Source: Komagataeibacter melomenusus (GTDB taxonomy: Bacteria; Pseudomonadota; Alphaproteobacteria; Acetobacterales; Acetobacteraceae). Taken from it: a DNA stretch of 64,000 nt. A program made the translations under genes and the position numbers. Below the pieces are notes generated by a model that saw nothing but the letters and a program-made list of their open reading frames with translations, was not told where the DNA came from and made no database searches. The stretch lies in NCBI RefSeq assembly GCF_013155395.1, contig NZ_JABJWC010000006.1, positions 1 to 64,000 on the forward strand. The letters run 5' to 3'. Of the stretch, positions 1-64,000 are shown piece after piece; within the stretch, counting starts at the first letter, position 1; each line of letters begins with the position of its first letter.

Positions 1-73
1 GGTCCGTTTGCTTGCCAAGGCACAGCGGTTCCATTTTCGCCCATTGGGCATCCGTCAATATCAAGCGATCCAT
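1..73 (-). CDS. IS5-family transposase, N-terminal fragment (cut by window edge)
   Basis: Reading leftwards from an ATG at 73-71, 24 codons are open to the window edge. The peptide begins MDRLILTDAQWAKMEPLCLG, which matches the usual start of IS5-family (IS1031/IS427-like) DDE transposases that are common in acetic acid bacteria. The catalytic residues lie outside the window. It sits just inside an apparent IS end at 127. The family call rests on about 24 residues only, but the LTDAQWAKMEPL motif is characteristic. Confidence 0.7.
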   Translation of the reverse strand, partial: MDRLILTDAQWAKMEPLCLGKQTD

Positions 74-127
74 ATGCAGTTTAAAGCACATCAGGGACCT
101 TGTGAAAAATCAATTCCAAACAGACCC
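1..127 (-). mobile_element. Terminal part of an IS5-like insertion sequence
   Basis: The sequence 114-127 (TTCCAAACAGACCC) upstream of the transposase start looks like the terminal inverted repeat of an IS5/IS1031-group element. It is followed by TGA (128-130), which fits the 3-bp TNA target duplication of that group. Immediately after TGA the second half of a dispersed hairpin repeat starts, so the element appears to have landed in the hairpin loop. The other IS end is outside the window, so the target duplication cannot be verified here. Confidence 0.55.
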
Positions 128-172
128 TGAAAAAAGGCGGCACCCAAAAACTTCTATTTTTTCAAAGCCCGC
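128..172. repeat. Dispersed intergenic repeat, copy 1 (half, interrupted by IS)
   Basis: The segment reads TGAAAAAAGGCGGCACCC followed by AAAAACTTCTATTTTTT. It is the right half of the hairpin-plus-tail repeat also seen near 12153, 17844, 20432, 22331, 25784, 26541 and 63553. The left arm (GCCTTTTT) is missing because the IS end adjoins the loop. Confidence 0.6.
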
Positions 173-1511
173 ACGCCTGCATCAGCACGCACATCGCAAG
201 CCCCACCACGCCGATCAGCGTTTCCAGCACGGACCATGTGCGCAGGGTCTGCGGCACGCTCAGCCCCAGCGCATCGCGCACCTGCCAGAAGCCGGAATCA
301 TTCATCGGCCCGAACATGACCGCCCCCGCCCCCGTGGCCAGCACCACAAGCTCGGGCGAGACCGTGCTGCCATGCGCCATGATGGGCGCCACGATGCCCG
401 CCGTGGTGCTCATGGCCACCGTGGCCGAGCCCACCGCCACCCGCATGCCCGCAGCCAGCCCGCAGGCCAGCACCAGCAGCGGCACGTGCATGTCCACCGC
501 CGCACGGGCGATCACGTCCGAGATGCCGCTCTCCATCAGTTCCGCGCCAAAGCCGCCGCCTGCCCCGATCATGAGCAGCAGCCCGGCCAGCGGGCCAAGG
601 CATTCACTGGAATACGCCAGCACCTTCTCGCGCGTCATGCCGCGCCGCAGCCCCAGCGTCCAGAATGACAGCAGGGCCGCCAGCGCCAGCCCCACATTGG
701 GGTCGCCCGCAAAGCGCAGCGCCTGCACCCATGCCCCCGGCTGCGGCCCCATGAAGCGCGTGGCAGACCCCGCCAGCATCAGCACCATGGGGGCAAGAAT
801 GGTGAACAGGGTGATGCCAAAACCCGGCAGGCTGGCGGGGTCGCGCGGCGTATCGACCCCATGCGCATGCGCGGCCTGCGCCCCGGCATCAACTGGCAGG
901 CGCGGCACGATGAAGCGGGCATAAAGCGGACCGGAAATGATGGCGGCAGGCACGCTGACCACAGCCCCCATCCAGATCAGGCGGCCAATATCGGCATGGT
1001 AGGCCGCCAGCGCGAACATGGTGCCGGGATGGGGCGGCATGTAGCCCTGCACGACTGAAAGCGCCGCCGTAACCGGCAGGGCCACGTGCAGGATCGGCAT
1101 TTTTGTCTGCCGCGCGATGGAAAAGGCCAACGGCACCAGCACCACGAAGCCCACCGTAAAGAACACTGACAGCCCCACCAACAGGCCGATCACCATCATG
1201 GCCCAGTCCAGCCGCCCTGGCCCGGCCAGCGCCACCACGGTCATGGCGATGCGATCCGCCCCGCCTGACACCTCGAGCATCTTGCCCAGCATGGTGCCCA
1301 GCGCAATGACCGAGGCGATCTGCCCCAGCACCTGCCCCGCCCCTTTCTCGAACGTGTCCACCACATGGCTTGCGGGCATGCCGGCGGCAAAGCCAAGCAG
1401 CATGGAGGCAAGGAACAGTGCCAGGAACGGATTGAGCTTGCACCGCTCAATGAGGAAAACGACAACGCATATGGCCGCAACCGCCAGCAGCAGGGCCATT
1501 CCGACCGACAT
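162..1511 (-). CDS. gntP: GntP-family gluconate:H+ symporter
   Basis: A 449-aa polytopic inner-membrane protein with about 12 hydrophobic segments, the normal length for the gluconate/GntP (Gnt) permease family. Recognisable stretches are the N-terminal segment VVVFLIERCKLNPFLALFLA, the central GYMPPHPGTMFALAAYHADI loop (conserved PPHPG) and the C-terminal FGPMNDSGFW. The start is supported by AGGAGAGG about 7 nt upstream. It is the last minus-strand gene after the efflux operon but is separated from it by a 16-bp stem-loop repeat, so it may be transcribed separately. Gluconate uptake suits an organism that oxidises glucose in the periplasm. Substrate is inferred from family only. Confidence 0.85.
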   Translation of the reverse strand: MSVGMALLLAVAAICVVVFLIERCKLNPFLALFLASMLLGFAAGMPASHVVDTFEKGAGQVLGQIASVIALGTMLGKMLEVSGGADRIAMTVVALAGPGRLDWAMMVIGLLVGLSVFFTVGFVVLVPLAFSIARQTKMPILHVALPVTAALSVVQGYMPPHPGTMFALAAYHADIGRLIWMGAVVSVPAAIISGPLYARFIVPRLPVDAGAQAAHAHGVDTPRDPASLPGFGITLFTILAPMVLMLAGSATRFMGPQPGAWVQALRFAGDPNVGLALAALLSFWTLGLRRGMTREKVLAYSSECLGPLAGLLLMIGAGGGFGAELMESGISDVIARAAVDMHVPLLVLACGLAAGMRVAVGSATVAMSTTAGIVAPIMAHGSTVSPELVVLATGAGAVMFGPMNDSGFWQVRDALGLSVPQTLRTWSVLETLIGVVGLAMCVLMQACGL

Positions 1512-1541
1512 CCGATGCCTCTCCTTTCCTGCCCGGCGCCC

Positions 1542-1581
1542 AGGGCCATTCCACTGAACCCTGGCTCAGTGGAATGGCTCT
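1542..1581. repeat. Stem-loop repeat, family B copy 1
   Basis: An imperfect inverted repeat with 16-nt arms (15 of 16 pair) and an 8-nt loop. The arms read AGGGCCATTCCACTGA and TCAGTGGAATGGCTCT. It supplies the stop codon region of the NodT-like gene and separates it from gntP. A near-identical copy lies at 13735-13774. No T-run follows, so it is not a classical intrinsic terminator. Confidence 0.75.
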
Positions 1582-3019
1582 AGTGCGAAACCGGCGTCGC
1601 CGCCTGCCAGCCCCCACCCAGCGCGCGGGCCAGCTGAATGGTGGCCTGCGTGCGCAAATCCTGATTGGACAGCACCGCCGCCTGCGCATCGAGGGCCTGC
1701 ATGCGGGCCTGAAGCACGTCGCCAAGCGTGCGCTGCCCACCGGCATACAGACCGGCCAGATCATGCGCAACCTGGCCTGCCTGCGCCTGCGCGCGCGTCA
1801 GTTCCACATCGCGGGCATCGAGGCCGAGGCGGTTTTCATACCCGTCCTCCACCTCGGCCAGCGCATGCAGCAGGCTTTTGTCATAACCCGCCACCGCCGC
1901 GTCGAGCCGGGCGCTGGCGGCATGGATGCGCGCCTGCACACGGTTGGCGGTAAAGATGGGCAGGTAGGTGGTCAGCGCAATCAGTCCCCCCGTGCCCGAC
2001 ATGCCGGGAATGCCATCAAAGCGCAGTCGGCCGTCGCCACCAAAGAACTGCAGCCCGAAGCGTGGCAGCAGGTCGGTCTTGGCACTCTTGAGCCGGTTGA
2101 GCGCCGCATCCACCTGATCGCGCCGGGCGCGCACGTCGGGCCTGCGCTCGAGCACCGTGTCCGGCATCTGCCCCACGGGGGCGGGCGGCACGAAATAGGC
2201 CGGGGGCGCGGCAGGTACCGGCAGCCCCTCCGGCACCTGGCCGGACAGCACGGCAAGCCTGCGGCGCATGAGGTCGAGCTGGGCCACCAGAACGGGCCTG
2301 CGCGCCTTCATTTCCGAGAGTTTCTGCTCGATCAGCCGCACATCCGCCGCCGTGGCCTGCCCCGCTGCAAAACGCGCCTGCCCGTAGGCGTGCAACTGCC
2401 CAAGTGTGGCGATGGCCTGATCGGTCAGGGCGATCTGGCGCTGCACACCCTGGGCGCGCAGGTAGCTGTCGGCGGCATCAGCGGCGATGACCATCTGCAC
2501 GCCATGGAAATATTCTTCCTCCGCCTTCACGCCATCCTTCGCGGCCTTCGCATCGGCATGGCGGCCGCCAAACAGGTCAGGCTCCCACGAGGCGGCAATG
2601 CCCGCCAGATGGCCATCGGTGCCCGGATCATTTGCGGGCAGGCTGTATGGATTGCGCCAGTCCATGCCCCCGCCCATCATGTCGCCCGTGGCGCCCACGG
2701 TGGGGTACAGCGCCGATTTTGCAATCGTATGCATGGCGCGCGCCTCGCGCACGCGGTCACGCGCAATGCGGATGTCGGGGCTTGCGGCCAGCGCGGTCTC
2801 GACCGCCTGCGTCAGCCCCGGATCATGCCACGCCTCCCACCAGCGCGTCAGATCGGTAGGGGCCTGCGCGCCCGCCAGGCCCGCCTGCGTGAACTGCCCC
2901 GCCACCGTTACGTGCGACGCGGGCGCATGCGTGCGGAAGGGCGAGCACCCCGCCACAAGCCCCACGGCCACCGCAACACGTCCCATGCGGGCGGCCCGCG
3001 CCAATCTGTTCCTCATCAT
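1580..3019 (-). CDS. NodT/TolC-family outer-membrane efflux lipoprotein of ABC efflux operon
   Basis: A 479-aa outer-membrane factor. The N-terminus has a signal peptide ending in a lipobox (VGLVAGC), so it is likely lipid-anchored and trimeric. Two OEP repeats follow, with typical phrases such as TRWWEAWHDPGL, RIARDRVREARA, PDTVLERRPDVRARRDQVDAAL and AEVEDGYENR. Its ATG overlaps the stop of the upstream ABC permease by 4 nt, giving a translationally coupled operon. It would be the outer-membrane exit duct for the pump encoded by the three genes upstream. Substrate is unknown; a MarR gene heads the operon. Confidence 0.88.
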   Translation of the reverse strand: MMRNRLARAARMGRVAVAVGLVAGCSPFRTHAPASHVTVAGQFTQAGLAGAQAPTDLTRWWEAWHDPGLTQAVETALAASPDIRIARDRVREARAMHTIAKSALYPTVGATGDMMGGGMDWRNPYSLPANDPGTDGHLAGIAASWEPDLFGGRHADAKAAKDGVKAEEEYFHGVQMVIAADAADSYLRAQGVQRQIALTDQAIATLGQLHAYGQARFAAGQATAADVRLIEQKLSEMKARRPVLVAQLDLMRRRLAVLSGQVPEGLPVPAAPPAYFVPPAPVGQMPDTVLERRPDVRARRDQVDAALNRLKSAKTDLLPRFGLQFFGGDGRLRFDGIPGMSGTGGLIALTTYLPIFTANRVQARIHAASARLDAAVAGYDKSLLHALAEVEDGYENRLGLDARDVELTRAQAQAGQVAHDLAGLYAGGQRTLGDVLQARMQALDAQAAVLSNQDLRTQATIQLARALGGGWQAATPVSH

Positions 3020-4143
3020 TCCTGCCTTGCCAACATGGATCTGAAGCGCATGAGCGCGAATACAAGAAATACGATGCCCGTCACGGTTACGGTCAGCAGC
3101 GGCAGCGCGATCGCCCCCAGCCCGGCATCACGGTACAGGATGGCCTGCGACAGGTTGACGAACTGCGTGGTGGGCAGGAAGCGCACCACCACCTGCATCA
3201 CCTGCGGCATGCTTTCCACCGGGGTTGCCGCACCCGACAGCAGGTACGCCACCGCATAGACCGGCACCACCAGCAGCCCGAACTGCGGCATGGTGGGCGC
3301 AACCGTTGCCAGCATGATGCCCAGCGCCGTGGCCGAGAACAGGTACAGCAGCGAGCACGCGGCAAACAGCGTAACCGAGCCCGCAATCGGCACGCCCAGC
3401 CACACATGCACCACCAGCCACAACGAGATGATGGCGCCCACGAAGATGACCAGCCCGTTGGTCACGATCTTGGCCACCGCGATCTCGCTCGCGGTTACAG
3501 GCATGACCAGCAGGTGCTCGAGCGTGCCATGCTCGCGTTCACGGATCACCGCCGCCCCCACCAGCACGATGGACAGGATGGTGATGTTGGTCACGATCTG
3601 CATGACCGAGGTGAACCATTTCGATTCACTGTTGGGGTTGAAGCGGATGCGGCTCTGCACGGCAAAGGGCACCTGATCGATGGGTGAGGGCACATGCAGC
3701 ATGTCATCCACCTCCCCCATCAGGATCTCGTTGAGGTATTCCGTGCCCAGCCCGGCCTGCGTCATGGCGGTGGCATCCACGCGCAACTGCACGGCAGGCA
3801 CGCGGGCCGCCAGCACGTCGGACTGGAAATTGGGGGGGATATCGACCACGAAGATGTAGTCCCCCCTGTCCATGCCCGCGAGCGCCTCGGCCCGGTCCAC
3901 CATCACGGGTGGCTTGAAGTAGGGCGGCTGCACCGCATCGCGCATGCGGCGCGACAGGGGCGAGTTATCTTCATCAATGAAGGCGATGGTGGCGTTTGAC
4001 ACCTCCACCTTCACCCCGTTGGCCACCAGCAGCACGCCCGCGCTGAAGGCGAACACGATCAGCCCGAGCAGCACCCGGTCATGCACAAGGCTGCGCAGTT
4101 CCTTGCCGCACAGCAGGCCAACATTGAGCAGCCAGCGCATCAT
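3016..4143 (-). CDS. yhhJ: ABC-2 type permease (YhhJ-like) of efflux system
   Basis: A 375-aa inner-membrane protein. It has one N-terminal TM helix, a large periplasmic domain (about residues 45-170, containing VDIPPNFQSDVL) and five C-terminal TM helices from about residue 175, the ABC-2 permease topology. The phrase IREREHGTLEHLLVMPVTASEI is the conserved coupling segment of YhhJ/YbhR permeases. It lies between the RbbA-like ATPase and the NodT-like channel, with a 4-nt overlap to the latter. The order adaptor-RbbA-permease matches E. coli yhiI-rbbA-yhhJ. The start has two adjacent ATGs (4143 and 4140). Confidence 0.88.
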   Translation of the reverse strand: MMRWLLNVGLLCGKELRSLVHDRVLLGLIVFAFSAGVLLVANGVKVEVSNATIAFIDEDNSPLSRRMRDAVQPPYFKPPVMVDRAEALAGMDRGDYIFVVDIPPNFQSDVLAARVPAVQLRVDATAMTQAGLGTEYLNEILMGEVDDMLHVPSPIDQVPFAVQSRIRFNPNSESKWFTSVMQIVTNITILSIVLVGAAVIREREHGTLEHLLVMPVTASEIAVAKIVTNGLVIFVGAIISLWLVVHVWLGVPIAGSVTLFAACSLLYLFSATALGIMLATVAPTMPQFGLLVVPVYAVAYLLSGAATPVESMPQVMQVVVRFLPTTQFVNLSQAILYRDAGLGAIALPLLTVTVTGIVFLVFALMRFRSMLARQE

Positions 4144-4164
4144 CCGCTCAGGCTTCCTGTTTTT

Positions 4165-6921
4165 TCAGCAGCATGCGCGCAGCCAGCATGTAGCCTGCGC
4201 CAAAGCAGCCCAGCGCCAGGTACATCGGCCCGAAGCTCGCCCCCCCAGCCCCTTGGTAAAGCAGCCCAGGCTGATGAGCTGGTACCACGTGGCCGGAAAG
4301 CCCAGCCCCACGAGGCGGCTGATGCCCGTGAGCGTGGAGGCCGGATACAGCAGGCCGGAGAAATTGACCGCCGGGATCAGGCAGATGATGGACGTGCCGA
4401 AAATGGCCGCCACCTGCGAGCTGACAAAGGTTGAAATGAGCAGCCCCAGCCCCGTGGCCGAGAGCACGAACAGCACGCCCCCCAGCGAGAGCGCCAGCAG
4501 CGAGCCCTTGAGCGGCACCCCCATCACCACCACGGCCACGGCCACCAGCATGAAGTAGCTGATGGTGGCCAGCGCCACGTAGGGCGCCTGCTTGCCCATG
4601 AGGTACTGCCCTACCGAGGCGGGGGAGGCGTAGAGATTGACAATCGAGCCCACCTCCTTCTCGCGCACCACGCCAAGGGCGGTGAGCATGGTGGGGATGA
4701 GGATGAGGGCGAGCATGATCACGCCCGGCGTCATGGCGTAGATGCTGCGGAATTCCTGATTGTAGGAAAAGCGCGGCTCCACGGTGATGGGAATGACCGC
4801 GCCCTGCGGCATGGCCCGGCCCAGCGTTGCGGCATAGCCCGCCAGCACGCCGGTCACGTAGGCGCGCACATTGGCCGCGAGGAAGGGCACCGCGCCATCG
4901 ATGATGACCCCGACCTCCGGCCTGCGCCCGGCCTCGAGGTCACGCGCGAAGCCTGCGGGAATGTCGAGCGCAAGCTGCACCCTGCCATTGCGGATGTCGC
5001 GGTCCAGCGCATCGGCATCCGCCACAGGGGCAAGTTCATGGAAATAGGCGGAGCCACGGAAACTGTCGATCAGGTCGCGGCTGATGGTGGTGCGGTCATG
5101 GTCATCAACCGTAAAGCGCACGCCTTCCACATCGAACGAAATGCTCGAGGCCGCCACCACCAGCAGGATCAGCGGGCCGATCAGGGCAAAGGTCAGGCGC
5201 AGGCGGTCGCGCAGCAGCTCCACCCCCTCGCGCCGGGCAAAGGCCCAGGCACGCGGCAGCCACGCGCCCCCCACCGCGCCAAACCGCGCCGCCAGCCTGC
5301 CGCCCAGCGCGTGCCACCATGTGCGGGCCGCACTCTGGCGCGCAGGCGCGGTGGCATGGTCCTGCGCATCGGTCGCGGCCTCGGCATCCTGCAAATAGGC
5401 GATGAAGGCGGCTTCAAGGTTTGGGGCGTTGCGCTTTTTCACCAGTTCGGCGGGCGTGCCCACGGCCAGCACGTGGCCGCGATGCATGAGCGAGATGCGG
5501 TCGCACCGTGCCGCCTCGTTCATGAAATGGGTCGAGACGAAAATCGTCACATGATCCTGCCGCGACAGGCGGATGAGGTGCCGCCAGAACATGTCACGCG
5601 CGGCCGGGTCCACGCCGGAGGTGGGTTCATCAAGGATCAGGATTTCGGGGTTGTTGATGCAGGCGGCCGCCAGTTGCAGGCGCTGGCGGATGCCCAGCGG
5701 CAGGGAGGCGGGACTGACATCGGCACAGGCGCCGAGTTCAAACGATTCGATGGCCTGCGCCACGCGCTGCGCCGCCTGCGCTGCCGGAATGCGGTAAAGC
5801 CGGGCCTGCAACATGAGGTTCTGCCGCACGGTCAGTTCCTCATACAGCGAGAACGCCTGCGACATGTAGCCAATGCGCATGCGGGTTTTCATGTCGCCCG
5901 CCGTGATCTGCTCGCCAAACAGCCTGGCCGTACCGCTCGTGGCATCAAGCAGGCCGGTCAGCATCTTCATGGTGGTGGACTTGCCGCAGCCATTGGAGCC
6001 GAGGAAGCCGAAGATCTCGCCCCGGCTGATGGTGAAGCTTACGTCGCTCACCGCCGTAAAGCTGCCGAAGCGGCGGGTCAGGTGTTCGGCCTCGATGGCG
6101 GGCGGCCCGCCGGGATCGGCATAGGGCGGGATGACGAAGCCGCTGGCCTGCTGCCGCTTGCCCTCGGGCAGGAGCGAGATATACGCCGCCTCCAGCGATG
6201 TGGTGTGCGTGCGTTCGAGCACCTTTTGCGTCTGGTCGCTGATCAGCACCTTGCCGTCATCCATCGCCACCAGCCAGGCAAACCGCTCGGCTTCCTCCAT
6301 GTAGGCGGTGGAGACGATCACGGTCATGGTGGGGCGCTCGCGGCGCAACTGGTCCACCAGTGTCCAGAACTGCTGGCGCGAGAGCGGATCGACGCCGGTG
6401 GTGGGTTCATCAAGGATCAGCAGGTCCGGGTCATGCACCAGCGCGCAGCACAGGCTGACCTTCTGCTTCATGCCACCTGAAAGATGGCCCGCCGCGCGAT
6501 CGGGGAAGGGTGCGAGGCCCGTGGCATCGAGCAGGCGCTGGATGCGGGCATCACGCTCACGCGCATCCATGCCGAACAGGCGGGCGAAGAAATCGATGTT
6601 CTCCCACACCGACAGGGTGGGATACAGGTTGCGCCCCAGCCCCTGCGGCATGAAGGCGACACGCGGCAGGAACGCCTCGCGCGCGTGGCGATCGCCTATA
6701 TCGGCGCCCAGCACATCAAGCCTGCCCGACTGGAGCCTGCGCACACCCGCGATCAGCCCGAGCAGGGTGGACTTGCCCACGCCATCAGGCCCCACGAGAC
6801 CGATGGTGGTGCCCGCGGGCAGGTCCAGCGTCACATCCGCCAGCGCGGTGACCGCGCCATAGCGATGCGTGACCCCGGCAATGCGGATGCCCGGCGGGTT
6901 ATGGGGCGCGGCCTCGCTCAT
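4165..6921 (-). CDS. rbbA: RbbA-like ABC transporter: two ATPase domains fused to permease (C-terminus frameshifted)
   Basis: A 918-aa fusion. The first nucleotide-binding domain has Walker A GPDGVGKST (about 44-52), signature LSGGMKQKV and Walker B LLILDEPTTGVDP. The second has Walker A GSNGCGKST, a weak signature (LPLGIRQRL) and Walker B ILILDEPTSGVDP. An ABC-2 permease part runs from about residue 570. The last roughly 30 residues are aberrant: a 7-C tract at 4240-4246 (plus strand) shifts the frame. One additional base there restores a tail ending in MLLKKQEA with a stop at 4148-4150, 4 nt before the next gene, for a 924-aa product. Its start overlaps the HlyD-like stop by 4 nt. RbbA homologues were first described as ribosome-associated ATPases; here the context indicates an efflux pump. 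Confidence 0.88.
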   Translation of the reverse strand: MSEAAPHNPPGIRIAGVTHRYGAVTALADVTLDLPAGTTIGLVGPDGVGKSTLLGLIAGVRRLQSGRLDVLGADIGDRHAREAFLPRVAFMPQGLGRNLYPTLSVWENIDFFARLFGMDARERDARIQRLLDATGLAPFPDRAAGHLSGGMKQKVSLCCALVHDPDLLILDEPTTGVDPLSRQQFWTLVDQLRRERPTMTVIVSTAYMEEAERFAWLVAMDDGKVLISDQTQKVLERTHTTSLEAAYISLLPEGKRQQASGFVIPPYADPGGPPAIEAEHLTRRFGSFTAVSDVSFTISRGEIFGFLGSNGCGKSTTMKMLTGLLDATSGTARLFGEQITAGDMKTRMRIGYMSQAFSLYEELTVRQNLMLQARLYRIPAAQAAQRVAQAIESFELGACADVSPASLPLGIRQRLQLAAACINNPEILILDEPTSGVDPAARDMFWRHLIRLSRQDHVTIFVSTHFMNEAARCDRISLMHRGHVLAVGTPAELVKKRNAPNLEAAFIAYLQDAEAATDAQDHATAPARQSAARTWWHALGGRLAARFGAVGGAWLPRAWAFARREGVELLRDRLRLTFALIGPLILLVVAASSISFDVEGVRFTVDDHDRTTISRDLIDSFRGSAYFHELAPVADADALDRDIRNGRVQLALDIPAGFARDLEAGRRPEVGVIIDGAVPFLAANVRAYVTGVLAGYAATLGRAMPQGAVIPITVEPRFSYNQEFRSIYAMTPGVIMLALILIPTMLTALGVVREKEVGSIVNLYASPASVGQYLMGKQAPYVALATISYFMLVAVAVVVMGVPLKGSLLALSLGGVLFVLSATGLGLLISTFVSSQVAAIFGTSIICLIPAVNFSGLLYPASTLTGISRLVGLGFPATWYQLISLGCFTKGLGGRASGRCTWRWAALAQATCWLRACC

Positions 6922-7904
6922 TGCGGGGCATCGGCCACATCAAGGCTTGCGGGCCAACGGGCAGCGGGATCGGTGCGCACGTAGCCATCCCCCGTCATGC
7001 CCGCCTTGAGCACGCTGCCGTAACGCCCCGCCGTTTCGGGGCTGACCCGCAGCTTGACGCGATAGACCAGCTTGTCACGCTCGGTCGCGGTCTCGACATA
7101 TTTGGGGGTGAACTGCGCCTCGGGCGAGACGAAGGAAATAGTGGCCGGAATGACCTGCTGGTGCAGCGCATCAAGGGCGATGCGCGCCTGATCGCCCACA
7201 TGCAGCTGGCCTGCCTGCTGGGCGGGGTAGAACACGGTCAGGTACATATCCGCCGGGTTGAGCAGCGACGCCACGCGGCCACCGCCGGGCAGCACGGCGC
7301 CTTTCTCCACGATGCGGTATTCGATCCGGCCGGCCACGGGGGCGCGGATGGTCATGTCATCCTCGGCGGAGCGGGCCTGCGCCACCTGCGCCTGCGCCGC
7401 ATCGGCCACGGCCTGCGCGCCCTCGACCGCGCGCCCGGCAGCCTCCGCCGCCGCAGTGGCGGTGTCGAGACTGGTCTGGTGCTGGGTCAGTTCCATGTCG
7501 GAGACGAGATGCTGGCGGAACATGGTCTGCGCGTGGTCCATGTCGTGCCGTGCCAGGTGCAGCGTGGCCTGCCGCGCATCGCGCTCGGCCTGCGCGCGGG
7601 CCACATCCGCCTGTGCGGCGCGCAGGTGGGCGCGGGCGGCATCAAGGCTGGCACGCGCGCTGATGTCATCCTCGCGCGCCAGCACCTGATCGGCGGCAAC
7701 GAGATCGCCCTCATTGAAATCCAGTTCGGTAACGCGGCCGGGATATTTGACCGCCACGTCAATGCGGGCGAGTTCCAGCCGCCCGTTGGCGCGCGCCAGC
7801 CCCGGCGGCAGTTCGCCCCTGTGCTGCACCACGTACCACCCCACGCCACAACCTGCCGCCACAACGACAAGCCCCGCGCCAATGGCTGCGTCACGCCACC
7901 TCAT
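6918..7904 (-). CDS. HlyD-family periplasmic adaptor (membrane fusion protein)
   Basis: A 328-aa protein when started at the ATG 7904-7902 (MRWRDAAIGAG). An upstream in-frame extension to 8048 would cross the MarR operator candidate and is unlikely to be coding. It has one N-terminal TM/signal anchor (about 6-26), then a biotinyl-lipoyl-like half (ARIDVAVKYPGRVTELDFNE), a long Ala/Gln-rich coiled-coil hairpin (about 75-165), and a second lipoyl half plus beta-barrel (IRAPVAGRIEYRIVEKGAVL). This matches YhiI/EmrA-type adaptors. The stop overlaps the rbbA start. It would bridge the ABC pump to the NodT-like channel. Confidence 0.87.
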   Translation of the reverse strand: MRWRDAAIGAGLVVVAAGCGVGWYVVQHRGELPPGLARANGRLELARIDVAVKYPGRVTELDFNEGDLVAADQVLAREDDISARASLDAARAHLRAAQADVARAQAERDARQATLHLARHDMDHAQTMFRQHLVSDMELTQHQTSLDTATAAAEAAGRAVEGAQAVADAAQAQVAQARSAEDDMTIRAPVAGRIEYRIVEKGAVLPGGGRVASLLNPADMYLTVFYPAQQAGQLHVGDQARIALDALHQQVIPATISFVSPEAQFTPKYVETATERDKLVYRVKLRVSPETAGRYGSVLKAGMTGDGYVRTDPAARWPASLDVADAPQ

Positions 7905-8037
7905 GCCATCCGCCCCCTGCTGCCGGGAGCGCACGGGCCGGTCGCAACGGGGGTGGGCAATACGATCATGGGGAGAACCTTCAAAGCCAATGCGGAGACA
8001 CCATAAGCAGGCAATTCTATACACCCGGGCGGCAAAA

Positions 8038-8059
8038 TGAACTGACATACATCAGTTCA
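8038..8059. promoter_or_regulatory. Palindromic operator candidate for the MarR regulator
   Basis: A perfect 8-bp inverted repeat, TGAACTGA / TCAGTTCA, with a 6-nt spacer. It lies in the gap between marR and the HlyD-like gene and overlaps the marR stop codon. Size, symmetry and position fit a MarR-family operator controlling the efflux genes downstream. No footprint data are available, so the assignment is inferred from position and symmetry. Confidence 0.55.
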
Positions 8060-8566
8060 GGGCAGGTTCTCGCCACAGGCCGCGGCCTCCCCCTCACGCA
8101 ATACGCCCTCCGCCTGCCGCAGCACCACGGCCAGCACCTCCATCATGGCCTGCACCCGCCCTGCCTCCACGCCACCCAGCACGCGGGCCTCCATGCCCGC
8201 GCAGGTGTGATGCAGGGCCGCGCACTTGCGCGTGCCGCGCGCGGTCAGGTGCAGGGTCTTGGCGCGGCGGTCAGCGGGGTCGGGGCGGCGCTCGATCAGT
8301 CCTTCCTCTTCCAGCAGGTCGAGCACGCGCACCAGGGCCGAACTGTCGGTGTTCATGGCATGGGCGAGCGCGCGCTGGCTGACGCCATCAGGCAGCATCA
8401 TCAGGTAGGCGAGCGGGCGCATCATCGCCATGCTCATGCCCTCCGGCCGCAGGGCGCGGTCGAGCACCAGCCGCCAGGTATTGGCCAGCCGCATGGTGAG
8501 GAAGGTCATCCGCATGTCCTGGAAACCCGTGCCCTCGATATCGGGCAGTGGCGAACGGTCGGTCAT
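8057..8566 (-). CDS. MarR-family transcriptional regulator
   Basis: A 169-aa winged-helix protein. The recognition region reads GVSQRALAHAMNTDSSALVR and the wing LIERRPDPADRRAKTLHLT, both diagnostic of MarR proteins. The start at 8566 is chosen because GGGAG lies 7 nt upstream; an extension to 8596 is possible. It is the first gene of the minus-strand efflux region and probably represses it through the palindrome at 8038-8059. Members often respond to phenolic or antibiotic ligands; the ligand here is unknown. A divergent FUSC exporter starts at 8799, so both could be co-regulated. Confidence 0.88.
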   Translation of the reverse strand: MTDRSPLPDIEGTGFQDMRMTFLTMRLANTWRLVLDRALRPEGMSMAMMRPLAYLMMLPDGVSQRALAHAMNTDSSALVRVLDLLEEEGLIERRPDPADRRAKTLHLTARGTRKCAALHHTCAGMEARVLGGVEAGRVQAMMEVLAVVLRQAEGVLREGEAAACGENLP

Positions 8567-8682
8567 GGGCACTCCCTGTGCTGGTTGGTCGGCCACATCG
8601 CCTGCCGCGCGATAGCACGCAAGGCGCGCGGGATCATGACCGTTTATGGAGATGGCTGCCCGGCGGCAGAACCGATAGCATC

Positions 8683-8716
8683 AATATAATTGACATGGCA
8701 CTAATTGTCATACAAT
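8683..8716. promoter_or_regulatory. Overlapping divergent promoters between marR and FUSC gene
   Basis: On the minus strand, -35 ATGACA (8711-8706) and -10 TATATT (8688-8683) are separated by 17 nt and point to marR. On the plus strand, TTGACA (8690-8695) and TACAAT (8711-8716), spaced 15 nt, point to the FUSC gene. The elements interleave, so RNA polymerase could not occupy both at once. Assignment is from sequence match only. Confidence 0.45.
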
Positions 8717-8798
8717 AAATTCCGGCGACGTACCTTTCTCTTCCCACCGCCTGGTTTATCAGGTAGCCCCTACGCCGCCGCCGGGAGTCTTTCGCCCA

Positions 8799-10955
8799 AT
8801 GTTGTCCAGCCTGAAGCGCATTTTCTCCGATGATGCCCAATGGGCCGCCACCCGCACCACGGCGGCGTTCAGCGCGCGCGCGCTGCTTTCGGTGGGCATT
8901 GCGCTGTTCCTGGCCTTCTCGTTCCAGCTCCAGTCACCCATGAGTTCGGTCACCACGGTCATGATCGTGGCCAACCCCACGGTGGGGGCGCTGGTTTCAA
9001 AAAGCGTGTGGCGCATCATCGGCACCATCATCGGCGCCACGATCAGCGTGGGGCTGATGGCGGTGTTCGTGCAGTCGCCGGTGCTGTATTTCATGGGACT
9101 GTCGGTGGTGGTGGGGCTGGCCTGCATGGCGGCCACCTTCCTGCGGCTGTTCCGCGCCTATGCCGCGGTGCTCACGGGCTATACCATCGTCATCATCTCC
9201 GCCCCCGCGTTTGACAACCCCGATGGCATCTTCCTCTCCGCCATGTCGCGCCTTGCGGCGGTGGTGGTGGGCATTGTCACCACGGCGGCGGTGTTCATGG
9301 TCACCTCGCCACGGCGGTCGGACACGCTGTTCACCCAGATCCATGGCCTGTTCCGGGATACGGTCAATTATATCCTGGCCTTCCACCAGGGCTACAGCAA
9401 CGTGCCCGCGCAGAACCCCGATGCCCTGCCCGGCAGCACGTTCCGCGCCCTGCCCACCACGTTTCATGACAGCCGTGCGGCCATGCTCACCCGCATCGCC
9501 CGCCTGTCGGACGCGGTGGAATACGCAGCCGCCGACAATTACGACATCAGCGTGCGCCAGCGCGAGATCCGGGCAGGGCTGGCGCGGCTTTCAGGCATCG
9601 TGGCGTCGTACCATCCCCACACCATCACCCCCGCCGATACGGAACAGGACCGCGCGGTGCATGGCGAGATCGAGGCCATGCTGCACACCCTGCTGGACCT
9701 GACGAAGGACCAGGCGCTGGAAGCGATGTGGACGCAGGGCTGCGCGCGCATCCAGCACACGCGGGCCATCATGATCGATGAGGCGCGCGCCACGCATTCA
9801 CCCCGCTCGCTGCTGTTCCTTGATGATATCCAGGACCTGCTCGGCCAGATCGACACGGCGCTGCAGGATCTCTCGCGCCGGGGCAGTGCCGGGCGCAGGC
9901 TGCGGCTGCAACCCTATCTGGAATGGCCCACCGCGCTGCGCAACGCGGCCCGCGGCGCGCTGATCACGCTGCTGACAACCCTGATCTGGTACGTGCTGCA
10001 CTGGACGGCGGGACCAACCATGATGCTGTACGTGGTGGCGGCGGCGAGCCTGCTCTCCACCCTGCCCTCCGCCTCACGCGCGGCGGGGATGATGGCGGCG
10101 GGCACGGCGCTGGGCATACCGGCGGGGCTGTTGTGCCATATCTTCCTGCTGCCGCAGATTGATGGCTACCCGCTGCTATGGCTGTCGCTGTGCCTGATGC
10201 TGCTACCGGGTGTTTGGTTGCAGTTCCACCCCAAATTCGGCGTGGGCGGCTTTGGCTACGGCGTGTTCTCGACCGTGATGCTGCAGGTCAACAACCCGAT
10301 CCATTATTACAACGATATCAGCCTGTTCAATGGCTGGATGGCGCTGTTCATGGGCTGCATCATGCTGGTGCTGTCCTTCCGCGTGATCCTGCCGCCCAAC
10401 CACCGGCTTGATGCCGCCCGCCTGGTCATGTCGCTTACGCGCAGCCTGCGCAGGCTGGCGCTGTCGGGCCGCAGGCAGGGCAAGGAATGGCTGGTATGGG
10501 AGAACCTGCAACTGCAGAAGGTGATCCGCCTGGCCATGCGGCTGTCGTTCTTCGCCCGGCCTGCCAGCATGCATGAATATATCGATGCGGCACTGGCCAC
10601 ACTTTCACTGGGGCGGCTGATCGAGCGCATCCGCACCATCGCGGGCAGCCCCGACATCATGGGCGCGCAGCAGGCCGCGATTTATGATGCGCTGGGCACC
10701 TTCAGCGAGCTGGCGCACAACCCGCTGCTCACGGCGGCCAGCCTGCGGCGGGCGGCCACCATACTCTGCCCGCCCGATGCCCTGACCCTGCGCCCCGCGG
10801 CCCAGGTCGAGGCCATGGCCTGCCTTGAGCAGGCGGCGCGGATCATCGAGGACATACCCGGTTTCCTTGACCAGCGCGGCCCGCTACAATGGGCGGAGGA
10901 TTATCCCGCCGCCCACCGGCCGCCGCTGGCCGCCGTCAGGACGGAAGCCGGCTGA
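8799..10955 (+). CDS. FUSC-family inner-membrane exporter (AaeB/FusC-like)
   Basis: A 718-aa protein with two sets of about five to six TM helices: residues about 25-170 (ALLSVGIALFLAFSFQLQSP, VTTVMIVANPTVGALVSKSV) and about 385-520. A soluble, largely helical domain follows each. This duplicated plan is typical of FUSC/AaeB exporters of aromatic acids or toxic compounds such as fusaric acid. The gene is divergent from marR, with interleaved promoters, suggesting a shared stress response. Its 3' end overlaps the convergent 196-aa hypothetical gene by 20 nt. Substrate is not determinable from sequence. Confidence 0.85.
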   Translation: MLSSLKRIFSDDAQWAATRTTAAFSARALLSVGIALFLAFSFQLQSPMSSVTTVMIVANPTVGALVSKSVWRIIGTIIGATISVGLMAVFVQSPVLYFMGLSVVVGLACMAATFLRLFRAYAAVLTGYTIVIISAPAFDNPDGIFLSAMSRLAAVVVGIVTTAAVFMVTSPRRSDTLFTQIHGLFRDTVNYILAFHQGYSNVPAQNPDALPGSTFRALPTTFHDSRAAMLTRIARLSDAVEYAAADNYDISVRQREIRAGLARLSGIVASYHPHTITPADTEQDRAVHGEIEAMLHTLLDLTKDQALEAMWTQGCARIQHTRAIMIDEARATHSPRSLLFLDDIQDLLGQIDTALQDLSRRGSAGRRLRLQPYLEWPTALRNAARGALITLLTTLIWYVLHWTAGPTMMLYVVAAASLLSTLPSASRAAGMMAAGTALGIPAGLLCHIFLLPQIDGYPLLWLSLCLMLLPGVWLQFHPKFGVGGFGYGVFSTVMLQVNNPIHYYNDISLFNGWMALFMGCIMLVLSFRVILPPNHRLDAARLVMSLTRSLRRLALSGRRQGKEWLVWENLQLQKVIRLAMRLSFFARPASMHEYIDAALATLSLGRLIERIRTIAGSPDIMGAQQAAIYDALGTFSELAHNPLLTAASLRRAATILCPPDALTLRPAAQVEAMACLEQAARIIEDIPGFLDQRGPLQWAEDYPAAHRPPLAAVRTEAG

Positions 10956-11526
10956 GCACCGAGAACGACACCGCATCCATCACCGTGGTGTCGACTTCAT
11001 CGCCGGGCTTGAGGGTCTTGAGGAAGTCCTGCATCGCCTTCTGGCGCACCAGCACCACGCGGGTGATGTCATCGGGGTCGACAAACACGACCTGGTTGCG
11101 CGTGGTGTCCACGCCGGTCACCTTCACGCGCTCGCGCTTGAAGGACACCATCATGCCATGCGGGTGCGGGCCGGTGCGGGTGCCGGCGGCGTTCTCGGTC
11201 GATTCCGGCAGGGGCGATCCCGGCGGCGCGATGGCGGCATCGATGGTGCGGACAATGCGCAGGCCGATCTTGTCGCCGGGGTTGAGCACCGGCAGCTTGG
11301 CGCGCAGGTCGGGGTCGACGCGCACGGTATCAAGGTTGCCCGCCTTGTCGCGCAGCAGGATCATGCCGGCCTCATGGTCCACGCTCTCGACCGTGGCGGT
11401 CGCCGTCTGGTTGCCCACGATGACCGGGGCCTGCGCCATGGCGGGCATTGCGGCGGCAGACGCGCCTGCAACCACGCTGGCCAGCGCCAGCGCCACGCGG
11501 CGGGATGCAAACAGCTTCACGTTCAT
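10936..11526 (-). CDS. Secreted hypothetical protein, small beta-rich
   Basis: A 196-aa protein with a clear Sec signal peptide (MNVKLFASRR, then LALASVVAGASAAAMPAMAQA; cleavage near residue 32). The mature part has alternating beta-strand-like segments, e.g. TATATVESVDHEAGMILL, DTVRVDP and RVKVTGVDTTRNQVVFVD, resembling periplasmic OB-like or copper-tolerance-type folds. I do not recognise a named family with certainty. GGGAAGAA upstream supports the start. It converges with and overlaps the FUSC gene end by 20 nt. Role unknown; probably periplasmic. Confidence 0.75.
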   Translation of the reverse strand: MNVKLFASRRVALALASVVAGASAAAMPAMAQAPVIVGNQTATATVESVDHEAGMILLRDKAGNLDTVRVDPDLRAKLPVLNPGDKIGLRIVRTIDAAIAPPGSPLPESTENAAGTRTGPHPHGMMVSFKRERVKVTGVDTTRNQVVFVDPDDITRVVLVRQKAMQDFLKTLKPGDEVDTTVMDAVSFSVLSRLPS

Positions 11527-11790
11527 AGGTATCGTTCTTCCCTAAAATCTCTTGACGGATGTCAGTCCCTGGCAGGCGGCAATACGCCCGTGCCAGCGCC
11601 CTTATCCCATAACGCGCAGAAGCGGTCACGTATCCTACAATGTATGGCGGGCGATGTATGGCGGCCCGCGTCATCGCCCGCCCAACACCTGCGCCCAGCG
11701 CATTACCCCCTTCCGCCATGCGGGGCTGCGGGTTACGCGCGCATGGTGTAAGCCTGCCGCATTGCCAGGCACACAAGTCAGGAACCCGAC

Positions 11791-11967
11791 ATGACCGACC
11801 AGACCCCGCCCGACGCCTTTGCACAGGGCAAGGCAGCCGCCACCAGGGGCGAGCCGCTGATCGAAAACCCGTTTGATGAAACCCTGCCCGCCTATGAGGA
11901 CTGGAACAAAGGCTGGTGGAGCGTGCGCGAGAACGACGGCGATTTCGATCCGTTTGCCGAGAAATAG
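11791..11967 (+). CDS. Rmf/CrpP-like small protein
   Basis: A 58-aa ORF with AGGAA about 7 nt upstream of its ATG. The sequence has the pattern of the Rmf/CrpP family: a G-x-x-A-x-x-x-G helix (FAQGKAAATRGEP), an N-P-F/Y turn (ENPFDE) and a terminal W-x-x-G-W (DWNKGWW). In enterobacteria Rmf dimerises ribosomes in stationary phase; many alphaproteobacterial members are uncharacterised. A strong bidirectional intrinsic terminator follows at 12084-12124, which supports a monocistronic transcript. The family call rests on motif spacing in a very short protein. Confidence 0.7.
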   Translation: MTDQTPPDAFAQGKAAATRGEPLIENPFDETLPAYEDWNKGWWSVRENDGDFDPFAEK

Positions 11968-12083
11968 GCCCGAAGGCCACGATGGCGTGAGATCAGCCAA
12001 ACGTGAGGGCGGGCGTGTTGTAGCAGCCCCCCGCGCATGGGATGAAGAACGCTGACGGTTCGTTGAAACAGCGACTGTTCTCA

Positions 12084-12124
12084 GAAAAAAAGAGGCGGCA
12101 TCGGCAACGGTGCCGCCTTTTTTT
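12084..12124 (+). terminator. Intrinsic (bidirectional) terminator
   Basis: The stem AGGCGGCA (12093-12100) pairs with TGCCGCCT (12111-12118) around a 10-nt loop. An A-run lies before it and a 7-T run (12118-12124) after it, so it can act in both directions. It sits downstream of the Rmf-like gene. Confidence 0.85.
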
Positions 12125-12152
12125 GCGCGCGTTGAGAAGATCAGATGTCTTT

Positions 12153-12213
12153 GGTGCGGCGTTTTTCAAAACACTCCGAAAAAACGCAGCCCCGTTGAAA
12201 AAAGGCGACCGCC
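12153..12213. repeat. Dispersed intergenic repeat, copy 2 (degenerate)
   Basis: It contains GTGCGGCGTTTTTCAAAA and GTTGAAAAAAGGCGACC, the two arms of the dispersed GCC-T-run / A-run-GGC hairpin repeat, separated by extra sequence. It lies between the terminator and the 3' end of the convergent ClC gene. Confidence 0.55.
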
Positions 12214-12229
12214 GGAAACGCTGCGTGTT

Positions 12230-13561
12230 TCACGACCGGGCCGACATGCTTCCCGGCGCGGCAGGCTGGGTCTGGGCGGCAGGCGGCTGGCCCATTTTTG
12301 CGCATACCCGGAAGGCAAGCAGCGCCCCGGCCAGCGTGAGGAAGGCCGGAATCCACATGTCATGCCCCACATGCGTGAACTCGAGGCCGAGCGCCAGCGC
12401 CGTGAGCGGCATGGACATGAACGTGCCCAGGAAGGCAATGCCGCCCAGCAGCGCCACCGTGCCCACATCCACCCCGGGCAGGCAGGCATTCCACCCCCCC
12501 GCCAGCACGGTGGCCAGCAGCGCGCCCATGGTCAGGCTGGGCGTGAGCAGGCCGCCCGCGGCGCCTGCCCGCAGCGCCCCCATGATCACCACGATCTTGA
12601 GCACCAGCACGGTGGCGGCAAGCTGCGTGCCCAGCTGTGCCGACAGCGCAAGCTGCATCGGCCCGCGCCCGTTGCCCGGCAGTTGCGGGTAGAAGCACGA
12701 CAGCACGCCCAGCAGCGGAAACACCACAAGGCACCACGCAATGCGCGCCCCGCCCCGCGCCGCGCGGTTCTGCACCACGGCCATCAGCCGCTTGGCCAGT
12801 TGCGCGCCCACGCCAATGACCGGCCCCGCGCACAGCGCCCACAGCACCACGGGCGTGGTCACCACCATCGGCCCGATCTCGTACTGGTGCAGGTTGCCCA
12901 GCACCGCCCACGGCACGAACGCCCCGATGGCCGAGGCCCCCACCGCGCACAGCACCGCGCGCTGCCCCACCGTGCCGAGCAGCACCTCGAGTATGAACAG
13001 CGCACCGCCCAGCGGCACGTTATAGACGGCGGAAAGCCCGGCCCCCGCCCCGCAGGCGATGATGATGCGCCGGTCATCGGGCGCAAGGCCCAGCACGCGG
13101 CCGGTGCCGGTGGCCAGCACGGCGCCGAGTTCACGCGGGGCAACCTCGCGGCCAAGCGGCGAGCCAAGGGCCACCGTCACGATCTGGAGCAATACATGCA
13201 CCGTAGTGGACAGCGCGGGCATGGGCTTGCCCAGCCCCGCCTTGCCCACGGCCGCCGCAATGCTGACCAGCGGCCTGCCAAAACGCCCCAGCGCCCACCA
13301 GCCCACGCCCGCCACCACGCCTGCCGCACACAGCGCGGCCACCCGGCGCCATGGCGGCGCGGCGCTCACGCCCTGCACGAATGTGTGCGGCCCGCCGGGC
13401 TGGCCGTAGCCATAGGCTGCATGTTGGATCATGTGCAGCAGCACGGACAGCACCGTGCCCCCCACGCCCGACAGGAAACCGGTGGCAATGACCGCCATGG
13501 CCATGACCGGCCATGCGGTGGGCGCGCCATGGGGCGCGGGAGCGGGAGCAGGTTGGGTCAT
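12230..13561 (-). CDS. ClC-family chloride channel / Cl-/H+ antiporter
   Basis: A 443-aa membrane protein (start MTQPAPAP at 13561; an in-frame GTG at 13657 would add 32 residues without membrane character). ClC signature regions are present in order: SPLGREVAPRELGAVL carrying the gating-type glutamate after G-R, GAGAGLSAVYNVPLGGALF, and the third filter segment AGAAGGLLTPSLTMGALLA. The usual GREGP is replaced by GREVAPRE, a variant I have seen in proteobacterial ClcB-like proteins. No C-terminal CBS domains are present. Likely role: chloride transport in acid resistance or membrane-potential control, sensible in an acid-producing bacterium. It is convergent with the Rmf-like gene. Confidence 0.87.
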   Translation of the reverse strand: MTQPAPAPAPHGAPTAWPVMAMAVIATGFLSGVGGTVLSVLLHMIQHAAYGYGQPGGPHTFVQGVSAAPPWRRVAALCAAGVVAGVGWWALGRFGRPLVSIAAAVGKAGLGKPMPALSTTVHVLLQIVTVALGSPLGREVAPRELGAVLATGTGRVLGLAPDDRRIIIACGAGAGLSAVYNVPLGGALFILEVLLGTVGQRAVLCAVGASAIGAFVPWAVLGNLHQYEIGPMVVTTPVVLWALCAGPVIGVGAQLAKRLMAVVQNRAARGGARIAWCLVVFPLLGVLSCFYPQLPGNGRGPMQLALSAQLGTQLAATVLVLKIVVIMGALRAGAAGGLLTPSLTMGALLATVLAGGWNACLPGVDVGTVALLGGIAFLGTFMSMPLTALALGLEFTHVGHDMWIPAFLTLAGALLAFRVCAKMGQPPAAQTQPAAPGSMSARS

Positions 13562-13680
13562 GATGAGTGGGATATGCCGGATAAGACGCGGCACGCCAAG
13601 CCGGTTTGACCGGCATGGAAGCCCCGACCCGCCCGCCATGGCGCCAGGCGGAATCACGCGCCCGGCCCCCCAGAGCAGAT

Positions 13681-13708
13681 CCAGTTTGAATGGATCCCTT
13701 CAAACTGG
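13681..13708. repeat. Perfect inverted repeat (10-bp arms)
   Basis: CCAGTTTGAA and TTCAAACTGG flank an 8-nt loop (TGGATCCC). No T-run follows. It stands 26 nt before the family B stem-loop, so the two may form a composite element. Confidence 0.7.
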
Positions 13709-13734
13709 TGAAGATGCTCGACAAACAATGATTT

Positions 13735-13774
13735 AGAGCCATTCCACTGAGCCAGGGTCCAGTGGAATGGCTCT
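13735..13774. repeat. Stem-loop repeat, family B copy 2
   Basis: Arms AGAGCCATTCCACT and AGTGGAATGGCTCT pair perfectly around a short loop. The 40-bp unit is almost the same as that at 1542-1581, which shows a dispersed repeat family rather than a gene-specific terminator. Confidence 0.75.
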
Positions 13775-13996
13775 GGATTCGGCAATGGCGGGCAGCCTGT
13801 TGACAGCGCTGCGCCACCCGTCCTGCGCCACAGGTCAGGAATGGCGAACAGGCCACACCCATAAAGGCAACACCAGGACCCTGCACAACGGGGCTGAAAG
13901 GCGCTAGCAACTTCATATTGCTTCGCGATATGGTTGCCTGTACGGAACAGTAGCCATCAGGTGGTGTTTCCAGGGGCAAGGCAGGAAGGGGACGAG

Positions 13997-14335
13997 ATGA
14001 AATTCGTTATTGCCATCATCAAGCCGTTCAAGCTCGATGAGGTACGCGAAGGGTTGCATTCCATTGGGGTGGACGCCCTGACCGCAACCGAGGTGAAGGG
14101 ATATGGCCGCCAGAAAGGCCAGACCGAAATCTATCGCGGCGCCGAATACAACATCCAGTTCCTGCCCAAGATCAAGCTCGAGATCGCGGTGCCCGACGCA
14201 CAGTGCGACAAGGTGGTGGAAGTCATCCAGTCCGCCTCGTGCACGGGCAAGATCGGCGATGGCAAGATTTTCGTTCTCGACCTGCTGCAGGCAATACGGA
14301 TCAGGACACAGGAAACCGGAGAAAACGCGCTGTGA
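13997..14335 (+). CDS. glnK: Nitrogen regulatory PII protein GlnK
   Basis: A 112-aa protein of exact PII length. MKFVIAIIKPFKLDEVREGL is the canonical start. The T-loop (GRQKGQTEIYRGAEY) retains Tyr51, the uridylylation site, and the B-loop TGKIGDGKIFV and C-loop are intact, so ATP/2-oxoglutarate binding and GlnD modification are expected. The SD GGAAGGGG lies at good spacing. Its stop overlaps the GTG start of amtB (GTGA), the classic glnK-amtB arrangement in which GlnK plugs the ammonium channel when nitrogen is sufficient. GlnB versus GlnK is decided by this linkage. Confidence 0.95.
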   Translation: MKFVIAIIKPFKLDEVREGLHSIGVDALTATEVKGYGRQKGQTEIYRGAEYNIQFLPKIKLEIAVPDAQCDKVVEVIQSASCTGKIGDGKIFVLDLLQAIRIRTQETGENAL

Positions 14336-15708
14336 TCACGAAGATTGGCAAAAGCGCCCGCCATGCCGGGCTGGCGGCGGCGGCTTTTGGCACGTCGATG
14401 GCCAGCCTGCCCGCCATGGCGGCCGATGCCCCCCCCGCCATCGACACGGGCGATACCGCGTGGATGCTGGTCAGCACCGCACTCGTGCTGATGATGACCA
14501 TCCCCGGCCTTGCGCTGTTCTATGCGGGCATGGTGCGCAAGAAGAACGTGCTGGCCACCCTCATGCAGTCCTTCTCCATCTGCTGCATCATGACCGTGGT
14601 GTGGATGGTGCTGGGCTACAGCCTGGCCTTTACCTCGGGCAACGCGTTTATTGGCGGGCTGTCGCGCGTGATGCTCAACGGGCTGGGCGCAGGCATCAGC
14701 AAGGGCAGTGACGTGGCCTTCACCATGGCCGCGGGCACGCCTGCCGCCACCGCCATGACCATTCCCGAAAGTGTCTGGATGACCTTCCAGATGACCTTCG
14801 CCATCATAACGCCCGCGCTGATTACCGGCGCGTTTGCCGAACGCATGAAGTTCAGCGCCCTGTGCGTGTTCACCATCATCTGGTCGCTGATCGTGTACGT
14901 GCCTGTGGCCCACTGGGTGTGGGGGCCGGATGGCTGGGTGGCGGCCAAGGTCGGCGCGATCGACTTTGCCGGCGGCACGGTGGTACATATCAACGCAGGC
15001 ATCGCGGGGCTGGTCGCGGCCCTGGTGATGGGGCGGCGCAAGGGCTTTGGGGAGGACGACTTCTCACCCTACAACCTGACCTATGCCATCATTGGCGCAT
15101 CCCTGCTGTGGGTGGGCTGGTTCGGCTTCAACGCAGGCTCCGCCGGTGGCGCCAACGGGCGCGCGGGCATGGCCATGGCCACGACCCAGATTGCCGCCGC
15201 CGCCGCTGGCGTGTCGTGGATGTGCGCCGAATGGATGAAGACCGGCAAGCCCACCGTGCTGGGCATCATCTCGGGTGCCGTGGGTGGGCTGGTGGCCATT
15301 ACGCCTGCGGCGGGCTTCGTGCTGCCGGGCGGGGCGCTGATGATCGGGCTGATCGCGGGCGTGGTCTGCTTCTGGGGGGCAACGGGCCTCAAGCACATGA
15401 TGGGCTATGACGACAGCCTCGATGCCTTTGGCGTGCATGGCATTGGCGGCATCGTGGGCGCGCTGCTGACCGGCGTGTTCGCCTATGGCCCGCTCTCGGC
15501 CACCGATGCCAGCCCCGAGGGGGTGAGCGGGTCATTCCACCAGTTTATCGCCCAGGCGGAATCGGTCGGCATTACCGTGGTGTGGTGCGCGGTGCTGACC
15601 TTCATCCTGCTCAAGGCCATTGACCTGACCATCGGCCTGCGCGTGACGCGCGATGAGGAAATGGAAGGCCTGGACATGAGCCTGCATGGCGAACGGATCA
15701 ATTCCTGA
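14332..15708 (+). CDS. amtB: Ammonium transporter AmtB
   Basis: A 458-aa protein. The start is the GTG at 14332, overlapping the glnK stop, with GGAG 8 nt upstream; a longer ATG frame from 14203 would run inside glnK. There is a signal peptide (ending about MAADAPPA), then about 11 TM helices. Conserved motifs are GDTAWMLVSTALVLMMTIPG, ALFYAGMVRKKN, DFAGGTVVHINAGIAGLVAA (first pore His) and DDSLDAFGVHGIGGIVGALL (second pore His), so the twin-His pore is intact. It functions with GlnK in ammonium scavenging and is likely NtrC- or nitrogen-regulated. An intrinsic terminator follows. Confidence 0.95.
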   Translation: MITKIGKSARHAGLAAAAFGTSMASLPAMAADAPPAIDTGDTAWMLVSTALVLMMTIPGLALFYAGMVRKKNVLATLMQSFSICCIMTVVWMVLGYSLAFTSGNAFIGGLSRVMLNGLGAGISKGSDVAFTMAAGTPAATAMTIPESVWMTFQMTFAIITPALITGAFAERMKFSALCVFTIIWSLIVYVPVAHWVWGPDGWVAAKVGAIDFAGGTVVHINAGIAGLVAALVMGRRKGFGEDDFSPYNLTYAIIGASLLWVGWFGFNAGSAGGANGRAGMAMATTQIAAAAAGVSWMCAEWMKTGKPTVLGIISGAVGGLVAITPAAGFVLPGGALMIGLIAGVVCFWGATGLKHMMGYDDSLDAFGVHGIGGIVGALLTGVFAYGPLSATDASPEGVSGSFHQFIAQAESVGITVVWCAVLTFILLKAIDLTIGLRVTRDEEMEGLDMSLHGERINS

Positions 15709-15737
15709 CCTGATTGCCTGTATGCAACATTACGGAA

Positions 15738-15768
15738 AAGGGCGGCCTTGCGGGGCCGCCCTTTTTTT
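15738..15768 (+). terminator. Intrinsic terminator of glnK-amtB
   Basis: The stem GGGCGGCC (15740-15747) pairs with GGCCGCCC (15754-15761) around a 6-nt loop and is followed by seven T residues (15762-15768). It lies 30 nt after the amtB stop. Confidence 0.92.
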
Positions 15769-15805
15769 CTGGCCCCTGCACACGGCCAGTGCCCCAAACC
15801 GGTTT

Positions 15806-16342
15806 TCAGGTCCCGCCCGCAAGGATCACGTCACGCACCATGGCGCAGCGGGAACCAATGGGAAAACCACCAGCTTCCTCATCACGCAACAGGCCTGCCA
15901 GACGTGCATCCTGTGCAGCGGGCGGGAGCAGCCGGAAGCCTGCCCGCGCATAAAAAGGCCCGTTCCATCCAACAGTGCGGAATGTGGTCAGTGTGATGCG
16001 GGCAAGACCCGGCAGGCGTGCAGCACCCTCATGGGCGGCCGCCAGCAGGCTCCGCCCCAGCCCCCTGCCCTGCGCCGGATGTGCGACCGATATTTCAAGC
16101 ACATGCAGGTCAGCGCCATATTGCCGCGCGCTTAAGAAACCAACGGGCTGATCCCGACCATCTACTGCAACCCAGCACAGGCCGTGGGCAATGCAGCCTG
16201 CATGCACGGCAGGTGGCAACCCGTCAGCCTGTGCCAGCCAGGCCAGTGCGGGCACGGCCAGGAAGGCTTTTGCGGCAGAGCGCTCGATAGCAGGCAGGAG
16301 ACCTGCCTCTTCAGGCCGGGCCGGGCGGATGGAAAAGGTCAT
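15806..16342 (-). CDS. GNAT-family N-acetyltransferase
   Basis: A 178-aa single-domain GCN5-related acetyltransferase. The N-terminal strand is FSIRPARPEEAGLL, the central strands carry LHVLEISVAHPAQGRGLGRS, and QGRGLGR is the acetyl-CoA pyrophosphate-binding Q/R-x-x-G-x-G/A motif. FYARAGFRLL is the conserved C-terminal motif. It is convergent with amtB (separated by a terminator) and lies 54 nt downstream of the YcxB-like gene on the same strand. The acceptor substrate cannot be predicted; it resembles RimI/ArsN2-like small acetyltransferases only generally. Confidence 0.85.
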   Translation of the reverse strand: MTFSIRPARPEEAGLLPAIERSAAKAFLAVPALAWLAQADGLPPAVHAGCIAHGLCWVAVDGRDQPVGFLSARQYGADLHVLEISVAHPAQGRGLGRSLLAAAHEGAARLPGLARITLTTFRTVGWNGPFYARAGFRLLPPAAQDARLAGLLRDEEAGGFPIGSRCAMVRDVILAGGT

Positions 16343-16396
16343 GGCAACGGCCCCTCGATCATGATGCGCTGCCCCTGCAGTAAATGGCAGGGCGTT

Positions 16397-17590
16397 TCAG
16401 GGCTGCGCCATGCCTCTGGCCTGCGCGGCCCAGGCCAGTATGCGCGCCCGGTCCTGCGGGCTGAAGAGACGCCATGGATAACAAAAGGACGTCAGCTTTC
16501 CCTGCTTTACCTCCAAAAAGCGCGGAGTCGAGATTATGCGCACGACCGTCCACGGGGTAAAAACCCTTACGGTGTCCTGGTCCATGTCCAGCAATCTGAT
16601 GCCCTGCGCATCAATCCGCACCCTTGCCATGGGCTGTGCCTTGATCTGACGCAGGTAGTTTACAAACAGGAATACAATACTGAGAACGACACTACCCGCA
16701 TTGATGCAAAGGGTCTGTGGATCAAGGCCAAGGAGCAGGCGCACCCTGTCAATCATGTCCGTTGCACCGAACAGAATTGTCCTGCGATCCGTTAGCGAGA
16801 ACATTAAAACCAGATGCAGCATGAGCATCAGCCCCAAAGTCATGAACGCGGCATAGGGAACAAGTTTTAAAAAGATAGAAAACCGCTCCCCCCTGGTGAA
16901 CGACAGGGGAACGGTCACTTCATCCCCTTGCGCATCCAACCGTGCCGGGAGGGCCGTGGTGCCAGCAGGGGGGCATGCGGCAACCGGGGCCGCCTTATGC
17001 ATGCACACCATCTGGACGAGCGCCTTCGCCCGGGGCACGTCCTGCGGGGCGAAACTGTTCCAGGTGATGACATGCCGCTTGCTCCGGCTCCGCATGCGCA
17101 GGACCAGAAGGCGTCGTGTCGGACGTATTATCCTGAAATCATCCCACGCAATGTCGGTATATAATCCATTGGCATCCCGGGCTGAAATGCTCTTGGCAGA
17201 GAGGACATAGGTCGTACCACGCCGGACATTGCGCCGACAGTACACAACAAGACACCGCCAGAACCACCCCGAGGCGACAAGAACAATAAACGTCAGCGCT
17301 GCAGGCTGGAGGGCGCCCAGGGCAATCAGTTCCATCACCACCCCCCATTCCCTCTGGCCTACGGCATGATCGAAAGGAGGATAATCATGCGTCTGCAAAC
17401 TGATGGACCAGAACAGGCCCAGCAATATTCCATTTGCCAGCAGCTGTTTCCAGCCCAGCAGGATTTCGGCCAGTACATCGAGCGGGGTTGTCCTGAGCCT
17501 GCCCGTGATGGGCTGCAAACCGGTCCCGGCCTGCGGTTCGGTTGTGGCATCATCCGTTACGGGGCCGGGCGGAGGCGCATCATCGTGCAT
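16397..17590 (-). CDS. Membrane protein with two tandem YcxB-like modules
   Basis: A 397-aa protein of unknown function. There are two copies of a plan of two TM helices followed by a short beta-rich cytoplasmic domain: TM at about 45-62 and 87-110, then a soluble segment ending WDDFRIIRPTRRLLVLRMRS and WNSFAPQDVPRAKALV; then TM at about 243-263 and 292-312, and a second soluble segment with WTVVRIISTPRFLEVKQGK and WRLFSPQDRARILAW. The repeated pattern FxPQDxxRAxxL resembles the YcxB-like C-terminal domain. The internal duplication is visible by eye. It is followed closely by the GNAT gene; no functional link is known. Confidence 0.65.
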   Translation of the reverse strand: MHDDAPPPGPVTDDATTEPQAGTGLQPITGRLRTTPLDVLAEILLGWKQLLANGILLGLFWSISLQTHDYPPFDHAVGQREWGVVMELIALGALQPAALTFIVLVASGWFWRCLVVYCRRNVRRGTTYVLSAKSISARDANGLYTDIAWDDFRIIRPTRRLLVLRMRSRSKRHVITWNSFAPQDVPRAKALVQMVCMHKAAPVAACPPAGTTALPARLDAQGDEVTVPLSFTRGERFSIFLKLVPYAAFMTLGLMLMLHLVLMFSLTDRRTILFGATDMIDRVRLLLGLDPQTLCINAGSVVLSIVFLFVNYLRQIKAQPMARVRIDAQGIRLLDMDQDTVRVFTPWTVVRIISTPRFLEVKQGKLTSFCYPWRLFSPQDRARILAWAAQARGMAQP

Positions 17591-17888
17591 GACGACTTAC
17601 ACCCCTGCCTGCAGCCTGCATGGCAGGCGGAACGGGAAATGGAAAAGAGCGGTTCTGAAACCAAAGATAATGCAATTAATATTCAACAAACAATTCCCGG
17701 TCTTTAAAAATGAAACAGAAGGTTCATTTTTATATCAAATGCCTGAACCGGGAAAGGTAAATGGATTTTGCCTCATTGTTTCAGGCAACAGATCTGAACC
17801 TGCCTGCGCGCATGAGCGTTTTTTCAACCGTTTTGAAGGAATGTCGCCTTTTTTAATAAAGGCGATACTCAAAAACTTTTATTTTCTA
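17591..17888. other. Intergenic region, 298 bp, AT-richer
   Basis: No credible gene is seen. It holds the promoter side of the YcxB-like gene, low-GC sequence between 17650 and 17780, and a dispersed repeat copy at 17844-17886 abutting the 3' end of the TonB-receptor gene. Confidence 0.5.
17844..17886. repeat. Dispersed intergenic repeat, copy 3
   Basis: The hairpin TCGCCTTTTTT / AATAAAGGCGA is followed by the tail ACTCAAAAACTTTTATTTTC. The hairpin sits immediately downstream of the TonB-receptor stop (17889) and could act as its terminator on the minus strand. Confidence 0.7.
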
Positions 17889-20108
17889 TCAGAAGTTCTG
17901 TGAAATACCGGTCAGGATCGTGCGCCGCAGCCCGTATTGCGGGGCGCCCACGCCAATGCCCGTGCCGCTGCGCAGCATGTAGGGGTGGTCGAACAGGTTG
18001 GTCACGTCCAGCCGCAACTGCGTGGTGCGCAGGAAGCGCGAGTGGAACAGGTCGCGGAAGGACTGCACCAGCGCCAGGTTGAACGTGGCGTATTGCGGGA
18101 TCACGCCGCCATTGGGCACGGTATCCGTATCTTCGCGCAGGCCGCTGCCATAGACCATGGTGGCCGAGAGCAGCGTGGGGTGCCCGGTGCGGTGGAAGAA
18201 GGTGTAGGACCCACCGGCCGAGGCGGTCCAGCGCTGGTCATGGTCGAGATGCACCCAGTGCTGGCTGATATAGGCCAGGTCACCGGGATCAAAATTGAAC
18301 TGTGCGCTGGTAATGTCCTTGCCGATGGCGCGCGACCACGCAAAATTGCCGTAAAGCGAAAGCGGCCCGCGATCATAGGAGGTCGAGACCTCATAGCCGT
18401 TCACCTGCCCGCGCCGGTAATTGAAGCCCGACAGGATGATGGGCGCGCCGAACTGCCCCTCGTCAATCAGGTTATGGGCCAGCTTGTAATAGGCATCGAA
18501 CGATACCCGCCAGCCGGGCAGGATGACCTGCTCGATCCCGGCATCGAAGTAATGGTCGCGCTCGGCCTTGACCGTGCTGCTGCCGGTGCCGGCCGCCGCA
18601 CCCGAAGTACCCGCAAACTGCTGCAGGTCGGCGCCACCCACCACCTCGAAGGGCGGGGGCGTGAAGTAGCGGGAGTAACCCGCATGCAGCGTTGCCCCCT
18701 TCCACGCGCGCCACACCACGTTGATGCGCGGGCTGAGCTGGTGCTCGTTGGTGTATTCGCCCACGCCATCAAAGCGCAGGCCGTAATTGACCGTGACATT
18801 GCGCAGCGGCCGCCACTCATCCTGCACGTACAGGCCATAGACATCGCCCGTGCGGCCATTGCCGGTATGGATGGACTGGAGCGCCCCCGTATCGTTGTTC
18901 TGTACCAGTGAATCCGCCTTGGTGATGTTGCGCTCGGCAAAGACCTGAAAGCCGAAGCGCACGGTATGGTCGGGCCGCACGCGCCAGGTCACGTCGCTCT
19001 GGGTGCCGGTTGACATGACCGAGCGCTCGGCATGCTGGCTTATGCCCATATAGGCCAGGTCGCCCAGATCGGGGTCGGGGCTGTAGCCCAGGCTGCTGTA
19101 GCGCGAGAAAACCGATGTCTGGAGCGAGAAGGCCCCGATCTCTTTTTGCAGCGACAGGATGCCGAAATCGGTGATCTGCTTCTGGCGTTCATTGAGGTTG
19201 GAGGCCCCTGGCGCACCCGGCACCGACACGCACGCCGAATCATCGCCCGCGCAGGGAAAGGTCTGGCCGCCGATATTGGGCAGCTGGTACTCGGCGTTCG
19301 ACACGCCCGCAATCAGGCTGAGCCGCGTGTTCTCATCCACCGTGTAACGCAGGTGGCCAAGAAAATGGTACTGGTTGCTCAGGTCATGCAGCGCGTTGAA
19401 GGATGGCGTGGTGTTCTCGATACCCACCCGGTCATGCACGTAATCGGCGGTGAAGAAGTAATCCCACTTGCCATGCTGCCCCCCATACTGCGCGGAGGGG
19501 AAGAAGTAATCACGCGCGCCACCATAGATGGACACGTTGCCGCCCTTGTTGGTCGCACCATTCTTGGTGGTGATGTCAACCACGGCCGCCTGCAGGAAGC
19601 CGTACTGCACCGGCAGCGCCCCGGTGGAGAGCGACAGGTTATCGGCAAAGCGGGTCATGAGTGTCTGGCCAAACACGTTCATGCCTTCGGGCAACTGCAC
19701 GCCATCAAGGCGGAACTGCACCTCGTTATGGTCGCCGCGCACGTGAATCTGGCCGTAGCTGTCCTGCGCCACACCGGGGGCCTGCAGCAGCACGCTGTTC
19801 AGCCCGGTATTGTCGCCGCCGGGAATGGTCTCGATCGCCTTGCGGCTGAAGGCATGCACCGTCGCCCCCGTGGAGGGCTGCAACTGCACGCGCGCGCGGT
19901 CGAGGCGTGCGGTAACGGTCATGGTCTCGGGCGCGGAGGAAGCGCGGTCGAGCACCTGCGCCTGTTTGACGGTGGCCTGCGGGTCATCGGACGGTGTGGC
20001 GGTCGCAGGCACGCCCTGCGCGAGGGCAGTCGTAACGGGAGTCAGCGCGGTTATGGCCGCCAGCATGGCACGGGAAAGGGGACGGGGAAAAAACCATAGG
20101 CGCGTCAT
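17889..20108 (-). CDS. TonB-dependent outer-membrane receptor
   Basis: A 739-aa protein when started at MTRLWFFPRPLSRAM (20108), which gives a clean signal peptide ending TALAQG; the open frame extends further upstream without signal-peptide character. The plug domain (about 60-190) contains PETMTVTARLDRARV and GQIHVRGDHNEVQFRLDGVQ, followed by a 22-strand-type barrel ending in the aromatic terminus GISQNF. The ligand is unknown. A ZnuD-like role is conceivable: an ATGTTATA-containing element lies upstream at 20161-20182, loosely reminiscent of Zur boxes. Phrases such as YFTPPPFEV are typical of this receptor group. No dedicated inner-membrane importer lies adjacent. Confidence 0.85.
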   Translation of the reverse strand: MTRLWFFPRPLSRAMLAAITALTPVTTALAQGVPATATPSDDPQATVKQAQVLDRASSAPETMTVTARLDRARVQLQPSTGATVHAFSRKAIETIPGGDNTGLNSVLLQAPGVAQDSYGQIHVRGDHNEVQFRLDGVQLPEGMNVFGQTLMTRFADNLSLSTGALPVQYGFLQAAVVDITTKNGATNKGGNVSIYGGARDYFFPSAQYGGQHGKWDYFFTADYVHDRVGIENTTPSFNALHDLSNQYHFLGHLRYTVDENTRLSLIAGVSNAEYQLPNIGGQTFPCAGDDSACVSVPGAPGASNLNERQKQITDFGILSLQKEIGAFSLQTSVFSRYSSLGYSPDPDLGDLAYMGISQHAERSVMSTGTQSDVTWRVRPDHTVRFGFQVFAERNITKADSLVQNNDTGALQSIHTGNGRTGDVYGLYVQDEWRPLRNVTVNYGLRFDGVGEYTNEHQLSPRINVVWRAWKGATLHAGYSRYFTPPPFEVVGGADLQQFAGTSGAAAGTGSSTVKAERDHYFDAGIEQVILPGWRVSFDAYYKLAHNLIDEGQFGAPIILSGFNYRRGQVNGYEVSTSYDRGPLSLYGNFAWSRAIGKDITSAQFNFDPGDLAYISQHWVHLDHDQRWTASAGGSYTFFHRTGHPTLLSATMVYGSGLREDTDTVPNGGVIPQYATFNLALVQSFRDLFHSRFLRTTQLRLDVTNLFDHPYMLRSGTGIGVGAPQYGLRRTILTGISQNF

Positions 20109-20475
20109 GGCGGAAAGGCTCGCATCCGGTGAGGTGGTTTCGGGAGGGGCAGCTTTATTTGGTACAATATAACATAACAACATGAAAAAGCAGTTGCCTT
20201 CGCCGGGCTTGCCAGATGTTGTATTTATGCAACAGAACGCTTCGGCCAGAATGGGCGCACCGTGTAACCGCCGCTCCCCACACACAGGAGACTACCCCTG
20301 TTGCGCTACCTGCCAGTGGTCTATTATGGTTTGCAGTCCTGCTTTAATACGGTATTATTAAATATAAATATTTCATTTGTTCTGAACAATTGTAAAAACT
20401 GCCTGGTAAAAATATTATCCATAATGCTTCAGGAAACATCGCCTTTTTGAAAAAAGGTGGCACCCAGAAATTTTT
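20109..20475. other. Upstream region of TonB receptor, 367 bp
   Basis: It contains an AT-rich segment near 20330-20430 and the element at 20161-20182, whose minus strand carries TTATGTTATATTGTACC (Zur-like half similarity, weak). A dispersed repeat copy spans 20432-20477. No gene is recognised. Confidence 0.4.
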
Positions 20476-20477
20476 AT
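20432..20477. repeat. Dispersed intergenic repeat, copy 4
   Basis: GGAAACATCGCCTTTTTG then AAAAAAGGTGGCACCC, followed by AGAAATTTTTATG. This is one of the best full-length copies: hairpin plus the CACCCAGAAA tail. Confidence 0.75.
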
Positions 20478-21582
20478 GAATTTTCATCAACACGTTATTT
20501 TAAAATACTCTCCTGAGGAAGGAACCCGGCATGGCCGATACCCCGCTCCCCCTGACCGCGAGACTCTGGCGCGCTCGCTACAGGCAACCGGCCTGCCCGC
20601 TGCCATCGTGGCCCATCTTGCCGCACAGGCCCGGCCTGCCGTGCTCATGCCCACCACGGCGGGGGATGAGGACACCATTCCCGCCGGGGCCTCGAAACTC
20701 GGCGGCCGCCCCGACCTGCCGCAGGGCATGGCTTGGCCCCTGCGGCCGCCCTACCCCGATGCCGACAGGCGGGCACAATACTACAACCACAAGGCGGATG
20801 ACCTGCTGGCCAATCCGCCCTCATGGGCAGGTGCGGAGGGAGCCGAACGCTTCAGCCGCGAATACCGGGCCAAGGCGCAGGCGGTGGCGACGGATTTCCC
20901 GCTGGCCTTCTTCGGCCAGTTCAATCTGGCCGAACTGGCGCAGGCACCGGGTTTTGACCCGATTTTTCCCACCGAGGGCCGCCTGCTGGTCTTCTATGAT
21001 TACTGGATAGAGCCGGAAGAATTCACCCACGAAGCCGCCGTGGGGTGGCGCGTGATATGGGACCCCTCACCCGTGGCTGAACTGGTGCGCGCGCCGGTGC
21101 CTCAAGCCCTGCTGGCGATCTCGAACGATGAGTGGAGCTGCGTCTTTCCCCCCGCCCCCGTGACCACGCCGCGTTCCGTCATCACGCCCATGCCATACAA
21201 TGACAAGGGATGGGATGCCTTTCCCTTGGATTACAATGCGGAATTCGCGGCCTATGATGGGTGGTTCTGCGCTTTCGGCACGCCCGATGAGGCTGGGCGT
21301 GACAACCACCAGTTTGGTGGCTTTCCGCAACCTTTACAGAACGGCCTTCAGGCCCGCAGCCAGCTTGCCGCCAATGGCCTGAACTGCGGGGGCGATGTAT
21401 GGAGCACGGCCCAGGCAAAGGCACTGCTCAAGTCTGCCCCGGCGTGGCGGCTTGTCGTGCAGATCGGGGCAGACCCGCATGCGCGGCTTGCCGATGTCGG
21501 GGCCTATTACGTGATGATGCACGAGGCTGATATCGCGGCCCGCCGGTTTGACCGGGCGCGTGTCGTCTATCAGTGCGATTAG
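20476..21582 (+). CDS. DUF1963 (YwqG-like) protein, N-terminus probably frameshifted
   Basis: The open frame is 368 aa and carries DUF1963 features: SKLGGRPDLPQGMAWPL, PLAFFGQFNLAEL, GRLLVFYDYW and the C-terminal HQFGGFPQPLQ / WRLVVQIGAD. DUF1963 proteins are uncharacterised cytosolic proteins. The first roughly 30 residues look non-coding because they arise from the repeat tail. A strong SD (GAGGAAGG, 20515-20522) precedes ATG 20531 in another frame, reading MADTPLPLTA. Adding one base near 20559 would join this to ETLARSLQATG, for a 350-aa protein. So either the real gene starts at 20531 with a frameshift, or a sequencing error is present. Confidence 0.75.
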   Translation: MNFHQHVILKYSPEEGTRHGRYPAPPDRETLARSLQATGLPAAIVAHLAAQARPAVLMPTTAGDEDTIPAGASKLGGRPDLPQGMAWPLRPPYPDADRRAQYYNHKADDLLANPPSWAGAEGAERFSREYRAKAQAVATDFPLAFFGQFNLAELAQAPGFDPIFPTEGRLLVFYDYWIEPEEFTHEAAVGWRVIWDPSPVAELVRAPVPQALLAISNDEWSCVFPPAPVTTPRSVITPMPYNDKGWDAFPLDYNAEFAAYDGWFCAFGTPDEAGRDNHQFGGFPQPLQNGLQARSQLAANGLNCGGDVWSTAQAKALLKSAPAWRLVVQIGADPHARLADVGAYYVMMHEADIAARRFDRARVVYQCD

Positions 21583-21604
21583 GCGCGAGCAGCTTACATA
21601 AAGG

Positions 21605-22182
21605 TCCTTCATCCCTGCGTGTGCGGGGAACACTCGCGCAGCACGGTGTAATTGCCACCCAATGCCGGTTCATCCCCGCGTGTGCGGGGAACACGGCTTT
21701 CGCGATTTCCTCGCGGATTTCCTCGTCGGTTCATCCCCGCGTGTGCGGGGAACACTCCACCTCGATGCGCACCAGCTCGGGCAGCTCCGGTTCATCCCCG
21801 CGTGTGCGGGGAACACCCGCGTGCCGCCATCTGATCCAGCGCCGTCGCCGGTTCATCCCCGCGTGTGCGGGGAACACGCGTATTTGAGCGCGCTCTGGAA
21901 ACCGTATTTCGGTTCATCCCCGCGTGTGCGGGGAACACCGGATGCGGCCCGCAGGATTTCGGTCGGGTCGTGGTTCATCCCCGCGTGTGCGGGGAACACG
22001 GGGGGTCAAAGTATGCGATGTCGCATGACACCGGTTCATCCCCGCGTGTGCGGGGAACACGATGCCACCGGCATCCGCCGCGTGGCCGGTGCCGGTTCAT
22101 CCCCGCGTGTGCGGGGAACACTCAAGGGTTCACGTTTGGAGTTCAGGGGATTTCGGTTCATCCCCGCGTGTGCGGGGAACAC
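21605..22182 (-). CRISPR. Type I-E CRISPR array, 10 repeats / 9 spacers
   Basis: Ten repeats with 61-nt periodicity: 29-nt repeats (core GGTTCATCCCCGCGTGTGCG, then GGGAACAC) and 32-nt spacers, the type I-E geometry. With 28-nt repeats they start at 21606 (degenerate, three changes), 21667, 21728, 21789, 21850, 21911, 21972, 22033, 22094 and 22155. The internal palindrome CCCCGC/GCGGGG forms the crRNA hairpin. By homology with E. coli repeats the crRNA sense strand is minus, so the leader is at the right (after 22182) and the degenerate repeat is the leader-distal end. No cas gene lies in the window. Confidence 0.97.
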
Positions 22183-22260
22183 TCTTCGTGGAATCTATTG
22201 ATTCCACAGCCTTATTTTACTGTCAAAGAAACTACCAGCCCAAACGTCCCTTTTTCCCTA
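22183..22260 (-). promoter_or_regulatory. CRISPR leader with IHF-like site
   Basis: AT-rich sequence adjoining the leader-proximal repeat. On the minus strand AATCAATAGATTC (22203-22191) matches the IHF consensus WATCAANNNNTTR at all but the last position, 8-20 nt from the first repeat, as in the E. coli I-E leader. It lies inside an 8-bp inverted repeat (22188-22207, loop TATT). TTGACA (minus, 22226-22221) is a possible -35 element for pre-crRNA. Confidence 0.6.
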
Positions 22261-22330
22261 CCTCTTTTCGTGCCCCCGGAAAAGGATCATCCACAGGTTT
22301 CACGCTGCAGCGCAGGCAGGCAACATCCGG

Positions 22331-22367
22331 GTGCGGCGTTTTTCAAAAAGCCTCGTCAGAACCCGCC
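22331..22367. repeat. Dispersed intergenic repeat, copy 5 (partial)
   Basis: GTGCGGCGTTTTTCAAAAAG followed by CCTCGTCAGAAC. The left arm and loop of the dispersed repeat, close after the TetR gene end; the right arm is degraded. Confidence 0.5.
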
Positions 22368-22368
22368 T

Positions 22369-23067
22369 TCATCCCTCCATCACCACCGGCGGCAGGCGCG
22401 GTCCTTCGCGCAGATAGGCATTGAGGAAGGTGCGCACCGCCGAACGCGCAATGAAATCGATATGCGCCTGATCAGTACTGACCGGCAGTTGCAGGCGCGA
22501 ACGCGCGGTAATGCGGGTCTGGCACAGGGCGTAGAACTGCTCGGCGGCAAAAACCGGGTCGGGGATGTTCAGCACGCCGGAATCATTATGCTGCATCAGC
22601 CAGGCGGAAAGGATGTTGATGGCCTTCTGCGGGCCATGCTTCCAGAACGTCTCGGCCAGTTCGGGAAAATTGCCTGCCTCGGAGATGATGATCCGGTTGA
22701 GCATGAGAGACAGCGGCGAAGTCAGCAGCCGGATCATGGCCACGGCCAGGTGCTCGAGCGATTCCGTCAGGTTCGCCCCTTCATCAATGCGGCTGAACAG
22801 CAGCGGCATCTTCTCGCACGCGCACTGCTCCACAAAGGCGGAGAACAGCGTGGCCTTGCTGTCAAAGTAATTGTACAGCGTGCCCTTCGACACCCCGGCA
22901 TCACGCGCGATGCCTGACATGCTGGCCCCTTCGTAGCCGTTATGGGCAAACACACGCGCTGCCCCCGCCAGGATCTGCTGGCGCTTGGCGGCGGAAGCAC
23001 CCGGGGGCAGGCTCTCGCCGGCCCGCATTTTGCCTGAATGGCCTGGCGTGGTGCCCATTGAAATCAT
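22369..23067 (-). CDS. TetR/AcrR-family transcriptional regulator
   Basis: A 232-aa protein with an N-terminal TetR helix-turn-helix at about 30-75 (QQILAGAARVFAHNGYEGAS, IARDAGVSKGTLYNYFDSKA) and a ligand-binding helical domain after it (TetR C-terminal type with VAMIRLLTSPLSLMLNRIII). It is divergent from an outer-membrane efflux lipoprotein gene, and the 158-bp gap contains a TGACCGA/TCGGTCA palindrome, so it most likely represses that gene and itself. Ligand unknown. The start may also be the ATG three codons downstream. Confidence 0.88.
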   Translation of the reverse strand: MISMGTTPGHSGKMRAGESLPPGASAAKRQQILAGAARVFAHNGYEGASMSGIARDAGVSKGTLYNYFDSKATLFSAFVEQCACEKMPLLFSRIDEGANLTESLEHLAVAMIRLLTSPLSLMLNRIIISEAGNFPELAETFWKHGPQKAINILSAWLMQHNDSGVLNIPDPVFAAEQFYALCQTRITARSRLQLPVSTDQAHIDFIARSAVRTFLNAYLREGPRLPPVVMEG

Positions 23068-23132
23068 CCTGCTCCCGCGGTTGGCGCGTACTTTCGATTG
23101 ACCCCGTGAGGAAAGCCGATAGGCTAGGGGAC

Positions 23133-23151
23133 TGACCGAACTGATCGGTCA
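23133..23151. promoter_or_regulatory. TetR operator candidate
   Basis: The perfect 7-bp inverted repeat TGACCGA / TCGGTCA has a 5-nt spacer, centred 75 nt upstream of the TetR start and 84 nt upstream of the NodT-like start. Similar GACCGN-spacer-NCGGTC palindromes are common TetR/AcrR operators. Confidence 0.6.
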
Positions 23152-23225
23152 TTCATGCCATGGTTTAAAAACCATGCCAAGAATACAGAATTTACATCAG
23201 CTGTTTCAGGTGCAACAGGGGGGCC

Positions 23226-24857
23226 ATGTCGGTGGGTAGGGGAATTTCATGGCGCACGGCCGTGGTCGGGTTGTCGGTCATGACCGCCGGGTGTGCGGTT
23301 GGCCCGAATTTCCACAAGCCCAAGCCGTGGGTTCCCAACCAGTATGGTGGCCCGGACCGCATCGCGGCCGCAACCGACAGGAATGGCAAACCCGCCCCGG
23401 TCGCCAGCCAGACCACCCCCGATGACCCCGATACCGCCTGGTGGACCATCTTCAACGATGCCGAACTGACCAGGCTCGAGCAGCGCGTGGCAACCGACAA
23501 CCTTGATGTCCGCGCCTTCGCCTACCGCATGGCCCAGAGCCGGGCCGAACTGCGCATTGCCGGCGCCGAGCGCTACCCTGCCATGTCGGCCACCGGCTCC
23601 TACGCCCGCCAGCAGTACAGCACCAAGATGCTGCAGCGCATCGTGACCGACGTGCAGAGCGAACACCCCGAATTCGGCCAGGTGGTCGGCACGCCGGGGC
23701 AGGCCAAGATTCCGCTGTTCAACCAGTGGCGCGACAGCGTGGACGCCACATGGGAACTGGACCTGTGGGGCCGCGTGCGGCGTGAATACGAGGCCGCGGC
23801 CGCAAGTTCGCAGGCGGTCAACGAATCCCGCCGCGGCATGCTCATCTCGCGCCAGTCGGAAGTGGCGCGTGACTACATGGAACTGCGCAACACGCAGCAG
23901 CAGTTGCGCATTCTGCTTGAAAACCGCGATGTGGCAAAAACCATGCTGGACCTGAACCAGCAGCGCTACACCAAGGGCCTGGCCAGCAACCTTGAGGTGG
24001 AGCAGGCCCGCGCGCAGTACGAGAACACGCTGGCCCAGATCCCGCAGCTTGAGCAGCAACTGGCCATGCAGGTCAATGCGCTGAGCCTGCTCATGGGCGC
24101 GCCGCCGCGCGCGCTGTCCGATGAGCTGCTCACCGCCGCCGCCATTCCGCCCGTGCCGCCGCGCGTGCCGGTGGGCGTGCCCTCCGAACTGGCCCGCCGC
24201 CGCCCCGATATCCGCCGCGCGGAGGCCAACCTGCACGCCGCCACCGCCCAGGTGGGCGAGGCCGTGGCCGAGTTCTACCCGCGCGTGACCATCAATGCAG
24301 GCTTCGGCTTCGAATCCCTCTCCTTCCGCGACCTTGGCTTCTGGAACGCCAAGGCGTGGAATGTCGGCCCCTCCATCACGCTGCCCCTGTTCCAGGGCGG
24401 GCGCCTGCGCGGCCAGCTTGAACTGCGCAAGGCCGCCCAGAAGGAAGCCGCCATCAACTACCAGAAAACCGTGCTCGGCGCCTGGCACGACGTGGATAAC
24501 GCGCTCACCGCCTATACCGACGAGCAGCGCCGCCATGACAGCCTCGAGCAGCGCATGCAGGCCAGCCACCACGCGCTGGAACTGGCACAGAACCAGTACC
24601 GCAACGGCATGGTGACCTATCTCAACGTGCTTGATGCCCAGCGCCAGTACCTCGGCGCCGAATCCGACCTTACCACCAGCACCGCCGCCATATCGGGCAA
24701 TCTGGTGCGGCTGTACAATGCGCTTGGCGGCGGATGGGAGACAACCTACCCCGACACGCCCCGCCGCAAGCAGGCCGCCGCCACGCCGCGCCCGGCTGCC
24801 ACGGGCGGCGCGCCTGCCACCCCCGCTCCTTCCACCACGCCGGACCAGCCTGCCTGA
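23226..24857 (+). CDS. RND-type outer-membrane efflux lipoprotein (NodT/OprM family)
   Basis: A 543-aa protein. The signal peptide ends in the lipobox VMTAGC (Cys at about 22), followed by AVGPNFHKPKP, the hallmark start of NodT-family channels. Two OEP domains are present (WWTIFNDAELTRLEQRVATD; VTINAGFGFESLSFRDLGFW; NQYRNGMVTYLNVLDAQRQY). The C-terminal 40 residues are low-complexity Pro/Ala/Thr. Unlike most NodT genes, no adaptor or RND pump is beside it, so it must serve pumps encoded elsewhere. Regulation by the divergent TetR is likely. Confidence 0.9.
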   Translation: MSVGRGISWRTAVVGLSVMTAGCAVGPNFHKPKPWVPNQYGGPDRIAAATDRNGKPAPVASQTTPDDPDTAWWTIFNDAELTRLEQRVATDNLDVRAFAYRMAQSRAELRIAGAERYPAMSATGSYARQQYSTKMLQRIVTDVQSEHPEFGQVVGTPGQAKIPLFNQWRDSVDATWELDLWGRVRREYEAAAASSQAVNESRRGMLISRQSEVARDYMELRNTQQQLRILLENRDVAKTMLDLNQQRYTKGLASNLEVEQARAQYENTLAQIPQLEQQLAMQVNALSLLMGAPPRALSDELLTAAAIPPVPPRVPVGVPSELARRRPDIRRAEANLHAATAQVGEAVAEFYPRVTINAGFGFESLSFRDLGFWNAKAWNVGPSITLPLFQGGRLRGQLELRKAAQKEAAINYQKTVLGAWHDVDNALTAYTDEQRRHDSLEQRMQASHHALELAQNQYRNGMVTYLNVLDAQRQYLGAESDLTTSTAAISGNLVRLYNALGGGWETTYPDTPRRKQAAATPRPAATGGAPATPAPSTTPDQPA

Positions 24858-24969
24858 TGGCCTGCGTTAAAAGCTTGGCGCGCGCGCGCCTTGCTAGTAT
24901 AAGCCGCCCCGTTCCCGACTGGCAGGCCAGTGGCTGCCACACGGAAGCATGGCGCAGGGACCTGTTCGT

Positions 24970-25383
24970 ATGATTACATTGCCCCCCGACTATCGCCCCT
25001 CGGATGATGAGGAATTCATGAATCCGCAGCAGGTGGAATATTTCCGCCTCAAGCTGCTGAAATGGCGGGCGGATCTTCTCAAGGAAGCAGATGAAACGCT
25101 GGCCAGCCTGTCGGAAGGCGGCATCCATGAAGCCGACATCACCGACCGCGCCAGTGTCGAGACCGACCGCGCGCTCGAACTGCGCACGCGTGACCGTGCG
25201 CGCAAGCTGATCTCCAAGATCAACCAGGCCCTGCTGCGCGTTGAAGCAGGCACCTATGGCTACTGCGAGGAAACCGGCGAGCCGATCGGGCTCAAACGCC
25301 TCGAGGCCCGCCCCATCGCCACCCTGTCGATCGAGGCGCAGGAGCGCCACGAACGCATGGAGCGCATCCACCGCGACGACTGA
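24970..25383 (+). CDS. dksA: DksA RNA polymerase-binding transcription factor
   Basis: A 137-aa protein from the ATG at 24970 (AGGGA 9 nt upstream); an ATG at 24949 would add seven residues. It has the DksA coiled coil (about 15-90; QVEYFRLKLLKWRADLLKEA; DRASVETDRALELRTRDRAR) with tip acidic residues (EADITDRAS), followed by the globular Zn-finger region YGYCEETGEPIGLKRLEARP. Only the first of four zinc cysteines remains (CEET; later Ser and Glu), as in zinc-independent DksA variants. Likely partner of ppGpp in the stringent response. It stands alone between the efflux gene and a tRNA. Confidence 0.92.
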   Translation: MITLPPDYRPSDDEEFMNPQQVEYFRLKLLKWRADLLKEADETLASLSEGGIHEADITDRASVETDRALELRTRDRARKLISKINQALLRVEAGTYGYCEETGEPIGLKRLEARPIATLSIEAQERHERMERIHRDD

Positions 25384-25480
25384 CCCCTTCCCTGCCCGGC
25401 TGAAACGCCCCAATTTGCCAAAAGGCGATAAAAGGGGGTTGCCAGCCGGTGCAGGAAAAGTTAGGAAGCCCGCATACCGT

Positions 25481-25555
<75 letters not shown>

Positions 25556-25944
25556 TTCTTTCCCGTTTGTTATCAAGGCACTCCAGAGCCTGCCAGAATG
25601 GCCGTTGCGGCTTCAGGTATGCCCGGTTGTGGCACGTGGCATGGCTGTGACCGGACGCTGCCGCGCATGGCGCATCAGGCTGCCTGCCTGTCGGCAAAGC
25701 CAGAACTTTCCCCATCCTGCCGCGTTACTGTCTCAATACACCAAATGGTTTTGAGCCAACGCCCTTATGAACGTGTCCGGGCAGCGCCTTTTTTCAAAAC
25801 GGGGCGTTGCCAGAAGCCTTTTGAAAAAATCTTCACCAAATCCGTCCAGGGTTTATGCGCGGCCATGGGCATACATTTTTCAGGTGGCCTGCACGGGCCG
25901 ATCCCGCCACACCCACGTGGGCCCGGATATTTGACAGAGGCAGT
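25556..25944. other. 389-bp intergenic region after tRNA-Thr
   Basis: No gene with coding character is seen; the open frames here run through a dispersed repeat copy at 25784-25840. The part immediately 5' of 25945 carries the promoter of the lipoprotein gene (TTGACAGAGGCAGT just before the ATG provides GAGG as SD). Confidence 0.5.
25784..25840. repeat. Dispersed intergenic repeat, copy 6
   Basis: GCGCCTTTTTTCAAAAC, then GGGGCGTTGCCAGAAGCC, TTTTGAAAAAATCTTCACC. This is the longer two-hairpin version of the repeat (compare copy at 26541-26612). Confidence 0.7.
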
Positions 25945-26529
25945 ATGAATGCACCCGTAGCCACCCGTTTCACGCCATTATGGCCCCGCCTGCGACAGGC
26001 GACAGCACTTGTGGCAGGTCTGCTCGGCCTCTGCGGCCTTTCGGGGTGTGGTTATACGGATTCACGCGCCGCCCATCGCGCGCAGATGACCATGATCGGC
26101 ATGAACAGCACGGATGTGCAATCCTGCGTGGGTATTCCGGACAAGACCAAGAAAATCAGCGATACGGTGCAGATTTTTGAATATTCCCGCACGCTGAACA
26201 TTCCTTCCACCAATGATTCGACGCTGATCCCGCTCCAGTCGGTCGTCAACCTGACCGAAACGACGCTTGGCGGCGCAGGCAAGACCTGTGTTGCCGATAT
26301 CCGCCTTGAAAACGACCGGGTGACCGAGGTGCATTATAGCGGCGATGATGATGAAATGATCGGGACAGACGGCGTGTGTTCCATCGTGACCCGTGGCTGC
26401 GTGCGCCAGCCGGTCGCATCCATGCGGCATGTAAAGACAGGGGTTTTCAGCCCCGTTTCCGCCTTTCACTCACCCAGGCTCGACACGCAGCCCGCAGCGG
26501 CAACGCCTGCGCCAGCAAACACAAAATAA
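25945..26529 (+). CDS. Hypothetical lipoprotein, BamE/SmpA-like
   Basis: A 194-aa protein from the ATG at 25945. Residues 1-34 form a signal peptide with lipobox LSGC, so lipidation is expected. The following segment (AQMTMIGMNSTDVQSCVGIPDKTKKI) resembles the helical start of SmpA/OmlA-type small outer-membrane lipoproteins, in which a G/M-x-T/S-x-x-x-V-x-x-x-x-G-x-P pattern is conserved. Three further Cys residues in the mature protein could form disulfides. The C-terminal tail is Ala/Pro-rich. I do not assign a specific function; participation in envelope assembly is only a fold-level inference. A dispersed repeat ends the transcript region. Confidence 0.7.
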   Translation: MNAPVATRFTPLWPRLRQATALVAGLLGLCGLSGCGYTDSRAAHRAQMTMIGMNSTDVQSCVGIPDKTKKISDTVQIFEYSRTLNIPSTNDSTLIPLQSVVNLTETTLGGAGKTCVADIRLENDRVTEVHYSGDDDEMIGTDGVCSIVTRGCVRQPVASMRHVKTGVFSPVSAFHSPRLDTQPAAATPAPANTK

Positions 26530-26540
26530 GAGTTTCCGGG

Positions 26541-26612
26541 TGTCGCCTTTTTTCAAAAAGGCGGTGTCTTTACGAAGCTTTTTGAAAAAAGCTTCACCAA
26601 AAACTTTCTATA
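26541..26612. repeat. Dispersed intergenic repeat, copy 7 (long, two hairpins)
   Basis: Hairpin 1 is TCGCCTTTTTTCAAAAAGGCG. Hairpin 2 is GAAGCTTTTTTGAAAAAAGCTTC-like (26574-26595), followed by ACCAAAAACTTTCTATAG. It lies between the convergent lipoprotein and c-di-GMP operon ends, so it may terminate both. Confidence 0.8.
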
Positions 26613-26613
26613 G

Positions 26614-27063
26614 TTAAAGAGTGGCCTTGAGTGGCAGCGCTGCAATATCCGCAGGTGGCCCGGCCAGCATGCAGGCAACGCCGGTCGTGCGGTCAACCAG
26701 CATGCGGATCTCGACCGGTCCTTCCGCCCCGAACAGGTCGGATGTCACTTCATAGACCGGGCGCAGCGGTGCGTCCTGTGCTGCGTCATGGCGCACCACC
26801 TCGGTCATGATGCGGCCAAGGGCACGCTCCAGCCCGTCCATGACACGCGAGGGCGCGAGGCGTGGCCGGTCACTCTCCCCCGTGCAGTGCAGTTCCAGCA
26901 GCCGCGCCCATGAGGCCGTGGGAATGAACAGCGGCATGCGCGTGCCATCATTATGCCGCTCCGCATGCATGATGCGCCGCGTATTGGCCAGTTCGATCAC
27001 ATCCACGCGCGGCAGGTCATCGCCAATGCGCGCGGCCACCGTGCGGGGCGCGCCGTCGCTCAC
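26614..27063 (-). CDS. Hypothetical protein, last gene of c-di-GMP operon (cdg1D-like position)
   Basis: A 149-aa soluble protein with no signal peptide or TM helix. I do not recognise its family. Visible features are an N-terminal Arg-rich segment (RTVAARIGDDLPRVDVIELA), IMHAERHNDGTRMPLFIPTA and a C-terminal beta-rich part (GPVEIRMLVDRTTGVACMLA). Its ATG overlaps the stop of the upstream diguanylate cyclase gene by 4 nt, indicating translational coupling. In K. xylinus the cdg1 operon carries an extra gene (cdg1D) after dgc1; position suggests the same gene here, but this is not proven. Confidence 0.65.
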   Translation of the reverse strand: MSDGAPRTVAARIGDDLPRVDVIELANTRRIMHAERHNDGTRMPLFIPTASWARLLELHCTGESDRPRLAPSRVMDGLERALGRIMTEVVRHDAAQDAPLRPVYEVTSDLFGAEGPVEIRMLVDRTTGVACMLAGPPADIAALPLKATL

Positions 27064-28784
27064 AGCGTAACCCCTTCAAAATGCCTGGGCAGCTTGAGAA
27101 TATCGAGCGAAGACAGCGCCGATGAGACAAAGAAACCCTGGATACGCTCGGGTTTGAGCGCCTTGACGAGTTCAAACTGTTCGCGGTTTTCAACGCCCTC
27201 GACCGTGACTTCCATGTTGAACCCCTGCCCCATGTCAATCAGGCTGGACAGCACCATGCAGGCATCGGGGTTGCCCACGATGTTCGCCACCATACTCTGG
27301 TCGATCTTAACCTGCGAGAACGGCAGTTCGCGCAGGTGGTTCAGCACCGTGATGCCCTTGCCGAAATTGTCGAGCGCGATGCGGAACCCCGCCCGCGCCA
27401 GTTCACGCAGGTTGCGGATGCCCTGCTCCGCGCGGCGGCCATGCAGCATGGCTTCGGTCACTTCCAGCACGAAGCTGTCGGGCGACATGTTGAAGCGCCG
27501 CAGCGATTCTTCAAGCTCGCGCTGGTAGTCATCGCGGATCAGGTCCATGCGCGAGAGGTTGATGGCAAGCTGGCGCGGTGGCTGGCCCTTCTCATTCCAC
27601 ATGCACACATCGCGGCGGAACGCCTCGATCATGCGCGGCCCCATCGCCTGGGCGAGGCCCGCATCGGTAAACACGTCGGAGAAGTCTTCCGCCGCAAGCA
27701 GCCCGCGCTCGGGGTGCTGCCAGCGCAGCAGTGCCTCGATCTGGTCCACCTCCATCGTGTTGCAGTTCACGATCGGCTGGTAATAGACCTCGAACTGGTT
27801 GCGCTCGACCCCGCACCGCGCCTCGCTCAGGATCGAGACACGCGCCTGCGCGCGCTCGCGCAGGTTCTTGGTAAACATCTGCGACTGCTTGCCACCCGCG
27901 CGCTTGGCGGCATACATCGCCATGTCGGCGTTTTTCTGCACGTCTTCCATCGTGTCGGTGCCATCAAGCAGCACCGCACCGATGCTGCCCGCGACACTGA
28001 CGGTCACCGTCTCGATATCGATGGGGCGCTCAAGAATGGCCTGCAGGCGGTCCATGTACCGCTCGAGCGACACATCCTCGAGCGTGCGGTGCAGGATGAC
28101 GGCAAACTCGTCGCCGCCAAGCCGGCTGACCGGGTCATCGGGGTGGGTAAGTTCGATCAGCCGCGAGGCAATGGCGCGCAGCACGATGTCACCCGCATGG
28201 TGGCCGTGCACGTCATTGATCTGCTTGAAGCCATCAAGGTCGAACATGGCAAGTGCCGGATGGGCGGTCATGCCCGGCTCGCGGCAGCGCGCGATCTCAT
28301 CGGCCAGCGCGGTGTTGAAGCCGCCGCGGTTGAGCAGGCCGGTCAGGGTATCGGTCTCGGCCAGTTCACACAGCCGGTCGCGTGTGTTCATCAGTTCGGT
28401 AATCTCGAACCGGCTGGCCACGTAGCCCGTAATCGTGCCCTGCCGGTCGATCTTGGGGATGATGGTGGTCGCCACCCAGTACAGCGACCCGTCCTTGGCG
28501 CGGTTGCAGATATTACCGCGCCACAACTGCCCCGCCTTGATGGTGCGATACAGATCCCGGAAGAAATCGGCATCATGATAGCCGGAATTGACGATCCGGT
28601 GCGTCGACCCCACCAGTTCCTCACGCGAGTACTGGCTTATCTCGCAGAAGCGGTCATTCACATAGGTGATGACCCCCTCGCTATCCGTAATCGCGACAAT
28701 CAGGACATTATCAACCAGATCAGCCCAGAAATCCGCATCCTGATGCGTCAGGGCCCGCAGCCGATCATCGTGTTGCAATGCCAT
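27060..28784 (-). CDS. dgc: PAS-GGDEF-EAL diguanylate cyclase with degenerate EAL domain
   Basis: A 574-aa protein. PAS (about 20-130) contains ITYVNDRFCEISQYSREELV and GSLYWVATTIIP, closely resembling FAD-binding PAS domains of Aer/NifL, as reported for K. xylinus DGC2. GGDEF (about 140-300) keeps the active-site RLGGDEFAV. EAL (about 315-570) has EALLRW, NLS and EVTE, but the metal-binding DDFGTG is DNFGKG, so phosphodiesterase activity is doubtful. It lies 111 nt downstream of the PDE gene and overlaps the 149-aa gene. Likely produces c-di-GMP, the activator of cellulose synthase, under redox control. Confidence 0.9.
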   Translation of the reverse strand: MALQHDDRLRALTHQDADFWADLVDNVLIVAITDSEGVITYVNDRFCEISQYSREELVGSTHRIVNSGYHDADFFRDLYRTIKAGQLWRGNICNRAKDGSLYWVATTIIPKIDRQGTITGYVASRFEITELMNTRDRLCELAETDTLTGLLNRGGFNTALADEIARCREPGMTAHPALAMFDLDGFKQINDVHGHHAGDIVLRAIASRLIELTHPDDPVSRLGGDEFAVILHRTLEDVSLERYMDRLQAILERPIDIETVTVSVAGSIGAVLLDGTDTMEDVQKNADMAMYAAKRAGGKQSQMFTKNLRERAQARVSILSEARCGVERNQFEVYYQPIVNCNTMEVDQIEALLRWQHPERGLLAAEDFSDVFTDAGLAQAMGPRMIEAFRRDVCMWNEKGQPPRQLAINLSRMDLIRDDYQRELEESLRRFNMSPDSFVLEVTEAMLHGRRAEQGIRNLRELARAGFRIALDNFGKGITVLNHLRELPFSQVKIDQSMVANIVGNPDACMVLSSLIDMGQGFNMEVTVEGVENREQFELVKALKPERIQGFFVSSALSSLDILKLPRHFEGVTL

Positions 28785-28895
28785 GTTCCCGCCTGGAATC
28801 CGTAATGAAAAACAAACTGTTATGCTTCATGAACTCAAACCGCCCCCCGTGCATGCCACTGGCAACGCCAGCCTTGCGGGGTGCCGCATGCCGCT

Positions 28896-31154
28896 CTACG
28901 CCGTGGTTGGAATAAGGAACGAGCCACGCGCCTGCCGCTCACGGAACCATTTTTCCAGTTCTGCTGGGGGCAGTGGCCTGGAGAAAAGATAGCCCTGCAT
29001 CACGTCGCAATGCAATTCTTCCAGCAGGCGCCACTGCTGCTCGGTCTCCACGCCTTCGGTCACCACCGTCATGCCCAGCCGCGAGCCGATGCCGATCACC
29101 GCCATGGTCACGGCCTGGGCATTGGTATCATGCTCGAAATCATTGATGAAACTGCGATCGATCTTGATCTCGGTCAGCGGCAGGCGTGTAAGCCGCGAGA
29201 GCGAGGAATAGCCGGTGCCAAAATCATCCATTGACAGCCCGACATCAAGCCTGCGGATGGCATGCAGCACCTCCTCGGTCTCGCTGCTGCTGTCCATCAT
29301 CACGCTCTCGGTTATTTCCACCGTCAGGCGGTCCGGCGTCAGGCCATGGTGCTTGAGCAGGTTGGCGATGTGCTCGGGCAGCCCGCGATTGCGGAAATGC
29401 ACGGCCGAGAGGTTCACCGCCACGGTGGGCACCCGCACGCCGTCGCGGTCCCACTTCACCATCTGGCTGCATGCTTCCTCAAGCGACCAGCGGCCGATGG
29501 CCTCGATCTGGCCGGTCTCCTCCGCCACCGCGATGAAGCGGGAGGGATAGATGTTGCCCAAGGTGGGGTGGTGCCAGCGCGAGAGCGCCTCCACGCCATA
29601 AAGCCCGCCGGTCATGGTCTCGACCTGCGGCTGGTAGTTCAGGTTGAGCATGCCCTTGGAGAGCGAATCGCGCAACGCCGAGCCCAGCACCAGCCGGTCC
29701 TGCGCCACCTGGTTCTTCTCCTGGCCCGCAAAGCGGAACAGGCCGCGCCCGTCCTCCTTGGCCTGGCGGGTGGCGGCATCGGCATGGCTGAGCAGGGATT
29801 CGCTGTCCGGCCCGTTGGCGGGGAAGGTGCTGATGCCAACGCAGCACGAGATGCTGAGCGTGTTCTCGCCCACCTGCAGCGGCTTGGCGATGGCGTTGAT
29901 CAGGTTCTCGGCAAACTTCTCGGCACGCTCATGCGAGCATTCGGGCACGACGATGATGAACTCGTCACCGCCGGAGCGGCTGACGATATATTCATCCTTG
30001 ACCAGATGCCGGATGCGGCGGCCGATCTCGATGAGGAAGCGATCCGCATTCACATGGCCAAGCGCGTCGTTGATATCGCGGAATCGGTCGATATCAACCA
30101 TGAACAGCGAGAACTGGCTGTCACCGCCGCGCATGATCAGGCGCTCGATGATATTGTGCAGCGAGGTGCGGTTGAGCAGCCCGGTCAGGCTGTCGAAGTT
30201 GGAAAGCTGGGCAATATGCTGGCGCGTCTCGCCCTGCTCGATGGCCAGCGCACAGAACGGCATGCTGGTCGAGACCACGCGCTGCGCCCAGGCCAGATCG
30301 GCATCATTGCCGCGCAGGTAAAGCGCGAACACGCCCATGACCTGCCCCGTGCGCGAGATGATGGTGGACGAACAGCACCGCTCCAGCCCCAGCGAGCGGG
30401 CCAGCGAGGCATAGCCATCCCACACCACGGTGTTGCTGGCGGCGGGGTTGGCGCGCAGCGTTTCAAGCTGCTCGGGGGTGAGTTCCATGCTGTCGAGCGC
30501 GGCCCGGTACCGCTTGGGCATGGAGGGCGAGGCGCTGACCGAAAGCTTGCGCGAGCGGTCGATCAGCATCAGCGCGCCAACCGCGCCGGGCACGAAACTG
30601 TCGACCCGACGGCACAGGAGGTCGCCCACTTCCTGTATGCTCATGTCGGATGCAAGGGCCTGGAGCACGTCATTCTGCAGCACCAGGATCTTGCGCTGGC
30701 GGCTGGGCTCGGTCACGTCCTTCATCACGGCGATGTAGTAGATCTTGCCGCAATCACTCACCTGCACGCGCGAGATGGACAGTTCGCCGCACACATACTC
30801 ACCATTGGCGCGACGGAACTCGACCTCACGCGAGGTGCCGACAATCCGGCCGATTCCGGTCTCGCGGTTGCGGTTGATGTAGTCGTCATGACGGTCGCGC
30901 TCGGGTTCGGGCACGAGGCAGCTGACATTGCGGCCCATGACCTCTTCACGCGTCCGGCCCCATATCTTCTCGGCCGCTGCATTGAAGAAGATGATGAGGT
31001 TATGCTCATCAATCACGACCATGGGATCAATGGCCTGCTCCATCGCAGAAAGCAGGACATCGGCGCTAATCTTCGGCTGATCCACCGTAAACTCCAGAAC
31101 ATCGGCACGACCAACCGCGCCATGTGAGATCATTTTCCTGACCTGGGCAGGCAT
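28896..31154 (-). CDS. pdeA: Heme-PAS GAF-GGDEF-EAL oxygen-sensing c-di-GMP phosphodiesterase (PDEA1-like)
   Basis: About 752 aa from the ATG at 31154 (an ATG at 31133 is also plausible; the frame is open to 31217). The PAS domain (IDPMVVIDEHNLIIFFNAAA) aligns with the E. coli DosP heme PAS. The proximal-ligand His is in RDRHDDYINRNRETG and the DosP distal Met is replaced (GTSREVEF), as in O2-binding PDEA1. A GAF domain, GGDEF (SGGDEFIIV, intact) and EAL follow (GVEALSRW, EITES, MDDFGTGYSS, EIKIDRSF, TEGVET all intact). It precedes the cyclase gene in the same order as pdeA-dgc in K. xylinus cdg operons. It probably hydrolyses c-di-GMP in response to O2, tuning cellulose synthesis. Confidence 0.9.
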   Translation of the reverse strand: MPAQVRKMISHGAVGRADVLEFTVDQPKISADVLLSAMEQAIDPMVVIDEHNLIIFFNAAAEKIWGRTREEVMGRNVSCLVPEPERDRHDDYINRNRETGIGRIVGTSREVEFRRANGEYVCGELSISRVQVSDCGKIYYIAVMKDVTEPSRQRKILVLQNDVLQALASDMSIQEVGDLLCRRVDSFVPGAVGALMLIDRSRKLSVSASPSMPKRYRAALDSMELTPEQLETLRANPAASNTVVWDGYASLARSLGLERCCSSTIISRTGQVMGVFALYLRGNDADLAWAQRVVSTSMPFCALAIEQGETRQHIAQLSNFDSLTGLLNRTSLHNIIERLIMRGGDSQFSLFMVDIDRFRDINDALGHVNADRFLIEIGRRIRHLVKDEYIVSRSGGDEFIIVVPECSHERAEKFAENLINAIAKPLQVGENTLSISCCVGISTFPANGPDSESLLSHADAATRQAKEDGRGLFRFAGQEKNQVAQDRLVLGSALRDSLSKGMLNLNYQPQVETMTGGLYGVEALSRWHHPTLGNIYPSRFIAVAEETGQIEAIGRWSLEEACSQMVKWDRDGVRVPTVAVNLSAVHFRNRGLPEHIANLLKHHGLTPDRLTVEITESVMMDSSSETEEVLHAIRRLDVGLSMDDFGTGYSSLSRLTRLPLTEIKIDRSFINDFEHDTNAQAVTMAVIGIGSRLGMTVVTEGVETEQQWRLLEELHCDVMQGYLFSRPLPPAELEKWFRERQARGSFLIPTTA

Positions 31155-31228
31155 CCGCCCGGCGCCATCACGCAGCCAGATTCGATCATGGCCATGCGAC
31201 AGCAGGCACCGGGCCACTCGGCGTGGAG

Positions 31229-31234
31229 ATCATA
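31229..31234 (-). promoter_or_regulatory. -10 box candidate of the c-di-GMP operon
   Basis: TATGAT on the minus strand at 31234-31229, preceded by an AT-rich stretch (TAAATAATAG). No good -35 is visible. If used, transcription would start near 31222, so translation would begin at 31154 or 31133 rather than 31217. Confidence 0.35.
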
Positions 31235-31297
31235 CTATTATTTATGGCCATGCGGAAACATGACATGCCTCAATCTTGACACAAAGCCGCCAGCGCT

Positions 31298-32431
31298 TCA
31301 GCCGCCGTGGCGTTCAAGATCCTGCGGCAGCATGCCCGCAAGCGGGCGGCAGGCATAGGCGCTGTCCTGCTCGGGCCGGGGCTGGTTCTGGCGCAGTTCG
31401 GCGGCACCCGCGGCCACCGCCCGCCATGCCGCCTGCGCCAGCGCCTTGCGGCTGGGAAAGTCGTCGGGGTCAAGTGCCGGGTGCAGCAGCACGGTCGCGC
31501 GCATGGAGCGCCATTTGAGCAGCTGCCACACATGCGGGCCGAGTTCCATGTCGCCATACCACGCAAAGACCGGGCGGCGGGCGTGGTTGACCGGCAGGCC
31601 CTCGAGTTCGTCATACACCACCGAGACCGGCTGGATGAGCGGCGTCATGCCGGGGCGCGCGGCAATGGCGGCGGCCTCGCTGTCAGGCTCGACCGGCCCC
31701 TTGCCCCTGGGCAGGCGCGGCGGCTTGGCAATGGCAAAAAAGGCCGAAAGGAAGGGCAGCACCCGCGAGCCATCCGATGACGTACCTTCGGGGAACAGGA
31801 TCAGGTTGTCGCCTTCCACCATCAGGCGGTGCAGCATCTCGTCGCGCTCGCGCCCCGTGGTGCTGCGCTGGCGGCTGACGAATATGGTGCGGCCAATGCG
31901 CGAGACCAGCCCCATGATGGGCCAGCCCTCGATATCGCCCTTGGCCACGAAATTCGATGGCAGCACCGTGCCGAGCACCGGCACGTCAAGCCATGTGGAA
32001 TGGTTGGAAACGTAAATGACAGGCCGCTCGCCATTCTGGCGCGCCTTGCGCCCGCCCACGCCACCGGCCCTGCGCCCCACCACGCGGATGCGCAGCGACA
32101 GAAGCAGGCACAGCCCGCCCCAGACCATGCGCGTCCAGCGGATCTTGGCGGTGCCGGGCACGAGCAGCAGCACCGCCTCGAACCCGACCGAGAGCGGCAC
32201 CCACACCGTAATGGCCGCAAGCCGCCCCACGCCGCGCGCGGTCCGGGCATAGTCACGCAGGCGGCCTGAGGGCATGACCGTGGTGGTGGCGATGGCATGC
32301 GCCGCCGCCGAGCCCGGGCGGGGCGCGATCACCTGCCGCGAGGCCCGCAGGGCGGATCGGGATATGGCGGGTGACGGGGAGCGGCGCCGGGTCAGGCGGC
32401 GGATGAAATCGGCGATCATGCGGCTATCCAT
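31298..32431 (-). CDS. 1-acyl-sn-glycerol-3-phosphate acyltransferase (PlsC-like)
   Basis: A 377-aa protein. Basic N-terminus (RRLTRRRSPSP), hydrophobic segments at about 60-100, then the acyltransferase core: motif I NHSTWLDVPVLG (H-x4-D), motif II around FVAKGDIEGWPIMG and motif III LFPEGTSSDGSRVLPF. These indicate acyl transfer to lysophosphatidic acid or a related lyso-lipid at the inner membrane. It is longer than minimal PlsC (about 240 aa) at both ends, resembling HlyD-like long PlsC of alphaproteobacteria. It sits upstream of the PDE gene on the same strand, but a 143-nt gap with its own -10 box suggests separate transcription. Confidence 0.88.
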   Translation of the reverse strand: MDSRMIADFIRRLTRRRSPSPAISRSALRASRQVIAPRPGSAAAHAIATTTVMPSGRLRDYARTARGVGRLAAITVWVPLSVGFEAVLLLVPGTAKIRWTRMVWGGLCLLLSLRIRVVGRRAGGVGGRKARQNGERPVIYVSNHSTWLDVPVLGTVLPSNFVAKGDIEGWPIMGLVSRIGRTIFVSRQRSTTGRERDEMLHRLMVEGDNLILFPEGTSSDGSRVLPFLSAFFAIAKPPRLPRGKGPVEPDSEAAAIAARPGMTPLIQPVSVVYDELEGLPVNHARRPVFAWYGDMELGPHVWQLLKWRSMRATVLLHPALDPDDFPSRKALAQAAWRAVAAGAAELRQNQPRPEQDSAYACRPLAGMLPQDLERHGG

Positions 32432-32625
32432 AGCCCGCCATCATGGCGCGCGACAATATGGGGCAGACGGGCGGGCAGCCCGGCGTGTCCTGCACGCCAC
32501 GCCTGTCATGACACGCCCCCCCGCCCGTTGGGCGTGCGGAACAACCGCGCGAAACGCCACCTGTACACTGGACCTTCCTCCCCGACCCGTTCATGCTGGG
32601 GGTTGATCCTGGAGGAGAATTGTCC

Positions 32626-33828
32626 ATGCCCGCATGCAGCCGTCGCAGCGCCCTTGCTGCCGCGACCGCCTTCTCGCTCCTTGCCGTCATGGCCCCCGCG
32701 CCGCTGCGGGCGGCTGACGAGGTCCTGAACGTGCTGACATGGTGCGACCATGAGGATCCCGAACTGCTCGGCCCCTTCGAGCAGGCCAACAGGGTACACA
32801 TCCACTTCAAGGACATCGACGGCACCGAGGCTGCCCGCGCCATCCTGCGCCAGGCAAAGGCGGGCGACTGGGATGTGGTGATCATGGAGGAGACAGCCGC
32901 CCCGCAGCTTGCCGCAGCAGGGCTGCTCGCACCGCTCGACCCGGCGGATTTCCCCAACACCGACATTCCCCCCGCCATCGCCAGCCCTGCAGGCGGGTCG
33001 TATCAGGGGCAACTTTATTCCGTGCCGGAAAAATACGGCTTTCATGCCGTAGCCTTCAACCAGGCCCGCGTATCGGCCGCCGACATGGACGACATCAACG
33101 CCCCCTGGCAGCCCCGCTATAACGGGCGCATCGCCATCTATGACAGCTACCTGCCCATCCTGTCCTATGTCGCACTCGCACTCGGGCTCGACCCCGCCCA
33201 TCTGACCACCGCCGACCTGCCCGCCCTGCACGACAGGCTCGCGGCCCTGCGCGCCAATGCCAGCCTGGTGGGCGATATCGCCACCGTGCAGCAGGCCCTG
33301 GCCGACGGGCAGGTGGATATCGTGGTGGGGGGTGGCGGCTGGACCACGGCAGGCGTGGATGAAGGCGGCACCGTGACAACGGCCGATACCCACGCCCCCC
33401 AGCCCAGGGCGGACCTGACCTTTACCCTGCCCCGGCAGGGCGGCATCCGCTGGCAGCATGGCATCTCGATTGTCGAGTCCTCGCAGCGTAAGGCGCTGGC
33501 GCTGGCATTTGCCAGATACCTGCGCACGCCCGAGGCCCAGGCGCGGCTGGCCACATCATCATGCTACTGGGGCATGCCCGCCAACACGCGCGCCCCGCTT
33601 GACGACACCACCCGCACCGCCCTGCACTGGGCGCAGCAGCCCGCCTATATCGCGGCAAGCCACCCCTACCCCGTCGTGGATGACGCGATGGATGCGAAGC
33701 TGCGCGCGCTGTGGGCGGATGTGATGAAGGATGCCCCGGCGGCCACTCCGCCTACGCCCCCCACCATGGCCGCACCGCAGCCCGCGGGCGATGCGACCGG
33801 CGCGGCCGGGCCGTCGGCTCAGCCGTAA
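32626..33828 (+). CDS. Extracellular solute-binding protein, PotD/spermidine-putrescine type
   Basis: A 400-aa protein from the ATG at 32626 (GGAGGAG 7 nt upstream). The N-terminal SRRSALAAATAFSLLAVMAP is a signal peptide with twin arginines, Sec or Tat. The mature protein starts LNVLTWCDHEDPELLGPFEQ, typical of type-2 periplasmic binding proteins of the PotD/polyamine class. LYSVPEKYGFHAVAFNQARV and the hinge segments are conserved. The C-terminal 25 residues are a Pro/Ala tail. No permease or ATPase gene is adjacent, so it is an orphan binding protein; ligand uncertain. Its stop overlaps the convergent cbtA by 10 nt. Confidence 0.82.
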   Translation: MPACSRRSALAAATAFSLLAVMAPAPLRAADEVLNVLTWCDHEDPELLGPFEQANRVHIHFKDIDGTEAARAILRQAKAGDWDVVIMEETAAPQLAAAGLLAPLDPADFPNTDIPPAIASPAGGSYQGQLYSVPEKYGFHAVAFNQARVSAADMDDINAPWQPRYNGRIAIYDSYLPILSYVALALGLDPAHLTTADLPALHDRLAALRANASLVGDIATVQQALADGQVDIVVGGGGWTTAGVDEGGTVTTADTHAPQPRADLTFTLPRQGGIRWQHGISIVESSQRKALALAFARYLRTPEAQARLATSSCYWGMPANTRAPLDDTTRTALHWAQQPAYIAASHPYPVVDDAMDAKLRALWADVMKDAPAATPPTPPTMAAPQPAGDATGAAGPSAQP

Positions 33829-34550
33829 TGCCGTAGGGTGGCGGGGCGGCCCAGCACGCGCTCGGCCAGCAGGCCGAAGCCAAAGCCCATGCTGCCCCAC
33901 AGCACCAGTTGCATGCCCAAGGCCGCCTCACGGAAGTGCCACAGCACCTGTGCGGGGAAATTGTCCGGCACTTCATTGACGGCAGGCAGCGCCCATTGCA
34001 GCAGGCCGGCCAGCACCGCAAACGCCACCACGCCGCACAGGCTGGCGTTCCAGTTGCCCAGCCGTGCCGCAAGCCGCCGCCCGGCCAGCACCGCCATGAT
34101 CAGGGCGCACAGGGAAAAGACCACCATCTCGAAATACGCCATCGTGCGCAGGCCAATCGTTTCGTGATTGCCGACGCCGGGCGGGTTGGCGGGGTATTTG
34201 AGGTCAGGCACCAGCACCACGGCCAGAAAGCCCCCCGCCGCGAGCAGCATGGCCAGCATACGCGGCGAAAAACGGCCAATGCGGCCATAGGCGGCGGCAA
34301 AGACCAGCGCGAACACCCCGCCATAGGCCGCACCATACATGACAGCCGCCGTCAGCAGCCCCGCCGTGGCCTGCACCGCGCGGCTGACGAGTTCGACCTC
34401 GGGCGGTTCACCCGCAGCCGCATCCATCGCGGCTTCATAGCCAATGGCCAGATTGACCTGGGGCTCGCCAAAGACACGGGCAAAGACAAAGGCAAGGCAG
34501 GCGGCCACGATACCGGCCAGCATGCCGCGCAGCAGCAGGCGACCGGCCAT
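33819..34550 (-). CDS. cbtA: CbtA-family cobalt transporter subunit
   Basis: A 243-aa membrane protein with about six TM helices. The start MAGRLLLRGMLAGIVAACLA, followed by FARVFGEPQVNLAIGYEAAM, is the CbtA signature, and HETIGLRTMAYFEMVVFSLC is also typical. CbtA is predicted to move Co2+ for cobalamin synthesis. The usual small CbtB partner (about 60 aa, with a His-rich C-terminus) is not found upstream. The ATG overlaps the stop of a 13-codon leader ORF (TGATG), and a cobalamin riboswitch precedes both, which independently supports the cobalt role. Confidence 0.88.
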   Translation of the reverse strand: MAGRLLLRGMLAGIVAACLAFVFARVFGEPQVNLAIGYEAAMDAAAGEPPEVELVSRAVQATAGLLTAAVMYGAAYGGVFALVFAAAYGRIGRFSPRMLAMLLAAGGFLAVVLVPDLKYPANPPGVGNHETIGLRTMAYFEMVVFSLCALIMAVLAGRRLAARLGNWNASLCGVVAFAVLAGLLQWALPAVNEVPDNFPAQVLWHFREAALGMQLVLWGSMGFGFGLLAERVLGRPATLRHYG

Positions 34551-34591
34551 CAGGCCACGCCCTGGCGCAAAGGAGAGGAAAGAAAGATCAT
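34550..34591 (-). CDS. Short leader ORF coupled to cbtA (13 codons)
   Basis: MIFLSSPLRQGVA, with CAGGAG about 10 nt upstream of its ATG, ends in TGA that overlaps the cbtA ATG by one nucleotide. The good SD belongs to this ORF and cbtA itself has none, so ribosomes probably reach cbtA by reinitiation. It may alternatively be the relic of a longer gene. Coding status is uncertain. Confidence 0.4.
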   Translation of the reverse strand: MIFLSSPLRQGVA

Positions 34592-34599
34592 GATGGGTG

Positions 34600-34745
34600 T
34601 GCTCCTGTCGGGAAAGCGCGTCCCGTAACGGAAATGGCAGGCAGGCGCTGTCGGGGAGGTCTGACTTCCGCATGGTCCATGCGGTGCACAGTGGCGCGAC
34701 CGTGCCGGAATCCCACCGGCTTCCCCCCGCAGCAGGGTGAGTGGC
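34600..34745 (-). promoter_or_regulatory. Cobalamin (B12) riboswitch
   Basis: Read on the minus strand, the core has the cobalamin riboswitch order: GGGGGGAAGCCGGTGGGATT, CCGGCACGGTCGCGCCACTG (the conserved GCCACTG with ACGGTC upstream) and then GGAAGTCAGACCTCC near 34668. The element ends just before the SD of the cbtA leader ORF, so it probably blocks ribosome access when B12 is bound. Boundaries are approximate. Confidence 0.88.
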
Positions 34746-34778
34746 CACTCAATAACGCGCGGGCATGCCAAGTCAATG

Positions 34779-34841
34779 TCATGGCTGCGCCCCGCAGGGT
34801 CATGGCTGCACCCCGCAGGGTCATGGCCGCGCCCCGCAGGC
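34779..34841. repeat. Three tandem 21-bp repeats
   Basis: Units at 34779-34799, 34800-34820 and 34821-34841, of form TCATGGCTGCGCCCCGCAGG plus one base. Copies differ at one to three positions. They lie between the peroxiredoxin stop and the cobalamin riboswitch. A minus-strand ORF reads them as repeated MTLRGAA, but no SD supports it. Confidence 0.85.
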
Positions 34842-34875
34842 GCGATGGCCGGCCTGACCCGGCCGGAAACTTTTA

Positions 34876-35499
34876 TTATTGGCCCGTGGGGCCTGCGGGC
34901 AGCGCCACTTTGGTGGCGTGGCCCTGCGCCGCCTTCCACTGCCTGAGCGCATCGAGGGTCTTGCTCACGTGGCCAGAGGGCGAAAGCGCGCTGTAGGCAT
35001 AGATCACCTTGCCATCGGGCGCGATGACATAGGAGGTGCGACTCGCACGGTTGAGCAGTGGCAGGCGGCTGTCATACTTGCGCGCGATCTCGCCATGCGG
35101 GTCGGCTGCCACGGGGAAGCGGCCATGGCCTTCACTGACCGAGAAACGGTCCAGCGTGGGCATGTCATCGGTGGAAACGCCAATGACCGTGGCGCCGAGC
35201 GCCTTGTACTGGTCCATGGCATCGGCAAAGTCATGCGCTTCTATGGTGCAGCCACGGGTGAAGGCGCCGGGGTAGAAATACAGCACCACAGGCCCCTGCC
35301 TGAGCGCATCGGCCAGGCGAAAGCTGAACTCGCTGCCATTGCGCGTGGCCTGGGCATCGAACAGCGGGGCCTGGCTGCCTATCGGCAGGGCGGCATGCGC
35401 GGGGGAGAAGCAGATGAACCCGGCAAACGCCATGAGCCCCACCAGCGGCAGGCACAGCCCCGGCAGCGCCCCACGCGAACGCCTGTAAAAATACCTCAT
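34876..35499 (-). CDS. Exported 1-Cys peroxiredoxin (AhpC/TSA, BCP-like)
   Basis: A 207-aa protein with an N-terminal basic region and signal peptide (residues about 1-36, ending SPAHAA), so likely periplasmic. The thioredoxin-fold core carries the peroxidatic-cysteine motif YPGAFTRGCTIEAHDF (P-x3-T-x2-C). No resolving Cys is seen nearby, so a 1-Cys mechanism is expected. LPLLNRASRTSYVIAPDGKV is the conserved second half. It reduces peroxides, useful against H2O2 from periplasmic oxidases. Transcribed on the minus strand ahead of the cbtA riboswitch and 34 nt downstream of the lytic transglycosylase region (which starts at 35534). Confidence 0.87.
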   Translation of the reverse strand: MRYFYRRSRGALPGLCLPLVGLMAFAGFICFSPAHAALPIGSQAPLFDAQATRNGSEFSFRLADALRQGPVVLYFYPGAFTRGCTIEAHDFADAMDQYKALGATVIGVSTDDMPTLDRFSVSEGHGRFPVAADPHGEIARKYDSRLPLLNRASRTSYVIAPDGKVIYAYSALSPSGHVSKTLDALRQWKAAQGHATKVALPAGPTGQ

Positions 35500-35533
35500 G
35501 TTTCCTCACACCCCGTTACAGAGGCCCATGCCA

Positions 35534-36670
35534 TCATGTGGCAGGCGGCAGAACCTGACAGCCTGAGCCGCCCAGCCTCTGGCACAGTTGCTGCGCAGCA
35601 TCGTGCGAGAGGCCGGTCAGCCTTGCACGATAGACATGACCACGCCCGGATGCAACGCTTGCGACCTGCGTGCGCACGCCGCTGAGCGAAACCCTGGCCC
35701 GTGCCTGCCCCGCCGCGTGCTCCGCCTGCCCTGCCGAGCCAAAGGCCCCTACCTGCACGCTCCAGTCATGCCCGCTGGCCATGCTGATCACCCCGGGGTG
35801 CTCGCCCGCAGCCGACATGGGGGCCACGCCCTCCTGCGCGCGGGCGCGCCACGCGGCGCGCACGGCGGAGGCCTCGGGCGAGGGCGTGTCAGGTGCGGCG
35901 CCCTTTGGCACGGATGCCAGCAACTGCCGCCCCCGGCTGCGGCTGCCCCGGCTGTTCTGGGCGGCCTGCGCGCGGGCCATGGCGCGCGCCTCGATCAGCA
36001 GGTCGGCCTGCGAGCGGTTGACCGGCGAACTCCCCGCGATGCGTGGCCCGATGGCGGCCACGTAGTCGCGCGTTTCCTTGGGCAGGGTGTGGTAGTGATC
36101 GACAAAATCATCCAGCCGCCCCGGCCCGCTGTTATAGGCGGCGAGGAAGCCGGGCGAGCCATAGATGTCATACATTTCGCGGATGTAGGCGGTGCCCGCC
36201 GTGATGTTGTCATGCGGCTCGAAGGCATCGGGGCCAAGGTTGTAGCGCGCGCGCATCTCGTCATAGGTGGGGGGCATGAGCTGCATCAGGCCCATGGCGC
36301 CGGGCAGCGAGGTCACGAACTGCCCGTTGCGGTAAAGCTGGCCACCCGACTCGCGCTGCATCACCTCGCGTATCCACACCGCAGGCACGTCAAAACGCTG
36401 CGACGCCTCGGTAACATAGGGACCCCACGGGTCATCGGGCGGGCCGGGGGGGGTGTAGTTGGCATGGGCACGGGCGCGGTAGGACTCGGCCTCGTGGATC
36501 ATCTGTTCCTCGCTCATGGTGCCCGCGCCATTATGGGCGCAGGCGGCGAGCGCGCCCGCAAGCCCGAGCGCCAGCCAGCGCAGGACGCTGCGGGGCGATG
36601 GGCGGAAGGGCCGGCCGGTCGCCCGACTGCCCGCTTCACCGGATGCTGCGTATGCCTGCGCTACTGCCAT
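35534..36670 (-). CDS. Lytic transglycosylase (SLT) with C-terminal SPOR domain, lipoprotein
   Basis: A 378-aa protein. A hydrophobic segment ends in the lipobox LAAC (about residues 35-44). The SLT domain (about 80-215) has the catalytic Glu in IREVMQRESGGQ, then GAMGLMQLMPPTYDEM and FLAAYNSGPGRLDDFV. A low-complexity linker is followed by a SPOR domain (about 300-375; DWSVQVGAFGSAGQAEHAAG) that binds denuded peptidoglycan at the septum. This architecture fits RlpA/MltC-like septal murein remodelling. It cleaves the MurNAc-GlcNAc bond, leaving 1,6-anhydro ends. The start may be downstream of the annotated ATG. Confidence 0.88.
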   Translation of the reverse strand: MAVAQAYAASGEAGSRATGRPFRPSPRSVLRWLALGLAGALAACAHNGAGTMSEEQMIHEAESYRARAHANYTPPGPPDDPWGPYVTEASQRFDVPAVWIREVMQRESGGQLYRNGQFVTSLPGAMGLMQLMPPTYDEMRARYNLGPDAFEPHDNITAGTAYIREMYDIYGSPGFLAAYNSGPGRLDDFVDHYHTLPKETRDYVAAIGPRIAGSSPVNRSQADLLIEARAMARAQAAQNSRGSRSRGRQLLASVPKGAAPDTPSPEASAVRAAWRARAQEGVAPMSAAGEHPGVISMASGHDWSVQVGAFGSAGQAEHAAGQARARVSLSGVRTQVASVASGRGHVYRARLTGLSHDAAQQLCQRLGGSGCQVLPPAT

Positions 36671-36782
36671 GTCGTGCCGTGATCCTGCTCATGCCCGCAC
36701 ACCCATGAAGGACGTGCCGACATGGCCCGCCCGGCAGGGAACGGGCGCCGCACCATAACAGCGTGGTTCCGGCTTGTGCAAT

Positions 36783-36823
36783 CCTGCCCTGCCGCCGCCA
36801 CGCCAGGAAGGCGGCAGGACAGG
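36783..36823 (-). terminator. Strong hairpin after the aldo-keto reductase gene
   Basis: CCTGCCCTGCCGCC (36783-36796) pairs with GGCGGCAGGACAGG (36810-36823), 13 of 14 bp, loop 13 nt. It lies 11 nt downstream of the aldo-keto reductase stop. There is no T-run, so termination efficiency is uncertain. Confidence 0.5.
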
Positions 36824-36833
36824 CATGGCGTGG

Positions 36834-37667
36834 TTATTCCTCGATATAGGTGGCCGGGTCGCCGCCGGTGCGGTGGGCGGGGGAATCAAGGGTGGCGAGG
36901 TCGCGCATGTCCTCATCGGTCAGTTGGAAATCGAACACGCGCAGGTTGGCGCGCATGCGCTCGGGGTGCGCGCTTTTGGGAATGGGCACCGAGCCCGTCT
37001 GCACCACCCAGCGCAGCATGACCTGCGCGGGCGTGCGGCCATGGCGCTCGGCCACGCGGGCCAGGGTGGGGTTCTGCAGGATCTCGCCACGCCCCAGCGG
37101 GCTCCATGCCTGCGTCAGGATGCCCAGCTTGCCATCGACTGCACGCTGCGCTGCCTGCGCGAAATCGACATGCATCTCGATCTGGTTGACCGCGGGCGTC
37201 ACCCCTGTTTCGTCCACAAGGCGCTGCAGGTGCTCGGGCAGGAAGTTGGAGACGCCGATGGAGCGCACCCGCCCCTCCTTTTGCAGGCGGATCATCGCCT
37301 TCCAGCTTTCCACGTACAGATCCTTGGTGGGCAGCGGCCAGTGGATGAGGTACATATCGATATAGCTCATCTTGAGCCGCTCGAGGCTGGCCTCGAAGGC
37401 GCGCAGCGTACTGTCGAAGCCCTGCTCGGCCCCGCGCAGCTTGGTGGTGACAAAGATGTCCTCACGCCCCACGTCAAAGCTGAGCAGGCCGGTGCCCACC
37501 CCGCTTTCGTTGCCGTAGCGTGCCGCCGTATCGAACAGGCGGTAGCCTGCCGCGAGCGCCTCGCGCACGGCGGCCTCGGCCTGCGGGTTGTCGAGGGGGT
37601 AGGTGCCAAACCCGATCGCGGGGATCTTGCGTCCGTCATTGAGGGTCAGCAGGGGGATGGTGGTCAT
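36834..37667 (-). CDS. Aldo/keto reductase (2,5-diketo-D-gluconate reductase type)
   Basis: A 277-aa TIM-barrel enzyme. AKR signatures are present: LNDGRKIPAIGFGTYPL, GYRLFDTAARYGNESGVGTG (catalytic Asp and Tyr), FVTTKLRG (catalytic Lys), MYLIHWPLP (catalytic His), IGVSNFLPEHLQRL and IPKSAHPERMRANLRVFDFQ (NADPH binding). The closest groups are DkgA/DkgB-like reductases that convert 2,5-diketo-D-gluconate to 2-keto-L-gulonate, a reasonable activity in acetic acid bacteria that make ketogluconates. Substrate preference is not determinable from sequence. Single gene, convergent hairpin downstream. Confidence 0.9.
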   Translation of the reverse strand: MTTIPLLTLNDGRKIPAIGFGTYPLDNPQAEAAVREALAAGYRLFDTAARYGNESGVGTGLLSFDVGREDIFVTTKLRGAEQGFDSTLRAFEASLERLKMSYIDMYLIHWPLPTKDLYVESWKAMIRLQKEGRVRSIGVSNFLPEHLQRLVDETGVTPAVNQIEMHVDFAQAAQRAVDGKLGILTQAWSPLGRGEILQNPTLARVAERHGRTPAQVMLRWVVQTGSVPIPKSAHPERMRANLRVFDFQLTDEDMRDLATLDSPAHRTGGDPATYIEE

Positions 37668-37855
37668 GGTCGTTCCTTCGCCTGGCGCCCCGGCGTTTTA
37701 TGGTGCCCCGGCGCAAGGGCGGCAGGGTGGCGACCAGGCCGGGGCAGGACGTGTCGCCGTCTGCCACCCTAACGACATCACGCGGCTTTTGTTTTATGCC
37801 CAGTTTTCAGGACTGGGCTGCATGTGGTTCATTATCAGCACCAGACGAGGACCGA

Positions 37856-38881
37856 ATGACCGATACATCCGCCGACCTGCACCACAGCATCCTGACCCTC
37901 GACACCCATGTCGATATCCCGTGGCCCGACCGGGGGGACTTCGCCACGGGCAGCCCCTCGCGCCGGGTGGACCTGCCGCGCATGCGCGCAGGCGGCCTGC
38001 GGGCGGCGTGCCTCGTGGCCTATGTGGGGCAGGGCGCGTGCGATGCGGACGGGCATGCCGCAGCCTCGGCCCGGGCGCTGGCCATGCTGCGCGTGATCAA
38101 TGATGCGGGCCGGATCGGGGGCGTGCGCGTGTGCGATACGGCGGCAGGCGTGCGCGCGGCGTATGCGGCCGGTGACATCGCCATCATCCCCGCCGTGGAG
38201 AACGGCTACGCGATGGGCGACAACCTCTCGCTGATCGGGCAGTTCCGCGCCCTGGGCGCGCGGTACATGACGCTGACCCATAACGGCCATAACGCGCTGG
38301 CCGACTCGGCGCGCCCCATGCACCACCTCAACGACCCCGAAAGCCGGCATGGCGGCCTGTCGGCGCTGGGGCGGGCGGCAATCGCGGAAATGAACCGCAC
38401 CGGCATGCTTGTCGATGTATCGCACACCGCGCGCGACACCATGATGCAGGCGGTCGAACTCTCGCGCGCGCCGGTCTTTGCCAGCCATTCCTGCGTGCGC
38501 GCGCTGTGCGATCACCCCCGCAACCTCGATGATGGCCAGCTCGATGCGCTGCGCGCATGCGGCGGCGTGATCCACATCACCGCGATGGACGCCTTCCTGC
38601 GCCCGCGCGACGTGCGCGACATCCGCCCCGTCACGGTGGCGGATTTCGTGGACCATATCGACTACGCCGTGCAGCGAATCGGTATCAAGCATGTCGGAAT
38701 CTCATCGGATTTCGATGGCGGCGGCGGCATACGCGGCTGGGCCGATGCCTCCGAATCAGGCAATCTCACCGCCGAACTCCTGCGCCGGGGCTATGACCAT
38801 GCCCAGATCGCGGCCCTGTGGGGCGAAAACTTCCTGCGCCTGCTCGACCAGGCCGATGCGGTCGCGCGCACGACCGCGTGA
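37856..38881 (+). CDS. Membrane dipeptidase, peptidase family M19
   Basis: A 341-aa protein from the ATG at 37856 (GAGG 6 nt upstream). M19 (renal dipeptidase) motifs are visible: LTLDTHVDIPW (H-x-D binuclear zinc ligands), IPAVENGYAMGDNLSLIGQF (bridging Glu), YMTLTHNGHN, LVDVSHTARDTM (His), FASHSCVRALCDHPRNL (His) and HVGISSDFDGGGG (Asp). No signal peptide is seen, so it is probably cytosolic. M19 enzymes cleave dipeptides, often with D-residues. It is followed 79 nt later by ahcY, with no evident functional tie. Confidence 0.9.
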   Translation: MTDTSADLHHSILTLDTHVDIPWPDRGDFATGSPSRRVDLPRMRAGGLRAACLVAYVGQGACDADGHAAASARALAMLRVINDAGRIGGVRVCDTAAGVRAAYAAGDIAIIPAVENGYAMGDNLSLIGQFRALGARYMTLTHNGHNALADSARPMHHLNDPESRHGGLSALGRAAIAEMNRTGMLVDVSHTARDTMMQAVELSRAPVFASHSCVRALCDHPRNLDDGQLDALRACGGVIHITAMDAFLRPRDVRDIRPVTVADFVDHIDYAVQRIGIKHVGISSDFDGGGGIRGWADASESGNLTAELLRRGYDHAQIAALWGENFLRLLDQADAVARTTA

Positions 38882-38925
38882 ACGCAAATCCCGCCCGCTC
38901 TGGATCAGTCGCGCCCAAACGGGTA

Positions 38926-38956
38926 TATCCTGTGCCGAATTAACGAATACAGGATA
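38926..38956 (+). promoter_or_regulatory. Inverted repeat overlapping the ahcY ribosome-binding site
   Basis: TATCCTGT (38926-38933) and ACAGGATA (38949-38956) form a perfect 8-bp repeat with a 15-nt spacer. The right arm contains the AGGA Shine-Dalgarno for the ATG at 38961, so folding would hide it; alternatively it may be an operator. No known SAM/SAH riboswitch core is seen. Confidence 0.45.
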
Positions 38957-38960
38957 AAAC

Positions 38961-40259
38961 ATGACCACCAGCACCGACTACAAGGTCAAGGACATCTCGC
39001 TTGCCGAGTGGGGCCGCAAGGAAATCTCGATCGCTGAAGGCGAAATGCCGGGCCTGATGGCGCTGCGCGCCGAATATGGCCCCACCCAGCCGCTCAAGGG
39101 CGCGCGGATCGCAGGCTGCCTGCACATGACGATCCAGACCGCCGTGCTGATCGAGACCCTGACCGCGCTCGGCGCCGAGGTGCGCTGGTCGTCGTGCAAC
39201 ATCTTCTCGACCCAGGACCAGGCCGCCGCCGCCATCGCCGCCACCGGCGTGCCCGTGTTCGCCTGGAAGGGCCTGACGGAAGACGAGTTCAACTGGTGCA
39301 TCGAGCAGACCATCCATGGGCCGGATGGCTGGACGCCCAACATGATCCTCGATGATGGCGGCGACCTGACCGTCATGATGCACGACAAGTATCCCGAACT
39401 GCTGAAAAACGTGCGCGGCCTGTCCGAGGAAACCACCACCGGCGTGCACCGCCTGTGGGAGATGGAAAAGAAGGGCACGCTCAAGGTCCCGGCCATCAAC
39501 GTCAATGACAGCGTGACCAAGTCGAAGTTCGACAACCTGTATGGCTGCCGCGAGAGCCTGGTCGACGCCATCCGCCGTGGCACGGACGTGATGATGGCGG
39601 GCAAGGTGGCCGTGGTGGCCGGTTATGGCGACGTGGGCAAGGGCTCGGCCGCATCGCTGCGCAACGCGGGCTGCCGCGTGCTGGTGACCGAGGTTGACCC
39701 CATCTGCGCGCTGCAGGCCGCGATGGAAGGCTACGAGGTCGTGACGATGGAAGAGGCCGCGCCGCGCGGCGACATCTTCGTCACCGCCACGGGCAATATC
39801 GACATCATCACCATCGAGCACATGCGCGAGATGAAGCACCGCGCCATCGTGTGCAACATCGGGCATTTCGATTCCGAGATCCAGATCAATGCCCTGCGCA
39901 ACTACACGTGGGACAACATCAAGCCGCAGGTCGACGAGGTCGTCTTCCCCGACGGCAAGCGCCTGATCGTGCTGTCCGAAGGCCGTCTGGTGAACCTTGG
40001 CAACGCCACGGGCCACCCTTCGTTCGTCATGTCCGCGTCGTTCACCAACCAGACGCTGGCACAGCTTGAGCTGTGGCAGGCACCCGAGGGCAAGTACAAG
40101 AACAAGGTCTACACCCTGCCCAAGCACCTTGATGAGAAGGTGGCCTTCCTGCACCTGGCCAAGGTCGGGGCCCACCTGTCGCGCATGACGGACGAGCAGG
40201 CGAAATACATTGACGTGCCGGTCAACGGCCCGTTCAAGAACAAGGACTACCGCTACTGA
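38961..40259 (+). CDS. ahcY: S-adenosylhomocysteine hydrolase (adenosylhomocysteinase)
   Basis: A 432-aa cytosolic enzyme, normal length. Conserved segments: [75 protein letters not shown] (catalytic Lys/Asp region), [20 protein letters not shown] (NAD+-binding GxGxxG), [20 protein letters not shown] and the C-terminal PFKNKDYRY. It hydrolyses S-adenosylhomocysteine to adenosine and homocysteine, relieving methyltransferase inhibition. AGGA at -9 is part of an inverted repeat that could regulate translation. Confidence 0.97.
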
Positions 40260-40281
40260 GGGCCAGCCACACGGCCTGAAA

Positions 40282-40301
40282 GGCCCGGCACCTGCCGGGC
40301 C
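40282..40301 (+). terminator. Hairpin between ahcY and DUF3597 gene
   Basis: GGCCCGGC / GCCGGGCC around a 4-nt loop (ACCT), 22 nt after the ahcY stop and without a T-run. It may be a pause/attenuator or weak terminator. Confidence 0.4.
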
Positions 40302-40325
40302 AACTTGATGGAGTTGAAAGAGACC

Positions 40326-40718
40326 ATGAGCATTTTCGGTACGATCCTGTCCAAGATTTTTGGCAGCCACACCGCTGCTGCCGCCACCCCCGCGGCAGCG
40401 CCCGCAGCCGCTGCGACCGCCGCTGCTGCGCCTGCAGCAGCACCTGCAGCCCCCGCCCAGCCGGTTGACGTGGATGCCGTGCTGAGCGCGCTGGCCGCCA
40501 AGAACCCCGAGAAGCTGAACTGGCAGACCTCGATCGTTGACCTGATGAAGCTGCTCGGCCTGGACAGCTCGCTTGCCGCGCGCAAGGAACTGGCCACCGA
40601 ACTGCACTACAGCGGCGACATGAATGATTCCGCTTCCATGAATGTCTGGCTGATCAAGCAGGTCATGCAGAAGCTTGCGGCGAATGGCGGCAAGGTCTCC
40701 CCCGACCTGATGAAATAA
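40326..40718 (+). CDS. DUF3597 domain protein
   Basis: A 130-aa protein. It starts with an amphipathic segment (MSIFGTILSKIFG), then an Ala/Pro-rich low-complexity linker (about 15-50), then the DUF3597 domain: VDVDAVLSALAAKNPEKLNW, QTSIVDLMKLLGLDSSLAAR and the tail MNDSASMNVWLIKQVMQKLA. DUF3597 proteins are widespread in proteobacteria but uncharacterised. The linker may tether the domain, with the N-terminal helix associating with a membrane. It lies 66 nt after ahcY; the two may be co-transcribed through a hairpin. Confidence 0.85.
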   Translation: MSIFGTILSKIFGSHTAAAATPAAAPAAAATAAAAPAAAPAAPAQPVDVDAVLSALAAKNPEKLNWQTSIVDLMKLLGLDSSLAARKELATELHYSGDMNDSASMNVWLIKQVMQKLAANGGKVSPDLMK

Positions 40719-40734
40719 GGCGCGGTTGCCTGGA

Positions 40735-40774
40735 GCGGGCGGACGTGTGGCCTGTGGCCGCCGCCCGCCCGTTT
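40735..40774 (+). terminator. Terminator candidate after DUF3597 gene
   Basis: GCGGGCGG (40735-40742) pairs with CCGCCCGC (40761-40768) and is followed by CCGTTTT. The 18-nt loop can fold further (GTGGCC/GGCC-type). Confidence 0.6.
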
Positions 40775-40835
40775 TCATGTCAGCCACCGCCCGGACACGA
40801 CAGCCGCAGCAGGCGGCATGATGGAGGGACAAGCG

Positions 40836-41900
40836 ATGGAAACCGTTCCCGACTTTCCCGCAACGGACACCGCCGCCGTGCCGGTGGAGGGCAGGCCGCC
40901 CGCCACATCCATCTCGAACGGGCTGGTCTGGGCCATTGGCTGCCAGTCCGGCCACCGCCCCGTGCGCCTCAATGATGAACAGATCACGCGCGCGCTTGAA
41001 GGCGGCTCGCCCACTACCCCCGATTCTTGGGTCTGGCTGCATTACGACATCGTCCATACCGCCAGCCGCGCCCATATCCAGGCCATACCCTGCCTGCCCG
41101 AGGAAGTGCGCCTGGCCCTGGGTAGCACAGACCGCGGCACCAATGTCGAGGCGGAAGGCGACATCGTGTACGGTGCCCTGCCCGGCTTTGATGATGCCAT
41201 GTCGGAGGATGACAAGAACCTCTCCGCCTGGCGCTTTGCCGTGCTGCCCGACCTGCTCATCACCACGCGCCGCCAGCCGGTGCCAGCACTTGGCGTGGTG
41301 TACCGCGCGCTGCAACGCAATGAATCCTTTGATTCGCCAGCCGAGGTCGTGGACCACACGCTGCTGGAATTCGCCGATACCGTGCGGCGCAACATCGCCA
41401 TGCTCGATGACCAGCTCGACCGCGCCGAGGACCTGCTGCTGACGCTGGACCAGCACACCGATTTCGGGCGCATCAGCGGGCTGATCGGCCGCGTGCGCCG
41501 CCGCTCGACCGAATTGCGGCGCGTGATCTCGCCGGTGGACCGCATCTTCCACAACGAAGACCTTGAACTGCCCGAATGGGCGGAAGATGACATACGCGAC
41601 CGCTCGCAGCGCCAGATCCACGCAGCCCTTGATGACCTTCTCGCACTCCAGGACCGCGCGCGCTCGCTGCAAGATGAACTGGCATCAGGCCAGGCAGAGG
41701 AAACCAACCGCCGCCTTTACACCGTCTCCATCGTGACCACGCTCATGCTGCCCGCCACCTTCGTGACCGGCTTCTTTGGCATGAATACCGGTGGCATGTT
41801 CCTGGCATCGGGGGGCATGGGCACGGTGGAAGCGGGCGGGATCTGCTTCATCTTCATGATGATTACCTGGTTCCTGCTCAAGGTCATGAAGCTGCTGTAA
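40836..41900 (+). CDS. CorA/ZntB-family divalent metal transporter
   Basis: A 354-aa protein from the ATG at 40836, preceded by GGAGG at 8 nt; an ATG at 40818 is less likely. A large N-terminal cytoplasmic alpha/beta domain with a long coiled-coil (about 185-300, EFADTVRRNIAMLDDQLDRA) leads to two C-terminal TM helices joined by the GMN motif (TGFFGMNTGGM), the signature of the CorA superfamily. Sequence features fit the ZntB branch (zinc/proton), but Mg2+ transport cannot be excluded. It is a pentamer in the inner membrane by homology. Neighbours give no specific clue. Confidence 0.9.
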   Translation: METVPDFPATDTAAVPVEGRPPATSISNGLVWAIGCQSGHRPVRLNDEQITRALEGGSPTTPDSWVWLHYDIVHTASRAHIQAIPCLPEEVRLALGSTDRGTNVEAEGDIVYGALPGFDDAMSEDDKNLSAWRFAVLPDLLITTRRQPVPALGVVYRALQRNESFDSPAEVVDHTLLEFADTVRRNIAMLDDQLDRAEDLLLTLDQHTDFGRISGLIGRVRRRSTELRRVISPVDRIFHNEDLELPEWAEDDIRDRSQRQIHAALDDLLALQDRARSLQDELASGQAEETNRRLYTVSIVTTLMLPATFVTGFFGMNTGGMFLASGGMGTVEAGGICFIFMMITWFLLKVMKLL

Positions 41901-41923
41901 CTTTATGGCCCGCAGGCCGGGCT

Positions 41924-42136
41924 TCAGCCTGCGGTATCGTCCTCGCCATCATGCTGGGGCAGGGTCAGCGGATCGGGCAGGTCGGTGGGGATGGGACCTG
42001 GCCGGGGCGGTTTCGTGGCATCCGGGTCCGGCTGGGCCTCGGGCGGTGAACTGACGCCCGGGGCCGGGTAGCGTGCGCCCCCACCGTCTTTGCCGCCGGA
42101 TTCCCCTTGCGTGTCATGAGGGTCGTCATGTGTCAT
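41924..42136 (-). CDS. Small acidic, proline-rich hypothetical protein
   Basis: A 70-aa protein from the ATG at 42136 (AAGGATCAGG upstream); the frame is open further to 42199. It is highly hydrophilic and likely disordered: MTHDDPHDTQGESGGKDGGG, then a Pro-rich segment and an acidic end (HDGEDDTAG). Not recognised. It resembles short unstructured proteins frequently annotated in acetic acid bacteria. It converges with the CorA-like gene, 23 nt apart. Coding potential is moderate because of strong codon-position GC bias and a good SD. Confidence 0.55.
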   Translation of the reverse strand: MTHDDPHDTQGESGGKDGGGARYPAPGVSSPPEAQPDPDATKPPRPGPIPTDLPDPLTLPQHDGEDDTAG

Positions 42137-42313
42137 GGCCTGATCCTTCCACGCCATCCCAACGCGCGGGCAGGGGGCCGGTTGCGCGCCCCGCGGCACA
42201 ATGACCCGCCTGCCCCAAGGGGGCGCCTTTTCAGGACATGTCCGGGCGCATCGCCTTCGCGGAAAAAAGCGATGCCATCACCCGCCCGCTTTCCATCAGG
42301 CGGCAGAGGGCTA

Positions 42314-43369
42314 TCAGGCACATGCCTTGCTGATGGCGGCGAGAAGATGGTCCACATCCCCCTCCGTTGTCAGGAAGCTGGTCACAAAGCGCACGACCGG
42401 CTGGCCGACCGCATCCTGACCGACGGTGTGGAAGGCAAACCCCTGCGCGCGCAGCGCCTGCACACAGGCGGCGGGCAGGGCGACGAACATGATGTTGGCC
42501 TCGACCTTGTGAAGGATCGTGACCTGTTCCTGCCGCGCCAGGCCATCGTGCAACCGCCTGGCCACGGCATTGGCATTGCGTGCATTGTGCCGCCACAGGT
42601 CATTGGCAAGGTGTGCGACGACCTGCGCCGAGACAAAGCGCTGCTTGGCCATCATATGCCCGGCACGCTTGACGTAGCGCCTGAAGTTTTCCGCCCTGTC
42701 GGGGTTGAAGAACACGACGACCTCCCCGCAGATGGTGCCGTTCTTGCTGGTACCCAGCGACAGCACATCCACTCCTGCCCGCCACGACATATCCGCCGGC
42801 GTGCAGCCCAGCGTCACCAGCGCATTGGCAAAACGGGCACCATCCATGTGCACCGTCATGCCCCGTTCATGCGCAAGGCGGGTCAGCGCCGCGATTTCAT
42901 CCAGCGTATAGACCGTACCCCGTTCCGTAACCTGTGTCAGGCTCAGTACCGCCGGCACCGTGGTATCCGTGTTGGAAGCGGGATAGGCGGCCAGCAGGGC
43001 GGCCAGCGCATCCGCCGTCATCTTGCCTGATTGCGCCGCAACCGGAAGCATTTTCGACCCGTTGGTAAAGAACTCGGGCGCACCGCATTCCGCCCGCAGG
43101 ATATGCGCGCCTTCCGAACAGGCAATCCCGCCATAGGGCGGCGTGGAAGCGGCAATAGGCAGGCAGTTGGCGGCCGTGCCCGAAATGATGGGGAATGCCG
43201 AAACCTTCGTCCCGAAAAAGTCGCCCACCACCTGGTCCAGGCTACGGGTCATGTCATCATGGCCATAGGCCCCGGCAGGCCCCTTGTTGGCCGCGTGCAG
43301 GGCCTCAAGGATCTCGGGGTTGACCCCCATGCGGTTGTCACTGGAAAAATCCATATTGCAGGTCATCAT
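42314..43369 (-). CDS. ltaE: Low-specificity L-threonine aldolase
   Basis: A 351-aa PLP enzyme of fold type I. SSDNRMGVNPEILEAL and AYGHDDMTRSLDQVV match the aldolase start (SDn-x-x-G...YG.D..t). VHMDGARFANALVTL carries the PLP-binding Asp, and DVLSLGTSKNGTICGEVVVF carries the Schiff-base Lys. It cleaves L-threonine/L-allo-threonine to glycine and acetaldehyde. The ATG overlaps the stop of the upstream dicarboxylate/amino acid symporter by 4 nt, so uptake and cleavage of an amino acid may be linked; this is the clearest operon-level clue to the symporter substrate. Confidence 0.9.
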   Translation of the reverse strand: MMTCNMDFSSDNRMGVNPEILEALHAANKGPAGAYGHDDMTRSLDQVVGDFFGTKVSAFPIISGTAANCLPIAASTPPYGGIACSEGAHILRAECGAPEFFTNGSKMLPVAAQSGKMTADALAALLAAYPASNTDTTVPAVLSLTQVTERGTVYTLDEIAALTRLAHERGMTVHMDGARFANALVTLGCTPADMSWRAGVDVLSLGTSKNGTICGEVVVFFNPDRAENFRRYVKRAGHMMAKQRFVSAQVVAHLANDLWRHNARNANAVARRLHDGLARQEQVTILHKVEANIMFVALPAACVQALRAQGFAFHTVGQDAVGQPVVRFVTSFLTTEGDVDHLLAAISKACA

Positions 43370-44625
43370 GCTTCCTCGGGAAACGTGTTGTGCGGCTGGA
43401 CCGGACGGCCAAGGATACCGACCAGAACAGACATTCCGTAGATACTGGCAGCCGTACGGGCCATGTCAAAGAAATGATCCACGCCCAGCAGCAGCAATAT
43501 GCCTTCGGGCGGCAGGCCGAATGTGGGCAGGACATTGCCCAGGATTATGATCGCGCCGCGCGGCACGATCGCCATGCCCTTTGAACTGATGAACAGGAAG
43601 CCGAGGATATAGCATAATGTCAGGAAACCCAGGTGGATGCCGTAGGCATCGGCGATCAGCACGACACTGAAGGACTGGAACATCATCGCCCCGTCCATGT
43701 TGAAGCTGTAGCACAGGGGAAGCAGGAACCCCGATACTTCGCGGTCGATGCCGAATTCTTCCAGGTTTTCGATCAGTTCAGAATAGGCGGCCTCGGAACT
43801 GCCTGTTGAAAAGGCCAGGATCAGCGCCTGGACGACATTGCGCGACAGGCGGAAGACATCCCGCCCCATGCAGAAAAATCCCGCGCAGAACCATGCCAGC
43901 ACCAAAAGCATGATCGCCACGTAGAATTCCATGATGATATAGAAATAGGATATGACAAGCTGGTACCCCGAACGGGCCGCGACCATTGCCGTCGAGGCAA
44001 AGACCACCAGCGGTATTGATTTCATGATTATTTCAGTAACCCGCAACATGATGTTAAAAAATTCGTTGCAGGCCTGCAAGATGACCGTTGTGGTATTTTT
44101 ATAGCGCGAGACCAGCCCCAGCCCGAACAGGAGCGAGAACGCAGTCACCTGCATGATCTCGTTACGCGCCATGGCGTCGATGATGCTTGAGGGGATGATA
44201 TGGGCGACCTGCTCGGCCAGGCTGATGGTCGGAATATCCATTTTCTCATGCGACAGGCCGATCTGCGATGACAGCAACCGCCCGGGATGAAAGAATTCCG
44301 ATGTAACGATACCAATGAGCAGCGATATGAGGGACGCACAGACAATCCATACCGCCAGCGTGCCGACCAGTCGCCCTACCCCCTTGTGCTGCGCCAGGTT
44401 GCCAAGGCCGGAAATAAGCCCCGCCATGACCAGCGGCACGATGATCATTTTTACAACCCGTATGAACAGGCCCAGTATGTATTGTGTGCTGGCAACAGTA
44501 TATGCCTGTAGGGGCCCTCCGCACATATTGCATATTATGCCGAAGACAAGCCCAAGGACGAGCATGAGAACAATGAAAAGGCTTTTCCTGTATCGTCCGA
44601 AAGCAGGGCTTTTACGGTCAGTCAT
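43366..44625 (-). CDS. Dicarboxylate/amino acid:cation symporter (DAACS family)
   Basis: A 419-aa membrane protein from the ATG at 44625 (GGAAG 9 nt upstream); an upstream extension lacks support. It has the GltPh/DctA plan: N-terminal helices (FIVLMLVLGLVFGIICNMCG), MIIVPLVMAGLISGLGNLAQ, the SSEAAYSE version of the HP1 serine-rich loop (GSSEAAYSE), NMDGAMMFQSF (NMDG motif of TM7) and the HP2 segment PPEGILLLLGVDHFFDMART. The HP1 serine motif is reduced compared with glutamate carriers. It transports dicarboxylates or acidic/neutral amino acids with Na+ or H+. Coupled by 4-nt overlap to threonine aldolase. Confidence 0.9.
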   Translation of the reverse strand: MTDRKSPAFGRYRKSLFIVLMLVLGLVFGIICNMCGGPLQAYTVASTQYILGLFIRVVKMIIVPLVMAGLISGLGNLAQHKGVGRLVGTLAVWIVCASLISLLIGIVTSEFFHPGRLLSSQIGLSHEKMDIPTISLAEQVAHIIPSSIIDAMARNEIMQVTAFSLLFGLGLVSRYKNTTTVILQACNEFFNIMLRVTEIIMKSIPLVVFASTAMVAARSGYQLVISYFYIIMEFYVAIMLLVLAWFCAGFFCMGRDVFRLSRNVVQALILAFSTGSSEAAYSELIENLEEFGIDREVSGFLLPLCYSFNMDGAMMFQSFSVVLIADAYGIHLGFLTLCYILGFLFISSKGMAIVPRGAIIILGNVLPTFGLPPEGILLLLGVDHFFDMARTAASIYGMSVLVGILGRPVQPHNTFPEEA

Positions 44626-44950
44626 ACAATAATACTTCCAATGCATTACTTGACAGGAAAATAGGCACGGTCGCACCCTGATGCGGTCAATGAACCTGAC
44701 CCGGCGCGCAACAGGGGCAGACCGCACGCCTTGCCGGGACAGCAGCCCGATTTATGTTTTGTATTGGTAACAAATTGGGTGCCGACACCCCGCACACCGG
44801 TTTTTTTACAGAATACACCCGCTCACCATCCGCCGGTACCGGACTTCAGCACCCGCAAGGCGGCAGGGCCATGTGACACACCCGGTGCCGCCAGATGGCC
44901 TGTGGCAACAGGGCACCGACCCATCTGGCGGCATCATCAGGGCGCGTCGA
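44626..44950. other. 325-bp intergenic region with a 13-bp hairpin
   Basis: No gene is seen. The hairpin TGCCGCCAGATGG (44886-44898) / CCATCTGGCGGCA (44921-44933) with an inner CCTGT/ACAGG stem lies 17 nt after the cytochrome c stop (minus strand) and could end that operon, though no T-run follows. Confidence 0.6.
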
Positions 44951-45367
44951 TCAATGCGTCATATGCGGCACGGGACCGGACATGGCCTTCACGTCGCTGG
45001 CCGAGATCGTATCGGTGTAGGCATTGCCAAAATGGGTCCGGACATAGTTGACCACACTGGCGATCTGCTCGGGCGACAGCGTACCGTTGAACCATGGCAT
45101 CGCGCCATAACCATTGAGGACAATGCCGGCGGGATAGGCGGCCATGGCCAGCTTCGGGTTGCCGGCCAGCGCCGGGATGACCGCAGCCCCCTTGCCACCC
45201 TTGCCATCCGCCATATGGCATGCCTGGCAGACATGCTGGTAGACCTCGGCCCCGGTCTTCATATCGTTCTTGCTGTCCCCGCCCGCACCGGGAGAATCCG
45301 CGTGCGCCATGACCGGCAAGGCCGAAATGCCGATGATGGCGAGCATGTGCAGAATGTAACGGTTCAT
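44951..45367 (-). CDS. Periplasmic class I cytochrome c, partner of amine oxidase (module 1)
   Basis: A 138-aa protein with a signal peptide (about 1-23, ALPVMAHA). The single heme site is CQACH (in HVCQACHMADGKGGKGAA), and MPWFN with its Met is a candidate sixth ligand (GAMPWFNG). The small class I fold resembles the c-type subunits of periplasmic dehydrogenases. Its ATG lies 2 nt after the stop of the upstream amine oxidase gene, with GGAGG as SD inside that gene's 3' end, so the two are tightly coupled. Likely accepts electrons from the flavoenzyme and passes them to the respiratory chain. Nearly the same arrangement recurs at 52348-52770. Confidence 0.93.
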   Translation of the reverse strand: MNRYILHMLAIIGISALPVMAHADSPGAGGDSKNDMKTGAEVYQHVCQACHMADGKGGKGAAVIPALAGNPKLAMAAYPAGIVLNGYGAMPWFNGTLSPEQIASVVNYVRTHFGNAYTDTISASDVKAMSGPVPHMTH

Positions 45368-45369
45368 GC

Positions 45370-46947
45370 TCAGGCCTCCTGCGCCCGTTTGTGAAGTCGT
45401 TTGATCGCATCAAGGGACGAAAGGAGCGCCCCCTCCTGCCAGCAGCCCAGGTAGGAGGCATGTTCACCCGCCAGCACGACCCGGCCGTCGATTTCCGTCA
45501 GGTTGCGGTAATGCTGCTTGCGGGTCTCAGCACTCCAGATGGCGCAGCAGCCCAGCGACCACGGCATGCGGCTCCAGGCCACGGCCACGCCATTGCTGAA
45601 TTCCTTGCGGTATTGCGGGTGCAGCACCGATCCCTGCGCCAGCCCGACCTCGATCCGTTCGGCAGGGGTCATGCCCGCGATATCAAGGCCCGCCATGCTC
45701 TTGGTATAGGCCCCCAGCAGGACGGCGGGACCAGAGGACTGGAAGCCGTAGCTGGGATAGGACACCTGCGAGATTTCCTGGTTGGTGAAGCTGATGCCAC
45801 CATAGATGTCATCATCCTGTTCCCAGAACCGGCGCTTGAACTCCAGCCCCATCTTGATGTGCGATGTATAGGGAACCGCGCCGATGGCGGCCTTCATGCC
45901 CGGGGAGACCTGGATATCGATCTGGCTCAGCACGGAAAGCGGGATGGTGCACACACACCAGTCGGCCGTCTCCTCCGAGACCTTGCCCGTGCCGGTATGC
46001 TCCCACGTCACGCGCACGCCGTGATCATCCTGCGCGATGCGGCTGACGCGCGCATTCATGGTGATGAGGTCGGAAACCTGTTTTGCAAAGCCCTTGCCGA
46101 TCATGTCCACCCCGCCGGTCGGCTGGAACATGGTCGTCTGCATCTCGTAGTTCATGAACGTGGCAAGGGACTGCCACATCGCGGGCCGGAACAGGTCGTG
46201 CCGGTCAAGAAGCTGGGAGGGTACGGGCGCGCCATCCGGGCCACCGCCGGGGCGCTTTTCCCATCCACGCCGTGTCGAGGTATGCACGCTACTCTTGTAG
46301 CGGAAATCCTCATCCAGCAGGCCCCAGCCACGCATCGCTTCCTTGAGCTGCATGCGGTCTTCCTGGGTCAGTTCCTGATCGAGCGTGTGCCCGTCGATCG
46401 ACTTCGCCAGCAGTTCGGCTACGACACCGGTGAAATCACAGGCCACGTCACGATAGCGCATCGGCTTGCCCCCGAACGCATCGGGACTGTGCACGAAGGC
46501 ATTGTAATTGAGCTGGATGAAAGGTTCCAGCGCGACCCCGAACTGCTTGCAGTAATGCAGCAGGGCGCGGTGGTGGTAGGGAATGCGCCATGGGCCGGGG
46601 TTGATGTAGTTTCCGGGCGCGAATTCCACTTTCTGCACCGGCGTGCCCATTTCGACCACGCGATCGCCGCCACGCAGCGTCCAGTTCCGGCCACCTGTCC
46701 GGTTCTGGTATTCAAGGACACGTACGGAATAACCGGCCTTGCGCAGTTCATAGGCGGCCAGCATGCCGGCAAGCCCTGCCCCCAGGACAAGCACTTTCGT
46801 ACCCTTGCGGGCACCGGACAGGACCGGCGGCCCCGTAAAGCGTGAATCAGCTGCATACCCCATGACCGTCATGGCCTGGTAGAGGGCTGCGGTTCCTCCG
46901 GCAAGGCCAAGCGCGGTCAGAAGCTGGCGTCGGGTTGAAGAGACCAT
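45370..46947 (-). CDS. Tat-exported flavin amine oxidase/dehydrogenase (module 1)
   Basis: A 525-aa protein from the ATG at 46947 (GGAG 9 nt upstream). The N-terminus STRRQLLTALGLAGGTAALY is a twin-arginine signal. The FAD Rossmann motif KVLVLGAGLAGMLAAYELRK is followed by LEYQNRTGGRNWTLRGGDRV (RxGGR-type amine oxidase motif). The C-terminal GRVVLAGEHASYLGCWQEGA binds FAD. This places it in the monoamine oxidase/L-amino acid oxidase superfamily, exported folded with FAD. It directly precedes a cytochrome c gene. By analogy with NicA2, which uses cytochrome c rather than O2, it may be a dehydrogenase. Substrate unknown. A paralogue lies at 52770-54359. Confidence 0.9.
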   Translation of the reverse strand: MVSSTRRQLLTALGLAGGTAALYQAMTVMGYAADSRFTGPPVLSGARKGTKVLVLGAGLAGMLAAYELRKAGYSVRVLEYQNRTGGRNWTLRGGDRVVEMGTPVQKVEFAPGNYINPGPWRIPYHHRALLHYCKQFGVALEPFIQLNYNAFVHSPDAFGGKPMRYRDVACDFTGVVAELLAKSIDGHTLDQELTQEDRMQLKEAMRGWGLLDEDFRYKSSVHTSTRRGWEKRPGGGPDGAPVPSQLLDRHDLFRPAMWQSLATFMNYEMQTTMFQPTGGVDMIGKGFAKQVSDLITMNARVSRIAQDDHGVRVTWEHTGTGKVSEETADWCVCTIPLSVLSQIDIQVSPGMKAAIGAVPYTSHIKMGLEFKRRFWEQDDDIYGGISFTNQEISQVSYPSYGFQSSGPAVLLGAYTKSMAGLDIAGMTPAERIEVGLAQGSVLHPQYRKEFSNGVAVAWSRMPWSLGCCAIWSAETRKQHYRNLTEIDGRVVLAGEHASYLGCWQEGALLSSLDAIKRLHKRAQEA

Positions 46948-47221
46948 AAGGCGGGGCTCCCTGTTCAGGAAAAGACGTCCTTTCCCCCGACAATTCGGGG
47001 CAAGGCCGTGCTGGGTCATGTTTTTTTCTATAATCAATAAGGTTCGATGCCGCAATATTACGCATCAGTAATGTTATGATGGACATCACGAGCACACAGC
47101 CCGTTCGGGCAGGATATCCCTTAATGCCCTGCGTATCCTTGGTATTTTATTTCCAGGACAGAAAAAAAGGCACACCGAACGGAATCCGGTGTGCCAGGGC
47201 TGGAAAAATAAACACCAAGTA
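46948..47221. other. Intergenic region between amine oxidase and TonB receptor
   Basis: AT-rich and without a gene. It holds the promoter area of the amine oxidase gene (minus strand) and, at 47162-47195, the terminator of the TonB-receptor gene. Confidence 0.5.
47162..47195 (-). terminator. Intrinsic terminator of the TonB-receptor gene
   Basis: GGCACACCG / CGGTGTGCC pair over 9 bp with a 9-nt loop; on the minus strand the stem is followed by seven T residues. It lies 27 nt after the receptor stop. Confidence 0.9.
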
Positions 47222-49846
47222 TCAGAAAGTCGCGTTTATGCGGCCATAGTAATAACCACCCGTGATCGGAACCTGCGACGAGTTCTGGTCATACAGGTTA
47301 ACGCCGTTGGAATCGTTTTCCGTGGGCAGGCGACGGGGCCGGATGTTGAACACATCGTTCGCGCCGACAGCGATATGCAGGTGGCGGTTGACCCGGTAGC
47401 CGATTTCGATATCGGTCAGCCAGCGCGGCGTGTTCTTGAACTGCGCAAAGCAGGTGTTCGAGGCATAGAGCGCACCGCCGCTCGAGCAGCTACCGCTGGT
47501 GGTGTAGTCGTAATAGGTCAGCATGTCCGTCGTCTCGCCGTAGCGGGTCTGGCGAACATTGAAGTCCCAGCTACCAATTGTATAGAACGCGTTCAGGATG
47601 ATCTTGCTGCGCGGATAGGCCGTGGTCAGGTAAGCCGTATTCTGCGCGTTGAGCAGGGCATTACCCGTCGAAGACGTGCCATTGTGGTGCAGGCGGGTAC
47701 GGTTGAGGTCCAGCGCCATGCTCAGCGTCAGGTTGCCATACCGGTGCAGGCGGAACATGTAGTCTGCCTTGATATCAAGGCCCTGCGTACGGGTGCTGGC
47801 ACCGTTGGTCAGGTAATAGGCGGAAACGGTGGACACATCCAGGCCGTTGGCCGGCAGGGTGTATCCCATCTCCTCGATGGCGTTGACCGCGGCCTGACCC
47901 TTCGTGGTGCCACCACCCACGATACGGTCACGCAGGTTAATCTGATAGACATCCGCTTCGACATGGAAGCCGTCAACCGGTTCAAGCACGATACCACCGC
48001 TCTCGCTGGTGGAACGCTCGGGCTTGAGGTTCGAGGCACCAAGGCTGCGCGCGGCCTCGGATGACACGGGCAGCATGCCCGAAGCCGTCGTCGGGCCGAC
48101 GCTCATGGCGCTGTAATGTTCTTCGGCCAGGGTTGGCGCACGGAAACCGGTGCTGATGGTACCACGCAGGGCCACCCGGCGGTTGAAGTCATAACGGGTC
48201 GAGATCTTGCCGTTTTCCGTGTCGCCCACGTCGGTGTAGTGTTCAAAGCGACCGGCGAAGTCCACGCTCCATTTCTTGGTGAAATGGAAGTCGCCATCAA
48301 GGTACCATGCCCAGATGTCACGGCTCCAGGAACCGGCACTCTGCGGCCCCAGCCCGGCATAGCCCTGCGTGCCACCCGCCTGGTAGGACGGCGGGTTGCC
48401 GGCCCAGATGTCATAGGTTTCCAGGCGATGCTCGGCGCCGAAGGCCAGCGTCATCGGAACCTTGTGGCCGATATCGAAATGACGGCGGAAATCGAGGTTG
48501 TTCGTCCACTGCGCCATGCGATAGGTTTCGGAGCGTGTCTTCGTCGGCGACCAGCCGCACCCGTCCGTGGATGCATAGGCCGCGGGCCCACTGTTGCAGG
48601 TCGAGGCCAGCATGCCGGTATTGGCGGTGTTCTTGTCGCCAATCTTGTCTTCATCCGCGCCATACACGGTGCTGAGGTCCCAGTTGAACCCCATGAAGTT
48701 GTCACCCTTCAGGCCCAGCATGGCGGAGTAGTCGTTCTCCTCCATGGTTTCGATGGGCGTGAAGCCATTGGGGTACATCGACGGCGCAATGGTCGGGATA
48801 CGGTAGTTTTCATACGCTTCCGCATGGCGGTGCGCATAGGTGATCAGGCCATAGAAGTTGATGCCGGGCGTCAACTGCTTGCCCCAGTCGATCGACAGGT
48901 TCTCGCGCGTTTCCTCGGGCGTGCTCATCAGCACGTTCGTGCTGGGATCAATGTATTTCGCGCCCGCCACCAGGCCATTATAGTAACCGGTGGTGTGCGC
49001 GCCCTCGGGCCATGTGCCCAGCAGGCGGTGGTCGCGCGCGCCCTTGGGCACGTCATGGTCGGTGTGGTACACCTGCCCCGAAAGGTGCAGGTACCCATCC
49101 TGCCCCAGCTTCATGCCGCCATCGGCATTGACCTGGTACTGCCACCCGCCACCGTTATAGGCGTTGGCGCCGGTCTGGTAGCTGGCGTCAAAGCCATGGT
49201 CCTGCTTCTTGGTGATGATGTTCACCACGCCGGCAATGGCATCGGAGCCATACATGGCCGCGGCCCCGTCTTCCAGTACCTCGATATGGTCAATGGCGTT
49301 GGCGGGGATCATGTTCAGGTCAACCGGCGTCGCGCCGAAGGCCGGGCCCGGGTTCTGCGTCATGTTGCCGGTGGAGTGGCGGCGCTTGCCATCGACCAGG
49401 ACCAGGACCTCGTTCGGGTTGAGGCCACGCATGCGGATAGCCGATGTCAGGGCCGCCGTGTCACTGCCCTTCGCGCCGACGTTGATCGAGGCATAGGTGC
49501 GGGTTATGGCATCGGCCAAGTTCATCTGGCCGGAACGGCGCAGGGTCGCGGCCGTTACAACGGTAACGGGACTGGTGCTCTGGCGGGCGCGCCGGTTGGA
49601 AGAATGCGTGCCCGTTACAATGATGGCCTCACTCGTATCGGCGGGCGCGGCAGTACGGGCAGCGGCTTTCAGGGTATTCGCCTTCTGCGCGGTCGTGCCC
49701 GATGCCTTGGATGGCGTTGAACGGACAATGCGATGCCTGGATGAATCAACGTCCGTATCAGCTGCCACGGCAGCCTTCATAACGGCGTCCACTCCGGCGG
49801 GGACTGTAAAAACGGTCGCCGCCACAAGCCAACGTCTGAGAATCAT
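47222..49846 (-). CDS. TonB-dependent outer-membrane receptor (amine-oxidation locus)
   Basis: An 874-aa protein from the ATG at 49846 (AAAGG 9 nt upstream); ATG 49867 lacks an SD. Signal peptide MILRRWLVAATVFTVPAGVD, an N-terminal extension, then the plug (about 75-210): SEAIIVTGTHSSNRRARQST, LVLVDGKRRHSTGNMT, IDHIEVLEDGAAAMYGSDAI (TonB box-distal plug motif). The barrel ends in YYYGRINATF. The NPGPAFGATPVDLNMIPANA segment marks the group of receptors often found next to catabolic genes. It sits between two amine oxidase modules, so it probably imports their substrate or a precursor into the periplasm. Has its own terminator and promoter. Confidence 0.9.
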   Translation of the reverse strand: MILRRWLVAATVFTVPAGVDAVMKAAVAADTDVDSSRHRIVRSTPSKASGTTAQKANTLKAAARTAAPADTSEAIIVTGTHSSNRRARQSTSPVTVVTAATLRRSGQMNLADAITRTYASINVGAKGSDTAALTSAIRMRGLNPNEVLVLVDGKRRHSTGNMTQNPGPAFGATPVDLNMIPANAIDHIEVLEDGAAAMYGSDAIAGVVNIITKKQDHGFDASYQTGANAYNGGGWQYQVNADGGMKLGQDGYLHLSGQVYHTDHDVPKGARDHRLLGTWPEGAHTTGYYNGLVAGAKYIDPSTNVLMSTPEETRENLSIDWGKQLTPGINFYGLITYAHRHAEAYENYRIPTIAPSMYPNGFTPIETMEENDYSAMLGLKGDNFMGFNWDLSTVYGADEDKIGDKNTANTGMLASTCNSGPAAYASTDGCGWSPTKTRSETYRMAQWTNNLDFRRHFDIGHKVPMTLAFGAEHRLETYDIWAGNPPSYQAGGTQGYAGLGPQSAGSWSRDIWAWYLDGDFHFTKKWSVDFAGRFEHYTDVGDTENGKISTRYDFNRRVALRGTISTGFRAPTLAEEHYSAMSVGPTTASGMLPVSSEAARSLGASNLKPERSTSESGGIVLEPVDGFHVEADVYQINLRDRIVGGGTTKGQAAVNAIEEMGYTLPANGLDVSTVSAYYLTNGASTRTQGLDIKADYMFRLHRYGNLTLSMALDLNRTRLHHNGTSSTGNALLNAQNTAYLTTAYPRSKIILNAFYTIGSWDFNVRQTRYGETTDMLTYYDYTTSGSCSSGGALYASNTCFAQFKNTPRWLTDIEIGYRVNRHLHIAVGANDVFNIRPRRLPTENDSNGVNLYDQNSSQVPITGGYYYGRINATF

Positions 49847-50797
49847 GAGGTTACCTTTCTGATTCATCTAAAGGTTACAACAAAGAAACATCTACAATAA
49901 ATTTTTCATTAAAAATAAAAAATTGGAACCACTTAATATATTTTCGCCGTTTTGTTGTTTTCTTGCAACATTTTAGGTTATGACAAAGAAAAAACTTTCA
50001 ACCCCGCCCCGGAGCCTGCCTGCCTATGGAAGCTTCAGGCGGGAAACCACCCGAAAAAATATCCATATGAATTAAAAGGATTTTTTGTCACTGATTACAC
50101 ATGCACGTCCTGCCGGACCCGTCGCCCCCACGGAATTGATATCGAAACAGGCATACAGGCGCCTTGCGCCATACGATCTGACAATATCAATGAAACCCCG
50201 CCGGAAAAGCATTTTTTATATGGTATTCCATGAATAAAACTATGTTCTGGCAGATCGATGCAAATGACTCCTGACATGGTACCGCCTACCCGGTTCACAG
50301 CACACCATGAACGGATTTTGCATTACAAATATATCATGAACAAGATCATTACATTTGTAATTTATTATATATTCTGAAGATAGAAGTAATTATGTTTCCA
50401 AACCACTTGTCCAGCCATGCCCCCCCAGAAATGACCGTTTGCGATTGGCACAGGCGGGAACGCGCAAAACAACAACCTGCCTGACGCTGCATGCACGACA
50501 GGCACCATGGCTGCGCGCGGCATGACCAACGGGATGACCGGCCACAGGCCAGCAGGTGGAAACAGGCCACTTTCTGCCTGTCGGCGTCAGGAAAACAAGT
50601 TTGCCATAACGGTCAGCCTGGCTGCCGAACCCAGATCATGAAGCACACAGCCCCCGCGCACGCCCCCTGCCTGCAATCACGACACAGGCACTGGATATGA
50701 CAATCGCCCCGGCAGTCCTGCCGGGGCGACGCTCTGGTTTTCTTCCATCCACACCACGATGCGGATAATGATTCAGGTGACTTCAGGCGCCGAGCAA
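49847..50797. other. 951-bp intergenic region, AT-rich, no recognised gene
   Basis: The 5' part (49870-49950) is very AT-rich and probably contains the TonB-receptor promoter (minus strand). A 93-aa frame from a TTG near 49952 (containing CTSCRTRRPHG) has no SD and no recognisable family; it might be a relic. The hairpin at 50704-50729 follows the aminotransferase gene. 50290-50400 is also AT-rich. Confidence 0.45.
50704..50729. terminator. Strong hairpin downstream of the exported aminotransferase gene
   Basis: Perfect 11-bp stem, TCGCCCCGGCA / TGCCGGGGCGA, loop GTCC. It is 69 nt beyond the aminotransferase stop (minus strand). T-runs are short on both sides. Confidence 0.6.
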
Positions 50798-52000
50798 TCA
50801 GACCATGATCTGGTCAAGGGCGTCACAGAAAGCCTTCATGTCTTCCGCCGAGCCAACCGTCACGCGCGACATGGTGGGCCAGATCGGCCAGTTGCGGCCG
50901 ATATCGATCTTGCGGGCGGCAAAGGCATCCCGCATGGTCTGCGCCGGCTGCTTCCAGTCAACCATGAACATGTTGGCCTCGCTGGGCAGGTAGGTCAGGC
51001 CACGCTTTTTCAGGTGGGCGAAGGTCGCCTCCCTTACGGCGATCATCTGGCTGCGGCGTTCGGCAATCGCGGCGGTCTGGGTCAGGCTTGCCGTGCCGGT
51101 GGCCAGCGCCACGATCGACAGCGTGCCCGACTGGTTGAGGCCATCGTAGCGCATCATCTTCTCGTGCAGGTCAGGCCGCGCCATGCTCAGGCCCAGGCGC
51201 AGTCCTGCCATGGCGAACAGCTTGGAGAAGGTGCGCAGAACCACGACATCCTTGTTCTCCGCCACCAGCTTCGCCGCACTCGGCGCACCGGAGAAGTGGA
51301 TGTAGGCTTCATCGACCAGGACGATGGACCCCTCGGGCTTGTGGGCCACGAGCCACTTGATGTCCGCCAGCGGGGTGACCGTGCCGGTTGGGTTGTTGGG
51401 CGAGCAGACATAGTAAATGCCGGCATTCGGGTCGGCCTTCAGCATGGCCCGCACATCGGTCACATATTTGTTTTCCGCCCGCAGCGGCACCTTGGTGACC
51501 TTCACGCCCAGCCATGACGCGGTGCGCCACGAGGCCTCGAATGTCGGGTCGGCCGTGACAAGGCCGCGCGTGGGCGAACAGAAGGTCACGACGGTGCGGC
51601 TCAGCGGGTCACTCGATCCCGGCCAGGGCAGGATATGCGTCTCGGGCACCTTCTCGACCTGCGAGACGGTCTGGATCAGCTGCTCACGCAGGTTCGAGGG
51701 TTCATAACGGTTGCCCAGGGGCACCACCGCCGCCCCGGCCTGTGCCGCGGTGGGGAAGGGGCCGGTCCAGCATTCGTTGCTGCCGATGCGGACCATGCCG
51801 GACTTGTTCTGTGCTTCCTCGATCGGGGCCTTGGGGCTGGCGGCCGCGCTCTTGGCCGCAGCCGTGCCGCTGAGCAGCGGGGACGCGGCCATCGCCGCCG
51901 AGCCAAGCCCGAGCAGGGCTGAAATGCGACCGAACTGGCGGCGGGAATATCCCCGTGCCAGAAGGTCTTCCTTCGCTTCTTTTGAAAGTAGGACACCCAT
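50798..52000 (-). CDS. Tat-exported PLP-dependent aminotransferase (HisC-like fold)
   Basis: A 400-aa protein from the ATG at 52000. The N-terminal region has a strong twin-arginine motif (YSRRQFGRISALLGLGSAAM), then ASPLLSG, so the enzyme is exported folded with its cofactor. The body is a class I/II aminotransferase similar to histidinol-phosphate aminotransferase: YYVCSPNNPTGTVTPLADIK, VLVDEAYIHFS (PLP Asp/Tyr) and VLRTFSKLFAMAGLRLGLSM (Schiff-base Lys). A normal HisC is cytosolic, so this is not a histidine-synthesis enzyme by context. It lies between the two amine oxidase modules and probably handles the same amino compounds in the periplasm; donor and acceptor unknown. Confidence 0.88.
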   Translation of the reverse strand: MGVLLSKEAKEDLLARGYSRRQFGRISALLGLGSAAMAASPLLSGTAAAKSAAASPKAPIEEAQNKSGMVRIGSNECWTGPFPTAAQAGAAVVPLGNRYEPSNLREQLIQTVSQVEKVPETHILPWPGSSDPLSRTVVTFCSPTRGLVTADPTFEASWRTASWLGVKVTKVPLRAENKYVTDVRAMLKADPNAGIYYVCSPNNPTGTVTPLADIKWLVAHKPEGSIVLVDEAYIHFSGAPSAAKLVAENKDVVVLRTFSKLFAMAGLRLGLSMARPDLHEKMMRYDGLNQSGTLSIVALATGTASLTQTAAIAERRSQMIAVREATFAHLKKRGLTYLPSEANMFMVDWKQPAQTMRDAFAARKIDIGRNWPIWPTMSRVTVGSAEDMKAFCDALDQIMV

Positions 52001-52347
52001 GGACTTGTCACCTTGATGTTTTGCAGGAATGCAATCGAACCCTGGCGGAGGAAATACAGACACCCATAATCCGCCACTGGTTTCCTTATCGTAATGAAAC
52101 CGGCAGCATTGCGGCGTATGGCGCCTGACCGGGGAAGGGTCATGTCAGCACACGGGCCCGCAGGAAAATCCGATGCGTATATTTCCCGCAAAGAGCAATA
52201 ACATTCCCTTTACCAGAAACTTTCCTGACTTGATCATAAAACAGATGCAATGGCAATCATTGCATCGTATAAAAATTCTCCCTTGTTATTTTATAATAAT
52301 TATACAATAGAAATGCGCGGGCCCTGTTCCCCTGCCCGCCACATCAG
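52001..52347. other. 347-bp intergenic region between the aminotransferase and cytochrome c genes
   Basis: No gene is recognised. A short GCGGGC/GCCCGC hairpin (52317-52339) lies just after the module 2 cytochrome c stop on the minus strand; 52210-52310 is AT-rich and holds possible -10 boxes for the aminotransferase. Confidence 0.45.
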
Positions 52348-52770
52348 TCAGTGATCATCGACTTTCAGCGGCCCCGCCATGCTGCCCACCACCTGGGGCG
52401 TCAGGGCATCCGTGTAGTGATTGCCAAAATGCGTCCTGACATAGTTGACGACATCCGCGACCTGCGCGGGTGACAGCACGCCATTGAACCACGGCATGGC
52501 CCCCTTGCCGTTCATGACCACGGTTGCGGGATAGGCCGCAACCGCCAGATGCGGGTCTGACGCCAGCGCCGGGATGGTTCCCGCCCCCGTGCCCCCCTTG
52601 CCATCCGCCATATGGCAGGCCTGGCAGATATGTTCATAGACCTGTTGGCCCGTTTTCAGTTGCGCGGGGTCCGCCGCATCCGCGGCAAAACAGAATGACG
52701 GTGCGGCCCCGACAGACAGGGCCACAGACGCAGCCACGGCCCATGCCCTGATATCTTGCATGCCCATCAT
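52348..52770 (-). CDS. Periplasmic class I cytochrome c, partner of amine oxidase (module 2)
   Basis: A 140-aa protein; the ATG at 52770 overlaps the amine oxidase stop by one nucleotide (TGATG; AGGAAG SD), and the next ATG three nt later is equally good. Signal peptide ends about FCFAADAA. Single heme motif CQACH (HICQACHMADGKGGTGAGTI). GAMPWFNGVLSPAQVADVVN and the following YVRTHFGN are almost identical to module 1. Clear paralogue of 44951-45367. Likely electron acceptor for the flavoenzyme encoded directly upstream. Confidence 0.93.
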   Translation of the reverse strand: MMGMQDIRAWAVAASVALSVGAAPSFCFAADAADPAQLKTGQQVYEHICQACHMADGKGGTGAGTIPALASDPHLAVAAYPATVVMNGKGAMPWFNGVLSPAQVADVVNYVRTHFGNHYTDALTPQVVGSMAGPLKVDDH

Positions 52771-54359
52771 CAAGCTTCCTGTGCCCGTTTGTGCAACCGT
52801 TTCACCGCATCCATGGAGGACAGGAGCGCACCTTCCTGCCATCCCCCCAGATAGGAGGCATGGTCCCCCGCCAGGACGATCCGGCCATCAAGCGCGACCA
52901 GGTCCTGGTAATAGGCCTTCCTGTCCGCCTCGCTCCAGCGCGCGCGACAGCCCAGCATCCAGGGCACGCGACTCCAGGCGACGGAGGTGCCGTTCATGAA
53001 TTCCCTGCGGTATTGCGGGTGGATGACCTCACCCTGCTTCAGGGCGGTTTCCAAACGCTGTTCAGGTGTCATCGCCGCGAAGTCGAGCCCCGCCAGATTG
53101 AGGGGAAAGCCCCCCAGCAGCACGGCGGGGCCGCTGGAATGCATCCGGTCGTTGGGATAGGAAATCAGGGCGATTTCCTGGCTGGTGAAACTGATCCCGC
53201 CATAAATCGCTTCGTCTTCCTCCCAGAAGCGGCGGCGGAATTCCATGCCGATCTTCGCATGGCTCGAATAGGGCACGGCCCTGATGCCCGCCTGCATCTT
53301 GGGCGAGACCTGCACAGGGATCTGCGCCAGCACCGTCAGCGGCATGGCGCATACGCACCAGTCGGCCCTTGTCTGCCCCGCCGCCCCGCTGACACGGTCG
53401 GCATGGCTGACCGTAACGCCCGAATCGTCCTGGGCGATGGCCGTCACCTTGCGGTTGAAGGTGATCAGCCTGCCCACATGCCGGGCAAAGGCCTTGCCGA
53501 TCATGTCCATGCCGCCAACAGGCTGGAACATGGTGGGCTGCATCTCGTATGTCATGAAGAACTTCATGGTGTTCCACACGCACGGATCGAGCACATCGCT
53601 AAACGGCAGCAGGTCCGAGGCAATGGGCGCGCCATCGGGGCCGCCACCGGGCGGGCGCTCATATCCCCGTCGGGTCGAGACATGCAGCCCCTTGCGGTAG
53701 GAATAGGATGCATCGAGCATGCCCCATTCGCGCAGCGCCACCAGCAGGCGTTCGCGGTCCTCCTTCGTCAGGACCTGGTCGAGGTTGTTCTGGTTGACGG
53801 ACTTGCCCAGCAGTTCGGAAATATTGCCGATGAAATCCGAGGCCCCATCGCGGTACCGCTGCGGCCTGCCGCCAAAGGCATTCGTACTGTGCACATATGC
53901 GTTGTTGTTGAACTGGATGAACGGTTCAAGCTGCACGCCGAACTGCTTGCAATAATGCAGGATGGCCCGGTGATGGTGCGGGATGCGCCACGGGCCGGGA
54001 TTGAAATAGTTCCCCGCCGCAAACCCGACCTTCTGGGTCGCGCCCCCCAGTTCGGTATAGGTATCGCCCCCGCGCAGGGTCCAGTTCCGGCCACCCGCGC
54101 GATCCTGGTATTCAAGCAACTGGACCCTGTAGCCCGCCTTGTCCAGTTCATAGGCCGCCGCAAGGCCGGCAAGCCCCGCGCCCAGCACCACGACACTGTC
54201 GCCCCTGCGGGCCCTGCCCAGTTCCGGCGTGCCCCTGAACTGCGATTCTTCCGCATGGCCCAGGGCGGTCATGGCCTGGTACATCGCAGCGGTTCCGGCG
54301 GTCAGGCCGATCCTGAGCAGCAGGTCCCGCCGCGTCGGGCCGGAAGCGTTGGCGGGCAT
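52770..54359 (-). CDS. Tat-exported flavin amine oxidase/dehydrogenase (module 2)
   Basis: A 529-aa paralogue of 45370-46947. Twin-arginine signal GPTRRDLLLRIGLTAGTAAM, FAD motif SVVVLGAGLAGLAAAYELDK, LEYQDRAGGRNWTLRGGDTY, a shared core block LHYCKQFGVQLEPFIQFNNN, and the C-terminal GRIVLAGDHASYLGGWQEGA. The final 11 residues (KRLHKRAQEA with preceding V) match module 1. Exported with FAD; probably oxidises an amine and passes electrons to the overlapping cytochrome c. Both oxidases keep the general MAO fold, but active-site preference is unknown. Duplicated modules suggest either dosage or divergence to two related substrates. Confidence 0.9.
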   Translation of the reverse strand: MPANASGPTRRDLLLRIGLTAGTAAMYQAMTALGHAEESQFRGTPELGRARRGDSVVVLGAGLAGLAAAYELDKAGYRVQLLEYQDRAGGRNWTLRGGDTYTELGGATQKVGFAAGNYFNPGPWRIPHHHRAILHYCKQFGVQLEPFIQFNNNAYVHSTNAFGGRPQRYRDGASDFIGNISELLGKSVNQNNLDQVLTKEDRERLLVALREWGMLDASYSYRKGLHVSTRRGYERPPGGGPDGAPIASDLLPFSDVLDPCVWNTMKFFMTYEMQPTMFQPVGGMDMIGKAFARHVGRLITFNRKVTAIAQDDSGVTVSHADRVSGAAGQTRADWCVCAMPLTVLAQIPVQVSPKMQAGIRAVPYSSHAKIGMEFRRRFWEEDEAIYGGISFTSQEIALISYPNDRMHSSGPAVLLGGFPLNLAGLDFAAMTPEQRLETALKQGEVIHPQYRREFMNGTSVAWSRVPWMLGCRARWSEADRKAYYQDLVALDGRIVLAGDHASYLGGWQEGALLSSMDAVKRLHKRAQEA

Positions 54360-54519
54360 GCCTCAGGATTCCCTGATCATGATGATATCAAAACGATATA
54401 GATGCAGCATGCCTGGTCCCTTTCCCTACGGAATCTTTCCGCCGCCAGCTTAATTGTAAATCCGCGGCATACAACTCATTATGTTTTCGTAACGGAAAAT
54501 TCAGCGCCCGCAGGCGTTT

Positions 54520-55179
54520 TCATACGGCAAGCGTGTTCAGGATGGCATCAGCAACCTGCTGGAGGTGCCTTTGCATCAGCATCGACGCCCGCTCCGCATC
54601 CTTGTGCCGCATCGCATCCAGGATCTGGCAGTGTTCCTGCCGCCCGGGTTCGAGCCGTTGCGGGATCTGGTCAAAACCGTACAGCCGGGTACGTTCACGC
54701 AGTTCGTTGACATTACGCGCCAGCAGGCGGTTGCCGCTGGCTTCGGCAATCGTGGCATGGAACATGTTATCGACATCCCAGTGCGCCTCGGCGGTGATGT
54801 GTTCCATCCGCAGGAGCGCGACTTCGCGCGCGTGCAGGATGTCCAGCGTGGCAGGGCTGATCCGGTGTGTCGCCAGCTTGACGCCCTCGCCTTCCAGCAG
54901 GCGGCGCAGCACCAGGATCTCCAGCACATCCTCGGTGCGGATGGCGTTCACCATGATGGTGCGCCCGCTCTGCCGCAGCAGCCCTTCCCCCACCAGCCGG
55001 CGCAGCGCATCCCGGACCGGCGTGCGGGACAGCCCCAGCCGCAGCGCCACTTCCCGTTCGATGACGACGGTATCGGCTTCAAGCTGGCCTTCGAGTATCC
55101 ACCGCCGGACAGTTTCAAATGCGTCCTCGGACAGGCTCCCCCTGGGGGCCGAAGACCGCTGCTTGTCAGATAACATCAT
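54520..55179 (-). CDS. GntR-family regulator, FCD (FadR) subfamily
   Basis: A 219-aa protein from the ATG at 55179 (start uncertain; the frame is open to 55419 and no SD is clear). The winged helix (about 20-75) contains REVALRLGLSRTPVRDALRR, followed by LVGEGLLRQSG. The FCD ligand-binding domain (about 80-215) has EILVLRRLLEGEGVKLATHR, WDVDNMFHATIAEASGNRLL (metal-ligand D..F/H pattern) and EHCQILDAMRHKDAERASML. It is divergent from the RraA-like operon and follows the amine oxidase module 2 on the same strand, so it likely controls this catabolic region. The ligand is probably a small carboxylic acid; FCD repressors release DNA on binding it. Confidence 0.87.
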   Translation of the reverse strand: MMLSDKQRSSAPRGSLSEDAFETVRRWILEGQLEADTVVIEREVALRLGLSRTPVRDALRRLVGEGLLRQSGRTIMVNAIRTEDVLEILVLRRLLEGEGVKLATHRISPATLDILHAREVALLRMEHITAEAHWDVDNMFHATIAEASGNRLLARNVNELRERTRLYGFDQIPQRLEPGRQEHCQILDAMRHKDAERASMLMQRHLQQVADAILNTLAV

Positions 55180-55631
55180 ATGCGCCGCCGCATCACACGG
55201 CCTTTCAGACAGGATAGAAGCCACCATCGCACGCCTGTGCACGGGATGGGCGGAAAGCAATTTTCCGTTCCGGAACGCGCGAACCTGCCCCACCAGTGAT
55301 GGGCAATGTCCTTGAGTTACTGCTGAAATTTTCCCGGTCACCGCAGTATGTCCCGACCATATCCCCACCCGGATCGGACATGCAATAATTTTCAGAACCC
55401 AATGGTATACTTCTTGCATTCCAGCGCACGGTCGTTATAGATAAGAAACGATCAACCCGATGCCATGCGCGCCGGCGGGTCGTCCGGTTTTCCTTCGCAA
55501 GGCATCGTGCCGCACCGTCCCATGGCAACCGGGCCACCAGCCTTCCCGCACGGACCCGTCCGGTCCCGGAATGCCTTCCGTGCCGGGAACAGGACGCCCC
55601 ATCATCGGATTTTCATATTGGATGTGCCTCC
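55180..55631. other. Divergent regulatory region, 452 bp
   Basis: No gene is seen. It contains TGGTATACTT (55403-55412; GTATAC core) resembling FCD-GntR operators and a weak promoter TTGCAT (55414-55419), 16 nt, TATAGA pointing to the RraA-like gene. The gap is long enough for separate promoters in both directions. Confidence 0.5.
55403..55441 (+). promoter_or_regulatory. Promoter and GntR operator candidate of the catabolic operon
   Basis: -35 TTGCAT (55414-55419) and -10 TATAGA (55436-55441), spaced 16 nt. TGGTATACTT lies directly upstream; its palindromic core GTATAC matches the TNGTATACNA style of FCD-GntR sites. Both assignments are tentative. Confidence 0.35.
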
Positions 55632-56414
55632 ATGTCACTTGAAAAAGCGGGCTTCAGTTTACCAGGGCTGGGTAGGATCGCGTCAGAAACCTGCTGCCCC
55701 ATCCCGGAGGAACTGAAAGCCAGGCTGCTTTCCGTCGCGGTGCCCACGCTGTCCGCCATCATGTTCAAGATGGGGCTGCACACGCGCTTCTTTTCCGACC
55801 TGCACCCCCTCCAGCCTGCGTGCAGGCGGTTCTGCGGCCCGGCATGGACGGTGCGCGCCATGCCCGTGCGCGAAGACATCCGCGAGGGAATCGCCCAGCG
55901 CCAGGTCCCCAGCCTGAACCGGATGGCGCTTGACGCCGCACCAGCGGACAGCGTGGTGGTGGTTGGCAGCGGCGGCCATCCGGAAGTCTCGTTCATGGGC
56001 GACATCATGGCCACGTCACTGATGGTACGCGGCATTGCCGGGGTCATCCTCGATACCAGCGTGTCCGATGTCTCGATCGTGGGCAAAATGGAACTGCCGG
56101 TCGTATGCGCGGGCCGGAACGTGCGCTCCTCCTTCTCGGCGCTGATGGTCATTGGCTGCGATGAACCCGTTGGCGTGCAGGGGGTGGCGGTCTTTCCCGG
56201 TGACATCATCGTCGGTGACGAGGACGGCGCGGTATGCGTGCCCCGCCACCTTGCCGATGAAATTGCCGATGCCGCGATCGAACAGGAAGCGCTGGAAGCC
56301 TTCATCATCAAAAAAGTCGCCACGGGCATGCCGATCGATATCGCCTACCCGCCCAGCCCGCAGATCCTGGCCGAATACGAACAGTGGCGCGCCACGCAGG
56401 AAAAAACGACATGA
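55632..56414 (+). CDS. RraA-family protein (aldolase/lyase-like)
   Basis: A 260-aa protein of the RraA/HMG-CHA-aldolase-like family. The conserved block GVAVFPGDIIVGDEDGAVCV is the RraA hallmark (GxxVxPGDxxxxDxDGvvvVP), and VRGIAGVILDTSVSDVSIVG is the usual G-x-R-D region with D retained but R changed to T-S-V, so metal and substrate binding may differ from class II pyruvate aldolases. Family members are 4-hydroxy-4-methyl-2-oxoglutarate aldolases, oxaloacetate decarboxylases or RNase E inhibitors. In this operon a catabolic lyase role is likeliest. It starts the operon; the next gene overlaps its stop by 4 nt. Confidence 0.82.
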   Translation: MSLEKAGFSLPGLGRIASETCCPIPEELKARLLSVAVPTLSAIMFKMGLHTRFFSDLHPLQPACRRFCGPAWTVRAMPVREDIREGIAQRQVPSLNRMALDAAPADSVVVVGSGGHPEVSFMGDIMATSLMVRGIAGVILDTSVSDVSIVGKMELPVVCAGRNVRSSFSALMVIGCDEPVGVQGVAVFPGDIIVGDEDGAVCVPRHLADEIADAAIEQEALEAFIIKKVATGMPIDIAYPPSPQILAEYEQWRATQEKTT

Positions 56415-57430
56415 CCATGCCGGGTGGCGCCGTGGTGGTCACGGGCGATACGGGCTTCGTCGGCCTGAATGTTGTCGAGGCCCTGCTGGGCAGGGGACGT
56501 TGCGTCATCGGGATTTCGGACCGGGCGCTGCCGGCTTCGCTCACGCGCCATTTCCCCATGTCCGATGGCCGCTACATCCACCACCAGGGTGACATTACCG
56601 ACCCGGCCTTCGTGCGTGCGTGCTTTGGCGGCCGGGACATCGCCGCCGTCATCCATCTTGCGGCCGTTACATCCGGCGCGGCACAGGAATGCCAGCGCGC
56701 GGCGGCAACGGTTGCCGTCAACCTGGGTGGCACGGTCAATGCCATCAATGCGGCCGCGGAAGCGGGCGTGCGGAATTTCCTTTTCGCCAGTTCCGTCGCC
56801 GTCTACGGCAATGACTTCCCCGATGGCACCTGGCTGAAGGAAAGCACCCCGCGCGCGCCAGCCAGCCTGTACGCCATCAGCAAATACAGCGGCGAACAGA
56901 TCGCGGCGCGACTGGCCGCCCAATGGGGCATGACGCTGAAGATCGGCCGGCTGGGACGGGTTTTCGGGCCATACGAACATGAAACCGGCGTGCGGGATAC
57001 GCTCAGCCAGATCTTTGTCGCAACCCGGGCCGCCCGGACGGGTCAGCCGGTGCATTTCGCACGGCCGTGCATCAAGAACTGGCAGTACGCACGCGATGCG
57101 GCAGCCGCCCTGATCGCGCTGTCCGACATCGCGCAGCCCGTGCGCCAGACCTACAACATGGGCGCGCCAACCGCCTGGTCACTACTGGACTGGTGCCGCC
57201 TGCTGCGCACGGCCTATCCCGATTTCCGTTTTGCTGTCGGGCCGCAACCCGCGCCACCCGGCGCGCTGTCCATCGACCTGTGGGGCGACCACGATGGCGG
57301 CCTGCTGTCAGGCGCGCTGTTCCGCCAGGACGTGATGGATGCGCCCTGCTGCGACATGCAGGCCGCCTTCAGGGATTACATGCAGTTCCTGCACACATCG
57401 GACACAGAAGGAAAATGCCATGACGTCTGA
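56411..57430 (+). CDS. NAD-dependent epimerase/dehydratase (extended SDR)
   Basis: A 339-aa protein starting at the ATG overlapping the RraA-like stop (AGGA 8 nt upstream). Rossmann motif VTGDTGFVGLNVVEALLGRG, then AAVIHLAAVTSG, and the catalytic SSVAVYGNDF / YAISKYSGEQ (Y-x3-K). RLGRVFGPYEHETGVRD and NMGAPTAWSL follow. Typical extended SDR of the UDP-sugar epimerase type, though many act on other hydroxyacid or sugar substrates. Its 3' end overlaps the next gene by 11 nt. In this operon it probably oxidises or isomerises an intermediate; substrate unknown. Confidence 0.85.
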   Translation: MTMPGGAVVVTGDTGFVGLNVVEALLGRGRCVIGISDRALPASLTRHFPMSDGRYIHHQGDITDPAFVRACFGGRDIAAVIHLAAVTSGAAQECQRAAATVAVNLGGTVNAINAAAEAGVRNFLFASSVAVYGNDFPDGTWLKESTPRAPASLYAISKYSGEQIAARLAAQWGMTLKIGRLGRVFGPYEHETGVRDTLSQIFVATRAARTGQPVHFARPCIKNWQYARDAAAALIALSDIAQPVRQTYNMGAPTAWSLLDWCRLLRTAYPDFRFAVGPQPAPPGALSIDLWGDHDGGLLSGALFRQDVMDAPCCDMQAAFRDYMQFLHTSDTEGKCHDV

Positions 57431-58880
57431 TCTCGCCATGCTGGAAGCACGGATCAGCCGCGACCTGGACATGATCGCGTACCCCGAGGGCCAGTGGGTA
57501 CCGGAACATGCCGTCGATGGCCAACCCGTCCATGACGTGGTCATCATCGGTGCCGGCCAGGGGGGACTTGCAATCGGCATGGCCCTGCGGCACCAGCAGC
57601 GGATCGACAATTTCTTCATTGCCGACAGGGCCGCCCCCGGCCGGGAAGGCCCGTGGCTGGATTACGCGCGCATGGAAACACTGCGCACGGCCAAGACGGT
57701 AACCGGCATCGACCTTGGCGTACCAAGCCAGACGTTCCAGGCCTGGTACGACGCAACACACGGGGAAGGCCGGTTCAACACCCTGTCCAAAATCCCCAAG
57801 GAAGACTGGGCCGCCTATCTGGTCTGGCTGCAGCAGGTCCACAAGCTGCCAGTGCGCAATGGCTGGGACCTGCGCGACGTGACGGAAAAAAAAGGCTACC
57901 TGTCGCTGTCATTCGACACCCCCGATGGCCCGCGCGGCGTCCTTGCGCGCAAGATGGTGCTGGCCAACGGGATCGAGGGCAGCGGCCAGTGGATGATGCC
58001 CGATGTCATAAGGGCTCTTCCCGCGCCGCTGCGCGCCCATACGGCGGACCCCATCGATTTTGCCGCCCTGCGCGGCAGGCGCGTGGTGGTGATCGGGGCT
58101 GGCGCCTCGGCCTTTGACAACGCGGCAACCGCGCTGGAAGCCGGAGCGGGCACGGTCACGCTGCTGTGCCGCCGCCCCGAGATCCAGCGCGTCCAGCCCT
58201 ACAAGATCATTGCATTCCCCGGCTTCCTCGACCATTTCGGCACGTTGCCCGACAGCCAGCGCTGGGGCATGATGCGCTACCTGCTCAACGTGCGTGAAGC
58301 CCTGACGCTGGAGACATGGAACCGCGCCACCATCCATGACAATTTCACCCTGCTCACCGGCGCACCGGTCACGCAGGCGCGCGCCTGTGGCGATGAAGCC
58401 GTGCTGACCACGCCACGCGGCGACATCATGGCGGATTTCGTCATTACCGGCACGGGGCTGGACATCAACCTGCATGCACGGCCCGAACTGCACCACGTCG
58501 CCCCGCATGTGGCGCTGTGGCGCGACCGTTACCCCGCACCGCCGGGTGAGCACGATGCCAGGCTGGAACGCTACCCCTACCTGGGTAACGGCATGGAATT
58601 CCTGGAGCGCACACCCGGCGCCACGCCCTGGATCAACCGGATCCACTGCTTCAATTTCGGCACCACGGTCAGCATGGGTCCATGCGGGTCATCGATCAGC
58701 GCCATGAAATATTCCGTGCCCCGCCTGGCACGCGCCATTGGCCGCGACCTGTTCGCCGAGGATTTCCTTGAACACGAGGCCCGGATCCGATCCTATCAGA
58801 CACCCGAATTCCCCCTGACCTTTGCCCGTGACCTGCCTCAGGCCGGCCACCGGCCGGTCGCCACAGTGGAGAACCCGTAA
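57420..58880 (+). CDS. FAD/NAD(P)-binding monooxygenase-like flavoprotein
   Basis: A 486-aa protein (ATG 57420, AGGA upstream). Two dinucleotide-binding motifs: VVIIGAGQGGLAIGMALRHQ (FAD) and RVVVIGAGASAFDNAATALE (NADPH). LDYARMETLRTAKTVTGIDL and the C-terminal NGMEFLERTPGATPWINRIH and FNFGTTVSMGPCGSSI are seen in a family of uncharacterised oxidoreductases related to flavin-containing monooxygenases (FMO) and Baeyer-Villiger-type enzymes; the exact FxGxxxHxxx(F/W) fingerprint is not visible. It overlaps its neighbour at both ends. Likely hydroxylates or oxidises an N- or S-containing compound, in line with the amine theme. Confidence 0.83.
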   Translation: MTSDLAMLEARISRDLDMIAYPEGQWVPEHAVDGQPVHDVVIIGAGQGGLAIGMALRHQQRIDNFFIADRAAPGREGPWLDYARMETLRTAKTVTGIDLGVPSQTFQAWYDATHGEGRFNTLSKIPKEDWAAYLVWLQQVHKLPVRNGWDLRDVTEKKGYLSLSFDTPDGPRGVLARKMVLANGIEGSGQWMMPDVIRALPAPLRAHTADPIDFAALRGRRVVVIGAGASAFDNAATALEAGAGTVTLLCRRPEIQRVQPYKIIAFPGFLDHFGTLPDSQRWGMMRYLLNVREALTLETWNRATIHDNFTLLTGAPVTQARACGDEAVLTTPRGDIMADFVITGTGLDINLHARPELHHVAPHVALWRDRYPAPPGEHDARLERYPYLGNGMEFLERTPGATPWINRIHCFNFGTTVSMGPCGSSISAMKYSVPRLARAIGRDLFAEDFLEHEARIRSYQTPEFPLTFARDLPQAGHRPVATVENP

Positions 58881-59665
58881 TGGACCTGGGACTGACAGGA
58901 CGCAGGGCGCTGGTGACGGGCGCCAGCCGTGGGCTGGGGCGCGCCGTGGCGCGGGCACTGCTGGCGGAAGGGGCCACCGTCGTGGCGACGGCGCGCGATG
59001 TCGCGGCCATCGCGGCATGGATCGGTGAACTGCCCGAAGACATGCGCGGCCGTGCCTCCGCAGCACGGCTGGACCTGTCGCAGCGTTCGGACATCGATGC
59101 CGTGGTGGAAAAAATGGAAGCCACCGGTGGCGTTGACATCATCGTAAACAACAGCGGCGGGCCACCGCCCTGCGCCGCCGCCGCCGTGCAGCCCGAGACA
59201 TGGGCCGCGCAGTTTGAGATGATGGCGAACAATATCTTCTACCTCGACACGCGGCTGCTGCCGGGCATGGTGGAACGCGGCTGGGGGCGGATCATCACGA
59301 TTGCCTCCAGCGGCGTCACGCAGCCCATCCCTGGCCTTGCCCTGTCAAACGGCATCCGCGCCGCCGTGATCGGCTGGTCCAAGACACTGAGTGCCGAAGT
59401 CGCCGCCAGCGGGGTGACGGTGAACGTGGTCATTCCCGGCCGCATCCATACCGACCGGGTCGACACGCTGGACAACGTGGCGGCACAGCGGCGCGGTGTC
59501 AGCGTGGCGGACGTGGTGCGGGCCTCGCACAGCACCATTCCCGCCGGGCGGTATGGCCGCCCGGAGGAATTTGCCGATACGGTCGCCTTTATCGCCAGTG
59601 ACAGGGCCTCCTACATCACGGGCACGCAGATCCGTGTCGATGGCGGCCTGATCCGGAGTATCTGA
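58880..59665 (+). CDS. Short-chain dehydrogenase/reductase with altered catalytic motif
   Basis: A 261-aa Rossmann protein. LVTGASRGLGRAVARALLAE is the TGxxxGxG cofactor site, VDIIVNNSGGPPP the NNAG-like motif and GRIITIASSGVTQPIPGLAL holds the Ser. The expected Y-x3-K is replaced: LALSNGIRAAVIGWSKTL reads S-N-x-x-R, as in a known subgroup of SDRs (often annotated 3-oxoacyl-ACP reductase-like). Catalysis may therefore differ. The ATG overlaps the preceding stop (TAATG) and GGAG precedes. It ends 4 nt before the binding-protein gene, so it belongs to the same operon. Confidence 0.85.
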   Translation: MDLGLTGRRALVTGASRGLGRAVARALLAEGATVVATARDVAAIAAWIGELPEDMRGRASAARLDLSQRSDIDAVVEKMEATGGVDIIVNNSGGPPPCAAAAVQPETWAAQFEMMANNIFYLDTRLLPGMVERGWGRIITIASSGVTQPIPGLALSNGIRAAVIGWSKTLSAEVAASGVTVNVVIPGRIHTDRVDTLDNVAAQRRGVSVADVVRASHSTIPAGRYGRPEEFADTVAFIASDRASYITGTQIRVDGGLIRSI

Positions 59666-59669
59666 CACC

Positions 59670-60477
59670 ATGATCACCACCACCAGACGGCGCCTGTTCA
59701 TGCTGGCGGCAGGCAGTGCGTTCTACCGGGCCGCCCCCGCATGGGCGGGTGAAACGGAACTCGCCGCCCTGCGCAGCCGTGGGGTCATCCGGATCGGGAC
59801 CTCCGGCACGTCGCCCCCCCTATACCGGCATCGACTTCGCCAACAACCTGACCGGCTACGACATCGACTGGGGCAACCTGATCGGCAAGGGGCTGGGCCT
59901 GCGGGTCGAATGGGCCAAGATCGATTTCCGTGGCCTGATGATCGCCTTGCAGAGCGGTCAGGTCGATGCCCTGATGTCGGGCATCCGCATCACGCCCGAA
60001 CGCACGCAGTCCTTCACCTTTTCACGCCCCTACGCCTATGACGAGACCGTGGCCGTCGTGGGCAGCGCGGACACCTCCATCCATGATTTCGCCGGGATCG
60101 CGGGGCACCAGATCGCCGTGGTCGCCGGTTCCTACCAGGAACAGGTCGCCCGCGCCATTCCCGGTGCCACATCGGTCATGGCGCTGCCTTCGGCGGGCGA
60201 TGTGTTCATGTCCCTGCGCACGGGCCATGCCGATGTGGCCGTGCTGGGGATGAGTGCCATTTCCTATTACCGCAAGTCCGGACACGATGATTTCAAGGTG
60301 GTCGCGACCGGGGCGCAGGCCACGCCGCAGGGGGTCGTCTTCCGCAAGGGGGCGGACGACCTGAAGGCGGCGGTGGATGCGATTATCGATGAAAAAATCA
60401 GGGACGGCACCTATGCACGGCTTTACACGCAGTATTTCGGCATCGCCCCGCCGCCCGTCGACGGGATGCAACACTAG
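59670..60477 (+). pseudogene. Polar amino acid ABC transporter binding protein, frameshifted in a 7-C tract
   Basis: The N-terminal frame begins MITTTRRRLFMLAAGSAFYR (signal peptide) and ELAALRSRGVIRIGTSGTSP; the rest (IDFANNLTGYDIDWGNLIGK, IALQSGQVDALMSGIRITPE, RTQSFTFSRPYAYDETVAVV, the SBP3 signature) continues in another frame. The switch is at a run of seven C residues (59814-59820); removing one gives a continuous 268-aa type 3 binding protein. The bait for the permease and ATPase that follow. Ligand likely an amino acid or analogue. Either a sequencing error or a phase-variable/inactivated gene. Confidence 0.85.
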
Positions 60478-60633
60478 GTACCAGCCGCGACACCGAACGG
60501 CACCCGGAAAACCACACGACATGAACGGATGACCGCCAGGCGGCTGGATCAGGCGGGGCGATCCGCCCGGCCTGCCACGCAATAGGCGCCATCAGGACCA
60601 CCGTGCCGCATGCCATGAAACGAAAGCCTTGAT

Positions 60634-61296
60634 ATGAACTGGGCCCTTGTCTGGAATTACCTTCCCTACCTGCTGCATGCCGCGGGAATGACATTGCTGA
60701 TTTCGGCAATGGCCATCGCGGGGGGCACCGTGCTGGGCCTTGTGCTGGCCCTGGCGCGCAGCGAACTTGGCAGGTGGGCCGGTTTCACGGTGGCGGCCTA
60801 TACCTGGCTGGTACGGGGCACGCCACTGCTGCTGCAGATTTTCGTCGTCTATTACTGGCTGCCCGGCCTGGGCATCAGGCTGGCGGCGTTTCCCGCGGGC
60901 GTGATGGTGCTGGCGCTCAACGCCACCGCCTATTACGCCGACATCTTCCGTTCCGCGCTGCAAACGGTGCCCCCCGGCCAGATCGAGGCGGCCCTTGCCG
61001 TGGGGCTGCCGTGGCTGCCCACCATGCGCCGGATCGTCATCCCGCAGGCTTTCGTGCCCGCGCTGCCACCCTATATCGGGCAGTCGATCACGGTGGTGAA
61101 GAACACGTCACTCGTATCCGTCATTTCCGTGCAGGAACTGATGTTCACCAGTGAGTCCATCTACAGTTCGACCTATCGCGTGGTCGAGACGATCGGCGTC
61201 GCCGGTGTGCTGTACCTGGGCATCACCTCCATCCTCCAGGTCTTCCAGATCTGGATGGAACATCGCATCCATGCCAGCAAGACGAGGGTTCGATGA
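60634..61296 (+). CDS. Polar amino acid ABC transporter permease
   Basis: A 220-aa inner-membrane protein with five TM helices of the HisM/GlnP type. Start YLLHAAGMTLLISAMAIAGG; the cytoplasmic coupling loop is VPPGQIEAALAVGLPWLPTM (EAA motif). FVPALPPYIGQSITVVKNTS follows. It works with the frameshifted binding protein and the overlapping ATPase gene (ATGA overlap of 4 nt). A 156-nt gap separates it from the binding protein. Only one permease gene is present, so it may act as a homodimer. Confidence 0.92.
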   Translation: MNWALVWNYLPYLLHAAGMTLLISAMAIAGGTVLGLVLALARSELGRWAGFTVAAYTWLVRGTPLLLQIFVVYYWLPGLGIRLAAFPAGVMVLALNATAYYADIFRSALQTVPPGQIEAALAVGLPWLPTMRRIVIPQAFVPALPPYIGQSITVVKNTSLVSVISVQELMFTSESIYSSTYRVVETIGVAGVLYLGITSILQVFQIWMEHRIHASKTRVR

Positions 61297-62033
61297 CCGG
61301 CTCACTCATCCACCTCCACAACGTCCAGAAGAAATTCGGCCACACCACCGTACTCGACGGCATCTCCCTCGATGTCCGGGCCGGTGATGTCATGGCGGTG
61401 ATCGGGCCATCCGGCTCGGGCAAGAGCACCCTGCTGCGGATCGTGAACCAGCTTGAACAGCATGATGCGGGCCTTGTGGCCATCAATGGCGAAAAAATCG
61501 ACGCCGCGACACCACGCCGCCAGCTTGCCCGCATCCGCACGCAGGTCGGCATGGTTTTCCAGGGGTTTCACCTGTGGCCCAACATGAGCGTGCTCGACAA
61601 CATCACGCTGGCCCCGCGCACGATACGTGGGCTGTCGCGCGAACAGGCCGACGCACAGGCCGAACAGCTTCTGGCGCGTGTCGGCCTGTCGGCGCAGAGG
61701 GACCGGCGGCCCGAAAACCTGTCCGGCGGCCAGAAGCAGCGCGTGGCGATCGCGCGCGCCCTGGCCATGGAGCCGCTGGCCATCCTGTTTGATGAACCGA
61801 CCTCGGCGCTGGACCCGCACCTGTCCAACGAAGTGCTGGAAGTCATGGCCGACCTTGCGACGACGGCAGGGGTGACCATGATGGTGGTCACCCATGAAAT
61901 CGGCTTTGCCCGCCGGATCGCCAACCGGACCGTGTACATGCAGGGCGGGCGGATCGTGCAGGATGCCCCGACCGACACCTTTTTCGAACACCAGCAGGAC
62001 CCCGATATCCTGAAATTCCTCAGCCATACCTGA
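61293..62033 (+). CDS. Polar amino acid ABC transporter ATP-binding protein
   Basis: A 246-aa ATPase. Walker A IGPSGSGKSTLLRIVNQLEQ, Q-loop GMVFQGFHLWPNMSVLDNIT, signature LSGGQKQRVAIARAL, Walker B LAILFDEPTSALDP, H-loop MVVTHEIGFARRIANRTVYM. Closest to the GlnQ/HisP family. It energises uptake with the preceding permease. Overlaps the permease stop by 4 nt. The next gene, the amidohydrolase, begins 57 nt downstream. Confidence 0.95.
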   Translation: MTGSLIHLHNVQKKFGHTTVLDGISLDVRAGDVMAVIGPSGSGKSTLLRIVNQLEQHDAGLVAINGEKIDAATPRRQLARIRTQVGMVFQGFHLWPNMSVLDNITLAPRTIRGLSREQADAQAEQLLARVGLSAQRDRRPENLSGGQKQRVAIARALAMEPLAILFDEPTSALDPHLSNEVLEVMADLATTAGVTMMVVTHEIGFARRIANRTVYMQGGRIVQDAPTDTFFEHQQDPDILKFLSHT

Positions 62034-62090
62034 TACATACCGGCCCGCATGACCTGATACCGGTCCCCTCGGCCAAGGAGAAAATGCATC

Positions 62091-63455
62091 ATGACATACC
62101 AGCAGGTCATCCGTGGCCAGATCGTCACCCCCGAGCGGGTCATCCGCGATGGCTGGCTTGCCATCCGTGACGGGCGCATCGCCGCGCTGGGCGATGGCCC
62201 CCACCCCGATGCGCATGACGTGCATGACGCCGGACAGGCCTACATCATGCCCGGCGTGGTGGACGGGCAGACCCATGCCGGCAGTTACGGTGGCCTGCCG
62301 GGGCTGGAGGCCACGACACGGTCGGCCGTTGCCGGCGGTGTCACAACCATTGTCGACATGCCCTATGACAGCCCTGCCCCGCTATGCGACCTCGAGACCC
62401 TGGATGCCAAGGTCGCGGCGGTGGGGCGTTTCGCCCATTGCGACTGCGCGCTGTATGCGACCCTCCTGCCCGGGCAGTCGGTGGAAATGATCCCGCTGCT
62501 GATCGCGGGCGGGGTGGCGGCGTTCAAGATCTCGGCCTTCGAGGCGAACCCCACCCGTTTCCCCCGTATTCCCGCCGACATGGTGCTGGACATGTTCAAT
62601 GCCCTGAGTGGCACGGCGGTGCCGCTGGGGCTGCATAACGAGGACCAGGAAATCGTGCGCACCACCATCGCGCGCATGAAGGCCGAGGGGCGGGACGGGA
62701 TTGCCAGCCATTCCCCCAGCCGCCCGGTCGCGGCGGAGATGGCATCCTCCGCGCATTTCCTGGAACTTGGCTTCAATGCCGAGGCCCATGCGCACCTGGT
62801 CCATATCTCGCACGCCAGGGGCTTTGACATGGTGGCCCATTACAAGGCGGATGGCGGGCGCGCCACGGGTGAAACCTGTGTCCATTACCTGTGGTTCGAC
62901 CCCGATGAGGACGGCCCCGCACTGGGCGCGCGCATGAAGGTCAACCCGCCCATCCGCCCGGGCGAGCGGGAACGGCTGTGGGCGCAGCTGCTTGCGGACC
63001 GGATCGATTTTGTCAGTTCGGACCATGCAAGCTGGCCACTTTCATCAAAGGAAACCGGCTCGATCTTTACCGCGGGCGCGGGTGTGCCGGGGCTGGAAAC
63101 CCTGCTGCCCGCCTTCTTTACCGCCGCCGCCGCACGTGGGCTGGATGCGCCGCTGCTGGCCGCGAAATACCTGTGCGAGCGTCCTGCCCGCTTCTTCGGG
63201 TTATGGCCGCGCAAGGGCAGCATCCGGATCGGCGCCGATGCCGACGTGGTGGTGCTGGAACGCAAGGACCATAAATGGGACAGCGCCGCCGCCCATGATG
63301 GCCTGTGCTGGAGCCCCTATGACGGGGCGGTTTTCACGGGCAAGGTCACGAAGGTCTGGCTGCGCGGCCAGCTTGCATGGGATGGCGCCGAGATCATGAA
63401 CGCCCCGGGCGACGGGCAGTATGTGCGCCGCGAAGCAGCCCCCATGCCTGCCTGA
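62091..63455 (+). CDS. Cyclic amidohydrolase (dihydropyrimidinase/allantoinase-like)
   Basis: A 454-aa TIM-barrel metalloenzyme. Features: VIRGQIVTPERVIRDGWLAI at the start, the metal-site region IMPGVVDGQTHAGSYGG, VAAFKISAFE (carboxylated Lys), GLHNEDQEI, HLVHISHARGFDMV (His) and FVSSDHASWP (Asp). The first His of the usual D-x-H-x-H is Gln here (DGQTH), so metal binding at one site may differ; this may be characteristic of a subfamily. It would open a hydantoin-, allantoin- or dihydropyrimidine-like ring. Last gene of the operon, so the imported ligand may be a cyclic ureide or amide. Confidence 0.85.
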   Translation: MTYQQVIRGQIVTPERVIRDGWLAIRDGRIAALGDGPHPDAHDVHDAGQAYIMPGVVDGQTHAGSYGGLPGLEATTRSAVAGGVTTIVDMPYDSPAPLCDLETLDAKVAAVGRFAHCDCALYATLLPGQSVEMIPLLIAGGVAAFKISAFEANPTRFPRIPADMVLDMFNALSGTAVPLGLHNEDQEIVRTTIARMKAEGRDGIASHSPSRPVAAEMASSAHFLELGFNAEAHAHLVHISHARGFDMVAHYKADGGRATGETCVHYLWFDPDEDGPALGARMKVNPPIRPGERERLWAQLLADRIDFVSSDHASWPLSSKETGSIFTAGAGVPGLETLLPAFFTAAAARGLDAPLLAAKYLCERPARFFGLWPRKGSIRIGADADVVVLERKDHKWDSAAAHDGLCWSPYDGAVFTGKVTKVWLRGQLAWDGAEIMNAPGDGQYVRREAAPMPA

Positions 63456-63473
63456 GCATCTGTATCCGCAGTG

Positions 63474-63494
63474 CCCTCCGGCCATGCCGGGGGG
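63474..63494 (+). terminator. Hairpin after the amidohydrolase gene
   Basis: CCCTCCGGC / GCCGGGGGG pair over 9 bp (one G-T pair) with a 3-nt loop, 19 nt after the stop; no T-run. Confidence 0.4.
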
Positions 63495-63552
63495 AAACTG
63501 CTGGGGGGAACTGCTACGGAATTCCAGATCGTCAGCCCAAAACAAAGCTTCA

Positions 63553-63603
63553 GGAAACGCCGCCTTTGTGGAACAGGGCGGCCTCCCGGAAAGTTTTACC
63601 TAT
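63553..63603. repeat. Dispersed intergenic repeat, copy 8 (degenerate)
   Basis: GGAAACGCCGCCTTTGTGGA then ACAGGGCGGCCTCCCGGAAA and GTTTTACCTATA. The arms match the repeat family, with the T/A runs degraded. Its right end overlaps the stop codon of the hydroxyacid dehydrogenase. Confidence 0.6.
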
Positions 63604-64000
63604 ACGACGACATGGCGCGGCGTCTCCCCCGCCTGCCATTGCAGGATCTGCCGGGCGCAACAGGAGGCGGTCGCCCGCAGGGCTTCATCGGATGTGCCGG
63701 CAAGGTGCGGTGACAGGACCAGCCGTGGCGCATCAAGGAGCGGGCTGTCCGCCGGAAGCGGTTCGACCGCGAAGACATCCAGCGCCGCCGCCCCCAGTTT
63801 CCCCGCCTTCAGCGCCGCCGCCAGGGCCGCATCATCAACCAGGCCGCCCCTGCCGGTATTGAGCATGATTGCATCGGGCTTCATCAGCGCCAGTGTTGCC
63901 GCATTGATCATGCGTTCCGTATCGGGGCGCAGCGGCCGGTGCAGCGAAACGATATCCGCGCGGCGCAGCAGCCTGTCCAGCGTGGACACGCGTTGCACAC
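63600..64000 (-). CDS. D-isomer-specific 2-hydroxyacid dehydrogenase, C-terminal part (partial)
   Basis: The frame stays open to the window end, so the N-terminus lies outside. The visible 132 residues are the cofactor-domain end of a phosphoglycerate/hydroxyacid dehydrogenase: DIVSLHRPLRPDTERMINAA, LMKPDAIMLNTGRGGLVDDA (catalytic Arg), GAAALDVFAVEPLPADSPLL (catalytic Glu) and LVLSPHLAGTSDEALRATAS (catalytic His). It reduces a 2-oxoacid or oxidises a D-2-hydroxyacid with NAD(P)H. Convergent with the amidohydrolase; it may handle an oxo-acid produced by the neighbouring pathway, but that is speculation. Confidence 0.9.
   Translation of the reverse strand, partial: VQRVSTLDRLLRRADIVSLHRPLRPDTERMINAATLALMKPDAIMLNTGRGGLVDDAALAAALKAGKLGAAALDVFAVEPLPADSPLLDAPRLVLSPHLAGTSDEALRATASCCARQILQWQAGETPRHVVV

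Follow-up and report, generated by a model that had tools for sequence, protein, structure and literature searches.

The window, 64,000 nucleotides of Komagataeibacter melomenusus DNA, carries an island in which two modules, each a flavoenzyme gene (oxA or oxB) followed by a cytochrome c gene (cytA or cytB), flank genes for a TonB-dependent receptor and a PLP aminotransferase (Table 1). The original prediction had described both flavoenzymes and the aminotransferase as Tat-exported, and all six genes were located at the predicted coordinates, with their Pfam families and the CQACH motifs confirmed. The predicted spacing of the modules was likewise borne out when the likely ATG codons were used. 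The oxA ORF extends from 45370 to 47055, where it is opened by a TTG, and its likely ATG lies at 46947, giving MVSSTRRQLLTALG; cytA follows after a 2-nt gap. The likely ATG of cytB, at 52770 within a longer ORF starting at 52842, shares 1 nt with the oxB stop. Both cytochromes have signal-like N-termini, as judged by eye. The accessory symporter and aldolase-like genes overlap by 4 nt, and the GntR/FCD gene upstream of oxB is a candidate regulator of the island.

Table 1. Genes of the island and its surroundings, with dN/dS computed against the collinear genome L201.
Feature	Coordinates	Strand	Description	dN/dS
PLP beta-eliminating lyase / threonine-aldolase-like enzyme	42314..43369	-	accessory; PF01212	
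SDF-family (GltP/DctA-like) symporter	43366..44727	-	accessory; PF00375 E 5.8e-83	
cytA	44951..45367	-	one-heme cytochrome c; CQACH; PF13442 E 8.5e-15	0.049
oxA	45370..46947	-	module A, Tat-signal RoLAAO-type flavoenzyme; PF01593 E 2.5e-51	0.047
TonB-dependent receptor	47222..49867	-	PF00593 + PF07715	0.078 over 778 codons
PLP aminotransferase	50798..52063	-	Tat-signal (SRRQFG); NF006580 subfamily; PF00155	
cytB	52348..52770	-	one-heme cytochrome c; CQACH; PF13442 E 1.6e-13	0.151
oxB	52770..54359	-	module B, Tat-signal (TRRDLL) RoLAAO-type flavoenzyme; PF01593 E 9.1e-51	0.075
GntR/FCD regulator	54520..55419	-	upstream of oxB; PF07729 + PF00392	0.261

The island is collinear in 1 of the 18 other genomes of the genus, that of a second species (L201), in which the aminotransferase, the regulator, the symporter and the aldolase-like gene also keep their places, and the dN/dS values indicate that it is under purifying selection. 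A plasmid origin was considered and rejected, as a megablast search of window positions 42000-57000 against plasmids returned one 65-base match. The two pairs had been predicted to be duplicated paralogues. They are indeed similar, with 63% identity between the oxidases and 72% between the cytochromes over the segment compared, but the oxidase tree, which was built by a quick method with SH-aLRT support only and midpoint rooting, places oxA and oxB in different lineages, so that the term 'duplicated' is misleading and local tandem duplication of the modules is rejected. In that tree oxA groups with copies from Gluconacetobacter azotocaptans, genome G123 and Acetobacter nitrogenifigens (support 100), outside a 27-row branch (support 99) that holds oxB beside copies from G. 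liquefaciens, G. asukensis and G. tumulicola, the latter placement having support of just 89.

Both flavoenzymes find their best PDB match in 2jae, the L-amino acid oxidase of Rhodococcus opacus (RoLAAO), with E values of 3.1e-79 for OxA and 1.4e-83 for OxB. The same entry is the best structural match of the AF2 model of OxB (mean pLDDT 85; TMt 0.94, rmsd 2.0), and monoamine oxidases, among the matches listed, gave TMt values of 0.6-0.7. The fold, the FAD domain and the position of the substrate-binding arginine are common to RoLAAO and the OxA/OxB lineage. Sequence and modelled structure thus place OxA and OxB, as far as such comparisons go, nearest to bacterial L-amino acid oxidases of the RoLAAO type and not to generic amine oxidases. 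The amine substrate named in the original prediction is unsupported, because the closest solved relatives are L-amino acid oxidases, and the enzymes of both modules should, on this comparison, probably be labelled L-amino acid dehydrogenase/oxidase as opposed to 'amine dehydrogenase'. Residues R125, K369 and W507 are invariant in all 104 aligned oxidase copies, the invariant arginine presumably corresponding to the carboxylate-binding Arg of RoLAAO. Position 418, which we take to align with the second carboxylate-binding residue of RoLAAO, a Tyr, is Y in 51 of these copies (OxA among them), F in 52 (OxB among them) and N in one; a literature search on the roles of the RoLAAO binding Arg and Tyr returned nothing. 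The conserved lysine was considered as a diagnostic of O2 reactivity and dropped, since its invariance makes it uninformative in this respect. RoLAAO itself is characterised as an O2-using oxidase, unlike the reading proposed here, and is not known to have a partner cytochrome.

Scored by motif, a Tat-type signal is present in 102 of 106 distinct oxidases, including both window copies. Of the 106 oxidases, 94 are followed directly by the cytochrome gene and 11 are directly preceded by it, although two of these upstream cytochromes may belong to a tandem oxidase copy; the one remaining oxidase is truncated by a contig end. By adjacency alone, therefore, a cytochrome adjoins 105/106 copies. A same-strand CXXCH occurs 0-300 nt downstream of 94/106 distinct oxidases, against 1/106 for the opposite strand, and the association exceeds chance. 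Oxidase and cytochrome distances are correlated (r 0.75, n 92, whereas 1000 permutations reached 0.12 at best), albeit with inflation by shared ancestry, and cytB is not nearest to the cytochromes paired with the closest oxidases of oxB. This genomic and evolutionary evidence supports the predicted passage of electrons from a periplasmic flavoenzyme to its own cytochrome c, and it seems likely that the pairs are periplasmic L-amino acid:cytochrome c oxidoreductases, that is, dehydrogenases.

The claim that no such system had been described does not stand, since the lao-cccA-ridA cluster has been known since 2016 (PMC5053998) and pairs of a flavin amine dehydrogenase with CytC were described as a class in 2022-2025 (PMC9396064, PMC12224317). 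Among the flavin amine oxidoreductases tested, which came from a NicA2-centred search, a Tat signal plus adjacent CytC was a good predictor of cytochrome use. As in NicA2/Pnao-CycN and other flavin amine oxidoreductase-CytC dehydrogenases, the flavoenzyme of both window pairs carries a Tat signal and the gene next to it encodes a cytochrome c with an export signal, and by analogy the same electron transfer to cytochrome c may be proposed for them. They differ in that the nearest solved relatives of the window enzymes are L-amino acid oxidases, and the 60 PDB matches listed, out of 101, do not name a nicotine enzyme. In Gluconacetobacter diazotrophicus PAL5 the lao-cccA-ridA cluster (GDI2456-GDI2454), which was described genetically, is needed for the conversion of tryptophan to auxin; lao insertions abolish auxin and also lower the cccA and ridA transcripts, and the phenotype therefore belongs to the cluster (PMC5053998). 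The published primers for the three genes match locus L042 of our set, with product sizes as published. As in the window pairs, a Tat-signal RoLAAO-related oxidase is directly followed by a cytochrome c in that cluster, and a third oxidase-cytochrome copy in the K. melomenusus genome (C76) likewise has ridA next to it. RidA genes neighbour 43/106 oxidases, and in many sister loci the protein carries a signal-like N-terminus. The window modules, in contrast, occupy other tree branches, with no ridA adjoining either module or present on the window's stretch of contig, and are combined with the TonB receptor, aminotransferase, symporter and aldolase-like genes. The basic enzyme-cytochrome pair had already been tied to production of the plant hormone auxin in a relative.

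The enzymes could alternatively be conventional periplasmic L-amino acid oxidases that reduce O2 to H2O2, the cytochrome c merely feeding a peroxidase that removes the peroxide. RoLAAO was deposited as an oxidase, the invariant Lys369 fits either chemistry, and three CCP/MauG-type matches were obtained in the draft K. melomenusus genome, in which an intact cytochrome c oxidase was not found. We nevertheless consider this explanation unlikely given the adjacency and correlated divergence of oxidase and cytochrome, and given that ccm mutants of G. diazotrophicus, as cited in PMC5053998, make only 5% auxin, from which c-type cytochromes seem to be required for the product. Moreover, no peroxidase or catalase was found among the neighbour families scanned, which comprised 19 representatives of 101 clusters together with the C76 RidA. 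Those neighbours included two-component regulators, efflux proteins, an ABC ATPase, an M20 peptidase, a DsbA-like protein and another TonB receptor; six representatives had no Pfam match, and no consistent pathway partner beyond RidA and TonB receptors was recognised among the 19.

Co-occurrence of the components, proposed as a check on the original prediction, held for the oxidase-cytochrome pair; it extended in part to the receptor. When overlaps with antisense ORFs are left out, 27/95 oxidases have a TonB receptor in the 1.2 kb upstream of them, as against 0-8% in other bins, which upholds the predicted link between modules and receptor as a probable association at the level of gene order. 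Close relatives of the window receptor occur in 25/150 genomes of the family, and OxA is 90-91% identical to the copies at L041 and L109, both of which have a divergent TonB receptor. One might suppose from this association that the island serves iron acquisition, the enzymes supplying chelators of ferric iron in the form of alpha-keto acids, like the products of Proteus amino acid deaminases, and the receptor importing the complex. The receptor plug bears a low-level resemblance to siderophore receptors, and a predicted Fur box has been reported upstream of a nuoA-N and lao gene set in G. diazotrophicus (PMC9368920). Such a role is distinctly unlikely, however: 68/95 oxidases have no receptor within 1.2 kb upstream, the window receptor matched 21 NCBIfam receptor models and fell below the curated cut-off of each, and no Fur-like site in the island exceeds the rest of the window, where 13 of 19 positions are matched, as compared with 11-12 for the best 19-mers of the island.

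The aminotransferase did not prove to be a co-conserved component. It occurs in 14/150 family genomes, 3/21 of those bearing the module and 11/129 of the others (Fisher p 0.42), and was absent beside the other oxidase loci examined; as a conserved part of the module it is therefore rejected at family level. A second copy, 87% identical, lies at C22 of the same genome. The window protein belongs to the NF006580 subfamily (508 bits, cut-off 444), as do PRK09105/PtaA-type aminotransferases, but its score against the PtaA model NF051461 falls short (320.5 bits, cut-off 500). Separately, a greedy ORF scan placed homologues with 38-39% identity just downstream of the oxidase at L107 and L127. A four-part pathway had been envisaged, in which an imported amine-bearing compound is oxidised and the products are transaminated outside the cytoplasm by this enzyme. 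Its position between the modules, kept in the second species under purifying selection, and its Tat signal would suit such a role, but the lack of association with the module, the distances of 284 and 930 nt to its neighbours and the resemblance to PtaA, a siderophore-modifying enzyme, render the pathway highly improbable.

Under the preferred reading, that of L-amino acid:cytochrome c oxidoreductases, the Tat-exported flavoenzyme would turn an L-amino acid in the periplasm into the imino acid, which would then yield keto acid and ammonium, with the assistance of RidA in many sister loci, and the reduced FAD would pass its electrons mainly to the cytochrome c of the neighbouring gene and not to O2. 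Against this reading speak the variation at position 418, the lack of a ridA beside either window module and the distance of cytB from the partners of oxB's closest oxidases. The TonB receptor probably imports a ligand tied to L-amino acid metabolism into the periplasm. A broader proposal, tentative and rather doubtful, is that the receptor, the Tat dehydrogenase with its dedicated cytochrome c and an exported RidA make up a full extracytoplasmic route of deamination. This receptor-fed L-amino acid respiration would have come together more than once, in Acetobacteraceae, Caulobacteraceae and Sphingomonadales, and its electrons might exit via a cytochrome c peroxidase or by some other path from cytochrome c to quinone. 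Acetic acid bacteria that have cytochrome c yet no intact cytochrome c oxidase are an acknowledged puzzle (PMC10715153), and in these organisms such a respiration would give the c-type cytochromes a role.

A common gene pair is hereby tied to testable chemistry, namely the dehydrogenation of L-amino acids coupled to a dedicated cytochrome. If the assignment is correct, it would explain the low auxin production of cytochrome c maturation mutants in an auxin-making plant endophyte, and would extend to L-amino acid oxidases the revision by which such oxidases are recognised as dehydrogenases. Bacteria whose genomes yield no intact cytochrome c oxidase would also gain a concrete source of electrons for their cytochrome c.

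All six genes called in the original prediction are present at the positions assigned to them (see the table). Among solved structures, both flavoenzymes are closest to the Rhodococcus opacus L-amino acid oxidase, RoLAAO (2jae), with E values of 1.4e-83 for oxB and 3.1e-79 for oxA, whereas the best monoamine oxidase among the PDB matches to oxB has an E value of 7.6e-13. A model of oxB, built from a 30-row alignment and with a mean pLDDT of 85, fits 2jae with a TMt of 0.94 and an rmsd of 2.0, as opposed to a TMt of 0.6-0.7 for the monoamine oxidases listed. In an alignment of 104 copies (ORFs of <450 or >=700 residues excluded; best 80 of at least 587 relatives included), the arginine at the position that we take to correspond to the carboxylate-binding arginine of RoLAAO is invariant (104/104). 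A further position presumed to bind the substrate has Y in 51 copies, F in 52 and N in one, and substrate differences between oxidase branches are possible. On the basis of the nearest kin, the model fit and the invariant arginine, the substrate is therefore most likely an L-amino acid, as opposed to the amine proposed originally.

Features of the island, of the remainder of the window and of related loci (dN/dS values are against the collinear island of genome G164)
Feature	Location	Description	dN/dS
oxA	window, - strand	twin-arginine motif; Pfam Amino_oxidase domain	0.047
cytA	window, - strand	one-heme protein, CQACH	0.049
oxB	window, - strand	twin-arginine motif; Pfam Amino_oxidase domain	0.075
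cytB	window, - strand	one-heme protein, CQACH	0.151
TonB-dependent receptor	between both modules	Pfam	0.078 (778 codons)
Tat-signal PLP aminotransferase	between both modules	Pfam	0.125
SDF-family symporter	downstream of modules, same strand	Pfam	0.136
Aldolase-like PLP enzyme	downstream of modules, same strand	Pfam	0.185
GntR/FCD regulator	upstream of oxB	Pfam	0.261
Candidate long promoter region	window 49868-50797	upstream of receptor; 930 nt, 48% G+C vs 64% in window	
Two adjoining PAS-GGDEF-EAL proteins	window 27060-28784 and 28896-31217		
Second aminotransferase copy	G000:C22:35856-37031	in the same genome as the window (G000); 87% identical to the window's	
Divergent COX1-like protein	L073:1328-2809 (G000 C88)	beside heme o synthase	
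Haem_bd + CCP_MauG protein	L196:4982-6394 (G000 C83)	~3 kb from cytochrome c1 gene	
Receptor counterpart in G164	L201:14500-14820	frame broken near 3' end	

Oxidase matches at E 1e-60 were found in 37 of 150 family genomes, 21 of which have copies at least 52% identical and 16 only copies of 37-43%. Gene order was compared in 104 stretches picked on the oxidase alone, comprising the window, 23 stretches from family genomes and, out of at least 587 confirmed relatives, the 80 best, which together hold 111 oxidase ORFs, or 106 once identical ones are dropped. The proportions that follow for gene order and signals refer to this sample, best 80 of at least 587 relatives included. A Tat-type motif is present in 102/106 oxidases, and the N-termini listed for the other four include one truncated ORF and two with KR replacing RR. 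In 94/106, a CXXCH on the same strand follows the oxidase within 300 nt, compared with 1/106 downstream and 1/106 upstream on the opposite strand at the same distance, and 13/106 on the same strand 300-600 nt upstream. Eleven of the 12 oxidases lacking a downstream cytochrome have one directly upstream (at L126 and L148, that which follows a tandem oxidase copy), and the remaining one ends at a contig edge. Among the distant relatives (37-43%), a same-strand cytochrome adjoins in 1/9 loci scanned for ORFs of at least 90 residues. Oxidase and cytochrome distances are correlated (r 0.75 over 92 pairs, an r inflated by shared ancestry; best of 1000 permutations 0.12) when the 12 oxidases lacking a downstream cytochrome, and two cytochromes of another type, are excluded. 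In each of the sphingomonad stretches L120 and L162, one oxidase is followed by a cytochrome of a different type, with a GPNL motif, which suggests partner exchange. A counter-example to co-divergence is cytB, being nearest to the oxA-group cytochromes as opposed to those of oxB's closest oxidases. A role of the cytochrome as electron acceptor of the oxidase is strongly suggested.

The association with a TonB receptor, as envisaged originally, was supported. A receptor lies within 1.2 kb upstream of 27/95 oxidases with at least 3.5 kb of upstream sequence, compared with 0/93, 7/91, 2/88 and 3/85 in bins farther upstream and 3/89, 3/89, 3/86, 0/81 and 1/78 in downstream bins. It is divergent from the oxidase in 8/10 Acetobacteraceae cases and in the five Caulobacter cases, and on the oxidase strand in sphingomonads and this window. 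Close kin of the window receptor (E <=1e-200) occur in 25/150 family genomes, specifically in 14/21 genomes with the module versus 11/129 others (Fisher p 1.7e-8, uncorrected for kinship). In its plug, a general resemblance to receptors for siderophores, colicin I and B12 is apparent. The aminotransferase, predicted to be co-conserved, falls outside the conserved core, being present in 14/150 family genomes and 3/21 module genomes (p 0.42).

A same-strand RidA-family gene lies within 2.5 kb of 43/106 oxidases (25 downstream, 18 upstream). A signal-like hydrophobic stretch was apparent in 10/11 RidA N-termini inspected by eye, and a crude rule returned 47/67 RidA ORFs. No RidA gene adjoins either window module; the third oxidase copy of this genome, on contig C76, has the order lao-cytochrome-RidA on one strand.

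That no such system had been described does not hold for the oxidase-cytochrome pair, which is a known kind. In Gluconacetobacter diazotrophicus, two Tn5 insertions in lao (GDI2456) abolished auxin and reduced indoles by 95%, with cccA and ridA transcripts also lower in the insertion mutant examined; a helper role of the cytochrome was suggested by the authors without test, ccm mutants are cited as having 5% auxin, and the cluster is conserved in Caulobacter and Xanthomonas (PMC5053998). The word TonB is absent from the available text of that paper. The six primers of that study match stretch L042 (genome G123) with 2-3 mismatches each, and the distances between them agree with the published product sizes of 152, 220 and 214 bases; judged from these matches and product sizes, L042 is therefore the counterpart of the lao cluster. 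A TonB receptor lies ~0.2 kb from the lao of L042, in divergent orientation. Among flavin amine oxidoreductases taken from NicA2 hits, a Tat signal with adjacent CytC predicts cytochrome use well, the term 'L-amino acid' being absent from the available text (PMC12224317), and lao belongs to a gene set preceded by a predicted Fur box (PMC9368920). The open-access literature searched yielded neither a report of the receptor link nor a biochemical test of this oxidase lineage.

According to the tree, this one genome harbours oxidases of three lineages. Amid other acetic acid bacteria, Komagataeibacter sp. FXV3 is the partner of the C76 copy (99); oxA clusters with the copies of G. azotocaptans, G123 and Acetobacter nitrogenifigens (100); and oxB is placed next to those of G. 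liquefaciens, G. asukensis and G. tumulicola (89), in a wider branch (99) that also contains Caulobacter and Sphingomonas. These placements make Komagataeibacter the probable genus. Copies at E 1e-150 occur in 16/19 genomes of the genus, with a second copy in each of G150, G151 and G161, and the oxA type only here and in G164 (94%). Since G164 is collinear (GntR-oxB-cytB-aminotransferase-receptor-oxA-cytA-symporter-aldolase), the island probably does not stem from misassembly, and dN/dS points to purifying selection on the nine genes compared. The frame break in the G164 receptor is either a true break or a sequencing error.

The route by which cytochrome electrons leave was considered in the draft genome (146 contigs; stated completeness 100). 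Apart from CyoB, part of a complete CyoABCD set, a COX1 family search returned nothing but one divergent COX1-like protein. In an alignment, two of the three positions of the latter that we take to be copper B ligands are not histidine (HPEV to GPEI, HH to HD), nor is the presumed heme a3 ligand, whereas histidine is retained at the presumed low-spin heme positions. The genome has a cytochrome c1 gene and three CCP/MauG-type matches, of which that near c1 is a candidate outlet for the electrons. A CtaD hit of at least 620 bits, a line placed by the analyst in a score gap and one that would miss cbb3 oxidases, occurs in 12 of the 21 module genomes; the other nine have CyoB-like or weak hits only. 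In a cluster with ctaB, Acetobacter genomes retain a deranged COX1-like gene; how cytochrome c is re-oxidised is a puzzle, and a peroxidase has been put forward as the answer (PMC10715153). To the known pair, the analysis adds the link to a receptor, RidA proteins with a signal-like N-terminus, an island of two modules and the question of the electron outlet.
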